Shown here piece after piece: positions 1 to 64,000 of a stretch of DNA of 64,000 bases. The position numbers were made by a program, and so were the translations under genes. Origin of the DNA: an uncultured bacterium (lineage in GTDB: Bacteria; Myxococcota_A; Bradymonadia; Bradymonadales; Bradymonadaceae); assembly GCA_937981985.1 (NCBI GenBank), contig CALJNB010000015.1, forward strand, positions 20,566 through 84,565, written 5' to 3'. Every line of letters begins with the position of its first letter. Positions within the stretch are counted from its first letter, which is position 1. The notes under the pieces are model-generated. The model saw only the letters and a list, made by a program, of their open reading frames with translations. It was not told the origin of the DNA and ran no database searches.

Positions 1-1137
1 AAAAGTCCCGATCGAAAACTTGAAATCGCCTAAGGAAAAGCCAATATCGCTTCCTGCGAAGGTCCGAACCGTTTGGAAGTTTTTGGTAATCACGCCATTT
101 CGATCTCGAATGGACGTAAGGATTTCAACGGCCACCTGTAACGCGAATTCTTCGGTGAAGTTATAACCCAATCCCGCGATAGCACCCGCATGACCGAAAG
201 GTTCGAGATCAGCGGGCCCCGGGAATGTTAAAAATGTTACATAGGTGAAACTGAGGTCGACGGTCCACGGACTTTTTCCTTCGGATTTTTTGGGGATCTG
301 TGGAATCTCACTTGGTTCTTCAAGACAACTCACAAATTGACTCATTAAACGACTTGCAGCTTCCGTCAACGAATCGCGTGTTAAACTGGGAAGTTCGATT
401 TCAAAACGCCGTTCGAAACGTGATTGTTGGGTGTCAAAGATATCAAGTAGGATTGAATGAGATGTTGTATTGGTTTCGATGACCGAAAAATGAGCTATAT
501 AGGTTGAGTTGCCCAGCTCGTTTGCCCTCCCAACGATGATGGTTTCGGGGGCACCATTAACGAGTGACTTCTTAAGATCTGTTTTTGCGCTTCTAAAATA
601 AGAGACGGCATTTGCAGGATAGAGTCCTTCTTTGAGATCCACTTTGGAATCGATAAGAATCATTTCTTTGAAGATATTAAGTATTTGTCCCACGTCTATT
701 GTATCGTCCAAGCGGGCTAAGGCTAGGTAAAGGAGGGCAGTCGAAACTTCGGTTGGAGCAATGAATCCGTGTCCAAGCTCTTCGAAGTGTCGCAAACCCT
801 TTGTGAGGTTTTTTGACGCGCCGCTGATATCCATCTTTTGGAACAGATCGATGCCCAGCGTTATAAAGCCGCGGGCAAGTTCAATACGTTCCGAATAGGT
901 ATCTTTGTCCTGTAGATTATTTTGAAAATTCTCAAAGGAATTGAGTTTCAAAATATCCCTAGAATTGCTTTGAACATAATCTTGAGCGGAATCAAGAATC
1001 ACGTGTTGGAATTCATCAACATAGCCGCTTTTGAAGCTCGCCGGTAAAATGAGTATCGAATCCTCTTTTTCTTGAGCGCTGACCTTGCATGCAAAACAAA
1101 CGATGACGAGTACCATCGTAAATTGCAGGCTTTTCAA
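1..1137 (-). CDS. Exported protein, probable outer-membrane/beta-barrel C-terminal region (partial, runs off window start)
   Basis: Long open minus-strand frame missing from the ORF track because it is open at the edge. Reads M(TTG)KSLQFTMVLVIVCFACKVSAQEKEDSILILPASFKSGYVDEF... to ...LSFTYVTFLTFPGPADLEPFGHAGAIAGLGYNFTEEFALQVAVEIL. Signal peptide with an AQ cleavage site. Start is TTG 1137 or ATG 1116. Confidence 0.7.
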   Translation of the reverse strand, partial: MKSLQFTMVLVIVCFACKVSAQEKEDSILILPASFKSGYVDEFQHVILDSAQDYVQSNSRDILKLNSFENFQNNLQDKDTYSERIELARGFITLGIDLFQKMDISGASKNLTKGLRHFEELGHGFIAPTEVSTALLYLALARLDDTIDVGQILNIFKEMILIDSKVDLKEGLYPANAVSYFRSAKTDLKKSLVNGAPETIIVGRANELGNSTYIAHFSVIETNTTSHSILLDIFDTQQSRFERRFEIELPSLTRDSLTEAASRLMSQFVSCLEEPSEIPQIPKKSEGKSPWTVDLSFTYVTFLTFPGPADLEPFGHAGAIAGLGYNFTEEFALQVAVEILTSIRDRNGVITKNFQTVRTFAGSDIGFSLGDFKFSIGTF

Positions 1138-1349
1138 TATCGCGAGATTTAGTTTCAAAACGCTCAGAGTTATAGCTATGTTAATGTTTCCCGTTTTCTG
1201 CGATGAGAAGCAATCGAAAAGGCTATTTTTTTCCTTTCATACGCTGAAGGCTTAACCCCGTAGCGCATCAAGAATCGACCTTATGGTATCTACAAGCGCG
1301 ATCAATCCTGTTAGAAGATATCGAAAACCTGTGTTGGTTTGGAGAAGAT

Positions 1350-2291
1350 ATGCCCGGAATTGGGATCATTGCAAATCCGCACTCGCGGCGAAATTTAAAG
1401 AATCCTCGCCGGATGAATCGGCTAGCCTATGTCATCGGATCTGAAGATAGTTACGAGATGACGCAAAGTATAGATGCGATTAGCGACGTCGCGAAGCGTT
1501 TCCAAGATCAAGATATCGATATTCTGGCACTTAACGGCGGTGACGGAACCAATCACGTTACCTTGTCCGCTTTTGTAGAAGTCTACGGAAAACATCCCCT
1601 ACCCAAAATTACCTTCTTGCGCGGTGGCACGATGAATACCGTTGCCAATGGGGTGGGAATAAAGGGATCGCCGTCACGACTGCTAGCCAACCTTGTTGAC
1701 AAATATTATACCCACGCACCCTTCGAATCGACCCACCGAAATTTGTTGGAGATCGAGGACGAAACGAAAAAGCGTTATGGATTTATCTTTGGAAATGGCA
1801 TCGTTTCAAATTTTCTTGATGCCTATTACGAAGCAAAAGATCCGACGCCTTTAAGTGCCGCGATGCTTTTGGGCCGAACCATCGGCTCCATTCCTTTGGG
1901 AGGCAAAGCGGCGAAAGCGATTGTTAAACCCTTCACTGCCGAGTTAGAAGTAGACGGCCAAGTGTGGGAATCGCGAGATTACACTTCCGTTCTGGCGTCG
2001 ACCATCAACCAAATCGGACTGGGTTTTCGTCCTTTTATTCGTTGTGAAGATGGACCGGACACCTTTCATTTACTTGGCATGACAGCGGGACCTTTGGGGG
2101 TTTTGGGATCTTTACCGCGTATGCGTTTAGGCCTAGCCATCCCCGAAGAAACGATGAAAAGTCGTGCATCCAAGAAAGCAATTCTACGTTCGCCAGAACC
2201 CATCGTGTATACGATTGATGGTGATATGCACCGTGCGCAGGAAGAACTTACTCTGACCGCGGGTCCTCGTATCGAGATAATTTTAAAATGA
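1350..2291 (+). CDS. Diacylglycerol kinase-family lipid kinase
   Basis: 313 aa; LNGGDGTNHVT nucleotide-binding motif and GGTMNTVANG typical of the DAGK/LCB5 catalytic domain. Confidence 0.85.
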   Translation: MPGIGIIANPHSRRNLKNPRRMNRLAYVIGSEDSYEMTQSIDAISDVAKRFQDQDIDILALNGGDGTNHVTLSAFVEVYGKHPLPKITFLRGGTMNTVANGVGIKGSPSRLLANLVDKYYTHAPFESTHRNLLEIEDETKKRYGFIFGNGIVSNFLDAYYEAKDPTPLSAAMLLGRTIGSIPLGGKAAKAIVKPFTAELEVDGQVWESRDYTSVLASTINQIGLGFRPFIRCEDGPDTFHLLGMTAGPLGVLGSLPRMRLGLAIPEETMKSRASKKAILRSPEPIVYTIDGDMHRAQEELTLTAGPRIEIILK

Positions 2292-3928
2292 GTACTATAT
2301 TTAATACCGCATCATACGTTTCGTTAAGAGCAAAAGAAACGCCGTCACAAATTGCCGTCGTTATGCCAGAAGGCTACAACGCAATTGGTAAACGAACCTA
2401 CAGTCACATGACTTTCGCGCAGCTCGATGTGTTATGTGATTCTTATGCCGCCCAATTTTTAGAACAAGGAATCGAACCCGGCATGCGCGTCCTTTCAATG
2501 GTTCGACAAGGTTTGGAATTGGTGGGAATCACTTTTGCTCTTTTTAAAATCGGTGCTGTGCCTGTTTTGATCGATCCCGGAATGGGGATCAAAAGCTTCA
2601 CTAATTGCGTGGCCCATTGCGAGCCCGACGCAATGGTAGGTATTCCGGTCGCACATGTTGTACGCGTTGTATTTCGCGGAAAGTTTAAGTCGATTAAAAA
2701 GAGCTTTATCACTGAGCCTAAATGGTGGACATCTGCGAACGTGATTCGGGCAGACTTTGAATCCAACGGCGAAGAATTATGTGAAATCATGCCGACCCAA
2801 GGTGATGATCTAGCAGCGATCTTATTTACTTCCGGTTCAACAGGGCCACCTAAAGGTGTTCACTACACGCATAATATTTTCCGTGGTCAGACCGAGTCTA
2901 TTCAAAAAATGTACAATATACAGCCCGGCGAGATTGCTGTTCCTGGGTTCCCTCTTTTTGCGATTTTTTCGGTCGCAATGGGAATGGTATGTGCAATTCC
3001 CGATATGGATCCGAAAGCTCCAGCGAAAGTGAATCCAAAAAATATCGTAGAAATTATTCAAGATTTCGGCGCGGATATGGCGTTCGGTAGTCCCACCATT
3101 TTTAGTAAGGTTGCAGATTATTGTCTGAAAGAAGAAATTACGCTTCCGAGCTTAAAAAGTATTCTCACTTTTGGTGCTGCCATTCATCCGACCTTGATGA
3201 AAAAATATAAAACAATCATGCCAAACGGATTGGTACATACCCCCTATGGCGCCACGGAGTCACTCCCGGTGGCATCGATAAATTCGGATACGGTACTCAC
3301 AGAAACGGCGGCAGCCAGTGAGACCGGGGCGGGTATCTGTGTGGGACATCCGGTTGGGACCACAAACGTTAAGATCATTAAAATCAATGAAGATGCGATT
3401 GAGAGTTTTGACGATAACGCATTGTTGGACGTCGGCGAAATCGGCGAAATCTGCGTGAGCGGTCCGACGGTGACTCCATCCTATGACAAACATCCAGAAC
3501 ACAATCGGATGTCGAAAATCAAAGATGACCGTCAAGAAAGTGGTTTTTGGCATCGTATGGGCGATGTTGGTTATTTGGATGATAGTGGGCGTTTATGGTT
3601 CTGTGGACGTAAAGGGCATCGCGTTATCGGAGAGGATAAGACTCACTTTACGGTTCAAGCTGAAGCAATTTTCAATGCTCACGATTCAGTAAGTCGTTCA
3701 GCTCTCATCGGTTTGGGTAATCTCGGCGCGCAATCGCCAGCAATCGTGATCGAGCCCAAGAAAGGAAGTAATCTTGATGAACTCAAAAGCGACTTGCTTT
3801 CAATGGCGTCCAAGCATCCAAAGACCGAAGATATCAAGGAGGTTTTCTTCCACGATGCGTTCCCAGTCGACAAACGCCACAATGCTAAAATTCACCGTGA
3901 AGAATTAGCCGCCTATTTTCAGAAATAA
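2288..3928 (+). CDS. oleC: AMP-binding fatty acid CoA ligase-like protein, OleC-type (olefin beta-lactone synthetase)
   Basis: 546 aa; ILFTSGSTGPPKGVHYTHNIF, AIPDMDPKAPAKVNP, HTPYGATESLPVASI, HRMGDVGYLDDSGRLWFCGRKGHRV, FPVDKRHNAKIHREELA. Overlaps the lipid kinase stop by 4 bp. Confidence 0.82.
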   Translation: MSTIFNTASYVSLRAKETPSQIAVVMPEGYNAIGKRTYSHMTFAQLDVLCDSYAAQFLEQGIEPGMRVLSMVRQGLELVGITFALFKIGAVPVLIDPGMGIKSFTNCVAHCEPDAMVGIPVAHVVRVVFRGKFKSIKKSFITEPKWWTSANVIRADFESNGEELCEIMPTQGDDLAAILFTSGSTGPPKGVHYTHNIFRGQTESIQKMYNIQPGEIAVPGFPLFAIFSVAMGMVCAIPDMDPKAPAKVNPKNIVEIIQDFGADMAFGSPTIFSKVADYCLKEEITLPSLKSILTFGAAIHPTLMKKYKTIMPNGLVHTPYGATESLPVASINSDTVLTETAAASETGAGICVGHPVGTTNVKIIKINEDAIESFDDNALLDVGEIGEICVSGPTVTPSYDKHPEHNRMSKIKDDRQESGFWHRMGDVGYLDDSGRLWFCGRKGHRVIGEDKTHFTVQAEAIFNAHDSVSRSALIGLGNLGAQSPAIVIEPKKGSNLDELKSDLLSMASKHPKTEDIKEVFFHDAFPVDKRHNAKIHREELAAYFQK

Positions 3929-4123
3929 ATCCCTAGAAGTTCTTTGATCCAGATTAACGTAAGCGACTCGCCATCCCCCTAACATCAGATTTTCAAGTTT
4001 TTCGGGACCGATCTCAAAAATTTGAGGACTAAAACGCCTATTTACGTGCGCGAAGGGATGGAACGATTTATGCTTTTATATCACTACATCGTACATATTC
4101 GTCTGTCGCATTTTAGGAAGGCC

Positions 4124-6289
4124 ATGAATTCTAAGTTAGCTTTTATTATTTTTACTGTTTTCGTTGGTGCTGCCTGTGGACCAGAAGTGAAAATCAAAGG
4201 TCATGCTGATGTTGGATTCAATGACACTTCTGATATGGGCAATGGTGGAGAAGGGTATCTGTTGCGGCTAGAATCGGTATCCGATTTTGACGCACTCGCT
4301 GAAGAAAATACGGTTAAATATCTTGCGAATCTGCCGACCCCAAAATCAGAACGCCTTGGACCACTTAGAGAAGATATTTATTGGATCAGTTCTTCGGCTT
4401 TCCCTTGGCATTATGAATTCTTGTCTTCTTTTTCAGAATATTCTTACGTGGATTTAAACATTTACTCGCGTTGGGTTCTCTACGAAAATGTTCGCAGATT
4501 TTATGGAGGGGTTTTACAATATTGGCCCGACGCAAAGCATCCTAAAACGGAAGCCTCGGGAGTCTATAGTTTCACGATTTATACTACCGAAGGCGAGACT
4601 AAAGTAAGCGACATCGACTGGGTTTATAATAAGATAAGATCATCAATGGACTTCGGAACCGAGAAACTCGTCTTTACAACAGAATACGGACATCAAAAAG
4701 ATTGGTTGCGTGCGTTTGGTAACGAACTTGATGCTCGCGATATTCCGTATTTATTTCCCGCAGACCTCATAGATGGCTCGCCGGTTATTTACAGCTCAGG
4801 CGAAGGTTACGGAACGCTTCGCGTTACACCGAAGGGAGAACGATTAGAAGATTACGGTCCCTTGGACATCGTCATCGCCGAAAGTGCGCCGAACGATATT
4901 TCTATTGTGCAGGCATTAATAACCAAAGATCCGCAAAATGAATTATCCCACACCAATCTTCGCTTACGCGAGAAAAAGATTCCAAATGTCGCGTTAAAAT
5001 CAATTTACGAGTACAAAAATTTGGATCAATTTGAGGATAAGCTCGTTCACGTTATTGCTCGTGATGGTGAGTTTCTAATTGAGAATGCAACGGTCGCCGA
5101 AGCCGAAGCATTTTGGGAAAGCAGGAAAATAGACATCCCGGATGTCGAAAGTGATCTTAGCATAACCGATTTTAGGGGTTACGGGACGATGAAGAATAGT
5201 GATGCTTTGGCGTATGGTGCAAAGGCCGCGAATTTGGGTGAATTATATTCGATTTTACCAAACGAAAATCGAAACCCCGGATTTGGGATACCTTTTTCGG
5301 CTTATGTGTCTCATATCGAAAACGCTTCTTTAGGCACGGATATCGAAACGATGTTGAACGACCCACGAATGAAGACGGATGCACAATTCAAAAGCACGGA
5401 GCTCAAAAAATTACGCAACAAGATAAAGGATGCCGCCATTCCAGAGGCGTTTTTGAGAAGCGTCGAGACCCAGATAGTGGAACTTTTTGGTGCCACGCAT
5501 CGCACGGTTCGGATGCGTTTTCGAAGTAGCACAAACGTGGAAGATTTAGACCAAATTACCGGAGCCGGATTATACGATTCTAAATCAGGATGTTTGGCCG
5601 ATGATTTCGACGGCGATGAGGTCGGCCCCTCCAAATGTTTATCAGAAGCTGAGAGAATAAAAAAAGAAGAGCAACTCGCGGAGGCAGAAACGGAATTTAG
5701 GGCTCACCCTGAACGCACCTATTTGGCCGATATTATTGACGACCTAGAGGGAGATTTAACCAAAGAAAAGCCGGTAGGAAGAGCGATCGCTAAAGTGTGG
5801 GCTAGCTTGTGGAATGAACGTGCTTTTGACGAACGTAATTATTATGGGATTGATCATAGAAAAGCCTTCATGGCTATTGCGGTCAACGCATCCTTTGTAC
5901 TTGAAAAAGCGAATGGGGTGGCGCTAACCGAGCTAAATGTTGATGATGGTAATCCACTCTATCGTCTTAATTCTCAAACCGGCGAGGAGAGTGTGGTCCA
6001 ACCTGATAACCCTAATGCTATCGGCGAAATCGCGACATTTCGGCGCAAAGGAAGTGAAGTCGACGAAGTTAAGATACTGGTTCGGTCTTCGCTAAAAGGC
6101 GTCGATGAACAAATTTGGACACAAGCGCAATTAGATGAATTAGGGGGTCTGCTTTTTATCGCTCATGATCATTTTGCGAATCATGTTTACGGGCACATCA
6201 CGAAATTTTCTTTGGATGTGGAAATAAAACTTACCTCTGATAACCGCATCGTGCTAAAACAAGCCCGTCCATTTCTATCTTCGTTTTGA
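4124..6289 (+). CDS. Lipoprotein with phosphohistidine-like domain followed by PPDK_N/PEP-synthase-type ATP-binding domain
   Basis: MNSKLAFIIFTVFVGAAC lipobox (ORF track starts at 4022; signal-peptide start is 4124). NELSHTNLRLREKKIPNVA (His-domain-like), then YGAKAANLGEL and MRFRSSTNVEDLDQITGAGLYDS (PPDK_N-like). Confidence 0.8.
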   Translation: MNSKLAFIIFTVFVGAACGPEVKIKGHADVGFNDTSDMGNGGEGYLLRLESVSDFDALAEENTVKYLANLPTPKSERLGPLREDIYWISSSAFPWHYEFLSSFSEYSYVDLNIYSRWVLYENVRRFYGGVLQYWPDAKHPKTEASGVYSFTIYTTEGETKVSDIDWVYNKIRSSMDFGTEKLVFTTEYGHQKDWLRAFGNELDARDIPYLFPADLIDGSPVIYSSGEGYGTLRVTPKGERLEDYGPLDIVIAESAPNDISIVQALITKDPQNELSHTNLRLREKKIPNVALKSIYEYKNLDQFEDKLVHVIARDGEFLIENATVAEAEAFWESRKIDIPDVESDLSITDFRGYGTMKNSDALAYGAKAANLGELYSILPNENRNPGFGIPFSAYVSHIENASLGTDIETMLNDPRMKTDAQFKSTELKKLRNKIKDAAIPEAFLRSVETQIVELFGATHRTVRMRFRSSTNVEDLDQITGAGLYDSKSGCLADDFDGDEVGPSKCLSEAERIKKEEQLAEAETEFRAHPERTYLADIIDDLEGDLTKEKPVGRAIAKVWASLWNERAFDERNYYGIDHRKAFMAIAVNASFVLEKANGVALTELNVDDGNPLYRLNSQTGEESVVQPDNPNAIGEIATFRRKGSEVDEVKILVRSSLKGVDEQIWTQAQLDELGGLLFIAHDHFANHVYGHITKFSLDVEIKLTSDNRIVLKQARPFLSSF

Positions 6290-6312
6290 TGATTTCGTGT
6301 TAGGGCGAGGAT

Positions 6313-6426
6313 ATGAGACGCGATAAATGTGGAAACGGCGTTATCGATTTCGGCGAGAGTTGTGATGATGGTAATTCACAAAGCTTTGATGGGTTTAGTG
6401 ACACGTGTTTCCGAGAAATCGGATAG
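6313..6426 (+). pseudogene. Fragment of Myxo-type Cys-rich repeat (CGNGVID..E.CDDGN) protein
   Basis: 37-aa frame MRRDKCGNGVIDFGESCDDGNSQSFDGFSDTCFREIG*, a single DUF4215/Cys-rich repeat unit without signal peptide. Confidence 0.5.
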
Positions 6427-6469
6427 GTCCAATTCTTGTTCCCACACTGTCGGTGAGAGAAGGGTCTCG

Positions 6470-7291
6470 TTAACTTTTTGGAAATATTTCCCAATCTGTT
6501 ACCGGACGTTTCTTCTGAGCCATGATCACCATATAGAGATCGACGGCTGCAACCGGCCACATGAGTCCGGCGAATCCACAGGTGAAAAAGGTCACCACCA
6601 TGATAGCGACGCCTTTGACCGCTTGTCCTGACATAATATGCCCAATTCCGGGGAAAACGAAAAACGATAAAATCAAAGCGATGATGTCGTTGGTTTCTAA
6701 GGTATGGGTCTGAGTTGTGTTGGTTGGGATATATTGATCGTTACTTTGTTGTGGCATCGCCTGACCGTGCTGTTGCTGTTGGGCGGGATCTGCATATCCT
6801 GGCATCGGAACAAACCCAGGTTTTTTCTTCGGTGCGCTTTGTTGTGGGCTTGCTTGAGGGGGTTGCAGTGAACCCATGGCCATCGTTTGTCCTTTGCCTA
6901 ACTTCTCTTCGGCTTCGGCGATATTCATATTCATCATGGTTTCATCGGCACCTAGTAGTTTGGCCGATTCGTAGTGTTGAATCGCGTTTTCGAAATTTCC
7001 TTTGAAGAACTCTGCTGCACCGACTTGGCTTTCGCAAAGCGCGGCTTGTTCTGGATGAGCATTTTTAATGTGAGCGTAGGTTTGAATACATGCGTCAAAT
7101 TCGCCTTCTGTCATAAGCTGAGCTGCGCCGTTTATCTTCGCTTGCACGTCGTTGGTTTGCATGAGGTTGAGGACGCGATCTTGAAGTCCTTTTGCGTCTC
7201 CCATCGACATGCCGCCAGGTGTATCTGAGACGAATCCCCACGCGCCGTCGGTTCCATTTTTCTTTGGATCATTATTTGAATCATTTGACAT
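6470..7291 (-). CDS. TPR-like protein with C-terminal membrane segments
   Basis: 273 aa; GEFDACIQTYAHIKNAHPEQAAL...GNFENAIQHYESAKLLG TPR-like; Q/P-rich linker; two C-terminal hydrophobic segments. Confidence 0.7.
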   Translation of the reverse strand: MSNDSNNDPKKNGTDGAWGFVSDTPGGMSMGDAKGLQDRVLNLMQTNDVQAKINGAAQLMTEGEFDACIQTYAHIKNAHPEQAALCESQVGAAEFFKGNFENAIQHYESAKLLGADETMMNMNIAEAEEKLGKGQTMAMGSLQPPQASPQQSAPKKKPGFVPMPGYADPAQQQQHGQAMPQQSNDQYIPTNTTQTHTLETNDIIALILSFFVFPGIGHIMSGQAVKGVAIMVVTFFTCGFAGLMWPVAAVDLYMVIMAQKKRPVTDWEIFPKS

Positions 7292-7489
7292 ATCGTAGTC
7301 CTATATTAATAGCGTCGTTCACTTTATCGCACTTGTTTTCTAAGTAAATGAAAATCGTCGCAATTTTTCTGGGACTGATAGCGTCAGCCGCGCGTCGGGT
7401 TTTCGTCGCTTCTTATAAATTGAAATGAAAGTCTATTTTTGCTAATTGTCTAGCGTTGATCCGCGCTGCCAAATATTATCGCCGCAGAG

Positions 7490-9250
7490 ATGGTTATGAA
7501 ATTTAAATTTATATTTTTAGTATGCTGTATTTCAATGAGCGCTTGTTTGACCAAACAGGACGTTACTTTTACAGATGATGTTGGTGCCTCTAATGACCTT
7601 GGCGGTGGTGTCGATGATACCTATGATACCTTTGATAGGGGCTCGGACTTGGGCGACCTAATCCCAGTTGGCCCGAAAATTATTGGTACCTTCCCTGAAC
7701 CTGACGCGACTTTGGTTCAACGTGATTCTTCGATCGAGGTAAGTTTCGGCGAAGATATTTTAGCACAAAGCGTTAACGAATTAAGCTTCACCGTTTCGGG
7801 TCCCGAAGGAGAAATTCCTGGAAGTGTTACTTTTAACGGGTCTTTTAATTCGGCGATATTTACGGCGGAGAAAAAGTTCGATCGGATAACGACCTATACC
7901 GCGTCTTTGAGTGACGATATCGTTGGATTAAGCGGTAATTCACTTGTTCCCTTTAGCTGGTCGTTTAAGACCGCTGATGGTGATTGGGGCGAGGCGGTAA
8001 TGATTGAATCGCATGTGCGCAATGCAGATAATGTTGCGCTTTCGGTCGATGCGAAAGGTAATGCGGTGGCTATATGGGAACAAGAAAGAACGGTGGACGC
8101 GGCTATCGATTCCTTTAGGGGCAATATTTCTGCAAATCGATTTCAGTTTTCAACACAAGAATGGGGTGAGGCCAAGTTTATTGAAAGCGGGGTTTTCAAT
8201 GCTGAAGATCCCCAGGTCGCGTTGGATTCTAACGGAAAGGGGATCGCGGTTTGGACACAACGAGAGGGGCCATCGTCGCGTTTGGATATTTGGCGAAATC
8301 ATTTTGATGGACGTACGTGGGGGAATCCCGAGTTGGTTGAACATAACAAAACGGGGGATGCGAGTTCTCCAAAGATCGACATAGACGGTCAGGGTAATGC
8401 GATTTTGGTCTGGAGTGAATTTTTTGAAGACCCTATTGCTTCTACTATCCGTCCAAATATTTGGATGAGCCGATTCAACATAGACCGCGACGAGTGGATT
8501 GAACCCGAAAGGATCCAAGGGCAGGAAGCCTATGAACCACAGATTGGTTTTGACGATGCAGGCAATGCGATCGCAGTTTGGCTTCAGCGCGATGAAATGG
8601 GTCTCCATATTTGGAGCAAAGGTTTCAGCCAAAGTGCGGGTTGGGGCAATGCTGAGCTTATAGCAATGGATGAAAGTGGGGGGTGCGAGGCCCCTCAAAT
8701 ATCGGTTGGAGCAACCGGCGATGCGGCCGCGATTTGGCTGCAGCGCGGCCACATTTGGGCGAATTATTTTGATGGTAGGAAATGGATGGGCGCAAAAACT
8801 CTTGAAGCTGCCGAGGGGGATATTGCGCAGCCGACCCTGGCGGTGGGTCCGGATGGAAATGTGTTTGCGATTTGGCAACAAACTGTAGACGGCAGTCAAA
8901 ACATTTGGAAGAACCACTTTGATGGTAAAGAATGGACAGGCGCACAACTTTTAGAAGCTCCAAAAAATGGGAGTTCACGAGATCCAGACATTGCGTTCGA
9001 CGAGGCTGGAAATGCGTTGGTCGTATGGGCGAAGAGTGACAACGTGAGAACCAATATTGTCGCCAAACGTTATGATAATTCCTCTAAAACTTGGGGTGAT
9101 ACGATCGCGATTGAAAAAAATAACTCCAGCAATGCCATCCTTCCGAAGGTTGCCTTTGATCCGACCGGCCGTGCGACTGTGGTCTGGATTCAAGCCGATG
9201 CGGACCCAACCCGTTTTGGGAGTAACGTTTGGTCGAATCACTTCGATTAG
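7490..9250 (+). CDS. Lipoprotein with Big_5/SbsA-like Ig domain and about 7 propeller-like repeats
   Basis: Signal ...LVCCISMSAC; PKIIGTFPEPDATLVQRDSSIEVSFGEDI; recurring G-N-A-x-A-x-W-x-Q...IW.NHFDG..W units; ends NVWSNHFD*. Confidence 0.75.
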   Translation: MVMKFKFIFLVCCISMSACLTKQDVTFTDDVGASNDLGGGVDDTYDTFDRGSDLGDLIPVGPKIIGTFPEPDATLVQRDSSIEVSFGEDILAQSVNELSFTVSGPEGEIPGSVTFNGSFNSAIFTAEKKFDRITTYTASLSDDIVGLSGNSLVPFSWSFKTADGDWGEAVMIESHVRNADNVALSVDAKGNAVAIWEQERTVDAAIDSFRGNISANRFQFSTQEWGEAKFIESGVFNAEDPQVALDSNGKGIAVWTQREGPSSRLDIWRNHFDGRTWGNPELVEHNKTGDASSPKIDIDGQGNAILVWSEFFEDPIASTIRPNIWMSRFNIDRDEWIEPERIQGQEAYEPQIGFDDAGNAIAVWLQRDEMGLHIWSKGFSQSAGWGNAELIAMDESGGCEAPQISVGATGDAAAIWLQRGHIWANYFDGRKWMGAKTLEAAEGDIAQPTLAVGPDGNVFAIWQQTVDGSQNIWKNHFDGKEWTGAQLLEAPKNGSSRDPDIAFDEAGNALVVWAKSDNVRTNIVAKRYDNSSKTWGDTIAIEKNNSSNAILPKVAFDPTGRATVVWIQADADPTRFGSNVWSNHFD

Positions 9251-9299
9251 TTTTTTCAAGCGTTTTTGAAATACATTTTAATGATATAATAGGGAATCC

Positions 9300-9827
9300 A
9301 TGAACACTCCAAAATCTATACTTATATTGTCTGTGCTTATGCTTGTGGGGTGTTTAACCGATACCACTCGTGTGTACCGGTCCACCAATAATGGGACTAC
9401 AAATAATGGATCCAATAACGCGTCTCATACGAGTTCGACTGCGGCTTCCAATAATAATTCTAATCAAGGTGCAAATAATAGTTCTAATAATACATCGACG
9501 GCGACCTCAACCGGAACCACTCAGGGGCCCACGATTGTCTGTACCGAGGATAAAGACTGCAATGGGACGACTTGCTTAATCGATGCTGCGGACGCGACGA
9601 AAAATATATGCGGTGAATGCAGAACCTCATCAGAGTGTTCTGGCTTGAACGCGTCAAAATGTGACGCGGATAATCTTTGTATCGCGTGTGTGGAGGATTT
9701 GGATTGCGCGCATCTGAAGGGTACCCCTGGATGTGATAATGGACAGTGTCATGAATGTACGAAAGAAGAACATTGTGATGGGTATGCGTGTAATCTTGCT
9801 GATCATGTTTGCACGGATCAATTTTAG
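9300..9827 (+). CDS. Cys-rich lipoprotein with Asn/Ser/Thr-rich linker (short paralog of 10004 gene)
   Basis: MNTPKSILILSVLMLVGCLTDTTRV lipobox; NNGTTNNGSNNAS... linker; Cys-rich domain matching the next gene. Confidence 0.7.
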   Translation: MNTPKSILILSVLMLVGCLTDTTRVYRSTNNGTTNNGSNNASHTSSTAASNNNSNQGANNSSNNTSTATSTGTTQGPTIVCTEDKDCNGTTCLIDAADATKNICGECRTSSECSGLNASKCDADNLCIACVEDLDCAHLKGTPGCDNGQCHECTKEEHCDGYACNLADHVCTDQF

Positions 9828-9898
9828 GTAATGGAATTGGGGTCTGGATGTACAAGGATGAAGTGCTGCACAATATTTGGTCAAACCGTTTTGATTAA
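9827..9898 (+). pseudogene. Vestigial C-terminal end of a 7490-type repeat lipoprotein
   Basis: Frame reads GNGIGVWMYKDEVLHNIWSNRFD*, matching the repeat consensus and the C-terminus (NVWSNHFD*) of the 7490-9250 gene. Confidence 0.65.
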
Positions 9899-10003
9899 CA
9901 CGATGTCGCCATGGTCGTAGCTTTCAATTTTAGTTTAGGTTGAATATTATTTAGGTCCTTGATAATTGCTGACTCCGAATTTGATCCATCCTTAGGAGGA
10001 AAT

Positions 10004-10912
10004 ATGAAAAATCTAAAGTCGATGTTTATTGTACTTGTCCTTATTTTAGCAGGGTGTTTGACCGACACCACTCGTGTTAATCGTGCCACAAATAATTCAA
10101 CAACGACTACTGGATCAAATAACGCATCAAATAATAATTCTAATAATGGATCAACTGCGCTGACTACTTCGGGAAGTACCCAGGTGCCAACGATTGTCTG
10201 CAAGGGCGATGGGGATTGTAATGGATCAACCTGCTTGATGGATTTGACCGATGCGACAAGAAATCGATGTGGTGAATGTCTTACTTCAGCGCAATGTCCA
10301 ATGCTTAACGCCTCAAAATGCGACGCCGATAATCTTTGTGTTTCGTGTGGTGGTGATTCAGATTGTGCTCATCTTACGGATACACCGGGTTGTGATGCCG
10401 GGATTTGTCGAGAATGTACAAAAGATGATCACTGCGATGGGACCGCGTGTGATCTTTCTACCAATACGTGTTCTGACCAGGTTTTGGGAGAAGGGGATCA
10501 ATGCGAACCTTGCCTTTCTGATGCCGTATGTAAACCTGGATCACATTGTATTGTTTTGAGTTATAAGGGGCAGAGAAACGGTCAATTTTGTCTCATCGAG
10601 AAAAAGAGCGCACCTAATGAAAGATGCCCGAGTCGGGAGTTCAGCCAATCGATAAGTCGAGTGAGTGTGAGCGGTCATCCGGCTTCGGTACACTGTGGAA
10701 TTAACGAGTCGATTACGACCTGCAGCGCAATTCGATCAACCGGCAATCGAGAATGCTATACTCAAGACAACATCTATCTTTGCATCGCTGACGAAGAGGG
10801 AGGTCGATGTCATAAAAGTACTATTAATCCTTGGACATGTTCTTTTGCTTGCGATAGCGAACACCAATGTTGGAGCGGATACAAATGTCTGGATGGTGTT
10901 TGTGGTTTATAA
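10004..10912 (+). CDS. Cys-rich lipoprotein with Asn/Ser/Thr-rich linker
   Basis: AGGAGG upstream of ATG 10004; MKNLKSMFIVLVLILAGCLTDTTRV lipobox; many Cys. ORF track starts at 9959. Confidence 0.75.
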   Translation: MKNLKSMFIVLVLILAGCLTDTTRVNRATNNSTTTTGSNNASNNNSNNGSTALTTSGSTQVPTIVCKGDGDCNGSTCLMDLTDATRNRCGECLTSAQCPMLNASKCDADNLCVSCGGDSDCAHLTDTPGCDAGICRECTKDDHCDGTACDLSTNTCSDQVLGEGDQCEPCLSDAVCKPGSHCIVLSYKGQRNGQFCLIEKKSAPNERCPSREFSQSISRVSVSGHPASVHCGINESITTCSAIRSTGNRECYTQDNIYLCIADEEGGRCHKSTINPWTCSFACDSEHQCWSGYKCLDGVCGL

Positions 10913-10987
10913 ACTAATAGATTTGAATCGCGTTTCATTTCGTGTTAACCATCCCGCGTTTACTAACACTCAATGTGAGATTATTTC

Positions 10988-12016
10988 ATGAATAAGCGTA
11001 TTTTATCAGTTCTTTTTATTGGTTTACTTTCTCTTGGATGTGGCGAAGACGATCCAACAAAAGATAATAATGGATCAGACAATAACACTAAAACGACAAA
11101 TAATGATGGGAAGACAACGAATAATGATAAGTCTACCAACAATAAAATGACCGTTGCGAATAACGACAAGAAAACCAACAACGGAACCGCAACGAATAAT
11201 AAAACTACCACTCCTGTTCAAGAATGTGGTGTTACGATTGATTATTACGGACAGATCGCAAGTACCAATGGTATTGGCGGCGGCGTCCCAGCGGAAGAAG
11301 CACTGACAGATGATGCCGGTTTGGATGAACTTTATAATTTTCTCAACGCCCCTGATTTATCGAAAGCAACCGTAACCGATACACTTCAAGATGCGAATGA
11401 CGCAACCTCGATAGTCGGTAATACCTATACCTTTAACGAGCCAATTCAGATTACTCAGGCTGTCGTGATTGCGGGGTGGAACGCCCAGAACAGAGTCTTT
11501 TGGTTAGAGGATCAGAAACACGCGATTCCTGTAAGACTCCCAGACAAGCATACTCAATTTACCGTCCAACTTAAGGTCGGCGATGCTGTCACTTTTAAAG
11601 TCAATCAATTAGCAACGTTTAATGGTACGCCACAGATCGCTGAGGTTAGTGAGCTCACCGTAGATTCGAGCGGGAATAAGATTTCTGTAGTTGAAAGAAC
11701 GGGTATGGAGTTATCAGAAGCGGATTTATATAAGACGGTTCGCGTTCAAGGTATCATCGAAGAAGGTACCGGCCCATGTGGTGGTAGTTATGTTTGTTTC
11801 AATATGAAGCATGGAGACAAAACGGTAGTATACCGGTCACAATCAACGTTTGATGAAATAGGCGATTGCATTACATTCACTGGACCGCTTGGACTGTTTC
11901 CAGGTCAATACAAGCGGGGCGAAGACGGGAATTTGGAAGTGCAAGCGTTTGATTTAGCAGACCTTCAATTAAGCGGTGACAATTTTGATTGGGCTCGTGG
12001 CCCTTTCAAAGACTAA
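10988..12016 (+). CDS. Lipoprotein with (T)NN-rich linker and OB-fold-like domain
   Basis: MNKRILSVLFIGLLSLGCGED lipobox; KTTNNDGKTTNNDKSTNN linker; ITQAVVIAGWNAQNRVFWLEDQKHAIPVRLPD...LKVGDAVTFKVNQLATFNGTPQI OB-like strand pattern. Confidence 0.65.
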   Translation: MNKRILSVLFIGLLSLGCGEDDPTKDNNGSDNNTKTTNNDGKTTNNDKSTNNKMTVANNDKKTNNGTATNNKTTTPVQECGVTIDYYGQIASTNGIGGGVPAEEALTDDAGLDELYNFLNAPDLSKATVTDTLQDANDATSIVGNTYTFNEPIQITQAVVIAGWNAQNRVFWLEDQKHAIPVRLPDKHTQFTVQLKVGDAVTFKVNQLATFNGTPQIAEVSELTVDSSGNKISVVERTGMELSEADLYKTVRVQGIIEEGTGPCGGSYVCFNMKHGDKTVVYRSQSTFDEIGDCITFTGPLGLFPGQYKRGEDGNLEVQAFDLADLQLSGDNFDWARGPFKD

Positions 12017-12038
12017 CTCGAAAAATACAAAACATGTT

Positions 12039-12066
12039 ATACCGGCAAATACGCCGGTATTTTTTG
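12039..12066 (+). terminator. Rho-independent terminator
   Basis: ATACCGGC-AAATAC-GCCGGTAT followed by TTTTT. Confidence 0.85.
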
Positions 12067-12249
12067 GCTGTTTTTTTATTAAAAATTTTGAATTTGATCG
12101 CTTTTTAGACTTTGATTTCGATCGAATATCTATCCGATTCACACGTCCTTACCAGCTAACGCGCAACAACAGGGCGCTTTTGAGGATTTTTTCAAAAAAA
12201 ATACAGATCTACTTACATTCCGACACTTCTTTGTCTATACCCTCCGACC

Positions 12250-13164
12250 ATGAAAGATATATGCCTTCTCATGATACTCGCGTTCACTTTCTCCTGCGGC
12301 GAAGCCGAATTAGGACTGGACAAAACCCAAGTCATTGACCGCTTCGGTTCCGTAGACACCGTGCCTGTTGTCGAGGAAGTCGACTACACTGATAAGGCTT
12401 ACACCTTTACCGGTCCCGACTCGATAGCCTCTCTATATCCCTTCTTTACCGACGATTTTGTTTGGTACGGATTTGATAAAGACGCCCAATATCCTATCAC
12501 AAGTACCGGCGGTGCCTGTGATAATCGAGGGAATGAAGTCACGACTTTGGCAGAACTTCCTAAAACGATCGAAGGTATTGTGACCTTGCATCCGCGCTAC
12601 TTTCAGAAAGTGAGTTTTTGCGGACAGGACGAACGTTTTTACGGTAGCTACTTCATACAAGATTCGACACGCGGCATTTTAGTTCTTAAGGACTCTCGAG
12701 TTTCCGATTTCACCTACGGAGACAAAGTGAAACTTCGTGTGCGTGGACTTGTGAAGTTTTTTGATACGTACGCGGTCATCGTCTCTGACAACGAAGAAGT
12801 ATTAGAACGTAAAAACCCGGTTTACTTTAAAGAAATCCCGTTTCGCGATTTAACCGATGCCGATATCGGCGAGAATCTTCGTTTGACCGGACGGGTGGCA
12901 GGTCTGCCAACCAATACTAACTTCAATGAACTTTGTTTGGTCGCCCAGGATGCAGCCGATGATTCGGCCTGCGACTATTGTGATAGCGGTGAGGGCGCTT
13001 GCCCCGGGCGAGTTTTGGTTTCATTGGATCGAGAAATTGGTCAGCGTCAAACAGACTTCTTCAAGATCGGCGATGTGATGCAAATCACAGGGCCTTCAGT
13101 AAATAGTTTCGGAAACAAACTTCTAGTGGCACGTATGGGCCAAATAAAAATTATAAAAGAGTAA
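12250..13164 (+). CDS. Lipoprotein with OB-fold-like (DUF5689-like) domain
   Basis: MKDICLLMILAFTFSCGEAE lipobox; YGSYFIQDSTRGILVLKDSRVSDFTYGDKVKLRVRGLVKFFDTYAVIV. Confidence 0.65.
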   Translation: MKDICLLMILAFTFSCGEAELGLDKTQVIDRFGSVDTVPVVEEVDYTDKAYTFTGPDSIASLYPFFTDDFVWYGFDKDAQYPITSTGGACDNRGNEVTTLAELPKTIEGIVTLHPRYFQKVSFCGQDERFYGSYFIQDSTRGILVLKDSRVSDFTYGDKVKLRVRGLVKFFDTYAVIVSDNEEVLERKNPVYFKEIPFRDLTDADIGENLRLTGRVAGLPTNTNFNELCLVAQDAADDSACDYCDSGEGACPGRVLVSLDREIGQRQTDFFKIGDVMQITGPSVNSFGNKLLVARMGQIKIIKE

Positions 13165-13168
13165 TATA

Positions 13169-15424
13169 ATGCAAATTTTGAAAAATCCCCTAATTTATTT
13201 TTGTGCCGCAATCATCATGTGTTTGTCTAATCTTGCGAATGCGCAAGAGATGAAATGTATGGCGATGCCGGTATGTCCATCCGGAACCACTACCGTCACA
13301 AGCTGTGAAGGAAAAAACAATTGTAAGCCCAATACGATGTGTGGGACGACTATTTACTGTGAAGCTAGTAAGGATGCTGCGACTTCAGCGTGTGAAGGAA
13401 TTGCAACATGTAGTAGCGGGACAACCAAAGTCGAAAGCTGTGAAGGCAAAACCAATTGTACCGAAACCAAGTTATGCGGAACGGTTGCCTATTGCCAAGT
13501 GAACGCGCCAGGTACGCCCGCGGTAAAAGTTAAGCCTTCAGTGAGTCCGGAAACAAAGCCGGGTCACGGTCATAAAAGCCACAAAGCGCCGAAAGGACAT
13601 GAAGGGCACCAAAACGGACACGAGCACGATGGGCATGGCTGTCACGAAGGTTACGAATGCACTACCGATAAGTGCCGTCGACACGCTGAGCACGCTGGAG
13701 ATGAAAAATCTCATCGCGATGGAAAATGCAAAAAAGACGGCAAGTGTAAAAAAGGTGATAAATGCAAAAAAGATGGCAAGTGTAAAAAAGGCGACAAGTG
13801 CAAAAAAGACGGCAAGTGTAAAAAAGGCGACAAGTGCAAAAAAGGCGATAAGTGCAAGAAAGGCGGTAAGTGCGATAAGGGCCGCAAAGGTCACAAAAAG
13901 CATTATGGCCATCATTCTGATAAGCACGTTATGGGAGCTGCAGAAACGCCTAGATTTCAATGGAACGTTTATCTTAAAAACGAAATTTATACCGCCAACA
14001 ACCGCGATTTTGTAGAAGTAAACAACGATACCTTCATCGATACTTTTGATACTGATGATCGTTTCACAATCGGAAAGAGTTCCATTTCTTTGGACGCAAC
14101 CTATCATATCAGTGACGATCTTAAGTTGAATGTCCAGCCTACCTATAGAGAAGTGTGGGGTGGTTCTGGATCAGGGGTGTTCCTTCGTAAGATGAATGTA
14201 GATTGGACAGCGTTCGAAAATGATAGCGTTAGGCTATCAACAAAAATTGGTCCTCAGCCTTTTTCAATTGGCGGCGCGGATAAAGATTTTTTCTTCTCCG
14301 ATCTTGCAACCGGTGCAACGCTTACCGCTGACATGGGTAAGTTTGGACGCCTACGTGTTTTAGCTTTAGATATCTCCGCATTGGCTGATCCTAGAAAATC
14401 ATCTTATTCTTCTTTCAAGACCGTAAGCGATAGCCGCGGTGGTGGTACCGCGAAGAATTTTGATGGCGATACTTTTACTTACAGAACAGGCGCGGTTTAT
14501 GAACTTACCGAACTTGTAAAGGGACTTGAGGTTCGTGCTTTTGGCTTCTTCGCCGACATCGGAACAGGCAACGCGCCCCATAGTGGTTCTGACCGTTCTT
14601 TCCACGGTTCACACGCTAACTTTTCCGATAACGATTTTAACTGGATCGCAGGTGTGCGTGCCGGATACCATTTGGAAGGCGAAAAACTCAAACTTCACGT
14701 TTTCGGCGAGTTCGCACGGTCGGGTGGTATAGATCGCCAAGCGATTCAGATTGGTGTTCGTGATGTGAGTGCAACCGGTAATGCTTTTGGTGGCGGTGTT
14801 AAAACCAAACTTGATTTGGGTTTCGTAAAACCACGCGTTAACGCACGTTTCTTTTTGGCCGATGGTGCAAGTCACACAAGTGCTGAGGGGCTGGCCTTTA
14901 ATTATGGATTCGTCGGATTTAACGGTGACCAAATTGGTGGACATACCGTTGGGAAAGGATCGGGTTGGCGACCTTCAGCAGTCCTAAGCAGCGAAGGCTT
15001 GACTTATAACCCTAATGATTTTGACCGTCAGTCTGGAACGATGATGGTTAATGCCTCAATCGGCGCAACCGTCATGGAACGTATCACGGTTGATGCAGGA
15101 TTTTGGTTCTATAAAGATACGAGCTCTACTGGACTTAGCGATTTTGATAATCTGTCAAAAATCGCAGAAGAACTTCCTTTTGGTTATACCGAAGCCGATC
15201 TTGAAGGTCAGGAACGTTTCGGGAAAGTTCTCGGAATGGAGTTAGAAGGTAAACTGGGTTACATCGCTAAAGAAGACGTACTTAATATCTTCGTTGGCGG
15301 CGGTATCTTCTTGCCAGGTGAGTTCTACAAAATCAAGCTCGATAGAACTTCAGGAAACGCGCTTGGTTCTGAAAATCCTGTTTCTTTCTGGGCTTTAAGC
15401 GGCGGCGCGACACTTAAGTTTTAA
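13169..15424 (+). CDS. Outer-membrane beta-barrel protein with N-terminal duplicated Cys-rich motif and His/Cys/Lys-rich segment
   Basis: Signal peptide ...CLSNLANAQ; duplicated C-x-SGT-x2-V-x-SCEGK-x-NC...CGT; HGHKSHK...; KCKKGDKCKKDG repeats; alternating amphipathic strands ending in GATLKF (C-terminal Phe). Confidence 0.75.
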   Translation: MQILKNPLIYFCAAIIMCLSNLANAQEMKCMAMPVCPSGTTTVTSCEGKNNCKPNTMCGTTIYCEASKDAATSACEGIATCSSGTTKVESCEGKTNCTETKLCGTVAYCQVNAPGTPAVKVKPSVSPETKPGHGHKSHKAPKGHEGHQNGHEHDGHGCHEGYECTTDKCRRHAEHAGDEKSHRDGKCKKDGKCKKGDKCKKDGKCKKGDKCKKDGKCKKGDKCKKGDKCKKGGKCDKGRKGHKKHYGHHSDKHVMGAAETPRFQWNVYLKNEIYTANNRDFVEVNNDTFIDTFDTDDRFTIGKSSISLDATYHISDDLKLNVQPTYREVWGGSGSGVFLRKMNVDWTAFENDSVRLSTKIGPQPFSIGGADKDFFFSDLATGATLTADMGKFGRLRVLALDISALADPRKSSYSSFKTVSDSRGGGTAKNFDGDTFTYRTGAVYELTELVKGLEVRAFGFFADIGTGNAPHSGSDRSFHGSHANFSDNDFNWIAGVRAGYHLEGEKLKLHVFGEFARSGGIDRQAIQIGVRDVSATGNAFGGGVKTKLDLGFVKPRVNARFFLADGASHTSAEGLAFNYGFVGFNGDQIGGHTVGKGSGWRPSAVLSSEGLTYNPNDFDRQSGTMMVNASIGATVMERITVDAGFWFYKDTSSTGLSDFDNLSKIAEELPFGYTEADLEGQERFGKVLGMELEGKLGYIAKEDVLNIFVGGGIFLPGEFYKIKLDRTSGNALGSENPVSFWALSGGATLKF
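13721..13882 (+). repeat. 18-bp tandem repeat, 9 copies, encoding [G/D]KCKK[D/G]
   Basis: Protein GKCKKD GKCKKG DKCKKD GKCKKG DKCKKD GKCKKG DKCKKG DKCKKG GKCDKG. Confidence 0.9.
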
Positions 15425-15425
15425 T

Positions 15426-16145
15426 ATGAAAATTACTTTTAAAAATATTTCGATTCCGCTTTTCGCCGTGCTTGCCATAGCAGCGTGTGAAGATCCGGGT
15501 GTTCCAGAAATTATTCCTTTTTATCGTCCTGTTTCGGCAAGCGGCGAAGGCGCCTCTCAAGGTGATCGCGGTAATCTCCAAATTAGCGAAATTAACTACG
15601 GCGGTTCTGTAAACGATGAGGGGGTCTATGACCCCGATGATATTTTCATCGAGCTTTGGAATAAGCATCCTCACGAACTCAATGTCTCCGGTTGGCGTAT
15701 TACCGTTGATGGGGATTTTAATGCGAGTTATCGCTTTCCAAATGTGGATAGAGCAATTCCGATTAATGGATATTTCGTCATTGCTGCGAAATCCGACGGC
15801 GCATTTGCAGATATCGCCGATGCATTTATCCCAGATTTGCGTCTGGGTAAGAAGAAAGTCCGTGTCGAAATTCGTGACATCGATAAGGTGTTAATCGAGG
15901 ACGGCGGATCAACAACCACGAGAACCTTCGCCGGCGGCTACGATGGTGTGACAGTACGTTCTATGGAACGTGTTTCACTTGTTTTTGGAAATCGCGGTTC
16001 TAACGGGGTCAATTGGCATGCTTATTCTGAAGACGTCGCCGAACCAACCGTGGCCGAGGGATACCGTAAATTCACTTTAGCAAGTCCAGGTGTTGCGAAT
16101 ACGAAAGATTATTCGGGCAACGCATCAAGTGGGAATTTCGAATGA
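15426..16145 (+). CDS. Lamin-tail-domain (LTD) lipoprotein
   Basis: ...LAIAACEDPG lipobox; LQISEINYGGSVND...DIFIELWNKHPHELNVSGWRITVDGD; C-terminal VRSMER...ASPGVAN. Confidence 0.75.
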   Translation: MKITFKNISIPLFAVLAIAACEDPGVPEIIPFYRPVSASGEGASQGDRGNLQISEINYGGSVNDEGVYDPDDIFIELWNKHPHELNVSGWRITVDGDFNASYRFPNVDRAIPINGYFVIAAKSDGAFADIADAFIPDLRLGKKKVRVEIRDIDKVLIEDGGSTTTRTFAGGYDGVTVRSMERVSLVFGNRGSNGVNWHAYSEDVAEPTVAEGYRKFTLASPGVANTKDYSGNASSGNFE

Positions 16146-17446
16146 TAAATAGATATCTAATTATTTCGTCACTCATTGCGGCCTCGTTTTTTGTGGGTTG
16201 TGATACGAGTGCTCCCGAGCCAGAATTTCTGACAAAGGTGGATCTTTTTCTTTCTCAAGCAGAAGAGATTCCGCTTAATCAATTGAAAAAAGATATTGCC
16301 GCATCGGATAAAATTCTTGGCGCCTTCAACGATATGGACGAAGTTGCTTTAGCCGATTTGTTGATCGCTGCTCATAAACGGGGTGCTTGGGTTCGTATCG
16401 TAGGTGATGAAGATTCAAAAGATCAGGCCGGTTTTAAAAAACTAATTGAAGCCGATGTCCCGGTTATGTTTGGGGACGGCGCGTTAACTTATCTTCCTGA
16501 TCCAAATCTTGGTGGAGTTTTAGAAGATTGTGGCATTAAGAACGAGCACGTTGTTCGTTGTCCACTCAATCCTGCAGCTGATACACCTATTGCCGAAAAG
16601 CGCGTCATGGTTCGCCCCGGTTCATTGAACATCATGAGCCATAATTTTTTGCTTACCAACAACACAACGGTTTGGAATTTTTCGCGCGGAGCCTCATCAG
16701 CGGTTGATGGACCGATGGTCGGTTATCGTATTGAGTCTGAAAGAATGTATGAAGTTTTTGAACGTGAGCAGCGTCAACTCTTCGGTGGTTCTTTTGCGAC
16801 TGAACTAGATGTTTATAACGGGCCGACAAAATCATCTCAACAAAATAATCCTAGCTTCAATGCCGAGAGTTATCTTTCCGATGTCGGAGAGTTTAAGACG
16901 ATGTTCAATCCGCAAGAACGTCTTGTTAAAAAAGTTATCGATGAAGCGTACCGCGCCAAAGCGTCGGTTTGGATTGTGACCGATAATATGGTCGATGATG
17001 TGCTCGTTGATGCACTTCGTTATAAAGACCAATATTTTGATGTGAGAGTGATCACCAACGCCGCTTCACAATCTACCGGTGTTTTTGAGTCGAACGATGA
17101 GTTCGTTAAAACGGCACCTGATACGATTGGGTACTTACCTACAATTATCATCATTGATTCTCAGCTAGATCCTAACGGAGACAAACGCCCAAGACAGGTG
17201 ATGGTTCTATCTCATCCGCTTCATCGCGCGAGTCCGTTTAGGATACTCCCCCCACGAACTGCCGGTGGTGATGATCGCGCTGAGATCTATACGTCTGATT
17301 ATTTCATCGATGGAAATCTTTGGGGCATGAGCGAGTACAACACTCAAGTCGACATTGCATCGGATGAAAGCCCGGGCAAAATTAAAGAGATAGATCAGTT
17401 CGTAAGCTTTTTTGATGTCCTCTGGGAAAAGTCGAGTAAATTATGA
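16142..17446 (+). CDS. Phospholipase D-like lipoprotein with degenerate HKD motifs
   Basis: ...IAASFFVGCDTSA lipobox; fold segments align with the downstream PLD (LIAAHKRGAWVRIVGDE), but the HKD positions read SHNFLLTNN and HPLHRASPF. Confidence 0.65.
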   Translation: MINRYLIISSLIAASFFVGCDTSAPEPEFLTKVDLFLSQAEEIPLNQLKKDIAASDKILGAFNDMDEVALADLLIAAHKRGAWVRIVGDEDSKDQAGFKKLIEADVPVMFGDGALTYLPDPNLGGVLEDCGIKNEHVVRCPLNPAADTPIAEKRVMVRPGSLNIMSHNFLLTNNTTVWNFSRGASSAVDGPMVGYRIESERMYEVFEREQRQLFGGSFATELDVYNGPTKSSQQNNPSFNAESYLSDVGEFKTMFNPQERLVKKVIDEAYRAKASVWIVTDNMVDDVLVDALRYKDQYFDVRVITNAASQSTGVFESNDEFVKTAPDTIGYLPTIIIIDSQLDPNGDKRPRQVMVLSHPLHRASPFRILPPRTAGGDDRAEIYTSDYFIDGNLWGMSEYNTQVDIASDESPGKIKEIDQFVSFFDVLWEKSSKL

Positions 17447-19374
17447 AAAATTTAATTCCAATTTTTGTCCTGATTTTATCTCATCTTTTTGTCTTAAGTG
17501 CGTGCACTGAGTTTTCTGATGAGGACGCAGCTGAAGCATCTAAGCCTGCAGTGAGTGTCGTGTTCAATCACACCGGTACACGTGAAGGAAATCGTGAAGA
17601 CATCCAGTCCGCGCAATTTCTTATTGATCGAATTGATTCTACGAAAAGTATTCTACGTGGCGCTTTATACGGATTCTCAAATAAAGGGGTAATCGATGCT
17701 ATTGTTCGTGCCCACTATCGAGGTGTAGATGTAAAAGTTGTCGGTGATGCGCGTCACTTTGGATATAACGAACGTGGTTATAGGATTCTTCAAGAGAATC
17801 ATGTTCCGATGATTGTCGGAAATCAGTTCCATATTATGCACAATAAGTTTTTCGTATTTGATGATTATTTCACATTTGTGGGTACGGGAAATATTACGAC
17901 TACCGGTTTTACTCGTAATAATAATAACTGGGTTCTTTTGGAATCACCTCAAATTGCCGCAGATTTCATGTCTGAGTGGGATCAAATGTGGGAAGGCCGT
18001 TTTGGTTCTGCAAAACATCTTATCGATAACGGCAATATTTATAATGTTGGAGACACAACAGTTGAAGTTTATTTCTCACCACAAGAAGATGCGATGGGAC
18101 GTATTCTAGAAGAGTTGGATATCACAGATACTAATATTTACTTTTCAATCTTCGCATTTACGAAGGATCAAATCGGAAGCCGTTTTGTCCAAAAGCATCG
18201 CGAGTTTCAGGCTTATAATAAAGACAAGGGTTTAGATGATCTTCAAGTGGTTTCTATTAACGGTAAAGCAGAACAACCGAAGAAAGTTGTAGGTGTTCTC
18301 GATCGTTCTCAGGTTGCCGGTAACTTTCTCTATCACGAAGTGTATCGTTTAGCGTCGTCGGGGGTTCCGATGCGCATGGACGCCAATGAGAACTCTCGTG
18401 TTCCTGGTGATTATCAAGCCGGAGGGGGTCGACTTCATTCTAAGACAATGGTGCTTGATGCAGGTACACCTAACGCACGTGTGATTACAGGAAGTTTTAA
18501 CTGGTCATCGGCCGCGACCATCGCCAACGATGAAGTTCTTTTGATTCTTCGGGGCGAAGCAATTGCCGATGAATATTTACGAGAATTTCATAACTTTTGG
18601 AGAACAAGTCGTCCTCTTGATGTTGGTGTGTGTAACTACTTGGTAGGTCAAACGGATAGTGCCGCCGATCAGGATCATATCGATAGACTTCCTCCAGAGC
18701 AGCAAATTGAACGACCGATGTGTTCGGCCGACGTTGATCCTGGAGATGTCGTCTTTAGTGAAGTCTATTGGTACGGATATAACGGTGAGAAAGACAGCGC
18801 TGACCATACGGGTTTCCGAGACTTTGTGGATAATGACGAATTCATTGAACTTTATAATCCTACCGATAAAACGATTAATCTATCTCTTTGGACGATCACG
18901 AATGGCTTTGATTTTAAAGTAGGATTTATTCCGGGTACTGTGATTCATCCTGGTCAATACTTCCTTGTTCTTGATCACAATCTTGCTGCATATTCCGATG
19001 TTTCGCCTCAGAATGAAACGGAAGCTTTTGCGAATCCAGATTTTGCGACCAACGTTTCTAATGATCCACGTTTTCCTCGTTTGAATCTTCAAAACTCAAG
19101 CATGGCTTTGCATCTCATTGATGCATCGGGAGAAGTGATTGACTTAGCCGGCGACTCAACGCCTCCTTTTGGTGGCGGTGCGACTTTGGATAGTGATAAC
19201 GAAGTGATCAAAGTTCGATCGATGGAACGCATTATCACGAACGGAAAAGTAGCAGGTGCAGGAGATCAAAAAAGCTCTTGGAAAACCTGTTCAGCTGCTG
19301 AAGGCGGTAAAAACGTTAACGAACGTTACCGGTCACTCATCAGTGCAACACCGGGTGAGGCCAATTCTGAATAA
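17443..19374 (+). CDS. Phospholipase D/nuclease-family lipoprotein with two HKD motifs and C-terminal lamin-tail domain
   Basis: ...LSACTEFSDED lipobox; HNKFFVFDD and HSKTMVLD...GSFNWSSAA; LTD DEFIELYNPTDKTINLSLWTITNG. Confidence 0.85.
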   Translation: MKNLIPIFVLILSHLFVLSACTEFSDEDAAEASKPAVSVVFNHTGTREGNREDIQSAQFLIDRIDSTKSILRGALYGFSNKGVIDAIVRAHYRGVDVKVVGDARHFGYNERGYRILQENHVPMIVGNQFHIMHNKFFVFDDYFTFVGTGNITTTGFTRNNNNWVLLESPQIAADFMSEWDQMWEGRFGSAKHLIDNGNIYNVGDTTVEVYFSPQEDAMGRILEELDITDTNIYFSIFAFTKDQIGSRFVQKHREFQAYNKDKGLDDLQVVSINGKAEQPKKVVGVLDRSQVAGNFLYHEVYRLASSGVPMRMDANENSRVPGDYQAGGGRLHSKTMVLDAGTPNARVITGSFNWSSAATIANDEVLLILRGEAIADEYLREFHNFWRTSRPLDVGVCNYLVGQTDSAADQDHIDRLPPEQQIERPMCSADVDPGDVVFSEVYWYGYNGEKDSADHTGFRDFVDNDEFIELYNPTDKTINLSLWTITNGFDFKVGFIPGTVIHPGQYFLVLDHNLAAYSDVSPQNETEAFANPDFATNVSNDPRFPRLNLQNSSMALHLIDASGEVIDLAGDSTPPFGGGATLDSDNEVIKVRSMERIITNGKVAGAGDQKSSWKTCSAAEGGKNVNERYRSLISATPGEANSE

Positions 19375-19853
19375 TGGGAATGGAAAAGAAAAAGATAGGC
19401 GGATACGTTCTTTTTCTATTTCTGTTCATGTTTTCTTGTAAAACGAAGACGAAGGCAAACACGAAAACAACAGCCGATCCAAAAATCGCCTTAGCTTGTC
19501 CAGACTCCAAGATTAAGCAAACCCACTCTGTGTATTTAGAGGGGCTTTTCACTGTCGATGCTGAGACGATCGTGCCAGCTGGAGAGAAGGCGTTTCCGAT
19601 TACCTTAAATATCGAAGACTTAAAAAAGTTGAATGAGGGTGCTGACGAAGTTCTTTGTCGTGTTTTAGAACGACGAGGAATAGGTTCGGGGACTGAGGGG
19701 CAAAACCATGGTTTTCCGGTATTAAATATCGAACGAGGTCCGGGTCTAAAGTTGAAAGGAAAGAAGGTAGAGTTTCTGATACCACCCGCTGAAAAGGCTG
19801 CCGAACTTCTTACGAATTTCGAACATTCCTTAGACCGACTCCTGGATAGTTAG
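19374..19853 (+). CDS. Small lipoprotein
   Basis: KKIGGYVLFLFLFMFSCKTKTK lipobox; start overlaps upstream stop (TAATG); alternative start 19380. Confidence 0.6.
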   Translation: MGMEKKKIGGYVLFLFLFMFSCKTKTKANTKTTADPKIALACPDSKIKQTHSVYLEGLFTVDAETIVPAGEKAFPITLNIEDLKKLNEGADEVLCRVLERRGIGSGTEGQNHGFPVLNIERGPGLKLKGKKVEFLIPPAEKAAELLTNFEHSLDRLLDS

Positions 19854-19948
19854 AACTAGAATAACGCGCAGTCACCGCCGTAGACGTTCTAGAAACGTAT
19901 CTTAATCTGTGTTAGGGTCGACCGCCAAATTAATAAGGCGGGTCCTAA

Positions 19949-21487
19949 ATGAAGAAAATCGTATTTTTTGTTCTTTGCTTTACGCTGGTCGCCTGTGATT
20001 CAGAAAATGAAGAACGTAGCGAGTCCCCTCAAACAAGTATTGGCGGGGAAAGCAATTCATCAACGAACAACAACACGTCAACGAATAATCTAAAAGCGAA
20101 TAACGGGATGTCCAATTCGAACACGACATCAAACAATACGCCGGTGGACAACGGTGGTTATACACGTCTGATAAAGCAAGGCTCCGACTATTTTGGTTCT
20201 TCAGAGAAGTTTAACGCTTATTATACGGACCCGAACTGGACCCCGAAGCGTGTTATTTACGTCGCGATGGATGGAGGCGATGGTTTCGATTCGCAAAGTT
20301 ATGAGAGCCCGATCGGGATGGAAACAGCATTATCGAATCTAGAACCAGGTGATTTTATTTTCGTGAAAGCGACGTCTGGTCCGATTTCGGATGTTAATAT
20401 CAGAGTGGATTCCGACCAAGGGGGAACCTACGAACAACCTGTTGTGTTTTACGGTGAGAGAAGGACCGATGGGAGTTTAGGAGTGCATTTGGAATGCGCC
20501 ACGTCGGGTTCGAATGCGAACACAAGTTGTTTCAATTTGGAAGCTTCGAACTACATCGCGATCGATGGTTTTATCATGGAGGGTGGAAATTACGGAGTAA
20601 GGGCGGTGGGAGCTTATGAAACATCAGGTCATCAGCTTGGGGTGGCGATGTTGAATAATCACGCTTTTGATCAAGAAAAAGACCCACTTTTTTCAGGAGG
20701 ATCTGATTGGTTAGTCGTTGAATCCAATATTTGTCACGGGGCCAAAGAAGGCGATGGTCATGGGCTTTATCTTTCGAATGGTTCTGATTGGAATATCGTT
20801 CGTTTTAACGAGTTATACGATAATGTAAGTTCGGACTTTCAGGTTAACGCCGATCCTTTATCTACGTGCGACTCATATTCGGATGATTCATGCCATGGGA
20901 GTGCAAATGATCGAAAAGGAGATGGCGTGTCGGAATTTTTTACGATTATGGATAACTTTTTTCATGATGGAAAAGGCCAAGGTCCCAATTTTACTTCGAT
21001 GAGAAATTCGAAGGTATCCAATAATATCTTTGGGCCGTATGAACGCCACAACCTTTCATTTTGGCAGGAGACTGAGGAAGCTAAATTGGGTTCGTCCAAT
21101 AACGAATTCGAAAATAATCTTTTGGTTGGATTTAAAAGTCATCTTTTACAATTCAAAAATAATTCGAATGGCAATAGAATTTCGGGCAACATCTTGATGG
21201 GGCTTAACAAGTCAGGTTCTGAGGTTGACACGAGTGTGGTCGCGATCGAGGTCGAAAATTCATCAAATAATACCTATGCCGATAACTTTTATTTCACGGG
21301 CTTGCAATTGGGGCATGCCTTGGAAGATTCCGAAGTCCATTCTGACAAATTGCCTTCCGATCTTTTTAGAACCACTTCTTTTGCCAGAGTGGGTCACCCA
21401 GAAGATTGGACGCCTAAGACAGGCGAATTGGGTGGCTGGAAGCCGCCGCAACTGCATGTATTTCCATCTCCCTACACCCCCAAATAG
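19949..21487 (+). CDS. Right-handed beta-helix-like lipoprotein (paralog A)
   Basis: VLCFTLVACDSEN lipobox; N/S/T linker; repeated short beta-helix-like coils (SDWLVVESNICHGAKEGDGHGLYLSNGSDWNIVRFNELYDN). Confidence 0.7.
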   Translation: MKKIVFFVLCFTLVACDSENEERSESPQTSIGGESNSSTNNNTSTNNLKANNGMSNSNTTSNNTPVDNGGYTRLIKQGSDYFGSSEKFNAYYTDPNWTPKRVIYVAMDGGDGFDSQSYESPIGMETALSNLEPGDFIFVKATSGPISDVNIRVDSDQGGTYEQPVVFYGERRTDGSLGVHLECATSGSNANTSCFNLEASNYIAIDGFIMEGGNYGVRAVGAYETSGHQLGVAMLNNHAFDQEKDPLFSGGSDWLVVESNICHGAKEGDGHGLYLSNGSDWNIVRFNELYDNVSSDFQVNADPLSTCDSYSDDSCHGSANDRKGDGVSEFFTIMDNFFHDGKGQGPNFTSMRNSKVSNNIFGPYERHNLSFWQETEEAKLGSSNNEFENNLLVGFKSHLLQFKNNSNGNRISGNILMGLNKSGSEVDTSVVAIEVENSSNNTYADNFYFTGLQLGHALEDSEVHSDKLPSDLFRTTSFARVGHPEDWTPKTGELGGWKPPQLHVFPSPYTPK

Positions 21488-21634
21488 AACTAAATATGTA
21501 TTGGGAACGCATGACGCCATGGGGCAATGATCTATAAAGCACCGGTTTCTGCGAAGAGCTTGGGCTTTTTCCATGATTTCTAGATCCATGTCATCTGCGT
21601 GTTATATTTTGAAAAACCAACAATCGGGAGCCGT

Positions 21635-23137
21635 ATGAAGTATGCATACATATTTGTTTTTCTTACGTGTTTATCGGCATGTAATCTGACTGACTCGGAA
21701 CCCCAATTGTTCAACACAAATAATGGAGTTGAAAATAATAAAGTTGGCAGTGAGTCGAATAATCGAACGACGAATCAGAATAGTGGGTCAAATAACACCA
21801 CAAATAGTAAATATGAACCTTTAGAGCTCCCCGGCGGGAATTATTTCGGCTCGCCTGAGAAGTTTAACACCTATTACACTGACCCAAATTGGACACCCAA
21901 GCGGGTAATTTTTGTTTCGATGAATAGCGGTAATTCTAATTTTGCTGCACAGTCGTATGACAATCCGGTGTCGATGGATTCGGCGCTATCTAATGCGTTA
22001 CCTGGCGATCTTATTTTCGTTAAGGCGACCCCAACGCCGGTCACCGGCGTTAATATTCAATTGAATGTGACATCGGGAACCAGCTCAGACCCTATTGTTT
22101 TTTATGGAGAACGAACCTCTGACGGCGGTTTAGGGGTTCACTTAAAATGTTCGACGGAAAGTATAGATTCTAAGGGAAGTTGCTTCAATATCGAAAGTTC
22201 CTCTTACTTCGCTCTGGACGGATTTATATTAGAAGGCGGCAGATATGGTGTACGAACGGGTGGGGTGAGTTCATTCCATCAGTCGGGTATTACGATTGTC
22301 AATAGTTCTATTTTCGATCAGAAAAAAATCGGGATTTTTGCTTTCGCATCCGATTGGCTCGTCGTCGAATCGAGCACAATCTACGGCGTTAACGACCATG
22401 GTGGTCATGCAATTAAACTTACATATGGGTCTGATTGGATTGTGATTCGTTATAATGAACTATTCAATAACGCCCAGGCCGATATCTTTGTCGACAGTGA
22501 AGCGTCGAAGACCTGTGAAGGGCTAGATTTAGCAGGCGCAGCGTGTAGCGGCAGAGCAGAAAATGGTCAGGGTTTGGGGGTTTGCGAGTTTTTCACAATA
22601 AGCCACAATTTTTTTCATAACGGCGAGGGTGACGGACCGAATTTTATTTCGATGCGTAATTCCAAAATTAGTGAAAACATCTTTGGTCCCTACGAGGGCA
22701 CTGGGGTTTCTTTTTGGCAAAAGACGAGCGAACCTTCGTTAGGTTCGTCTAATAACACGGTATCGGGGAATCTATTTGTAGGCACCATGGGGCATCTCGT
22801 ACAATTTGCGTCTTGGTCTAATGATAACCTGTTTAGTTCTAATATTCTTCTGGCGCTTAACGCGTCAGGTACGGCCGTCAATACGGCAATCCAAGTCATT
22901 GAGAACGGGGATTCTGAGTCCCGGACCACTTATAGCGATAACTTTTACTTTAGCGGTGTCGATTTCGGTCATACCTTAGAGGATTCTGAGACCCATACTT
23001 CCCAACTGCCCTTTGATTTTTTTAATAGCTCCTTTGCGCGGATTGGTCATCCGGAAGACTGGACTCCCAAAGAGGGGGAAGTGGGAGGATGGAAACCGCC
23101 GGTGCTCTCTGTATTTCCTTCGCCTTATTCTAGGTAA
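21635..23137 (+). CDS. Right-handed beta-helix-like lipoprotein (paralog B)
   Basis: MKYAYIFVFLTCLSACNLTD lipobox (ORF track starts at 21599); same architecture and C-terminal FARIGHPEDWTPKEGEVGGWKPP as paralog A. Confidence 0.7.
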   Translation: MKYAYIFVFLTCLSACNLTDSEPQLFNTNNGVENNKVGSESNNRTTNQNSGSNNTTNSKYEPLELPGGNYFGSPEKFNTYYTDPNWTPKRVIFVSMNSGNSNFAAQSYDNPVSMDSALSNALPGDLIFVKATPTPVTGVNIQLNVTSGTSSDPIVFYGERTSDGGLGVHLKCSTESIDSKGSCFNIESSSYFALDGFILEGGRYGVRTGGVSSFHQSGITIVNSSIFDQKKIGIFAFASDWLVVESSTIYGVNDHGGHAIKLTYGSDWIVIRYNELFNNAQADIFVDSEASKTCEGLDLAGAACSGRAENGQGLGVCEFFTISHNFFHNGEGDGPNFISMRNSKISENIFGPYEGTGVSFWQKTSEPSLGSSNNTVSGNLFVGTMGHLVQFASWSNDNLFSSNILLALNASGTAVNTAIQVIENGDSESRTTYSDNFYFSGVDFGHTLEDSETHTSQLPFDFFNSSFARIGHPEDWTPKEGEVGGWKPPVLSVFPSPYSR

Positions 23138-23240
23138 AATACTTAAATGAAAAAAAATTCTTCGGATCGATGACTTGTGTCGCTCAAAATGATATTCCCC
23201 GGGGCATTAGCTCAACAAACGCCTAAGGAGTGGTGAAGAG

Positions 23241-24869
23241 ATGACCGAAGAAAACGATAAAGCTGTCGCCCCAATTGCTAGAAAAAAGCGCGTTGCCGCA
23301 CCCGCGGAAGGTGTGAAGACCGTCCCAACGGTCGAACCCGCAGCTACCCCAGCAGCGATTCGAAATGTAGCGGCCAAAGTTGCGACCGCCGAGCTCAGGC
23401 CTGCTCCTAAACCCACACCTCAGAAGCCTGATCCAGTTTTCGTAGAAACGAAAATCGAGCAAGGTTCTTTTGAAGATTTTGAAGCCCTTATGAATTCTCA
23501 TGAAAATGCACTGCCGCAGGCTGAGAGTTTTTCTGTTGGTGATAAAGTACAAGCGACGGTAGATAAGATTGGCAAAAATTCCATATATCTCGTTGTCGGT
23601 ACTCGGGAAGGAATTGCTGATCGCGAAGAATATACCGACAAAGCCGGAGAGCTCACCCTTTCGGTTGGTGATACGCGCGGTTTTTTTGTGACGGCGATTA
23701 GAGACCAGCAATTGTATTTAGGCGAACGTCTTAATACCAAAGAAGCTGCAATGGACGCAGTAGCTGTGTCTTTTGAGTCGGGTATCCCGATCGAAGGAAG
23801 AATTACAGGTTTAAATAAAGGCGGATTCGAAGTTGAGATTCGAGGCGTGCGCGCCTTCTGTCCGATTTCTCAAATTCAACTTTCGTTCTGCGAAGAGCCC
23901 AACGAGCACCTCGGCCAAAGCTACATTTTCAAGGTGATTGAATTTGCTGAAGGCGGAAAGAAAATTGTTCTTAGTCGTGCCGCATTATTGAAAGAGGCCG
24001 CTAAAGAACGCACTTCAGAATTGATGGAAACACTTTCTGAAGGTGCCGCATTAACCGGTGTCGTAACGCGACTTGCCGATTTCGGTGCCTTCATTGATAT
24101 CGGAGGCGTAGAAGGGTTGGCGCATGTTTCAGAACTAGGTTGGACACGCGTCTCTCATCCCTCTGAAGCGGTCTCAGTTGGACAAAGCGTCCAGGTGACC
24201 GTGAAAAGTATTGAAGAGGGCGGTGATAAAGGACCGCGTATTTCTTTAAGCATGAAAGACGCGGGTGATAATCCTTGGGAAAAAATGCTTCAAACTTGTA
24301 ACGAGGGAGATACGCTTACGGGTAGAGTTACGCGAATAGAAGCTTACGGTGCCTTCGTTGAAATTATTCCTGGTGTTGAGGGTTTAGTCCACATCTCAGA
24401 ATTGAGTTGGGATGATCGGATTCGAAATTCGGGTGATGTTGTTCAATTAGGTCAACATATCGCCGTAAAAATTCTTAGTATTGATTCTGTAGAACATAGA
24501 ATTGGTTTGAGTGTAAAAGCTGCCCAAAATGATCCGTGGGCAGATATCTTGGCGAATTACCAAGTTGGGATGGAAGTTCAAGGAAAGGTGGAACGCATCC
24601 AAGATTTCGGAGTCTTTGTCGCAGTATCATCCGGCGTAACAGCGTTGCTTCCACGTAGCGAAATGAATATCGAGCAAAACGATTCTCCTTTTAGAGTATT
24701 CAAGGAAGGCGCTGATGTTAATGCGAAGATTATCTCGATTGATCCCAATAGCCGACGTATGGCACTTTCAATGAAGAACGAAGAGATCGAAGAAACCGGT
24801 CCCAGTACTTATGTTGATGCAGGAACCGGCGGGATGGGAACAATGGCCGATCTTTTCAAGAAGAAATAA
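23241..24869 (+). CDS. Multi-S1-domain RNA-binding protein (ribosomal protein S1-like)
   Basis: AAGGAG RBS; repeated G-x-V-x-R-[IL]-x-x-[FY]-GAF[VI][ED]I...EGLVHISEL S1 motifs; A/P-rich N-terminus. Confidence 0.88.
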   Translation: MTEENDKAVAPIARKKRVAAPAEGVKTVPTVEPAATPAAIRNVAAKVATAELRPAPKPTPQKPDPVFVETKIEQGSFEDFEALMNSHENALPQAESFSVGDKVQATVDKIGKNSIYLVVGTREGIADREEYTDKAGELTLSVGDTRGFFVTAIRDQQLYLGERLNTKEAAMDAVAVSFESGIPIEGRITGLNKGGFEVEIRGVRAFCPISQIQLSFCEEPNEHLGQSYIFKVIEFAEGGKKIVLSRAALLKEAAKERTSELMETLSEGAALTGVVTRLADFGAFIDIGGVEGLAHVSELGWTRVSHPSEAVSVGQSVQVTVKSIEEGGDKGPRISLSMKDAGDNPWEKMLQTCNEGDTLTGRVTRIEAYGAFVEIIPGVEGLVHISELSWDDRIRNSGDVVQLGQHIAVKILSIDSVEHRIGLSVKAAQNDPWADILANYQVGMEVQGKVERIQDFGVFVAVSSGVTALLPRSEMNIEQNDSPFRVFKEGADVNAKIISIDPNSRRMALSMKNEEIEETGPSTYVDAGTGGMGTMADLFKKK

Positions 24870-24953
24870 GAGCTCGTCTTGGCACATGTGTTTCAGTTCC
24901 CATGTGTGCTTTGCGCCCGACGGGCATTTCCTTTGTGCACAAGGCAATGTTGA

Positions 24954-25280
24954 TTACGCGATGAGCTTTTCAATCATTTCTCGAATCGGGCCTTCTCCGC
25001 GGAATCCAACCGTTACTTCTTGAACATCGCGTCCTTTCATCGAAATGATCATTGGGATGGATTGTGCATTAAATGCCTGTCCTAATTCGCGTTCCTCGTG
25101 GACGTTGATTTTTCCGATTTTAACTTTTCCATCATACTCAGCTGCCAATTTTTCTAGAATAGGGGCAAGTGCACGACATGGTCCGCAGGTCGGTGCCCAA
25201 AGGTCAATGAGGACTGGAATATCAGATTCGGCGACTTCTGAGTCAAAATTGGCGGAAGTAATTTCTGTTGGGTGTGTCAT
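24954..25280 (-). CDS. trxA: Thioredoxin
   Basis: 108 aa; VLIDLWAPTCGPCRALAPILEKLA with CGPC active site, plus cis-Pro region SIPMIISMKG. Confidence 0.9.
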   Translation of the reverse strand: MTHPTEITSANFDSEVAESDIPVLIDLWAPTCGPCRALAPILEKLAAEYDGKVKIGKINVHEERELGQAFNAQSIPMIISMKGRDVQEVTVGFRGEGPIREMIEKLIA

Positions 25281-25614
25281 TTGTGTTCCTTTGTATTCAG
25301 ATTCTAAGTATTAGATTCACCAAACGTGAATAAGTTTCTTAACTTCTTCAATATGGTTGCAGACCTAAATAATTCAAGTCCTTTTCTACGCTTGCCTAAC
25401 TTTCGCGGAATAATGGTTCAAAAAAACTAAGTTTGAAGCTTACCTCTTCCATGAAATTTTTCGTTTCGCGGTTCGACAGATGTTATAAAAGGGTTGGCCG
25501 AGATTGGACTGATTTCGGATTGGATGATTATCCCAGCCATTTGTGTTTCATTTATAATTAGGATACTAGGTACGCAATTGATCTGCCGAGTTTGGTGATT
25601 TTTGGGAGTAGAAT

Positions 25615-27042
25615 ATGAAAGGTTTATCAGTATTATTTTTTCTCGTACTCGTGGGCTGCATTGATGACCCCTTGAAAGACTCTAAAAACGATACCGGTAT
25701 GGTAGAGAGCGATGCCGGCATGCTGGACAGCTCTTCAGATAAAACGGATTTGGGCGTTGACGACGGCGGTGTCTCAGGGACGGCTTTTGGCAGCGTTTGT
25801 AACTACAAAAACAACTTTTCAATGGGCCCAGAATGCCGCTCCTATTTTGGTAATTGGGATGCAACGACTGCGCGCGCTGATTGTGTTTCCGTTCAAGGAA
25901 CATTGTCGACAGGCTCATGTGAGACGGAGAACCTCCTTGGCAACTGCGACGTGCCCGCAAACGACGGTACCGTCACCTGGCATCTTTACGGAGAAGCTGG
26001 TGGGTGCATGTTCGCAAAACTTGGGTGCGGTTTCGCTAAGGATGGAGTCTATCGGCCGTCTGACGTATGTGAAGACGATATGACACCTGAAACGAAGCCT
26101 TTCACTCCGCCAGTACAAATTTGTACCGAGCCTCTGGAAGGTGAGCCCGCAGGTATGAGCGAGAACGGCGAAGTATGTACTTGGCAACTGATAAGTGGAT
26201 CTACCGAGGAAGGAAGAAAATATGAAGACTATGCGTCTTGTGACGTGATTCGAACCCAACGACCTTTCCGTCCCTACCCACGTCCAAACGACGCAGAGCG
26301 CGAAGATACTCGCCTTAACGATCCAACCTACAAAGCTGAATTGGATTGGGTCAAAAAACAAATTCAGGCATCGGCATGCGTTTGTTGTCACGCGTCTACA
26401 CTAACTGCACCTCAAGGCGTTTCGAACTGGGATATTGATCAGCCCGGTAATTTTATGAATGGCTTCTACGACTCCGGTCTCGCGTTGGGTGCAAACTGGA
26501 TCACATCAGAATCGTTTGGCACTTTTCCGCCAGAAGATAACAACGGATTTGATCGGTCTATATCTGGAGTTCCATCTACAAATCCTCTTCGGATGAAAGC
26601 GTTTTTTGAAAATGAGTTAGCATTTCGTGGAAAAAGCGAAGCTGATTTTGAAACGTCTAAACCCTTTGGTGGTCCTCTTTATGACCAACTCGTTTACGAA
26701 CCTACAGCATGCGCGAATGGTGAAGGGGTTGATGCCAACGGTGTGATTACCTGGAGTGGTACCCCTGCACGTTATATTTATGTCCTTGAATCGGGTTCCA
26801 AGAACCCAACGGTAGCGCCGAATCTGGATAAGCCTGAAGGTACCTTGTGGCGTATCGACGTAGCACCCGAAGACGAGCCCCTTGATTCAGGCTCGGTGAC
26901 CTACGGCGTCGTTTCAGGCGCGACCCAAGTCATTCCTGAATCAGGCGAACCTACTGCGCTAACGTCTGGAACCGAATACTACCTCTATGTCACAGCTGAT
27001 GTCGTTGTTCCGGTAACGCGTTGTCTTTTCACCGCCCCTTAG
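25615..27042 (+). CDS. Lipoprotein with a CVCCH (c-type heme-like CxxCH) motif
   Basis: MKGLSVLFFLVLVGCIDD lipobox; QASACVCCHASTLTAPQG. Confidence 0.65.
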   Translation: MKGLSVLFFLVLVGCIDDPLKDSKNDTGMVESDAGMLDSSSDKTDLGVDDGGVSGTAFGSVCNYKNNFSMGPECRSYFGNWDATTARADCVSVQGTLSTGSCETENLLGNCDVPANDGTVTWHLYGEAGGCMFAKLGCGFAKDGVYRPSDVCEDDMTPETKPFTPPVQICTEPLEGEPAGMSENGEVCTWQLISGSTEEGRKYEDYASCDVIRTQRPFRPYPRPNDAEREDTRLNDPTYKAELDWVKKQIQASACVCCHASTLTAPQGVSNWDIDQPGNFMNGFYDSGLALGANWITSESFGTFPPEDNNGFDRSISGVPSTNPLRMKAFFENELAFRGKSEADFETSKPFGGPLYDQLVYEPTACANGEGVDANGVITWSGTPARYIYVLESGSKNPTVAPNLDKPEGTLWRIDVAPEDEPLDSGSVTYGVVSGATQVIPESGEPTALTSGTEYYLYVTADVVVPVTRCLFTAP

Positions 27043-27064
27043 TTGAATTCCAAAAAGGTCTGAC

Positions 27065-28015
27065 TTGGACGATTTAGAACATTACGCTCCTCGCAAACCT
27101 GAGGTCTTGGATTCGGTAGGAAGATTTATTCGGATTTATGCACCCGATCTTCGATGCGAGAACGGTAGTTTTTTAGAATGTGCACAAAATGGCATCACGG
27201 AAAAAGGGGCCGTTATTCGCCAAGTCGGTAATCAACGTTTTGATATCGATCTTCTAGGAGGGCGATTAGAAAAAGGCGAGCTTAAAATTACGCTTCTGGA
27301 AGATGTTTTTTCGGTGAAAATTGAAACGACATCGATGAAAAAATTACGTTGGCAAAAAGGTGCAGTGCAAACTCATTGCACGTTTCCGATTGGTGAAAAG
27401 ATAACGCTCGACAGTTCTCCGATTGATAATATAGCACCCATAAAACGTGGTGCGACTCACTTGGTATTTTACAATGAGGCTCACCCGATTGTTGTTTCAA
27501 CTTTAGTGAAAAGCGTAACAAAAAAATTTACCTCATCGGCATTTTATTATTCCAATGAGGTATTAGAAGGCTTGGAAGCAAGGGATTGCGATCTTTCGTT
27601 TACCGATGATACAGGTCAACACTCCGTGGACGTATTTGCGGCCTTTACTTCGAATTCGGATTTAGCCTGGTTAGACTGTTCTTATTCGCCAGAGTTTTGC
27701 AAGCAGCTCGTCGAATTTGAAAAGCTAAGAAACCCAACGACGACAGTGCTCGCATTTGTAAAAACCGGAGAGGACGTGTTCCCGATCATTGAGTCGTTGA
27801 GCTTTGGAAACATCGAAGCGCTTTGGGTGATAGATGAGCACAAGCGACTGGATCCCACACGAACGCGAACTCGAATTTTTGAGGGTGATCAAAAACGTGC
27901 CGAAATCATGAGGGCAATTAGCGAATATCGAGAAGAAAAATTTGAGGCCGATCTTTTGGGTGAGCCCTTCGAAAAAGAGATTCCCTTTCCCGAAATGTGG
28001 GAACCTATTTTTTAA
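27065..28015 (+). CDS. Hypothetical cytoplasmic protein
   Basis: 316-aa frame with no signal peptide; TTG start as tracked; amino-acid composition normal for coding. Confidence 0.6.
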   Translation: MDDLEHYAPRKPEVLDSVGRFIRIYAPDLRCENGSFLECAQNGITEKGAVIRQVGNQRFDIDLLGGRLEKGELKITLLEDVFSVKIETTSMKKLRWQKGAVQTHCTFPIGEKITLDSSPIDNIAPIKRGATHLVFYNEAHPIVVSTLVKSVTKKFTSSAFYYSNEVLEGLEARDCDLSFTDDTGQHSVDVFAAFTSNSDLAWLDCSYSPEFCKQLVEFEKLRNPTTTVLAFVKTGEDVFPIIESLSFGNIEALWVIDEHKRLDPTRTRTRIFEGDQKRAEIMRAISEYREEKFEADLLGEPFEKEIPFPEMWEPIF

Positions 28016-28958
28016 CGCGCTTCTGATGAATCGCGACGCTTAGGCCAATCAGAGTAATAACTGCCCCTATCCATTCCCATCCTGAAATTGAGAACATGAA
28101 GGTCGCCGGGAAAATAAGCGCGAGCACGAATTTTGAAATCGAAGTTAGAGGGGGGTTGAGAAAGACGGTAAAGCCAACCGAAGATGCGGGGAGGTGTCTA
28201 AGTAACCAGCTCCAGATAGCAAATCCCACCACGGTGCACGGAATTGATAGATAGAGTAGGGCGAACCAACCTTTGGTATCCAGAGCAACGAGGTCGCCCC
28301 AAGCGAAAAAGGGCGCGAGCGGTAAGATATACAGTCCACTGATGACAAGGCCAAGGTAGGTCCAAACGATAGCGGATTCTTTTTCCAGTGCAGGTTTGCT
28401 TAAGACCGAGTAAATAGACCAGCATAGCGGAGCGAGTACGGTGATTCCCACCATGAGAGAGTAGCCCGAAAAACTGCCTTTTGAATTAGCGATGAGGGTC
28501 ATGCCCGCGGCCGCGATCGTGAATCCGATAAGTCGGCGTTTTGTAAGTTGCTCGCCTAGAAAAATCGCAGCCAAAAACATTATAAAGAGGGGGGCTAGTG
28601 TTGTTGTCAGTGACGCGATGTGAGCCGGAACGCCGTTTTGTTGTGCGTAATTTAGTGCGAGATTATACGCCGGTACGTTTAGTGTTGCACAAATTGCAAG
28701 CCGACCTTTGTGTCTCCTGAAGAGTGCAATGGATTCTTGAAGAAGAAAGCAGACGAGATAAGAGCCTGCGACGAATGCGGCGACCAAGAAACGGGCGACC
28801 ATGAGTCCCACCCAATCAAAACGCGCGGGGTTGCCGTCGTTTCCCAGTAGAAACCCGATTGCAATAAAGCTGTTACCCCAAACAAAGAAGAGCGAGAAGG
28901 TCGCGAGGAAGAGGGTGATTCTTGTTGGACTATTTTTCAAAACTTCAACCATGCGCAA
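28005..28958 (-). CDS. EamA/DMT-family transporter
   Basis: About 10 hydrophobic segments; internal LNLALNYAQQNGVPAHIASLTTTLAPLF...FLGEQLTKRRLIGFTIAAAGM EamA-type signature. Confidence 0.85.
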   Translation of the reverse strand: MRMVEVLKNSPTRITLFLATFSLFFVWGNSFIAIGFLLGNDGNPARFDWVGLMVARFLVAAFVAGSYLVCFLLQESIALFRRHKGRLAICATLNVPAYNLALNYAQQNGVPAHIASLTTTLAPLFIMFLAAIFLGEQLTKRRLIGFTIAAAGMTLIANSKGSFSGYSLMVGITVLAPLCWSIYSVLSKPALEKESAIVWTYLGLVISGLYILPLAPFFAWGDLVALDTKGWFALLYLSIPCTVVGFAIWSWLLRHLPASSVGFTVFLNPPLTSISKFVLALIFPATFMFSISGWEWIGAVITLIGLSVAIHQKRVKK

Positions 28959-29086
28959 AGGTACGGCATCCTTTTGAAAAAGTAAGGGTTAAGTGGATTC
29001 TCTTCGGCCTATTTTTGTTTGTGCTTCTACGTAGCTTCGGTAACCTGCCTAAAACTAAAGTTGATAAACATAAGGAGCACCCCCCA

Positions 29087-32000
29087 ATGAAGAACTTCGT
29101 GATTTTTTTGTTTTTTGTCGTTTCAACTAGCATGGGGCATTTCGCCTACGCGCAAGATACCGACGGAGATACGGTCGATGATATCGTCGATCTGGATGAT
29201 GACAATGATGGGATATTAGACGTCGACGAAATGTTGTGTGGTGGGCCGGTTGATTTGGACCTCGCGACACCCATCGTGACCGACTTTCCGATGAGACCCA
29301 ACTTAGGCGCGGCTAAGTTTACTGGTTCTGTAACGGCAAATCACTCAAGTATGGATCTTCCTACTGGGACCTCGGCGGGCCAGTTTCGCGTGCGTAACTC
29401 CGGCGCTGGCGAATTTACCGAATATGAGATGACTTTTGAATTTCCTACAGATTTGGTTCTGTCTGATGGGCAAGGCTTTGGCGCATTTGAACAACTTGAG
29501 ACGTGGACCTTCACAACCGACGGGCCTGCGCTTCATGTTGAAGATCCCGGGGTCATCGATGCACCGTCAACAGTCGGTGGGACGACCACTTTGTATACAG
29601 GTAATGAGTTAAACAACGTTGTGGGACAAGATACCTCCACAGTTTCGTTCAGTCCCGCTACAACTAATGCGGAAGGGCATATTGTTCCTGATGATTCGAA
29701 TTGGTCGATGGTAGCGAAGGGCGTGCGCGTCCTTACTATTCGAGTAGTGACGTCAAACGCTGGAGCTAACGTTTCGAGTATGAGAATTCGCACTGATTGT
29801 GTGAAGTTAGATCCCGACAGCGATGGAGTCGCCAATCACGAAGATTATGACTCAGATAATGATTCCTGTGTTGATGGACTCGAATCCTCAGGGGCGCAGA
29901 GTTACGATAATCTTTCGGGGAATTCTTTAGCCGGCCCAGTCGATATGAATGCGATGAGTCCGACCTATGGGGTACCGCTTGTAGCAGGGACGGGCTTTAT
30001 GATTGGTTCTAGTACAGACCCTTCGGTCCAGGCTATTGAATGTAATTCATGTAATAGTGCAAGCTCACTTTTTTCCGATAATGATAACGATACCATCGGT
30101 GATGATTGCGATGTTGACGATGATAACGATGGGGTTTTAGATACCGTTGAGTGCGTGGAGTTACCGCGCCAGACGATTACCTTGGCGGACTTTGGAGTAA
30201 CGATGGCGGCAAACGATGGTTCCATAAATGGTACCGTCGACGTGAGTTCCAAATTTGGTTATCCACTAGGGAGCGTCATTGTTAGCGTTGAAAACGGAAG
30301 TACGAATACGGCCGGTACAGCATTCACGGTCGGAAGAAATGATTTAGGGACTCTACTCAATACCCGATTTCTCGTTTCGGGAACGATTCCGGTAAAGGCC
30401 GTTGTTTCCCATGGTTCAGTAAACTCGCATAGTGATGGTTTCTATTCTTTGTTCGGCGGTGAATATGAATTCACGGCACCGGGTGAAATGGGATATACCG
30501 ACCAGATAGAAGGAAACAATTATTACGTCGAGAATATCATGGGAGACGGAAGTCTTCAGATGATCTGGGCCAGCGAAGGCTGGGCGAGAGGCGTTGAATT
30601 TTATTCAACACGTCCACAAAAGAATACGGCAAGCGGTGTAACGCTGAGACTCGTCGGTTGTGCTGATACCGACGGTGATGGTGTTATCGATATGTATGAT
30701 TTTGACTCAGATAACGATCAGTGTCCTGATGGTCTAGAGTCATCTGGTGGTCTCACTTACTCTGATTTGACTAATAATGTTTTAACAGGGGCCGTCGACA
30801 TGGATCCTAATAGCGCAACCTATGGGCTCCCAGTTTCAGCCGGAACGGGGTTTGCTTTGGGTTCTAGCACGGATCCGGCCTTGCAATCAGCGGAATGTAA
30901 TCCTTGTGATGGAGGTAGTAGTTTATTCTCTGATCAGGATGGTGATACGATCGGTGACGCCTGCGATATTGATGATGATAACGATGGAATAGTCGATACT
31001 GTTGAAAATAACTGTTCGTCGCTTTCGATGGCACAGTTTTCAGAAGATTTCGAAAATCCTGTGATGACGAACGTGCACGTAAACAATCTAACCAATAATG
31101 TATTCGGTCAGTTAAGCGTACAAGATGCAGCTGTGCGATTTAATCAAATTCGCGTGGATGGAACGGGATACGCTAACGGTCCTGACGTGGCTAATAGTGG
31201 TGATCAGTATATCGATATTTCTGGCGTGGGTCCGTTGCTACTTCCTGTAACGCTATCAGCATCCGGAAAGATGAACGCGTCTTATTTTGTCGGCAATTGG
31301 GCATCACAAAGCGCGGGATACACGGCTTGGGATGCAAAAATTCAACTCCTTGACGCTTCTTTTAATATGATCGAAGAGGGGCCCGCTTTTTCCTTAATGC
31401 AATCTATGGGTCAGGAATTTTGGCAAAAAGTTGAATTCGAAAGTTCAACTCAGGCCGCAGGTGATTACTATATTTCATTCAGTATGGGGAACTGGGGAGT
31501 TGTAGATGATATTTCAGTTGCCGTGAATGGATGTGATTCCGATGGTGATGGGGTCGCTAATCAATCCGATTTGGATTCCGATAACGATGGCATTCCGGAC
31601 GTTATTGAAATGCAGCCTTCGGGAGACACTTACGTTGCTCCAAGCGGTATGGATTCGAATAACGACGGGCTTGATGACGCATTGGTTGGAATGACGCCCG
31701 TGAATACCGACGGTGTTGATGAACCTGATTATTTAGATTCCGATTCTGATAACGACGGAACACCTGACATTGAAGAAAACGGAAACAGCAACGGCACGCT
31801 CGCTGGTACCGATGCTGATAACGATGGGATTGATGATAATTTCGACACTGTTGCTGGTGGGTCTATGCTAGGAAGTCCGGGAAATGTAACGTCGGGACTT
31901 GATCCTACTACGGGTACCGATCTCGGTGATGAAGATGGCGATTTCGATCCAACCATGCCCGTGGCATTGACCGACGAACTTGACTATCGCGATGGCACAA

Positions 32001-34918
32001 GCGCGCCGGATGCTGACGATGATATGGCAAGCGTTGTTCAGAACACCACGGTTCAGATTCCTGTACTCGCTAACGACAGCGATAGTGATGGAAGTCTTAT
32101 CATCTCGACCCTAAACATTACTACACAACCCACCAACGGAATGGTCTCCGTAGATTCAATGACCGGCGTCGTTACCTACACACCTTCCATGGATTATACC
32201 GGTACCGATAGTTTTGTTTATGAAATTTGCGATAATGATGGTGCCTGCAGTCTGGCAACAGTGACGATAACGGTTGCCGCTAATCTTACCGATACCGACG
32301 GTGATGGTGTTATCGATGCGGTTGAAATGACCGATATGACAAGCATCAATGATCCATGTGATTTAATCATCGCCTCCCAATCGGTAATGCCGACTGCGAT
32401 GTGGAACATGGCCGATTGCGATATGGATGGTGTTACTAACGGCGACGAAGTCACGAATGGAACCAATCCAAATGATGCTGATAGCGATGATGACGGGGTC
32501 ACTGATGGGCAAGAACTTATCGACATGACCGATCCAAATAACGGATGTTTGTTAATGGTTGGAAGCCAAAATGTCATGCCGCCAAGCACGGTTTGGGCAG
32601 CAGCTGATTGTGATATGGATGGTATTTCCAATGGTACTGAAGCGATGGGTTGTGGGGCGATGACAGCCTGTAATACTGATGGCGATGCCTATCCTGATTA
32701 TCTCGATTTGGATTCTGATAATGACGGGATTCCAGACGCGACAGAATGCGACTCAGATCCTTGTGAAAATACGGATATGGATGGTCTGGAAGACTATCGT
32801 GACATCGACTCTGACGATGATGGTCTAACTGATGCTCAAGAAGCATTCCTTTCTGACGTCGATGGCGACGGGGTCGTGGATGACTTCATGGACGCAAATA
32901 TGGATGGCGCTAATGATGTGACCGCGTCGATTACGCCGCTCGATACAAATAACGATGGAGATCCGGATTTCCTTAGCACGGATTCTGACGGCGACGGCAT
33001 TCCTGATGCGACCGAAGGTCAGGATGATGATTTTGACGGTACTCCCGATGTTAGTGCAGTAGGTGTAGATACAGACGGTGATGGATTAGACGATGCGTTC
33101 GATCCAGATTGTATCGCGGCCGCCGATTGTGCCGGTGTGATTGGAACGATTGGGCCAACTGCCGATAATGACCTCGATGATATTCCTGATTATTTGGATC
33201 TTGATTCTGACGATGACGGTATTCTTGATTCAGCGGAATGTTCGACAGATCCATGTGAAGATACCGATATGGATGGGACTGCTGATTATCTCGATCTAGA
33301 TTCAGATGAAGACGGTGTTGATGATTCCGTTGAAGGTCACGATGCCGATCAGGATGGAGTTGAAGATGTGATCCCTAGTGGAACCGATACGGATTCAGAT
33401 GGAGTCGATGACGCATTCGACGCCGATTGTGTATTGGCTGCAGATTGTAGCGGCGTGATCGGAGTTCCTGCTCCTTTGCCGGATACCGATATGGATGGAG
33501 ATTCGGATTTTCAGGATAGCGACGATGATAACGATGGCATTCTGACCGAGACAGAAATCGAAGACGGAATTGCCTATGGCGACGATCCTGATAACGACGG
33601 AACTCCTGCCTATCTTGATGAGGATTCTGATGGCGATGATGTGAGCGATATGGCCGAAGGAACCTTTGATCCAAACACAGACGCACCTTGGGATTTGGAT
33701 AACGATGGGATTCCAGATTATCTCGATCCGGATTCGGCTCCTGAAGATACCGACGGCGATGGAATTCCTGATGCTATCGAATGTGATGGAGATGTTGCCA
33801 ACTGCGTTGATACCGATGACGACGGAATTTTAGATCACGAAGATATCGACGACGATAACGACGGTATCTTAACGATCGACGAAACGATTTCAGACACCTC
33901 GGTTGATAATGATGAGGATGGTGACGGGATTCCGAGTCATCTCGATCTTGATTCAGACGGCGACGGAATCGATGATCTCACAGAAGCTCACGTGCCGGGA
34001 AGCGAACCTTCGGGCAACGATACTGATATGGACGGGCTCGATGATGCATTTGATACCGATAATGGCGGTACCGATGCTGACGAAACCGACACCGATCTAG
34101 ATGGTACACCAAATTATTTGGATGTTGATTCGGACGGCGATGGTGTCGATGATATTGTCGAGGGTAGTCCTTCCGGGGTTGCATCGGGAACCGATACCGA
34201 CGGTGACGGAATTGATGATGCCTTTGATCTAGATAACGGCGGTACCTTACCCGAAATGCCTGACCAAGATGGTGATGACGTTCCTGATGTTTTGGATACC
34301 GATGATGATAACGACGGTATTGATACGATTATCGAAGGGACTGACGATGTCGATGAAGATGGTCTTCCAAATTATTTAGATATCGATTCGGACGGCGATG
34401 GGATCCTTGATTCTGTTGAGTGCACTAACGCAGCGGATTGCGAGGATAGCGAAACCGACGGAACACCTGATTATTTGGACACGGATTCAGATAACGATAA
34501 TGTTCCTGATCTCATTGAAGGTCATAATAGCGATGTCCAGCCTTCTGGTGTCGATGCGGACAACAACGGATTAGACGATAATTTCGATTCAAATCCGGCA
34601 TCTACACCCGATGCTGATGATGACGGAACTCCCGATTTCCTCGACCCCGATGATGATGGCGACGGAACCCCAACAGCCGACGAAGATTTTGATGGCGATG
34701 GTGATCCTACTAACGATGATCGCGACGGCGATGGAGTTCCGGATTACTTGGATCCCGATGATTCTGGGCCGAGCCCAGATCCAATTCCAGGCAACGACGA
34801 CGATCTATTATTAGGCGGCGGACTTGTTGGATGTTCGTCTGTTAATCCTGGCTCTAGCGCAATTTGGATTATCCTCTTCGGGCTTGTTTTGGGAGTGCGT
34901 AGACGCAAACGAAACTAA
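29087..34918 (+). CDS. Giant Asp-rich thrombospondin type 3 repeat protein with cadherin-like domain and C-terminal Gly-Cys/TM/Arg sorting tail
   Basis: MKNFVIFLFFVVSTSMGHFAYAQDTDGD signal peptide at 29087 with AAGGAG upstream (ORF track starts at 28922); dozens of DSDNDGIPD-type units; VLANDSDSDGSLI...GTDSFVYEICD; end GGGLVGCSSVNPGSSAIWIILFGLVLGVRRRKRN. Confidence 0.85.
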   Translation: MKNFVIFLFFVVSTSMGHFAYAQDTDGDTVDDIVDLDDDNDGILDVDEMLCGGPVDLDLATPIVTDFPMRPNLGAAKFTGSVTANHSSMDLPTGTSAGQFRVRNSGAGEFTEYEMTFEFPTDLVLSDGQGFGAFEQLETWTFTTDGPALHVEDPGVIDAPSTVGGTTTLYTGNELNNVVGQDTSTVSFSPATTNAEGHIVPDDSNWSMVAKGVRVLTIRVVTSNAGANVSSMRIRTDCVKLDPDSDGVANHEDYDSDNDSCVDGLESSGAQSYDNLSGNSLAGPVDMNAMSPTYGVPLVAGTGFMIGSSTDPSVQAIECNSCNSASSLFSDNDNDTIGDDCDVDDDNDGVLDTVECVELPRQTITLADFGVTMAANDGSINGTVDVSSKFGYPLGSVIVSVENGSTNTAGTAFTVGRNDLGTLLNTRFLVSGTIPVKAVVSHGSVNSHSDGFYSLFGGEYEFTAPGEMGYTDQIEGNNYYVENIMGDGSLQMIWASEGWARGVEFYSTRPQKNTASGVTLRLVGCADTDGDGVIDMYDFDSDNDQCPDGLESSGGLTYSDLTNNVLTGAVDMDPNSATYGLPVSAGTGFALGSSTDPALQSAECNPCDGGSSLFSDQDGDTIGDACDIDDDNDGIVDTVENNCSSLSMAQFSEDFENPVMTNVHVNNLTNNVFGQLSVQDAAVRFNQIRVDGTGYANGPDVANSGDQYIDISGVGPLLLPVTLSASGKMNASYFVGNWASQSAGYTAWDAKIQLLDASFNMIEEGPAFSLMQSMGQEFWQKVEFESSTQAAGDYYISFSMGNWGVVDDISVAVNGCDSDGDGVANQSDLDSDNDGIPDVIEMQPSGDTYVAPSGMDSNNDGLDDALVGMTPVNTDGVDEPDYLDSDSDNDGTPDIEENGNSNGTLAGTDADNDGIDDNFDTVAGGSMLGSPGNVTSGLDPTTGTDLGDEDGDFDPTMPVALTDELDYRDGTSAPDADDDMASVVQNTTVQIPVLANDSDSDGSLIISTLNITTQPTNGMVSVDSMTGVVTYTPSMDYTGTDSFVYEICDNDGACSLATVTITVAANLTDTDGDGVIDAVEMTDMTSINDPCDLIIASQSVMPTAMWNMADCDMDGVTNGDEVTNGTNPNDADSDDDGVTDGQELIDMTDPNNGCLLMVGSQNVMPPSTVWAAADCDMDGISNGTEAMGCGAMTACNTDGDAYPDYLDLDSDNDGIPDATECDSDPCENTDMDGLEDYRDIDSDDDGLTDAQEAFLSDVDGDGVVDDFMDANMDGANDVTASITPLDTNNDGDPDFLSTDSDGDGIPDATEGQDDDFDGTPDVSAVGVDTDGDGLDDAFDPDCIAAADCAGVIGTIGPTADNDLDDIPDYLDLDSDDDGILDSAECSTDPCEDTDMDGTADYLDLDSDEDGVDDSVEGHDADQDGVEDVIPSGTDTDSDGVDDAFDADCVLAADCSGVIGVPAPLPDTDMDGDSDFQDSDDDNDGILTETEIEDGIAYGDDPDNDGTPAYLDEDSDGDDVSDMAEGTFDPNTDAPWDLDNDGIPDYLDPDSAPEDTDGDGIPDAIECDGDVANCVDTDDDGILDHEDIDDDNDGILTIDETISDTSVDNDEDGDGIPSHLDLDSDGDGIDDLTEAHVPGSEPSGNDTDMDGLDDAFDTDNGGTDADETDTDLDGTPNYLDVDSDGDGVDDIVEGSPSGVASGTDTDGDGIDDAFDLDNGGTLPEMPDQDGDDVPDVLDTDDDNDGIDTIIEGTDDVDEDGLPNYLDIDSDGDGILDSVECTNAADCEDSETDGTPDYLDTDSDNDNVPDLIEGHNSDVQPSGVDADNNGLDDNFDSNPASTPDADDDGTPDFLDPDDDGDGTPTADEDFDGDGDPTNDDRDGDGVPDYLDPDDSGPSPDPIPGNDDDLLLGGGLVGCSSVNPGSSAIWIILFGLVLGVRRRKRN

Positions 34919-34940
34919 GACAAGAATTCATGAAGCTAAG

Positions 34941-34967
34941 ACGCGCCTGACCTGGGCGCGTTTTTTT
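34941..34967 (+). terminator. Rho-independent terminator
   Basis: ACGCGCC-TGACCTG-GGCGCGT followed by T run. Confidence 0.85.
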
Positions 34968-35086
34968 GCAATTTCTTCGGGTTATTTGACCGATTTGAAG
35001 CAGTCAATCTTGCTTTTTGCATGTTGCGTGGGTGATCATTTCTGATAACGTATCGTCATATTATCCCCAACTCTAAAGGACCGAGT

Positions 35087-37036
35087 ATGCAAGGTTTTTC
35101 TGCAAAAGCGATCTCAAGTTTTTTTCTCGTAGGTTTGATATCTACTACAGCGTTCGCGCAAAAGCGCTCGTTAGAATTTCAAGTAGACCGTTTTGAGCCC
35201 ATGCCGGCGCAAGGAACCAATACTATCAATGTCGCTAAATCTGATGTGTTGCCGAAAGGAAGTCCAAGTGCCGGGGTGTTCGTCAACTATGCGGTAAACG
35301 GATTTTTACTCGTTGATTCCGATGATAATGTCGCAACGGCTTTGATAGAAAACCAACTTCGATCTGACCTCTGGTTTAGTATCGGCGTTTTTGATTTTAT
35401 GGATTTAGGATTTGTCCTTCCAATTATTTTGACCCAAGCCGGCGAGGAACTCTCCAATGTTGGGTTTCAAAATAGTGCTATTAGCAGCAGTCCAGAACTT
35501 GGTGATCTCCGAGTTGTTCCTAAAATTCGATTGCTGGATGCGGGCGATTCTGGACTCGGTTTTTCGATCATCCCAACGGTTGGAATACCTACAGGTGGAG
35601 ATGTATTTAATTCCGATGCCGGTATCAAAGTCGAACCGAGAGCCGTCTTAGATTGGCGTTCAAAAAGTGGATATGCAATTTCTTTAAACGGTGCGTATCT
35701 TTTTCGACCCCAAGCCATTCTTGATACTTATGTCAGTGATGACGTTGTTAGATGGGGAGCCGGTATTGAAATTCCAGTAGGTACGCCCGAATTAAAAGTA
35801 CTCGCCACAGGATTCGGTGACATTGGTCTCGTCAAAGATAATGCAAATGCGAGTCCCATAGAAGTCGACGGCGCTATTCAATATATGGCTGGCGATTTTG
35901 TGATGCTTGCCGGTGGCGGGGCAGGGCTTAACAGTGGTGTTGGAAATCCGGATTTCCGCGTTTTCGGTTCCGTGGGGTACACACCGATGGCACAAGATAG
36001 TGACGGCGACGGTATTGCAGACGAAATCGATAACTGCCCAACTGAGTCAGAAGACGTGGATGGTTTTGAAGATAGCGATGGCTGTCCTGACCTGGATAAT
36101 GATTCGGATGGGATTGCTGATAAAGAGGATTCATGCACCGATGAAGCGGAAGATATCGATAAGTTTGAAGATGCGGACGGCTGTCCCGATACTGATAATG
36201 ACGGTGATGGGATCCTGGATGCCGAAGACAAGTGTCCTGACGCCTCGGGTCTTCCCGAAGACCAAGGTTGTCCAAACACCGATTCTGATAAGGATGGCGT
36301 AAGTAACGATAAAGATAAGTGTCCAGATAAACCTGAAGACGTAGATACTTTTGAAGATGCGGATGGGTGTCCAGATATCGATAACGATGCTGATGGCATT
36401 TTAGACGCCGATGATAAGTGTCCCGTCCAAGCCGAAGATAAGGATGGTTTTGAAGACGCCGATGGTTGTCCAGAAGTCGATAATGATAAAGATGGAATTC
36501 CAGACGCTACCGATCAATGTCCGAACGAAGCCGAAGTCATTAACGGCAACAAAGACGAAGATGGATGTCCTGATAAAGGAGCAACTAAAGTTAAGATTAC
36601 GAAAACCTCAATTCAAATTCTAGACAAGGTATTCTTCTCAAGTGGTCGCGCTAAAATCAAAAAGCGAAGTTTTAATTTACTCAATCAAGTTTCGGCGATT
36701 CTTAAAACCAATCCTCAGATTACAAAGATTCGAGTTGAAGGTCACACCGACGACCGGGGTAAAGACGCAGCGAACTTAACTTTATCTCAAAAACGTGCAG
36801 ATTCTGTGATGAAGTATTTGGTGGAAGCCGGGATTGATGCGAATAGACTTACAGCTTTAGGTTTAGGAGAGACTGTTCCAATCGATGATAATAAAAAATC
36901 CTCCGGACGTGCAAACAATCGCCGTGTGGAATTTAATATCGCTGAATTGAATGGTAAAGCGGTGAAATCAAACTCAGCGGTCATAAAAAAGGAGACAACC
37001 GAAGAAAAGAAAACACCGGTTGATAAAAAGAAGTAA
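35087..37036 (+). CDS. OmpA-family outer-membrane protein with TSP3 repeats
   Basis: N-terminal signal and barrel-like region; DSDGDGIADEIDNCPTESEDVDGFEDSDGCPD repeats; C-terminal VEGHTDDRGKDAANLTLSQKRADSVMKYLVEAGI...NNRRVEF. Confidence 0.9.
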   Translation: MQGFSAKAISSFFLVGLISTTAFAQKRSLEFQVDRFEPMPAQGTNTINVAKSDVLPKGSPSAGVFVNYAVNGFLLVDSDDNVATALIENQLRSDLWFSIGVFDFMDLGFVLPIILTQAGEELSNVGFQNSAISSSPELGDLRVVPKIRLLDAGDSGLGFSIIPTVGIPTGGDVFNSDAGIKVEPRAVLDWRSKSGYAISLNGAYLFRPQAILDTYVSDDVVRWGAGIEIPVGTPELKVLATGFGDIGLVKDNANASPIEVDGAIQYMAGDFVMLAGGGAGLNSGVGNPDFRVFGSVGYTPMAQDSDGDGIADEIDNCPTESEDVDGFEDSDGCPDLDNDSDGIADKEDSCTDEAEDIDKFEDADGCPDTDNDGDGILDAEDKCPDASGLPEDQGCPNTDSDKDGVSNDKDKCPDKPEDVDTFEDADGCPDIDNDADGILDADDKCPVQAEDKDGFEDADGCPEVDNDKDGIPDATDQCPNEAEVINGNKDEDGCPDKGATKVKITKTSIQILDKVFFSSGRAKIKKRSFNLLNQVSAILKTNPQITKIRVEGHTDDRGKDAANLTLSQKRADSVMKYLVEAGIDANRLTALGLGETVPIDDNKKSSGRANNRRVEFNIAELNGKAVKSNSAVIKKETTEEKKTPVDKKK

Positions 37037-37059
37037 TCACTTTACTTAATCTTTTGGTC

Positions 37060-37083
37060 GAGCCCTTTTCGGGCTCTTTTTTT
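37060..37083 (+). terminator. Rho-independent terminator
   Basis: GAGCCC-TTTTC-GGGCTC followed by TTTTTTT. Confidence 0.85.
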
Positions 37084-37107
37084 GCACCTGTTTTTTGAGA
37101 AATTAGA

Positions 37108-37893
37108 ATGTCAGACCTAATTAAAACCCAAATCGAAAAAGTCGCGATTCTCACTTTAAATCGACCAGATGTTCGCAACGCTTATTCCATTGCGATGGTC
37201 TCCCAAATTGTTAGTGAGCTTAACTTGATCGAGCGCGATGCCACTGTCAATGTTGTCATTATCCGTGGGGCAGGAAAGTCTTTTTGCGCAGGCGGGGATC
37301 TCAACGCAATGGCCGATAAGACTGGAATGTTTGCGGGCGACCCCCCGGAACTGCGCAACCATTATCGACTTGGTATCCAAGCAATTACGCGTCGTTTTCA
37401 ATCTTTCGAAAAACCGATCATTGCGTCTATTCATGGTGCGGCTGTTGGTGCAGGTCTTGGATTAGCAACAATGTGTGATATTCGAGTCATTGCTTCAGGG
37501 ACAAAATTTGGTGCGCCCTTTCCGAAATTAGGTCTTATACCTGGCGATGGTAGCGCTTATTTACTTGCGCGAGCGATAGGCTATTCACGAGCTATGGAGC
37601 TGATTCTTAGCGCCCGGATTTTTGAGTCCGAGGAGGCTATGAGAATAGGTTTGGGGCACCATTTGGTTATATGTGAAAAAGAAAACGCAAAAGAAGAAGT
37701 CTTTAAGAAAGCGCTTGAGGTCGCAACTGTCATCGCGGCAATGCCGACTAAAGCTGTTCAGTTGACTAAATCTCATCTACAACAATCTTGGCATGGTGAC
37801 GTGAACACCGCGTTACACCTTGCCGCTGCATATCAAGGAATGGTTCAACGTACTGACGAACACGTACAAGCGGTTCGCGATCTTCAAAAATAA
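37108..37893 (+). CDS. Enoyl-CoA hydratase/isomerase family protein
   Basis: 261 aa; LTLNRPDVRNAYS, GAGKSFCAGGDLNAM, GAAVGAGLGLATMCDIRV. Confidence 0.9.
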   Translation: MSDLIKTQIEKVAILTLNRPDVRNAYSIAMVSQIVSELNLIERDATVNVVIIRGAGKSFCAGGDLNAMADKTGMFAGDPPELRNHYRLGIQAITRRFQSFEKPIIASIHGAAVGAGLGLATMCDIRVIASGTKFGAPFPKLGLIPGDGSAYLLARAIGYSRAMELILSARIFESEEAMRIGLGHHLVICEKENAKEEVFKKALEVATVIAAMPTKAVQLTKSHLQQSWHGDVNTALHLAAAYQGMVQRTDEHVQAVRDLQK

Positions 37894-37905
37894 CAAAAGA
37901 ATATT

Positions 37906-39189
37906 ATGACAAATCCAAGCACTTTTCGTATTAACGCAAAACTTCTTTTAACCATGCCTCGAGAAAGTGAGGCGTTGGCGCATTACGAGCCGACACGAAT
38001 CGCCGATCGAGATTACGAAATTACCGGTGCAATCGAGGATGCGTGTGTGATCGTTGTGAATGGAGATATTTCTTATATCGGCGGTGCTACTGATGCGCCT
38101 AAATCGAAGGGGCCGTCTTTTTCGACAGATATTTGTATGCCAGGTTGGATAGACTGTCATACACACACGGTGTTCGCTGGCGACCGTGCCGAAGAATTTG
38201 TTCTAAGAAATGCGGGGCGTCCTTATGCTGAAATTTTAGAGGGTGGGGGCGGAATTCTTAATACGGTGGATTCGGTTCGGCAGACTTCCAAAAAAGTGTT
38301 GAGTCAAACCTTATACGATCGCGTTTTAGAGTCGGTTCGAAACGGCGTCACTCATATGGAGATCAAAAGTGGATATGGGTTGTCGGTTAGTGAAGAAGGG
38401 AAATTATTAAAGGCAATTCAGAGTATCTCCGAAGATGTTCCATGCGAACTCATTGCGTGTTTTTTAGGGGCTCACGCGATTCCAAGAAATTACCGTAACG
38501 ATCGTGAAAAATATATTTCGATTCTAATAGAAGAAATGATACCGCAGTTTTCCGAACAAGGTTTAGCCGGTTATTGTGATGTTTTCTGCGATCGGGGCGC
38601 GTTTACGGACGAAGAGTCGCTACGTATCCTCAAGGCCGGTAAAGCTGCAGGGATGATCCCTCGAATTCATGCCGATGAGTTATCCAACGCTAGGGGAGCG
38701 GCTGTAGCGGTCGAGGTTGGTGCGTCGAGTGCCGATCATTTAGAATTTACGCCTCCGGAAATGTTTAAGGAGTTAGCTGATGCTCAGGTGTGCGGGGTTC
38801 TAATGCCGGCTGTTAATCTCTTCTTGGGAACAACGGGGCATCTACCGGACGCGCGCGGTTTGCTGAATGCAGGTTGTGAGGTGGCGGTCGCAACGGACTT
38901 TAATCCGGGATCTGCGATGACCCAAAATTTACCACTGATGCTGACCCTGGCTTGTACACTTTATAAAATGACTCCGGGGGAAGCGCTTCGTTCTGTTACG
39001 GTCGGTGCGGCCAAAGCGTTGCACCGGTCTGACATCGGATCTTTGGAGGTAGGTTCGCGCGCGAACCTCACGCTTTTGAGTGGTCCTAGTATGGCAAATA
39101 TTCCTTATCACTTCGGTACTTCCCATTTGGACGCAGTGATCTATAACGGTGAATTCGTCTATTGGACGGACGTGGAGGATGAATCCTGA
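37906..39189 (+). CDS. hutI: Imidazolonepropionase
   Basis: 427 aa; MPGWIDCHTHTVFAGDRAEEFVLRNAGRPYAEILEGGGGILNTV; HADELSNARGAAVAVE; ATDFNPGSAMTQNLPL. Confidence 0.93.
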   Translation: MTNPSTFRINAKLLLTMPRESEALAHYEPTRIADRDYEITGAIEDACVIVVNGDISYIGGATDAPKSKGPSFSTDICMPGWIDCHTHTVFAGDRAEEFVLRNAGRPYAEILEGGGGILNTVDSVRQTSKKVLSQTLYDRVLESVRNGVTHMEIKSGYGLSVSEEGKLLKAIQSISEDVPCELIACFLGAHAIPRNYRNDREKYISILIEEMIPQFSEQGLAGYCDVFCDRGAFTDEESLRILKAGKAAGMIPRIHADELSNARGAAVAVEVGASSADHLEFTPPEMFKELADAQVCGVLMPAVNLFLGTTGHLPDARGLLNAGCEVAVATDFNPGSAMTQNLPLMLTLACTLYKMTPGEALRSVTVGAAKALHRSDIGSLEVGSRANLTLLSGPSMANIPYHFGTSHLDAVIYNGEFVYWTDVEDES

Positions 39190-39266
39190 AATTTGTCTAA
39201 ACCGCTGTTTAGGTGATTGTGTTGATGGCATCACGCTTATTCTCGCGCCTTCTCGAAGACAAAAAG

Positions 39267-39295
39267 TTGACATATTCTTTATTGACGTCCATAAG
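39267..39295 (+). promoter_or_regulatory. Possible sigma70-type promoter for the 39393 gene
   Basis: TTGACA, 17-bp spacer, CATAAG. Confidence 0.4.
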
Positions 39296-39392
39296 TTTGG
39301 ACGAGTACAATAACCACATCAAGTAACCAAATTTTTTGATTTCGCCGTGATTTCGCGGCATAGCAGAGTTTGAAAAAACCAGGATTTATCAA

Positions 39393-40187
39393 ATGAAAAA
39401 TACATCTAAATTGTTGGCGATGAGCCTTCTTGCTGCAGGATTTCTCACTGCTTGTCCAAAAGGTGAAGAGCCAGCGGCAGAAGTTAAGGTCGAAGTTCCA
39501 GAAGTCGTGAAAGAAGTTGTCAAAGAGGAAGTAAAAGAGCCGGTTAAGGAAGAGGTTAAGGTAGACGAAGCAATGTACCTAAAAGCCGCTTTCGAAACGA
39601 CATGCGTAAAAGCTCACATCAACGATGCAGAAAAGTTGAAAGAAACGCTTGCAGAAGTATACGCGCGTTATGGTTACGACGAGGCTAAATTCGGCGACGC
39701 ACAAAAAGCGATGATGGAGAACGTCAGCACAACAACTGCGCTCGGCGAGAAGATGAAGCTTTGTACTAAAGAAATTGCCGGTCAGTTGAAAGAAAAGTCA
39801 TCAGAAGATCTCATGAAAGCAGAGGTCAAAGCTGATGATACAAAGGCTGATGGAGAAAAGGTTGTAAAAAAAGCTCCAGCGGTTGTTTATACCGGAAAGT
39901 ATAAGGCCAACGTTAGTGCTACGGGTTTCACCGGAACCGCTATGTCAATCACGGTTAAGAAGGACAATAAGGTCCTAGCAAGCTTCAAGGGTAAGCGAGA
40001 AGGAAAACTTTTCAGCTTAATTCTTCGCGGTGAAGTTAAGAAAGGTGGCGTCTTTACCGCTACAGGGAAGAAAGGGACCGCAACTGCTTCTATCACCGGT
40101 ACCATAAAGAAAGGGAGCGCAGTCGGTAGCGTTAGCGGTTCAATTAACAAGAAACCGTACAATACACGCTTTAACGCGAAGAAGTAA
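39393..40187 (+). CDS. Lipoprotein with V/K/E-rich linker
   Basis: MKNTSKLLAMSLLAAGFLTACPKGEE lipobox; VKEEVKEPVKEEVKV; C-terminal Gly/Lys beta-rich repeats. Confidence 0.7.
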   Translation: MKNTSKLLAMSLLAAGFLTACPKGEEPAAEVKVEVPEVVKEVVKEEVKEPVKEEVKVDEAMYLKAAFETTCVKAHINDAEKLKETLAEVYARYGYDEAKFGDAQKAMMENVSTTTALGEKMKLCTKEIAGQLKEKSSEDLMKAEVKADDTKADGEKVVKKAPAVVYTGKYKANVSATGFTGTAMSITVKKDNKVLASFKGKREGKLFSLILRGEVKKGGVFTATGKKGTATASITGTIKKGSAVGSVSGSINKKPYNTRFNAKK

Positions 40188-40210
40188 TCTAATAGGAACT
40201 TCTTTTTACG

Positions 40211-40235
40211 ACCGGCGTTTCACGCCGGTTTTTTT
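40211..40235 (+). terminator. Rho-independent terminator
   Basis: ACCGGCG-TTTCA-CGCCGGT followed by T run. Confidence 0.85.
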
Positions 40236-40310
40236 GTATCCGTGCCTCGTCTATTTTGTTGTCGCTGCACCTGTTTGTGGTATGATGTGAAAAATATCAT
40301 TGGAGCTAAC

Positions 40311-41198
40311 ATGCGTTTTTGTACCACTTGTGGTCGCAATTTTGAGGGCGAACTTCCCGAATGTCCTCATGATGGAACCCCTTTGTTTGACATGGGGGCT
40401 CCAAATAAAGAACCACTCCTCGCGGGTGCGTCAGATCCATGGAGGGAGGGAAGCGAAGCCGAGGTTGATCCTCCTGAGCCTCAAGTGGACGAGACTAAGG
40501 CTTCAGCGGAGTTAGAAGTCAAAAGTCCTGACGTGAGTGCGGAGGGTTTTGGTATCAAAAGCGATGCCACTCCAACGCATGGAGACGCCGACGATGCTGA
40601 AGTTTCTAAAGTATCCGACACAATCGATGGAAGTTCGGACAATCTCGAATCCGTTCTTTTCGATTCCAGTGACGAGTCGAAAGTTGATGCTGGAGACGAG
40701 GACTCTTTGGTCGACGATGTTTCGCGTGAGGTAAAGATAAAACAGAAAGAAGAGGTCATCCTTGACGATGCTTTAGCTCCGATCGAAGCCGGTAAGATAC
40801 CAAAATCTAGTGGTGGCAGTAAGCTTATTCCGATTATCTTGGTTCTTGTCTTACTGGGTGCGGCCGGATTCTATTTTGTCGGCGGCGGAAAAGAAATGCT
40901 TTCTCCTCCGGACGATGTGCCGGTTGTAACGAAAGAAGTTCCGAAGACGATTGTAAAAAAGGAAATCGACGCGGTTGGCGAACCAGTAGATATAGAAGAG
41001 AAAGTTGTCGAAGATACGAAATTAGCCGATACGGAAAATCCTCCAGCTACTGAAGAAGTTATACCTGAGCCCGTTAAAGAAGAACCGGTCGCGAAGGTTA
41101 AAAAACGTAAAAAAAGAGTTAAGAAGAAAGTCAAAAAGAAGAAAAGCTACGATCCCGAAGAAATGTTGAGAAGGGAACTCGAAGCCATGAATAAGTAG
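40311..41198 (+). CDS. Zinc-ribbon protein with acidic linker, one TM segment and Lys-rich C-terminus
   Basis: MRFCTTCGRNFEGELPECPHDGTPLF (ORF track starts at 40242); LIPIILVLVLLGAAGFYFV; KVKKRKKRVKKKVKKKK. Confidence 0.7.
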   Translation: MRFCTTCGRNFEGELPECPHDGTPLFDMGAPNKEPLLAGASDPWREGSEAEVDPPEPQVDETKASAELEVKSPDVSAEGFGIKSDATPTHGDADDAEVSKVSDTIDGSSDNLESVLFDSSDESKVDAGDEDSLVDDVSREVKIKQKEEVILDDALAPIEAGKIPKSSGGSKLIPIILVLVLLGAAGFYFVGGGKEMLSPPDDVPVVTKEVPKTIVKKEIDAVGEPVDIEEKVVEDTKLADTENPPATEEVIPEPVKEEPVAKVKKRKKRVKKKVKKKKSYDPEEMLRRELEAMNK

Positions 41199-41212
41199 TA
41201 AATCTACTTACG

Positions 41213-42430
41213 TCACTCGTCTAGGAAAAGGTTGTTCGAAGTTTTTTTCAAAACCTCTCCGACGAGTAGTTTCCAGGTCGAATATCCACCCATCCATTCC
41301 TTTAGCAGCTTGGCTCTTGCGGTCTTCGCGTAAATACGAGCAGACCGGCCTTTGAGTACATCGCCTTTGGAATTCAAAGCTACGGTATTAGGGCCCATAT
41401 CGATAACGAGTGGCCATGGCCGCTCCGACCAGCGTCCTACTTTTCGACCCGCTAAATCGGCGACGATATTACTTGCCGCAAGCCGTCCTTGTGCGACAGC
41501 GCAATGCGCGTTCATCGTAGCGGGAAGGTTGTCGACGCAGTCGCCAACAATATAGATTTCACGATGCTCAAAATGCCGGAGCGTCGAGTCGCCAATTTGT
41601 TCGAGTGCGGGTTGGTTGAAGAAATCGTGACGTTTCACACCGGCACACCAAAAGATATTTTCAGAACCTAACGACGTTGCGTCTTCAAATACGAGTTCCG
41701 AATTTCCAAAACCACTCACTTTGGTCTTAAGTAAAAGTTCGACACCGATTTTTTGTAGCTCGTCTCTGACTGGACCAGATAGTTGCGGGAACTCCGTGAG
41801 CACGCGATCATCGGCATCCAATAGGACAACGTTTACAAAAGAGCTCAATGACGGATATTTGGAGCGCGTGATTTCGGTAAGTGCGATGCGAAGTTTTGAC
41901 GCGAGAGATATTCCAGTCGGCCCGGCGCCAACAATGACGAAGGTGCACAACGAAGTAATCTTTGGTTTGGAATCTTTTGTCGATCTTAGAAGGAGGTCAG
42001 CTGCCTGTAGCGATTCTCTCATGCGTTCATTTACATTCAAAAAGTCCGTAGCCGTTTTGCAGCCAATAACTCTTGTGTTTGACGGATCTAATCCTCTCCA
42101 GTTAATCGTGCTTCCCGCAGCTACGATCGCAAAGTCGTAAGAGAGATCGGTTTTTGCGGTATGAATTATTTTGTCTTTTGGAGAAATACGTATCACGCGA
42201 TCGATTTCGATTTTTACCGGCGATGCGACGAGCTTATTTAGATGAGTGGTCACCTGACTCACTTTCTCTTGCCCCGTTGCGACGTTTGCTAATTGGGGGG
42301 AAGCGAGGAAATGGGCCCGATCGGAGACCAGTGTGATCTGTACCCGCTTCATGCCTCCCAACCTTTTTTTTAAGGTCCTTGCTGCTGCAATACCTGAGAA
42401 CCCACCGCCGATTATTACTATTTTTCGCAT
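41213..42430 (-). CDS. FAD/NAD(P)-dependent oxidoreductase, NADH dehydrogenase (NDH-2)-like
   Basis: MRKIVIIGGGFSGIAAARTLKKRL; FVIVGAGPTGISLASKL; GDCVDNLPATMNAHCAVAQGRLAASNI. ORF track start 42445. Confidence 0.85.
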   Translation of the reverse strand: MRKIVIIGGGFSGIAAARTLKKRLGGMKRVQITLVSDRAHFLASPQLANVATGQEKVSQVTTHLNKLVASPVKIEIDRVIRISPKDKIIHTAKTDLSYDFAIVAAGSTINWRGLDPSNTRVIGCKTATDFLNVNERMRESLQAADLLLRSTKDSKPKITSLCTFVIVGAGPTGISLASKLRIALTEITRSKYPSLSSFVNVVLLDADDRVLTEFPQLSGPVRDELQKIGVELLLKTKVSGFGNSELVFEDATSLGSENIFWCAGVKRHDFFNQPALEQIGDSTLRHFEHREIYIVGDCVDNLPATMNAHCAVAQGRLAASNIVADLAGRKVGRWSERPWPLVIDMGPNTVALNSKGDVLKGRSARIYAKTARAKLLKEWMGGYSTWKLLVGEVLKKTSNNLFLDE

Positions 42431-42590
42431 ATTTGAATATACCATATGCAGTGGTTGGTGGGGACGGGGAAATTTTTTTTTGGATCGAAAACCTCAACTT
42501 CTTCTTTCAGTTTAGTGGGATAAACAAAGGGCCAAAAGGAAACCTTACAAAAACGCACACCCCATATGTAGGCGGCTGTCCTACACCAAA

Positions 42591-42606
42591 CCACTACATA
42601 TAGTGG
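42591..42606 (+). promoter_or_regulatory. NrdR-box-like palindrome upstream of nrdJ
   Basis: CCACTACATATAGTGG resembles the NrdR consensus (ACACTATATATAGTGT); located upstream of a ribonucleotide reductase. Confidence 0.65.
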
Positions 42607-42807
42607 TTTTTATGTTGACTTCAAAACTGAGCCGGTTATCTTGAGGTTCTGGCTGAGGAGTCAGACACGAAACATTTTAGAAAAGTTTAAAATAAAATTA
42701 TCCATTTTGTTTAGGGCTTTTATGCGCGTATTTTTCGTTAAAAGTACGTATTTTTACAATTTAACTTCGAAAAGAATTTCGAAGATTACTCCAAGGAAGG
42801 ACCGACG

Positions 42808-45690
42808 ATGGCTACCACGATCGATACGACAGTTACGGAAGAATTATCACAAACTAAACGTCTTAGAAAATTTTCGGGAACCAAACGCGGTCTGGAGATC
42901 AAGCGTTACTTCTCCACTGACGGTACGCATCCTTTCGACAAACTCGACTGGGAAATGCGCGATGCGGTTATCGGTGATGCAAAGGGCAACGTTGTTTTCG
43001 AACAAAAGAACGTTGAGATTCCAACACCATGGTCACTCACAGCAACTAACGTAGTGGTTTCCAAATATTTCCGTGGGAAATTAGGTACAGCTGGACGCGA
43101 AACGAGTGTTAAACAACTCATTAACCGCGTTGTTGATTCCATTAGTGATTGGGGAATCGCTCAAGGGTACTTTGTGACCAAGAAGGATGGCGAAATCTTC
43201 AGAGCTGAAATGAAGCATCTTGTCGTAAATCAAAAGGTAGCCTTCAACAGTCCTGTCTGGTTCAACGTCGGTGTTGAAGAACGACCGCAAGCTTCAGCAT
43301 GTTTTATAAACTCGGTTGATGACACTATGGAGTCGATTCTTGGTTTGGCAAAAACCGAAGGTATGCTTTTCAAATGGGGTTCCGGAGCCGGCTCTAACCT
43401 TTCTACTATTCGATCAAGCCGTGAATTTTTAAGCAAAGGCGGAACCGCTTCTGGTCCTGTTTCGTTCATGCGTGGTTATGACGCGTTTGCAGGCGTCATT
43501 AAATCTGGCGGTAAAACACGCCGTGCAGCTAAGATGGTAATTTTGGATGTAAAACATCCCGATATTGAAGAATTCATTAACTGTAAGTCCTTAGAAGAGC
43601 AAAAAGCTTGGGCATTAATCGATGCAGGTTATGACGGCGGATTCAATGTTCCTGGCGGAGCATACGATTCTGTATTTTTTCAAAACGCGAACCATTCAAT
43701 CCGTGTAAATGACGAATTTATGCAAGCGGTTGTTGATGGTGGGACTTGGACCACAAGCGCAATTGTAGGCGGAGAAGACGTCGATACATATGATGCCCGC
43801 GATCTTATGCAACAGATTGCCGAAGCAACGCATCTTTGCGGCGATCCGGGAATGCAGTACGACACCACAATCAATGATTGGCACACTTGCCCAAATACCG
43901 ATCGTATTCACGCATCTAACCCATGTTCAGAATATATGTTTCTCAATGATTCGGCATGCAACTTGGCAAGCCTCAATTTGATGAAATTCCGTGACGCTGA
44001 CGGTGAGTTTGATACCGAAGCCTTCAGGGCTGCAGTTCGTCTTACTATTACTGCTCAAGAGATTTTGGTCGATAACGCAAGTTACCCGACGCCACAGATT
44101 GAAAAGAACTCGCACGCGTTTCGTCCACTAGGATTAGGATACGCAAATCTTGGTGCGCTTTTGATGGCAAAAGGCTTACCTTACGATTCAGCTGAGGGTC
44201 ACGCTTATGCTGGTGCGATTACGGCCGTAATGTGTGGCGAGGCGTATTCTCAATCGGCACGTTTGGCGGAAACCGTCGGTCCATTCTCGGGCTATGCTCT
44301 AAATGAAAAGCCAATGCTAAATGTTGTTGAAAAGCACGGTAGAGCGGTTGAAAACATTCCTAAATACTTCACAGCTATCAGACAGACCCCTCTTTTCGAA
44401 GCTGCGAAAGAAACGTGGGCCGAGGCAATCGATCTTGGAAGGAAGTTCGGTTACCGTAACGCACAGGTTACCGTTCTAGCTCCGACAGGAACCATTGGTT
44501 TCATGATGGATTGTGACACGACCGGAATAGAGCCTGATATCGCACTCATTAAGTACAAGAAGCTTGTGGGTGGTGGATTTTTCAAAATTGTTAATCAAAC
44601 GGTTCCAGAAGCGTTAACGCAGCTAGGTTATTCTGAACTCGAACGCAACGAGATTATCGATTACCTCATGGAAAACGATACGATCGAAGGCGCGCCACAC
44701 TTGCAGGATAGTGATCTTCCGGTATTTGATTGTGCGTTCAAACCCGCAAACGGTACGAGAAGTATCGTTCCGATGGGACACGCGCTAATGATGGGGGCAG
44801 CTCAGCCGTTTCTTTCTGGTGCAATATCTAAAACGGTAAATATGCCGTCATCGGCAACCGTTGAAGAAATTGCTGAAGTATATATTGATGCTTGGAAGTT
44901 AGGATTGAAAGCTATTGCTATCTACCGTGATGGTTGCAAACGAACCCAGCCGCTTTCAACATCCTTGGATGCTGAAGTGAAAGCCAAGGCCGAAGCAACC
45001 AATCCGGTTGTTCCGTCAATGGAGCAAGTCCACGCTCTTGCGAAAGAAAACGGTTACGTTCAGCGTAAGCGACTAGGAAACGAAAGAGATTCTATCACTC
45101 ATAAATTCTCAATTGCGGGTCACGAAGGATACATCACCGTTGGAAAATATGCTGATACAGGTCGCCCAGGCGAAATTTTCATTACGATGAGTAAAGAAGG
45201 ATCTGTTGTTAGCGGTCTCATGGATGCTTTTGCAACTTCAATTTCAATGTGTTTGCAGTACGGCGTACCCTTGGAAGTGTTGGTTGATAAATTCGCTCAC
45301 ACACGTTTTGAGCCGAGTGGTTATACCAATAATCCCCGTATTCGAGTTGCAAAATCGGTTACCGATTATATTTTCCGTTGGTTAGCTGACAAATTTTTGG
45401 ACGAAGACACAAAAGCGTTGTATCTAAATATGGAAACTGACGCGTGGAGGCCCGGATCTGAGAAAGCAGCACCGGGAACTAAAATAAACATCAATTTTCC
45501 AACGATTGAAGAGGCTGAAGAGCCATCCTTCGCTGATGCGAAAACTGGTGACGTTATTTATGAGTCAAAAGGAGACGTGTTTACTTTGCAGGCTGACGCC
45601 CCGCCTTGTACCGTTTGTGGGTCCATCACCGTGCGCAGCGGCGCTTGTTACAAGTGTCAAAACTGCGGATCTACTAGCGGATGCTCTTGA
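42808..45690 (+). CDS. nrdJ: Adenosylcobalamin-dependent (class II) ribonucleotide reductase
   Basis: 960 aa; FNSPVWFNVGVEERPQASACFINSVDDTM, SNLSTIRSSRE, NPCSEYMFLNDSACNLASLNL, VTVLAPTGTIGFMMDCDTTGIEPD; C-terminal Cys pairs. Confidence 0.95.
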   Translation: MATTIDTTVTEELSQTKRLRKFSGTKRGLEIKRYFSTDGTHPFDKLDWEMRDAVIGDAKGNVVFEQKNVEIPTPWSLTATNVVVSKYFRGKLGTAGRETSVKQLINRVVDSISDWGIAQGYFVTKKDGEIFRAEMKHLVVNQKVAFNSPVWFNVGVEERPQASACFINSVDDTMESILGLAKTEGMLFKWGSGAGSNLSTIRSSREFLSKGGTASGPVSFMRGYDAFAGVIKSGGKTRRAAKMVILDVKHPDIEEFINCKSLEEQKAWALIDAGYDGGFNVPGGAYDSVFFQNANHSIRVNDEFMQAVVDGGTWTTSAIVGGEDVDTYDARDLMQQIAEATHLCGDPGMQYDTTINDWHTCPNTDRIHASNPCSEYMFLNDSACNLASLNLMKFRDADGEFDTEAFRAAVRLTITAQEILVDNASYPTPQIEKNSHAFRPLGLGYANLGALLMAKGLPYDSAEGHAYAGAITAVMCGEAYSQSARLAETVGPFSGYALNEKPMLNVVEKHGRAVENIPKYFTAIRQTPLFEAAKETWAEAIDLGRKFGYRNAQVTVLAPTGTIGFMMDCDTTGIEPDIALIKYKKLVGGGFFKIVNQTVPEALTQLGYSELERNEIIDYLMENDTIEGAPHLQDSDLPVFDCAFKPANGTRSIVPMGHALMMGAAQPFLSGAISKTVNMPSSATVEEIAEVYIDAWKLGLKAIAIYRDGCKRTQPLSTSLDAEVKAKAEATNPVVPSMEQVHALAKENGYVQRKRLGNERDSITHKFSIAGHEGYITVGKYADTGRPGEIFITMSKEGSVVSGLMDAFATSISMCLQYGVPLEVLVDKFAHTRFEPSGYTNNPRIRVAKSVTDYIFRWLADKFLDEDTKALYLNMETDAWRPGSEKAAPGTKININFPTIEEAEEPSFADAKTGDVIYESKGDVFTLQADAPPCTVCGSITVRSGACYKCQNCGSTSGCS

Positions 45691-45738
45691 TGTAAGAGTT
45701 CTGAGAAGTAATTTTCGGCAAAGCGTGGTATCTAAATT

Positions 45739-45768
45739 AAGGCCCCCTTTTTTGGGGGCCTTTTTTTT
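45739..45768 (+). terminator. Rho-independent terminator
   Basis: GGCCCCC-TTTTTT-GGGGGCC followed by TTTTTTTT. Confidence 0.9.
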
Positions 45769-45848
45769 GCACAAGTTTTGATCAAAATTCTCCTTGCGCT
45801 CAGATCGAGATAAGCTTAATTGGCGTTTTTGTTAATTGAGTTAATGAT

Positions 45849-47534
45849 ATGCGCTTTTACCTTCTAATTACTTTATTATGTTGTCTTCTACCTATGCATC
45901 TATCTGCAGACGAACCCATCACTGATAGATTCGTTTTCGAAGGACGGGTTGATTACTTTATGACCGGGATCAACTTGGCCCGAGATACCGATGGCGACAA
46001 TCGCATTGATACAAGTTCTCAGCCTGCGTCGTTTTCAATTGATGCCGCTTCAGTTCCAGTAGGATCGACGCTATCTAACGCGTTTTTATATTGGGGTGGG
46101 TCGCAGGTCCAAGATGGACTTGATTGTACCAGCAGCGCCGATGAAAAAGTCACCTTAAGCTCGCCGGCAAAACAAAATATAGAAATCACTGCAGACGCTT
46201 GTTATTGCGCTAACGCAAATTCAACGAAGATAGATCAATGGATTTGCCGTGCTGACGTTACGCATGTTGTCGGTAACGATATAGTTGGAGAATTTACGGT
46301 TAATAACTACGTCGGAAACTATACCAATAATCTGACCGACAACGCATCGGCGGCTTTGGCTGTTGTCTTCGAGAACGATCTTCTACGGCCGCGAAGGGTG
46401 GTTTTGTATGACGGCCTGATAGAGATGGTTCAATCTACTCATGTGATTTCTTTGTCCAATATTACAGTAGCTTCAATGCCGCGTGGTGACCTTACTTATT
46501 ATGTTTTGGAAGGAGATATGGGAGGATTTGGGGACGAGACGATTAGGGTCGATGGCTTACCCGGTCCGATGGGGCCGATTGCCCTTCAGGGATCGAGCAA
46601 TCCGGCCACGAATCCCTTCAACCAAACCATTAACACGACGTCTCCGTCCATAGAGGGCGTTGTTGGCGTCGATATTGACCAGTTTGATATTGGCGCAGCA
46701 CTAAGCCCGGCTGATACGCAAATTGATGTTTCAATTTCCACAGGTTCGGACAAAGTCTGGCTTGCCGTAAATATCGTTGGGGTCGATCTTTTTGATCCCG
46801 TGCTTACACAAAATTCGTCCAAGACCGGTTTACTATTAACAGACAAAAACGGCGATGGAATCGCGTCTCCGGGCGACGTTATTCGTTATATTATTCATCT
46901 TGAAAATACAGGTAATGAGGATGCAACCGTTGTTGTGACTGACGAAATTGCTTGGGCGGATGAAATTCGCGTGGATGCTGCCGGTGGTAATGCACGGCAG
47001 AATGGGGCGCTCATTACGATAAGTGATGTAAGAATTAGAAAGGGAGATTCTGTCGATATCTTAATCGATGCGCGTATCGGTCCAACTAGCGATGAAGTCG
47101 TTCTCACCAATGTGGCATCATGGTCAAATCCCAACGAAGGGGGTTTGCAGGGAAGGGTAAGCTCAAACACGATAATCGTTCGAGTTGATAGCGATATGGA
47201 TGGGGTTTTTGATAATGACGATAATTGCGTATTCGTGTCCAATTCCGAACAAATCGATGTTGATGGTGATGGGTTGGGTGATTTGTGTGACGTCGAGGAG
47301 ATTAGTATGACGCCCGATGCATCCCCTAATGGTCCAACGAATGCGGATATGGGCACCCCGGATGGTCGTAGTCAACCGGAGCTTGCTACTAAAGATACAC
47401 CGGACGAACTGCAAAAAGAGCTCGATTTTATCATTACCGGAGGATGCGCAACGAATAGTAGAAATTCGTCCAATTGGTTTATCTTCTTCGGTTTCATGTT
47501 ATTTGTTGCGCGGCGAAAATTTAAGGACGCCTAA
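45849..47534 (+). CDS. Exported surface protein with DUF11-like domain, TSP3 unit and C-terminal Gly-Cys/TM/Arg tail
   Basis: Signal peptide ...PMHLSADEP; GDVIRYIIHLENTGNEDATVVVTDEIAW; DSDMDGVFDNDDNCVFVSNSEQIDVDGDGLGDLCD; end GGCATNSRNSSNWFIFFGFMLFVARRKFKDA. Confidence 0.75.
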   Translation: MRFYLLITLLCCLLPMHLSADEPITDRFVFEGRVDYFMTGINLARDTDGDNRIDTSSQPASFSIDAASVPVGSTLSNAFLYWGGSQVQDGLDCTSSADEKVTLSSPAKQNIEITADACYCANANSTKIDQWICRADVTHVVGNDIVGEFTVNNYVGNYTNNLTDNASAALAVVFENDLLRPRRVVLYDGLIEMVQSTHVISLSNITVASMPRGDLTYYVLEGDMGGFGDETIRVDGLPGPMGPIALQGSSNPATNPFNQTINTTSPSIEGVVGVDIDQFDIGAALSPADTQIDVSISTGSDKVWLAVNIVGVDLFDPVLTQNSSKTGLLLTDKNGDGIASPGDVIRYIIHLENTGNEDATVVVTDEIAWADEIRVDAAGGNARQNGALITISDVRIRKGDSVDILIDARIGPTSDEVVLTNVASWSNPNEGGLQGRVSSNTIIVRVDSDMDGVFDNDDNCVFVSNSEQIDVDGDGLGDLCDVEEISMTPDASPNGPTNADMGTPDGRSQPELATKDTPDELQKELDFIITGGCATNSRNSSNWFIFFGFMLFVARRKFKDA

Positions 47535-47612
47535 TTGGACAGCACGGGTTAGGATGTTGAATTCAGTACGATTCGGGATCTCGACGAGATTCCTTTCCTC
47601 GGTGATGCTTCA

Positions 47613-49070
47613 TTGAAGATTCTTTTCGATCTTGCCAATGAAGCCGGCTTCTTTCCTTCATCTGTTAGTTGTGATGGTCTTATCCCGCAAAGTTTTGGTG
47701 ATGTCGTCAAAATTACGACCACAGAACATTTGGTTATGATCGAAAATTCGAAATGCACGACTTTTTCGGCGAATGTTGATGTTGATATTGATATCGAAGG
47801 TTTGTTGCCGCCAAAGCATCGCACCCTCCAAGCCTTAGACCGGGTAACGACAATTGAAGGTAGACTTCGTTTCGGAGAGAATCCCTTTTTGACTTCTCCA
47901 GAACTTCGCGGATTAAAGCGCGTCGGTACGATTAAACCACCGTCGGCAAGGACACTTGTTGCGAATAGTTTTCAATACAAGCCGGAATTTCGCAAATTAT
48001 ACTTTGCCCTTGAAGAAGTTGACGTTCTCGAAGCCAGCATAGGACTAGAATTTCCATCGGTGAAGAGAATTGGGAGCTTGGCTCTTTCTGGGATGACTGA
48101 TCATGTGTTTCCGTCACTTTTGGAAGCAAACAGTATTTTCATATCGAGATTTTCCGGGACACAAGTTCGACCGAGTCCCAATACCGATCTTTTTCCGGAA
48201 TTGAAGAAAGTAAAATGGATGGCAATCGAAGGGGGTAGTTCTTATATTTTTAACGGGCTTCGAAATTTGGAGGAAATGGAATCATTTAGATCCGAATCCG
48301 ATGTGGAGATTCACTTCGAATCCCTAAAAACCTTAAAAGAAATCGTCGTCGAAGACCGTACGTTTACGGGAAGTTTCGCGGCGCTTGAAAGCGTAGACAA
48401 CGTCCAAATGAACGTCAGCAGCTATCCCTTTCCGAAGTTAAAAAGAGTCACAAATCATTTTCAAATGGGAGGACGCGGCGGTCCGACACTCCCTTCTATA
48501 CTTGAAGAGGTCGGAGGCGTCTTTGAAATCGCCGGAATGCAAACAGGCTTTAATAAGCTTGTTAGCGTTGGCTCAACTGCGGTTGTCAGCTGTTCGCAGA
48601 ACGTCCAGTGGGAGGGATTAAACGCACTCACCTCTTTTCACAGTTTATCGATTTCCGTCGGAGATTGTGCCATTGGCGGGTTTGAAGATATCGTCGAAAT
48701 TGATCGGGTGATCGAAGTCTCTGTCCGCAAAGACGGTAGTTTCACGGGGCTAACTAACTTAGAGGTGGCCGGGAGCTTGGTTTATGAGGATGTCTCTGCA
48801 ACACCCGCGCTATTTCCGAAGCTGGAAACGGTGCAATCTCTGCGAGTTATGACAGAAATCTCCGGAGATCTCGCAGGTTTTGAAAGTCTGAAATTGATCG
48901 AAAGCTCCTTATCAATGAGAAGTGCTGCAACTATTTCAGGCTTCGATAAACTCGAGGCTGTTGGCGGCGATATCGTTTTCGCAAAACAAATGTCTACTGC
49001 CGTGCAAGATGAATTCCTGGCACGTTTACCGACTTTCTCGGGTAATATATCAATTAATAGCCTAAATTAA
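47613..49070 (+). CDS. Receptor-L/LRR-like repeat protein without visible signal peptide (possibly 5'-truncated)
   Basis: Repeating FPKLKRV.., GLRNLEEMESF, LESVDNVQM units; no hydrophobic N-terminus; in-frame stop shortly upstream (about 47550). Confidence 0.55.
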   Translation: MKILFDLANEAGFFPSSVSCDGLIPQSFGDVVKITTTEHLVMIENSKCTTFSANVDVDIDIEGLLPPKHRTLQALDRVTTIEGRLRFGENPFLTSPELRGLKRVGTIKPPSARTLVANSFQYKPEFRKLYFALEEVDVLEASIGLEFPSVKRIGSLALSGMTDHVFPSLLEANSIFISRFSGTQVRPSPNTDLFPELKKVKWMAIEGGSSYIFNGLRNLEEMESFRSESDVEIHFESLKTLKEIVVEDRTFTGSFAALESVDNVQMNVSSYPFPKLKRVTNHFQMGGRGGPTLPSILEEVGGVFEIAGMQTGFNKLVSVGSTAVVSCSQNVQWEGLNALTSFHSLSISVGDCAIGGFEDIVEIDRVIEVSVRKDGSFTGLTNLEVAGSLVYEDVSATPALFPKLETVQSLRVMTEISGDLAGFESLKLIESSLSMRSAATISGFDKLEAVGGDIVFAKQMSTAVQDEFLARLPTFSGNISINSLN

Positions 49071-49586
49071 TTTTTAGGTTATAAGCCCGCCTTTCAAATC
49101 GAAAACAAGTCTTCGATCACCGGTTTAGGGAGCTATACGGGCGGGCATCGGATGCAGAACTGAAAAGTGTTCTCACGAAGCGGGTCGTCCATGTTGAAAA
49201 TAGTCGAGGTTTTCGAAAGTATCGATATAGATACTTATCTATTCGGCATCGCAAGAAGCATTTTTGCTTCCGATGTTCCGATCATGCTGAGCGAGTATTT
49301 CGCGTCCTTTTCAATTCAACATTTCCAATCAAGGGCCCGCAGAATCGTATGAAAATAGATACCAAGAGGGCCTCTTAGTCTGCATCTCCGCACATGTATA
49401 GGTCTATTTGTAGTAGTTAGTTCTTGTTAGGATTGGGAACAGCTGCGGTCGCCGAACTCGAAAGGATTGCACAACTCACTTGATAATCAATTGTGTTAAC
49501 ACGATTTATCGTTGGAACTCCTGAGGCAAGTCGCTATACACAGACGGAATTGCCGTCTACGTACCAGGCTCAACAATGGATTCAAA

Positions 49587-50585
49587 ATGGCTATAGAAAT
49601 TACGGACCCCAGGTCAGCGCCAACTTCTTTTATTGATGGTGTCTTTTTACCGCATTTAAAAAACCCGGAAGACATCTCCCTGTTAAGAACGATGTTGATT
49701 GCGATCTTGCTTGGCGTTTCTATTCTTGTCGTAACGGTATTCGTCAGTTTATACGCAGCCATTTTATATCTACCCTATTACTTCATTTTTATGGGGCCGG
49801 TGACCTTGGCGATGCATAATATTGCCCATCGCCCCATGTTGAAGAAAAAAGGTTTGGATCGAATTCTCATCAACTTAGGATCAGCCACCTTAGGATTTGC
49901 ACCTGACGGATACGCTGCCCATCATTTATCGATGCATCATAAAGAAGGGAACGCTCATTCAGATCTGAGCTCGACTATGAAATATCAACGAGATTCTATT
50001 TTTCATTTCCTGCATTATTACTTTACTTTTTTAATTCTGGGGCCATTCACGCTTTACGCGTACTTGAAGAAAAGAAAGCGTAAGAAGATCTACCGGCGTT
50101 TTATTATCGGTGAAGCAAGTTGGTGGGTTTTCATAGGCATCATCGCCGTCCTCAATTGGCGGGCAGCGATTTTGGTTTTCGTGATTCCGACTATTACGAC
50201 ACGCTTTTTATTGATGGCGGGAAACTGGGCGCAACACGCGTTTATAGAACCCGAAGGCTGGGAAGACCAATATTCTTCGGTCACCACCTTCGTAAATAGT
50301 GGATATAATAAGCGCTGTTTTAATGATGGTTATCATCTGATTCATCACTTGAAGCCGGCTGCCCATTGGACAGAAATGCCGACGCGTTTTGAGGATGTTT
50401 TACCAAAAATATTAGAACGTAAATCATTGGTTTTTGATGGGATTGATTATTTTGTAATTTGGGCTTTGCTGATGACGAAACGTCATAAATTTTTGGCATC
50501 TAAACTTCTATATCTTGAACTAGATCTTGATGAAAAAATCACGCTCATTCAACACCGCTTAAAACCCATACCAAACGTTGACTAG
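49587..50585 (+). CDS. Fatty acid desaturase-family membrane protein
   Basis: Histidine boxes HNIAHR, HHLSMHH, YHLIHHLKPAAHW; several TM segments. ORF track starts at 49512. Confidence 0.82.
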   Translation: MAIEITDPRSAPTSFIDGVFLPHLKNPEDISLLRTMLIAILLGVSILVVTVFVSLYAAILYLPYYFIFMGPVTLAMHNIAHRPMLKKKGLDRILINLGSATLGFAPDGYAAHHLSMHHKEGNAHSDLSSTMKYQRDSIFHFLHYYFTFLILGPFTLYAYLKKRKRKKIYRRFIIGEASWWVFIGIIAVLNWRAAILVFVIPTITTRFLLMAGNWAQHAFIEPEGWEDQYSSVTTFVNSGYNKRCFNDGYHLIHHLKPAAHWTEMPTRFEDVLPKILERKSLVFDGIDYFVIWALLMTKRHKFLASKLLYLELDLDEKITLIQHRLKPIPNVD

Positions 50586-51702
50586 TTCCCCTAAATCGTC
50601 TTTCTCTCGGCGTCCAAAGCGCTTCTTAGACGTCAGCGAGTCCGATTGGAATAATTGGATTTGGCAACATCAGAATCGACTCAAAAAAGAAAGCGATTTC
50701 GATTGGCTCAAACTGTCGCCCCAAGAAAAAGCAGGTTTTGAAACCATCGAAGATTTCCGCGTCGCGATCACACCCCATTATGCCGCGCTCTTTTCTGATG
50801 ACGATCCAAACTGCCCGATCCGTCAGCAGGGCCTGCCTAACGTTTTAGAAAGTAACGTCGAGGATTATGAACTCGAAGATCCTTTAGCGGAAGAGAGTCA
50901 TATGCCGGTGCCAGGAATTACACACCGCTATCCGGACCGTGTGCTGTTTTACGTATCGCACCACTGTCCCGTCTATTGTCGTCATTGCACGAGAAAGAGA
51001 AAAGTCTCAGACCCGAATTCAGCAGCGTCTGTAAATCAAATTCAGACTTCCTTGGATTATATTCGAAACAATAAAAACGTACGTGATGTGCTGTTATCTG
51101 GGGGAGATCCTTTAACGCTATCAGACGACAAACTAGCGGTGATTTTTAAAGCGCTTCGCGAAATGGATCACGTCGAAGTGGTTCGACTAGGGACGAGGAA
51201 CCCAGTAACTTTGCCGCAACGCATCACTGAGAATCTCTGTGATATTCTTCGAGAAAACGGGCCTATTTATACTCACGTTCATTTCAATCATGTTAGTGAA
51301 ATTTCGGAGGAATCGATCCTCGCATTGTCGAGATTACGTAACGCGGGATGCGTGCTTGGAAATCAGATGGTTCTCTTGAAGGGCGTCAACGACGATCCCG
51401 AAACTGTAATGCAACTCAATCGAAAGCTTTTAAAACATGGTTGTCGCCCTTACTATATGTTGCAATGCGACTACGCGCAGGGAATTTCACACTTTCGTAC
51501 ACCGCTCAAAACGGGGCTCGATATCGTCGAATCCTTACGTGGTAGAATTGGCGGAATGGGCATTCCGGATTATGTCGTCGATCTTCCCGGCGGCGGCGGA
51601 AAAATCGAACTCGTTCCGAACTACATTGAAAGCCAAGACGGCAATCAGATTACCTTTCGTAATTTTAACGGTGACCGTTTTCCCTATGTGGACGTCGAAT
51701 AA
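50578..51702 (+). CDS. KamA-family radical SAM protein (lysine 2,3-aminomutase-like)
   Basis: SHHCPVYCRHCTRKRKV (CxxxCxxC), LLSGGDPL, VVDLPGGGGKIELVP PLP-Lys motif. Overlaps upstream gene. Confidence 0.85.
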   Translation: MTSSPKSSFSRRPKRFLDVSESDWNNWIWQHQNRLKKESDFDWLKLSPQEKAGFETIEDFRVAITPHYAALFSDDDPNCPIRQQGLPNVLESNVEDYELEDPLAEESHMPVPGITHRYPDRVLFYVSHHCPVYCRHCTRKRKVSDPNSAASVNQIQTSLDYIRNNKNVRDVLLSGGDPLTLSDDKLAVIFKALREMDHVEVVRLGTRNPVTLPQRITENLCDILRENGPIYTHVHFNHVSEISEESILALSRLRNAGCVLGNQMVLLKGVNDDPETVMQLNRKLLKHGCRPYYMLQCDYAQGISHFRTPLKTGLDIVESLRGRIGGMGIPDYVVDLPGGGGKIELVPNYIESQDGNQITFRNFNGDRFPYVDVE

Positions 51703-51721
51703 CCAGACCCCAGACGGTTGT

Positions 51722-52552
51722 TTATTCCTCCTCTTTCAAGCGTCCGGCCATGTAGTTATTCAGGACTTTATAAATCTCCAAAGGGGATTTTACATTTAGC
51801 CCGGCGAGCGCTTCTTTATGTAATTCTACGACTTCGAAATCTCCTCGAGACAGGGGGCCAGTCAATGCCTCTTTGGTCGTCTTCTTTTCAAGGTTGTTAA
51901 TTGCCGACTGAGCGAGAGGAAGCAGCATCCGACGCGCATCCGATCGACTCAACCCGGCTTCGGTCGCGACTAGAATCGCAGCGTCAATAAGACTAACAAT
52001 TTGACCTGCCGAAAAAACGGCCGCCGCATGGTAGAGGGGTTTATTTTCAGGCTCGATAATCACTGATTCGACGTTTATTCTAGACAGCATTTCTTTGCCG
52101 GTTTTGATCGCCTTTGAGTCACCCTCCATAGACCAGAAAACATCCGGGAGTAGGGCAATTGCTTTTTGCGGGTCCGAAACCGCGATGACCGGATGCATTG
52201 AAGCAGAAGGTACGATAACGCCCGCTTCTTTGAGAACCGTAGAGGTCAACAATCCTGACAAGTGTATGACGCAATGAGATGTGTTAAGGGGGCCGGCTAA
52301 GGTCTCAGCCACCGTTGAAATTGCATCATCAACGACAGAGATAAAAACGATAGCGTCTGAAAAGTCTTCGTTCTTCGGAAGTGTTCCCACAAAATGCGGA
52401 TGTGAATTTGCTCTCTTCAAATCCTCAATGGATTGGCTTTGGGACCACGAAAATCCAACATCGATATTTAGTGATTCAGCGAGAAGTAGAAGTGTTCTTC
52501 CCACCCGGCCAGTCCCGAGAATAATCCAGCGATTTTGATTCTTTATATTCAA
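51722..52552 (-). CDS. Rossmann-like/DUF2520 domain protein
   Basis: WIILGTGRVGRTL; SMHPVIAVSDPQKA; NKPLYHAAAVFSAGQIVSLIDAA. Confidence 0.8.
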   Translation of the reverse strand: MNIKNQNRWIILGTGRVGRTLLLLAESLNIDVGFSWSQSQSIEDLKRANSHPHFVGTLPKNEDFSDAIVFISVVDDAISTVAETLAGPLNTSHCVIHLSGLLTSTVLKEAGVIVPSASMHPVIAVSDPQKAIALLPDVFWSMEGDSKAIKTGKEMLSRINVESVIIEPENKPLYHAAAVFSAGQIVSLIDAAILVATEAGLSRSDARRMLLPLAQSAINNLEKKTTKEALTGPLSRGDFEVVELHKEALAGLNVKSPLEIYKVLNNYMAGRLKEEE

Positions 52553-52569
52553 TGCGTTCTCAAGAGGGA

Positions 52570-53745
52570 CTACTTATAGATTAATATTTCGGCGCGCTGA
52601 GCATCGAACATTTCTCGGCGTTTTCCCACAGTCCGCGACAATTCGATAGGGTCATTTCCATCTTCTAAACCCTGACGGATTATTGGGTCACCGATTAATA
52701 AATCGATAGCTAATCTGTCGGCGACAAACTCATAAGCTTCTTTTCGCCAAGAGAATTCTTCATACTTAAGCAAGAGAGAAATTTCGGCATAAGCCATCGC
52801 AATGCTGTCGAAGTTGTTTCTGTCAGTGACATGAACTTGTATACCGGCACAGGTTTCACCGGCGCATTTTTGAAACATCGGTCGAAAGGAAAGAGCTCTA
52901 TACTGAACGCCAGGTAGCCCAAATTCGGACATAGCATTGGCAAATTTCGTAGCCTCTAAATAAGGCGCGCCGATGATCTCAAAGGGGCGGGTTGTGCCGC
53001 GGCCTTCTGAAATTGAAGTGCCTTCCAAGATGCATTGACCCGGGTAAACAACCGCTGTTTCTAAAGTCGGCATGTTTGGACTTGGCAATACCCACGGTAA
53101 GCCTGTTTCATCAAACCACATCGATCGTTTCCAACCCTCTAATTCGATGACTTTGAGTTCACATTTCCAATCGGTGAATCTGTTAAAAAACAGTGCTGCT
53201 TCGCCGGCGGTCATGCCGTGGCGTACGGCGATGGATTGTAATCCTACAAAGGATTTATAATCATCCAATAAAACGTTTCCTTGCACCACATCGCCGCGAA
53301 TTGGATTGGGTCTATCTAGGACCCAAACTTCACAGCCGACATCGCCGGCAGCTTTCATTGTTAAACCAATCGTATAAATGTAGGTATAGTATCTTGACCC
53401 AATATCTTGAATATCGCAGATGATGATATCCAAATCTTGGACACTCTCTTTCGGCGGCGTTAGACTCTCAAGCGTTGCCCCGTAGAGGCTAATGCACTCT
53501 ATCCCAGAAATCGGATCGTAGTTTTCGCCAACCGTTTCCATATCTTGTGCCTCGCCTCGTATTCCGTGTTCGGGGCCGAAGAGACGGGTTATGGAAACGC
53601 CAGCAGCTATAAAAGCATCCAAGGCGTGTTGTAGATCAACGGTCACGGAGGTCGGGTTGGCAAGTAGGCCAACTTTTGCGCCTGATAATTTTTTGAGCAA
53701 TGAAGGATCGGCAAGAATGCGATCGAGTCCAGTTTTTACGACCAT
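52570..53745 (-). CDS. DUF1343 protein (NamZ-like exo-N-acetylmuramidase family)
   Basis: TGLDRILADP, KVGLLANPTSV, LFGPEHGIRGEAQ, DIIICDIQDIGSRYYTYIYT, DRPNPIRGDVVQG. Confidence 0.85.
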   Translation of the reverse strand: MVVKTGLDRILADPSLLKKLSGAKVGLLANPTSVTVDLQHALDAFIAAGVSITRLFGPEHGIRGEAQDMETVGENYDPISGIECISLYGATLESLTPPKESVQDLDIIICDIQDIGSRYYTYIYTIGLTMKAAGDVGCEVWVLDRPNPIRGDVVQGNVLLDDYKSFVGLQSIAVRHGMTAGEAALFFNRFTDWKCELKVIELEGWKRSMWFDETGLPWVLPSPNMPTLETAVVYPGQCILEGTSISEGRGTTRPFEIIGAPYLEATKFANAMSEFGLPGVQYRALSFRPMFQKCAGETCAGIQVHVTDRNNFDSIAMAYAEISLLLKYEEFSWRKEAYEFVADRLAIDLLIGDPIIRQGLEDGNDPIELSRTVGKRREMFDAQRAEILIYK

Positions 53746-53808
53746 GGTATTTTTCGTTTTGTAAGGAAGTTTTTTATTTCTTTGTAATTCGGTGAACTAC
53801 GTTTGATC

Positions 53809-55110
53809 TTATTGAGGTTTCTTAGGACGTGGCCCCATTCCTGGAATGGCCACTCCTTGTACTTTCGGTGCAGGCCCGTCGCCACGCCCCTGTGGAATGT
53901 CACCCCAACCACCGGTGGGATTATCATCATCAGGCATCGCTTTACCTTGTAGGAATGCCGACATGACATTTAGGGCATGCGCGAATCCAGATTGCAGTGC
54001 GTGTCCTTTCTTTTGTTCCCAATGGAAATCGCGATTTCCAGCAATAACTTGATGAATTCCACTTTCCAGTTCTTCGAGTGGCTTCAAGAAAGAAATGAGG
54101 AAGAAGAAAATTAGCGCAGATCCGATTAGAATAAGGCTAATTCCAAGAATGATTAAAAGCGTCGAAAGTTCATCAAGCGGACGAAGTTGCGGCGTGGAGA
54201 AAACGGCAAGATTAATCGATTCTTCGAACATCCCGATTTCTTTGGTCACAACGTCATAATCAGTACCCGAAATAGCAATTTTTCCGGAGTCTAGATTTGG
54301 AAGTCCAGCAGCAAATGCTGTTTGAGCAGTGGTATCAAGGGTTGAGCTAATTACTGACCCACCTTTTAAAAACGCGATTTCTGGTGTGGACTTCATTTCT
54401 TCACCGGTGAAAATTGTTTTTGATAAACGAGCGGCTTTGCCATCATCCAGAGCGCGTCCCACAACTACAACACCTGCCACACGTCCGTTCGCATTCAAAC
54501 GTACCGGTGCGATGGCGACTTCATAAAGCTGCTTTGCTTCTTTCTCGGTGAACGACCACATCCAATATTCGATTTTGGGCGTTTGCCATTTTCCTGCCAA
54601 AGCCGAGGCAACGACTGGGAAATCTTTTGAAACATCATCGCCGAACCAAGAATATCGATCTTTACCAAGCGCTGCGACACCAACCCCTTTATTGTCTAAT
54701 ACGAACGCGATATCTAATTTGAGTTCAGATTCAATAGGTAGACGCGATCCAGGTATTTTCCCGGCTGCGCCTTTGATGATATCTTTTACGGTAATATCTT
54801 GGACACGTAGTTTTTCGTGCGCTTTAAGATGGCGCTGACCGAGGTCTACTTTCCCATCTTCGTCTAGAGCACCTTCGCCCATCAATGCGCCATGGAGACT
54901 TACTCCGCTGGCGAAAAATTGAGCCTTAGCGTGAAGTGACGCAGTTTCGACCTTATTCATTTCAACAAGAGCGTTTGCGACCTCTTGCAATTCTCGTGTT
55001 TGATCTTCACGAATCACAGTTTCAAGTTCTGAACGGACCAATACGTAAGAAAGTCCGAGGAAAATCGACATAAAGAGGATGAAAGTTGCTATTATTTTTG
55101 CGCGAAACAT
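53809..55110 (-). CDS. Membrane sensor-like protein (periplasmic sensory region plus HAMP-like segment, no output domain seen)
   Basis: MFRAKIIATFILFMSIFLGLSYVLVRSELETVIRED; second TM LLIILGISLILIGSALIFFFLISFLKPLEELESG. ORF track start 55179. Confidence 0.65.
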   Translation of the reverse strand: MFRAKIIATFILFMSIFLGLSYVLVRSELETVIREDQTRELQEVANALVEMNKVETASLHAKAQFFASGVSLHGALMGEGALDEDGKVDLGQRHLKAHEKLRVQDITVKDIIKGAAGKIPGSRLPIESELKLDIAFVLDNKGVGVAALGKDRYSWFGDDVSKDFPVVASALAGKWQTPKIEYWMWSFTEKEAKQLYEVAIAPVRLNANGRVAGVVVVGRALDDGKAARLSKTIFTGEEMKSTPEIAFLKGGSVISSTLDTTAQTAFAAGLPNLDSGKIAISGTDYDVVTKEIGMFEESINLAVFSTPQLRPLDELSTLLIILGISLILIGSALIFFFLISFLKPLEELESGIHQVIAGNRDFHWEQKKGHALQSGFAHALNVMSAFLQGKAMPDDDNPTGGWGDIPQGRGDGPAPKVQGVAIPGMGPRPKKPQ

Positions 55111-55431
55111 AAGGAGTCCATTCCCGAGGGTAGTTTTAACATCGTGTTTTAAAAGGGAATGATAAACGTCGAAAGACAAGCTTACAAGTATTAGTTTATG
55201 CGGATTTAACTTGTGATTAAGCAGGAAACCGTCCCTTTAGGAATAGATTCTTTTCGTGCGATCTTAGGTGCGAGCCTGACGAATGCAATTGGGTTTTCAT
55301 TGTCGGTCTGTGAGCCTCCGAACTCCGCATATGCTGCGGACCTCTGGTCCAACGAATGTTTTTTGTTCATTGACAACCCGATTCGTTCGTGATTGTTAGC
55401 CCTGGTATTTAACTCAAATCTAGGACCAAAA

Positions 55432-55956
55432 ATGAACAAACTATTAACGTTGCTATTTTCTACAATTTTTTTCGGAGCGGCAGAACTTGCTGCCCAAGAG
55501 TCTTCCTCGACAAAAGGATTTACAGAAGGCTCGACTTCAATTTCTGTGGGTATCCCCGGCGGCGGAAATCCTTATGCTGGTGGTACTGCCGGAATCTGGA
55601 TGGGGATGTCGGAGAATATCAACCTGGGCTTAAATTTTGGCCTAGGTTTGGATACCGCGACGGATCCTGTTACTTTTAACCTGCTGCTCGCGCCAGCGAT
55701 GAAGTACTACATTCTTCCAGGTCATGAGGTGAGCCCCTTTTTCATTGGGCAACTAAATCTTGGTGTGACTACTGCGGGTAATGATGCGGTCGACCTTGGA
55801 ATCATGGGCGGGTTTGGAGCAGAATGGTTTGTCACTAACGTCTTTAGTGTCGCGGCACATACGGGCTTGGGAATTGACATTCTTCGACCCAACGAAGTTG
55901 ATCCGATTCGACTCGGAACGTTAACGTCGGGAATTAGTGGTCAAATCTATTGGTAG
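55432..55956 (+). CDS. Small outer-membrane beta-barrel-like protein
   Basis: MNKLLTLLFSTIFFGAAELAAQ signal peptide; Gly/aromatic strand pattern; C-terminal Trp (SGQIYW). Confidence 0.65.
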   Translation: MNKLLTLLFSTIFFGAAELAAQESSSTKGFTEGSTSISVGIPGGGNPYAGGTAGIWMGMSENINLGLNFGLGLDTATDPVTFNLLLAPAMKYYILPGHEVSPFFIGQLNLGVTTAGNDAVDLGIMGGFGAEWFVTNVFSVAAHTGLGIDILRPNEVDPIRLGTLTSGISGQIYW

Positions 55957-56007
55957 GCGATTGCCACCCATTTGAATTGATTAGGAAATTATCTAAGGAT
56001 GACCCCA

Positions 56008-56661
56008 ATGAACTTTCTTTCCAAAATATTAACATCTTTTACATTTCTCTTTGTTGTCAGTTGTTCAGACGCTACTTCAAACGAGGACCGGTCCCTTCAG
56101 TCTCGTGAACTCTTTGTTCAAAAATTCGATCAACCCGTTTTCATTATGTTGGATGAAGAGGGAGGGCCGGCTTCTGAGTTTGGATACAGCGCGCAGAAGG
56201 GGTGGCATTGGATTGACCATCGCAAGGATCACTCATCCATGCCGGACTTAGGTATTGGCCACATCATCGATCCGGAAATCTTTGATTTCGATATTTCGTC
56301 GCAAGATCAGAGGAGTCTCCCAACCTCAACGGTCAGAGCTAGCGCCTATTCGGCATCTACAATTCCAAGATCCTTCAGTAATAGTCTGGCTGGACCCGTT
56401 CAATTCGGACTTATTCCTATCTCAGATCGTTTCTCAAGCAGCCTAGGTTCGGGAGGTCAATGTTCACTCACAAAACTTTGCGATGTGGCTTTGAGCTTAT
56501 GTGAAAATCTTGCTGACGTTTCTTGTGAAGGAATTGACCGATGTTATGCAGAGATCTATCGAATCGAACTTCCGCCTGAAATCTTTACCCCGTTTTTCTG
56601 TTGGTTACTCGATATAGTGGAGTGTGTATCCCAAAACGGGGAAAGTGCTTGTGGATTGTAA
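56008..56661 (+). CDS. Cys-rich lipoprotein
   Basis: MNFLSKILTSFTFLFVVSCSDAT lipobox; C-terminal Cys cluster. Confidence 0.6.
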   Translation: MNFLSKILTSFTFLFVVSCSDATSNEDRSLQSRELFVQKFDQPVFIMLDEEGGPASEFGYSAQKGWHWIDHRKDHSSMPDLGIGHIIDPEIFDFDISSQDQRSLPTSTVRASAYSASTIPRSFSNSLAGPVQFGLIPISDRFSSSLGSGGQCSLTKLCDVALSLCENLADVSCEGIDRCYAEIYRIELPPEIFTPFFCWLLDIVECVSQNGESACGL

Positions 56662-56714
56662 GTCGCTCAATTTTTTATTGATCGAGTGACGACGCTATTT
56701 GAAATTCGAAATGA

Positions 56715-58064
56715 CTACTTTTTATACAGTGCCTCTAACCACCCAGTATCGTAATCTCCGGCAAGAAAGTCTTCTTCTTTTAAAACCCGTTCGTGCATTG
56801 CGATATTGTTTACCAGACCTCCAATTTTGAAATCATTTAGGGCGTTTAACATCTTTTTGATCGCTGCGTTCCGGTCTTCTCCATGCGTCACGACTTTGGC
56901 AATCATCGGATCGTAATAAGAAACCACCTCGAAGTCCGCCTTAACACCGGAGTCGACACGAATACCTTCCCCTTTGGGTTCGACATATGTTCCGATCATT
57001 CCAGGTTTGGGGAAAAAATGGTTTTCCGGGTCTTCACAATATACGCGACATTCGATTGCGTGTCCGCACGGTTGTATTTGTTCCTGGGTGGCTGGGATTT
57101 GTTCGCCATAAGCTACTCGGATTTGCCATTCAACCAGATCAAATCCTGTCGTTTCCTCGGTAATTGCGTGTTCAACCTGTAATCGGGTATTCATCTCAAT
57201 AAAGAAAAATTCACCGGTCGGACTTACGATAAATTCAATCGTTCCAGCGTTCGTGTAATTAGATTTTTTAACAAGACGCACCGCCGCGTCACACATCCGT
57301 TGACGCAAATCACCGAAACGATCTAGAAAAGGTGATGGCGTCTCTTCAATAACTTTTTGATGCCGTCGTTGAACCGAACATTCACGTTCGTATAAATGTA
57401 CTGCATTTCCTTCACTATCTCCAAAAACTTGAATTTCGATATGGCGTGGGTTTTCAACATAGCGCTCTAAGTAGATGGTTGGATCGCCGAAGGCCGATTG
57501 GCCGCGTCTTTGACATTCGGCTACGGCTTTTCGCAGCTTCTTTTCCTTCGTCGCTACTTTCATACCGATCCCGCCGCCGCCGGCGGCAGCTTTGACAAGA
57601 ATGGGATATCCAAATTCTTCGGCGAATTTAACTGCTGCTTCTTCGTCAGCTACAGCGCCTTCACTTCCTGGTACCACGGGCACGTCGGCTGAAAGCGCAA
57701 AAGCACGCGCCGCTGATTTATCTCCCATCTGATCCATCACTTCGGTCGACGGCCCAATGAAGGTGACCCCTAAATTATTAACCGAGTTTACGAAGTCAGC
57801 ATTCTCGCTCAACAATCCATAACCGGGATGCACCGCATCGGCAGCTGATTCCTTCAGGATTTCTAGGATTCGTTCTTGTTTGAGATAACTTTCGCCGACG
57901 GGAGGCGGACCGAGAAGAAAAGCTTCATCGGCCTCAAGTACGAAAGGGGACTTTTCGTCAGCTTCGCTGTAGATAGCTACCGTTGCAATTCCAAGTTTTT
58001 TACAGGTGCGAATGATGCGTCTGGCGATTTCGCCTCGATTGGCAATGAGTATTTTTTTAAACAT
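56715..58064 (-). CDS. accC: Biotin carboxylase (acetyl-CoA carboxylase subunit)
   Basis: 449 aa; MFKKILIANRGEIARRIIRTCKKLGI; KAAAGGGGIGMK; ERECSVQRRHQKVIEE; FIEMNTRLQVEHAITEE. Confidence 0.95.
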   Translation of the reverse strand: MFKKILIANRGEIARRIIRTCKKLGIATVAIYSEADEKSPFVLEADEAFLLGPPPVGESYLKQERILEILKESAADAVHPGYGLLSENADFVNSVNNLGVTFIGPSTEVMDQMGDKSAARAFALSADVPVVPGSEGAVADEEAAVKFAEEFGYPILVKAAAGGGGIGMKVATKEKKLRKAVAECQRRGQSAFGDPTIYLERYVENPRHIEIQVFGDSEGNAVHLYERECSVQRRHQKVIEETPSPFLDRFGDLRQRMCDAAVRLVKKSNYTNAGTIEFIVSPTGEFFFIEMNTRLQVEHAITEETTGFDLVEWQIRVAYGEQIPATQEQIQPCGHAIECRVYCEDPENHFFPKPGMIGTYVEPKGEGIRVDSGVKADFEVVSYYDPMIAKVVTHGEDRNAAIKKMLNALNDFKIGGLVNNIAMHERVLKEEDFLAGDYDTGWLEALYKK

Positions 58065-58272
58065 GATTGGTTTCTTCAGAAAGATGTTCCAGAACTTCGA
58101 AAAAGTAAAAACTCTTCGTTTTCCATTGTTAGTAGTTTGGCCTGTGCCCTCGTCGTTGTCCCTTTATCAGTAAGCGAAACATTCGTCACCTGAAGAAAAT
58201 GTATTGCTTTAATCCCTTGGTGCCTTATGGTCCAATAAGGGCTTATTAGCGCGGCCTTTCAACGGAGAAGTT

Positions 58273-59436
58273 ATGTCAAAACGTTGTGTTTTTATCGTCC
58301 TCGATTCGATCGGTTGCGGAGAACTACCTGACGCTCATCTTTTTAATGACGTCGGCGCACATACACTCGGTCATGTGGCCGAACACATGGGCAAATTCAA
58401 GATACCCAATCTGCTGCAAAGCGGCTTAGGAAATATCGAAGGTATTCCGCAACTGGCACCCGCCGAAAACCCCACCGCAAATTTTGGCCGTATGATCGAA
58501 ACTGCAATGGGGAAAGATACCGCGACCGGACATTGGGAGTTTGTAGGTTGCGTTCCTGACGAACCTTTTAAAACCTTCATGGAACATGGATTTCCAGACG
58601 AGATTCTAGATGAATTTATTAAGAAAACGGGTTGCGGTGGAGTTTTAGGTAATAAAGCCATTAGTGGGACAGTGATTCTTAAAGAACTGGGCGAAGAACA
58701 TATGCGCACAAAGAAGCCGATTATCTACACGTCGGCGGATCCTGTATTTCAGATTGCCGCACACGAATCGGTCATTCCGCTAGAGACGCTTTACGATTGG
58801 TGTAAAATAGCATTTGATATCGTTATCCCTCACGGACTTTCACGCGTAATCGCAAGACCCTTCATGGGTGAATTTCCAGATTTTAAACGTACTCACAATC
58901 GCTACGACTTTACTTTCCCACCGCCAAAAGAAACGGTTCTTGATCGTCTTAGCGAAGCAGGAATTCGCGTTACCGGTATCGGCAAAATTCCGAGTATTTA
59001 TGCTAATCGAGGAATCTCAGATGATATCCATACTGATGGCAATGATGATGGGGTTCAAAAAACCTTGGACTGCATCGGCGACCGAAGCGGGTTAATTTTC
59101 ACTAACCTTGTCGATTTCGATTCTCTTTACGGCCATAGGCGTAATCCGATCGGTTACGGGAAGGCGATCGAACGTTTCGACACGCAATTACCGGGAATCA
59201 TTGATGCGCTTGATGACGGAGACTTGCTTATTATCAGCGCCGATCACGGTAACGATCCCACGTATCGAGGTACCGATCATACACGCGAGTACGTCCCTTT
59301 GTTGACCGTGGTCAAGGGAGGTCCAACGGGAACCGATCTCGGTACACGTTCCACATTTGCCGATATCGGCGCGACTATCGGCGACTTTTTCAATGTCGAT
59401 TGGAATATTGGTGAGAGTTTTTTGGATAAACTTTAA
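58273..59436 (+). CDS. deoB: Phosphopentomutase
   Basis: 387 aa; VFIVLDSIGCGELPDA, GKDTATGHWEFVGC, YTSADPVFQIAAHE, ISADHGNDPTYRGTDHTREYVPLL. Confidence 0.95.
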   Translation: MSKRCVFIVLDSIGCGELPDAHLFNDVGAHTLGHVAEHMGKFKIPNLLQSGLGNIEGIPQLAPAENPTANFGRMIETAMGKDTATGHWEFVGCVPDEPFKTFMEHGFPDEILDEFIKKTGCGGVLGNKAISGTVILKELGEEHMRTKKPIIYTSADPVFQIAAHESVIPLETLYDWCKIAFDIVIPHGLSRVIARPFMGEFPDFKRTHNRYDFTFPPPKETVLDRLSEAGIRVTGIGKIPSIYANRGISDDIHTDGNDDGVQKTLDCIGDRSGLIFTNLVDFDSLYGHRRNPIGYGKAIERFDTQLPGIIDALDDGDLLIISADHGNDPTYRGTDHTREYVPLLTVVKGGPTGTDLGTRSTFADIGATIGDFFNVDWNIGESFLDKL

Positions 59437-59493
59437 TTGGAATACTGAGACAGAACCTATTGTTTTTATTTGCGCATCTAAGACTATGGAACG

Positions 59494-62400
59494 ATGACCG
59501 AACCCAAACTTAAAAATGACTGGCAGAAAGGTAGGCATCGTAACCGCGAAGCGATCCATTTCTTATTAGGGCGGGTTCGTTCAAAGGTTCGAACGCGTCT
59601 CGTTATTGAGAGTTTGCTTTGGTTTTTCTTGATTCTCACTACGCTTCTTCTTTTCATCTTTATCTGTATTTTATTAGTCCCGGCGGCAAGTTCAGTTGTG
59701 GTCGCTTTATATGGATTCTGGACTCTTGTGGTTTGCGCAACCCTTGGGATTCTATTTGGGTTCGTTGGCCTAATTACAATAAAACCTTCTTTATATGAGA
59801 TCGCTCATATCCTTCAGATTTCTTGTTCGCAATTACGCAACGATGTCGTAGCGGCACTTCAATTTTCTGAAGAAAGTCAAACCTTCGATCATGTCAGTGA
59901 AGCAATAGCCAGCGAACACGTCGAACGGACGGCTAGCAAATTACATTCCATACACAATGAAGATTCTCTTTTCTCACTTATTCCTCAAAGGCCGTTATTT
60001 GCTCCTTTTTGGGGAACCCTCGCAGCGATTGCGATTACATTCGGCTTGTACACATTCGCCGAAGAAAAAGCCGACGATATTTTTATTTCTTTGTTAAAAG
60101 ACGTCGAACCTGGCGACCTTCAAAAAGCAAAACGTCCCCTCATTGGCGACATTGCCCTGCAATATACCTTTCCTAAATATGCGAAGCGCCAAAGCGAATT
60201 TGTAAACTCTACCGGCAACATAAATGTTTTAGCCGGCACTGAAGTTATCTTCAAAACTTATCCTCTGATTACCGCTACGGATTTTGAGTTGGTACTTTTA
60301 TCTCAGCAAGAAGAATCCAGCGCAGACGAAACACCAGAATCAGAGCAGGAGAGTATTCCACTCGTTAGAGAATCTGATCGAACTTTGTCCGCGAAATTTA
60401 TTGTGACTAAAAACGGAAGCTACGAAGTAAGAGCCGTTGCTCGACCAGAGTTGTCCGGTTCAGAATCTTGGATAGGGGATAAACCTCAAGCACTTGTTGA
60501 CCCCTTAGTTCGCACCATAAAAGTACAAAAAGACCTTCCTCCAACCGTGTCTATCACGTCTCATCGCGGAGAGATCGAAGTGTCGCCTGAAGATAGACTC
60601 GAATTCGAGTTCGATGTTAATGATGACTTCGGTGTTGAAAGTGTTAACGGTGTTTACTATTTTTATGGCGATGAAAAAAAGGAAGATCGGATTGTAATAG
60701 ATACACCCGAGTTGGCTCTCGTGCCACAAGCGCTTTCAGGGCGTTTTATCCTGGATTTATCGAGAATTAAACTCCAGCCAAAAGATCGAATTGTTTTTAG
60801 AATTGAAGCCAATGACAATAACACTCTAACAGGACCGGGAATAGGTCGCAGCGCTGATATCGTCCTTCGAGTTACGAGTCCTCAAAATAAGCACCTTCGG
60901 CTTATCGCACGTCAACAAGAAATAAGAGATGCCATGATCGATCTCTTAGGTGATTTTCTTGCGGTGCCTATTGGAAATCGTGTGACGAAGAAGAAGACCA
61001 AGATCAAACAATCCATGAAGGGTATTGATCCAGCTAGTTTTAAAGAACGTTTCAAAAAATATGGTCAGGTCAGCGAACGTGAAGCTGTATTTCTAAAAAC
61101 AATGGACCAACTCGTAACAGATCTAAAAGCCGATCCGCTTTTGCTAAAACGAGATTTTCAAACCTTCAAGGGGATTTATCTTCGGGTGAAAGGTTCACAC
61201 GATACCGGAAGAAAACGTTTTTTCCCGGAAACGAAAAAAGTTCTAACTTTAAAAAAGATGAAAAGTCTCGCGAGCTTTTCCGATAAACACGAGCATGTTC
61301 TTGAAACGAGCTTGATCGCTCTTGAAGAACTTGTTCGGCAGCAAAAAATCGATTCAATTTCTGATACTCAAGCTGAAATTCGAGAAATTCGAGACCGTTT
61401 GAAAGCGTTATTAGAAAAATATAAGGAGACCAAAGATCCTGATCTTAAGGATGCGATTTTTCGTGAAATCGCGCGCCTTCGACAGCGAATGAATGAACTA
61501 CTCCAACGTATGCAAACCCAAGTACAAAATTTACCTCGCGACCATATGAATATGGAGGCTTTGGAAGAACAAGAATTGGTGCAGAAATCTAAAAATTTAG
61601 CTACCGGTGTAGAACGTATCGAAGAGCTCCTCAAGGATAACGACATTGATGGAGCCATTGAGGCTTTAGACGAGCTTACTAAGGATCTGAATGAAATGAA
61701 TGCACAATTGGATTCGGAGATGGGAGAGCAGCAAGGGTCAGGTGTTTCGGAATTGGATAGCGAATTGAACGCGCTAATGGACAAGGTCAACGACCTTGAA
61801 CTAGCGCAAAAAAGTATCGAAAAGAAAACCCGAGAACTGCAACTTGATAACGAGGCTTCCAAAAACAAAGAAGTTGAAAAGTTAGTAAAAGGACAGTTGG
61901 ATGAAATCAGTAAGTTACTTCGGGAGCAAATTACAGATGCGAGACAATTATCTTCCAAAGCTTTAAATCGCAACGAAGTGAGATCTATCGGTCAAATGCA
62001 ATCTCGTCTTGCAAAGATCGTGAGCTCTCTAAAACAAAACCTTCTAGAAAGTGCCCTAGAAGAGTCTACTCAAGCAAACAAAGAAATGCGCTCTTTGGAG
62101 TTTAGCTTGGAACTGTCTCGGAGTTATTCAAAATCGGTGAGGTCAAAACGGAAGAAGATTGTCGAAGCGATTACCAGAATTCGAGAGATGATTCCTAAAC
62201 AGCGAGACATTAGTAACAGATTGCGTAACATTATCGCCGAGGCTCAGGCAGCGAAGAACGAAAGCCAAGAGAGTCCGGAATTTGAGCGGATTCAAAAAGA
62301 ACAAAAGAAAGTCGTCAGAAAAGCTAAGGAACTAAAAAAGGAATTAAAAAAGGCATCCGGAAAGTTCCCTTTGCTCCAAGGAGAACTTGGGGATGCAATA

Positions 62401-62706
62401 AAGAAGACCGAAAAGGAAATGAAAAACTCGAGCAAAGAGTTACAAAATCGACATGCTCAACAGTCTTTAGATCACCAACGTTCAGCACTAGAAGAACTTA
62501 GGAAAATGAAACAATCGATGCAGGAAACGATGCAAAAAGAGCGGCAGGGAAACGAGCAGAAGAAAAAAGGTGAAAAGGTCGCGATTCCCAAAACCGGTGA
62601 GAAATCCTCCAATATTAGAGATGAAGTTCAAAAGAGAATGAAGGACGGAAAACTCAATGACTACGCTAACGAAATTGAACGATATTATAAGAGCCTCACA
62701 CAATGA
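59494..62706 (+). CDS. DUF4175-like large membrane protein with C-terminal coiled coil
   Basis: 1070 aa; N-terminal TM pair, Ig-like region (PPTVSITSHRGEIEVSPEDRLEFEFDVNDDFGV), long Glu/Lys/Gln coiled coil. Confidence 0.7.
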   Translation: MTEPKLKNDWQKGRHRNREAIHFLLGRVRSKVRTRLVIESLLWFFLILTTLLLFIFICILLVPAASSVVVALYGFWTLVVCATLGILFGFVGLITIKPSLYEIAHILQISCSQLRNDVVAALQFSEESQTFDHVSEAIASEHVERTASKLHSIHNEDSLFSLIPQRPLFAPFWGTLAAIAITFGLYTFAEEKADDIFISLLKDVEPGDLQKAKRPLIGDIALQYTFPKYAKRQSEFVNSTGNINVLAGTEVIFKTYPLITATDFELVLLSQQEESSADETPESEQESIPLVRESDRTLSAKFIVTKNGSYEVRAVARPELSGSESWIGDKPQALVDPLVRTIKVQKDLPPTVSITSHRGEIEVSPEDRLEFEFDVNDDFGVESVNGVYYFYGDEKKEDRIVIDTPELALVPQALSGRFILDLSRIKLQPKDRIVFRIEANDNNTLTGPGIGRSADIVLRVTSPQNKHLRLIARQQEIRDAMIDLLGDFLAVPIGNRVTKKKTKIKQSMKGIDPASFKERFKKYGQVSEREAVFLKTMDQLVTDLKADPLLLKRDFQTFKGIYLRVKGSHDTGRKRFFPETKKVLTLKKMKSLASFSDKHEHVLETSLIALEELVRQQKIDSISDTQAEIREIRDRLKALLEKYKETKDPDLKDAIFREIARLRQRMNELLQRMQTQVQNLPRDHMNMEALEEQELVQKSKNLATGVERIEELLKDNDIDGAIEALDELTKDLNEMNAQLDSEMGEQQGSGVSELDSELNALMDKVNDLELAQKSIEKKTRELQLDNEASKNKEVEKLVKGQLDEISKLLREQITDARQLSSKALNRNEVRSIGQMQSRLAKIVSSLKQNLLESALEESTQANKEMRSLEFSLELSRSYSKSVRSKRKKIVEAITRIREMIPKQRDISNRLRNIIAEAQAAKNESQESPEFERIQKEQKKVVRKAKELKKELKKASGKFPLLQGELGDAIKKTEKEMKNSSKELQNRHAQQSLDHQRSALEELRKMKQSMQETMQKERQGNEQKKKGEKVAIPKTGEKSSNIRDEVQKRMKDGKLNDYANEIERYYKSLTQ

Positions 62707-64000
62707 AAATTTCTACGATTAGCTTTCTGTTTGTTCTTCTTTTTTCGAATTTTGCGAACGCGACAAGTTACCGATCGGTTTACGAACTTTTAAGCGCATG
62801 GCAGATGGAAGAGGCGCAAAAAGAAATCGAAAAGTTGCACCTTGCCAATCCTGATAGCGCTGAGGTCCTTGCCTTAAAAGCGCGTCATCTTTTCTTAAGT
62901 GGAAAATATAAAGCCGCGGCGGTTAAGATCGACGCGGCATTGGCCAAAACAAATCGAAGTGATTGGAATGCATTGAAAGAACGAATTGATTCCACCCATG
63001 AGGTCACTAAAAATTACGAAAAGCACTTAAGCCCGTCAAAGAAATTTGAGATCTGGATCCCACCAGGGAAGGATAAAGTACTCCTTCCTTATGCATTCGA
63101 TGCTCTTGATAAGGCCTACGATGCGTTGGGCGAGGAACTCGGATATTTTCCTCCGACGCCGATACGTTTAGAGGTTTATCCAAAAACCAAAATTTTAGCC
63201 TCCGTGTCTCCACTGACCGAAAAGGATATTCGCACTTCAGGAACCATCGCGTTGTGTAAATATAATCGTCTCATGATCACTAGCCCTCGTGCTCTGTTAC
63301 GCGGATATGGTTGGGTAGACACCATTGTTCACGAATACGTCCATTTTATTATAACGAAGAAAACCAGAAATCGTGTTCCCATCTGGATGCACGAAGGACT
63401 CGCAAAGTTTCTCGAACGCCGCTGGCGAGGGAAAAATCAGGGTCGGCTTCCGGTATCCACTGCTTTCATGCTGCAGGAGAGAGTGAAAGAAAAAAATCTT
63501 ATTACTTTCGATCAAATGCATCCTTCGATGGCTAAGTTACCTTCACAAGAAGATGCTGCCGTCGCCTTTGCTGAAGTATTTACTGCAATGGAATATTTAG
63601 AGAACGAGGCAGGAGAGGGCGCTTTTAAAACGATGCTCAACCACGTCAATAATGGGAAAAACGCAAAAAAAGCATTTGCAGAAACGATCGGCATGCCTTT
63701 TTCCACTTTTGAGAAAAAATGGAAAGAATCACTAGCAACTCGACCCAAAGTCGAAAAAGGAAGCGGCTTTAAGGAAAAAAAGATCTTTAAAGATCAAAAG
63801 AAAAAGCCCACAGAATTGGACTTTATCACACAGCCTGAGGCTAAAGATTACTTTCGGTTGGGGCAAATGTTACAAAGTCGTGGCAAGTTTAAGGGAGCTG
63901 CTGTCGAATATGAGAACGCCGTAGTCAGGATCGGGAATACCAACCCCCAGGTACAAACGCGATTAGCGCAGGTATATCTGGAGATTAACGACCCCCAAAG
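62703..64000 (+). CDS. Exported metallopeptidase (peptidase MA-like) with TPR repeats, partial at window end
   Basis: MKISTISFLFVLLFSNFANATSY signal peptide; TIVHEYVHFIITKKTRNRVPIWMHEGLAKFLE (HExxH); TPR-like ends. ATGA overlap with the upstream gene; missing from ORF track because open at the edge. Confidence 0.75.
   Translation, partial: MKISTISFLFVLLFSNFANATSYRSVYELLSAWQMEEAQKEIEKLHLANPDSAEVLALKARHLFLSGKYKAAAVKIDAALAKTNRSDWNALKERIDSTHEVTKNYEKHLSPSKKFEIWIPPGKDKVLLPYAFDALDKAYDALGEELGYFPPTPIRLEVYPKTKILASVSPLTEKDIRTSGTIALCKYNRLMITSPRALLRGYGWVDTIVHEYVHFIITKKTRNRVPIWMHEGLAKFLERRWRGKNQGRLPVSTAFMLQERVKEKNLITFDQMHPSMAKLPSQEDAAVAFAEVFTAMEYLENEAGEGAFKTMLNHVNNGKNAKKAFAETIGMPFSTFEKKWKESLATRPKVEKGSGFKEKKIFKDQKKKPTELDFITQPEAKDYFRLGQMLQSRGKFKGAAVEYENAVVRIGNTNPQVQTRLAQVYLEINDPQ

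Follow-up and report, generated by a model that had tools for sequence, protein, structure and literature searches.

A conserved Myxococcota cassette of exported PLD, LTD, OB-fold and barrel proteins: a candidate surface nuclease system

What does a tightly packed series of exported proteins, among them two PLD-family members, lamin-tail-domain (LTD) and OB-fold lipoproteins and an outer-membrane barrel, do for an uncultured bacterium of the Bradymonadaceae? The locus lies in the window, the whole 64,000-nucleotide stretch of DNA that was analysed; the window belongs to contig C15, and the genome comprises 4.09 Mb in 146 contigs at 85% completeness. The first-pass annotation proposed a surface complex that cuts DNA or phospholipid and imports the products through the barrel. 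An exported, syntenic system with the predicted folds was recovered in our analysis; the import step was not. We see about an even chance that the genes named here g0 to g5 specify a surface-exposed complex of the outer membrane, in which a cell-attached PLD nuclease degrades extracellular DNA or RNA.

The six open reading frames initially described, g1 to g6, were all confirmed on the + strand as a tightly packed series, separated by 4, 1, -4, -4 and -1 bp. Each product carries an export signal, as had been claimed: lipoboxes are present in g1 (TFSC), g3 (IAAC), g4 (FVGC), g5 (LSAC) and g6 (FMFSC), and g2 has an ordinary Sec signal. The proposed six-gene operon holds as a unit for g1-g5, but its borders had to be redrawn. 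The small lipoprotein gene g6 (19374..19853, +) was found in the window genome only, none of the relatives that were fetched having a match to it, so it was excluded from the cassette. Additionally, the annotation had omitted the conserved first cassette gene, g0 (10988..12016, +), which encodes a lipoprotein with an OB-like region common to g1. The conserved unit extends from the start of g0 at 10988 to the end of g5 at 19374. Between g0 and g1, a consensus scan detected a terminator-like hairpin with a T run (12039..12066, +), suggesting that g0 may be a separate transcript in the window genome, although such sites are not clearly more numerous in this region than in shuffled sequences.

Several other proteins are encoded nearby. 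Just 5' of g0 lie two paralogous lipoproteins in tandem, both Cys-rich and with Asn/Thr/Ser linkers (9300-9827 and 9959-10912), the second of which had no match in the loci of relatives. Directly 3' of the cassette is another tandem paralogous pair, of lipoproteins with Asn-rich linkers (19949-21487 and 21599-23137), which found no match in the relatives' loci tested; the second member contains a right-handed beta-helix (Pfam PF13229). Further downstream, 28922-34918 encodes a protein of 1998 aa in which a Big_9 immunoglobulin-like domain was the only part to receive an assignment.

Loci in other genomes were collected by protein searches in 58 relatives and by a g2 profile search of 379 genomes phylum-wide, and were then fetched and re-annotated. 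The g2 profile was positive in 61 of the 379 genomes. The order g1-g2-g3-g4-g5 on one strand was found at all 18 intact loci within the class Bradymonadia, and order and strand were likewise kept at all 20 loci from other Myxococcota families; at one locus, 2.7 kb of inserted sequence separates g1 from g2. The first-pass annotation had made its proposal depend on synteny in relatives, and a g1-g5 order that holds at 38/38 loci is far beyond chance. Gene g0 adjoins g1 at most in-class loci and at 13 of the 20 out-of-class loci, and overlaps or gaps of a few bp are common between cassette genes. The tree distances of the five proteins g1-g5 correlate (r 0.75-0.90), which partly reflects species phylogeny. 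It is very probable that g1-g5, together with g0 in most genomes, act together. Extra g0-like genes were also seen: a second one 3' of g5 in the same-genus relative (L070, 3624-6384), and others in L085, L086 and L087.

The flanking genes differ between loci, which indicates that the cassette is a unit and not a piece of a larger conserved region. Conserved flanking partners were ruled out, as the most widespread flanking family (PP2C-like) occurs in just 7 loci, and no nucleotide-related genes were found flanking the cassette. Presence within the class is patchy, with whole families lacking the cassette. A contig scan returned 3 loci only, and because its query peptides were window-specific it gives no statement on other phyla. 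A mobile origin was rejected, since g2 had no match in plasmids and no g5 relative was found in viral contigs.

The predicted enzyme of the cassette is g5 (17443..19374, +), a lipoprotein in which an intact two-HKD PLD is fused to an LTD, just as the annotation had it. Pfam detects PLDc_2 twice (5.4e-35) and, over the cut-off, the LTD (PF00932, 4.4e-14, 53.2 bits against a gathering score of 34.3). Two HxK(x4)D motifs place the protein in the PLD superfamily, and both triads, H133 K135 D140 and H332 K334 D339, are invariant in 39/39 orthologs. The closest solved relatives are nuclease-type PLDs, in line with the DNA-cutting half of the original proposal: the g5 profile matched Nuc best in the PDB (1byr; 2.8e-20, 75 bits), followed by MitoPLD (67 bits) and NucT (56 bits), with a phospholipase (33 bits) and FAM83B weaker. 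Since its best NCBIfam match is NucT at 41.5 bits against a cut-off of 297, g5 is, judged by sequence, a relative of NucT and not a member of that family. To our knowledge, the substrate of a PLD protein is not readable from sequence, and the MitoPLD group is itself annotated as cardiolipin hydrolase. Profile scores put g5 near the PLD nucleases; its substrate may be lipid or nucleic acid, with the solved relatives favouring the latter.

Directly upstream of g5 lies g4 (16142..17446, +), a lipoprotein in the window genome. Its Pfam match to PLDc_2 is weak (9e-5, below the cut-off), and it aligns with g5 at E 8e-28 in hhalign. At motif 1, the His is replaced by Ser or Thr in 39/39 orthologs and the Lys is never present, with the Asp retained in 36/39. 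In motif 2, where the register was set by the spacing to the conserved Asp, the His is mostly Leu or Val, the Lys has become Thr in 35/39 and the Asp is kept in 38/39. The catalytic His and Lys of an active PLD are gone from both motifs, which bears out the earlier description of g4 as degenerate. The loss of His and Lys and the retention of Asp across the orthologs show that g4 is not decaying but is a pseudoenzyme under constraint, always encoded beside the active g5. Nothing else in the system is as distinctive as this conserved pseudoenzyme. The protein is Sec-exported in some orthologs, and 4 orthologs have no clear lipobox.

The accessory lipoproteins carry folds that the annotation had correctly foreseen, and whose failure in profile searches would, by its own terms, have refuted its proposal. 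For g1 (12250..13164, +), an AF2 model built on 18 orthologs (pLDDT 81) contains two OB-type barrels in tandem. The best Foldseek matches, with E from 1e-5 to 1e-3, are POT1, Teb1, SSB, HIN and RPA domains, and the five-strand barrel that defines the fold is present, with single-domain TMt of 0.54-0.59; whole-chain TM is low (0.2-0.3), and OB proteins would be the matches of an OB fold of any kind. Pfam gave only weak matches to DUF5689/DUF5818. The region common to g0 and g1 spans 118 columns in an hhalign comparison with the g1 profile (prob 97%, E 1e-10). The LTD lipoprotein g3 (15426..16145, +) matches Pfam PF00932 over the cut-off (1.6e-9, 38.5 bits against 34.3) and is conserved as well as g5, with a mean column identity of 53% in 16 orthologs. 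In Myxococcus xanthus, Lys at +2 marks inner-membrane lipoproteins (PMC3222651). The cassette lipoproteins have no Lys at this position and are therefore likely to reside in the outer membrane or matrix; the export signals, together with the conservation of the g2 loops described below, suggest that they are exposed at the surface.

The leading alternative keeps this surface complex and changes the substrate. The PLD would cleave or transfer phospholipid head groups, either of the cell's own outer membrane or of prey, with the LTD and OB domains serving as adaptors to protein or lipid; both folds are also able to bind proteins. Phospholipases and cardiolipin synthases are HKD enzymes too and appear among the weaker matches of g5, and an outer-membrane setting places the enzyme beside lipid. 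Bradymonadia are, moreover, predators (PMC7460792, PMC11509652). However, Nuc and related proteins are the nearest matches of the g5 profile, and tandem OB domains are better suited to nucleic acid, and we regard a phospholipid substrate as unlikely.

The outer-membrane barrel predicted by the annotation, g2 (13169..15424, +), was supported by AF2 and Foldseek. The model has 18 strands at residues 263-750, preceded by a disordered N-terminal linker. The nearest solved folds are AlgE, MOMP and chitoporin, with TM of about 0.65 to the target and 8-14% identity for AlgE and MOMP; when the g2 profile was run against the sequences of solved structures, nothing was found. The linker (about residues 28-255) is variable and carries Cys-rich modules and a His/Cys/Lys-rich insertion (about residues 140-245). 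The annotation had singled out this insertion. Orthologs lack it, and even the same-genus one has almost none of it; a functional role for it was therefore discarded. The Cys-rich module is repeated within about residues 28-120 and also has matches among other proteins encoded by related genomes, and is apparently a shuffled surface module.

In ordinary porins, strands are more conserved than loops. In g2 the order is reversed: if the usual porin topology is assumed, with the N-terminus and short turns in the periplasm, conservation is 0.64 in the presumed extracellular loops against 0.54 in the strands (Mann-Whitney P 1e-7) and lowest, 0.38, in the periplasmic turns. We read this as a conserved interface on the outer face, pointing to a surface complex. 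The pore-facing strand residues are net acidic in 17/20 orthologs, as estimated by strand parity and not from coordinates, with the window's own g2 among the 3/20 exceptions. A pore of this kind makes passage of nucleotides or polyanions less likely, and an anion-import barrel was rejected on this estimate.

The pore estimate also bears on the uptake step of the original proposal, whereby DNA or lipid products cut at the surface would enter through g2 as a nutrient porin. An 18-strand barrel in the operon, nearest to AlgE, MOMP and chitoporin, would fit such a role. Bradymonadales are predators in which purine and pyrimidine synthesis is incomplete (PMC7460792), so that scavenging of nucleic acid is plausible, and the window genome itself has no pyrB match. 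However, pyrB is over the cut-off in 29/50 carriers of the operon versus 33/50 non-carriers, which shows no association, and a link to nucleotide auxotrophy via this gene was rejected; family f5 lacks pyrB and the operon alike. Because the operon does not track pyrB loss, we claim no nutrient-import role, and with the acidic pore as well, import through the barrel appears rather improbable.

An even poorer prospect is a surface-building system, in which the complex would trim or ligate a surface or matrix polymer with phosphodiester links, or the AlgE-like barrel would export a product: AlgE is an exopolysaccharide exporter and Pfam Alginate_exp (PF13372) was detected in 2/20 g2 members, but only below the cut-off (best E 0.004), the pore estimate is not electropositive, and no polymer synthase or glycosyltransferase was found conserved beside the cassette.

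For a surface nuclease, the cassette can be assembled into the following working model. The g2 barrel would serve as membrane anchor and scaffold, with its conserved extracellular loops docking the lipoproteins. Enzymes of the PLD superfamily act through a covalent phospho-histidine intermediate, and g5, as the sole active enzyme, would be a phosphodiesterase of the Nuc/NucT/MitoPLD type using this chemistry. Its inactive twin g4 may be a structural or substrate-positioning partner, while the two OB lipoproteins (g0, g1), together with the LTDs of g3 and the g5 tail, would hold the substrate at the active site. The substrate would most likely be DNA or RNA from lysed cells or prey, and the outcome either nutrient release or the clearing of matrix or prey DNA. 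As a tentative specification, which we rate somewhat short of an even bet, the cassette encodes an undescribed Myxococcota surface nucleic-acid machine, in which an active and a conserved inactive PLD sit as an asymmetric pair on a dedicated, non-transporting barrel, with OB/LTD lipoproteins as substrate clamps, and act on prey or matrix DNA.

The annotation had allowed that the family might already be characterised as something else; full-text searches found no published description of the cassette in the library covered. Within that scope the system is undescribed as a whole, and it is built from known domains. Its order is conserved beyond one class, in a phylum known for predation, and beyond their domains its proteins lack an assigned function. 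It also offers a clear enzyme-pseudoenzyme pair and, in g2, a barrel with unusually conserved outer loops.

Parts of the cassette resemble several known systems. The DISARM protein DrmC and DpdK are PLD proteins with a weak family-level match, but every part of the cassette is exported and the locus has no further defence gene, and with generic PLD matches only, a defence system was rejected. Nuc (1byr) and NucT (6ehi), PLD-superfamily nucleases with HKD motifs and among the best g5 matches in PDB and NCBIfam, are short, single-HKD proteins, whereas g5 combines two HKD halves and an LTD tail in a single chain and belongs to a dedicated operon. The alginate exporter AlgE and the Campylobacter MOMP belong to the same outer-membrane barrel fold class as g2, which differs from them in its low identity, conserved extracellular loops, net acidic pore estimate and lack of alginate genes. 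The nearest parallel is with nucleases of the ExeM/NucH type, which are exported, envelope-associated and, like the cassette, combine an LTD and two OB regions with a nuclease (ExeM, PMC6085458; the Izemoplasma LTD nuclease, PMC8289736). In Shewanella ExeM a single chain holds all these elements, and activity depends on the OB region (PMC6085458). ExeM/NucH proteins are single chains with an EEP catalytic domain, whereas the cassette relies on PLD catalysis, spreads its domains over separate lipoproteins and adds a pseudoenzyme and a barrel. Membership of that family was ruled out, as no cassette gene contains an EEP nuclease domain and ExeM/NucH (NF033681) was over the cut-off in 0/50 carrier genomes, a count made in carriers only and thus no comparison with non-carriers. 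The ingredients of ExeM (LTD, two OB regions and a nuclease) are distributed over the cassette lipoproteins, and a surface-anchored nuclease complex is the most economical reading. If it is true, the combination of LTD, OB and nuclease arose a second time, as a multi-subunit assembly and with another catalytic fold.
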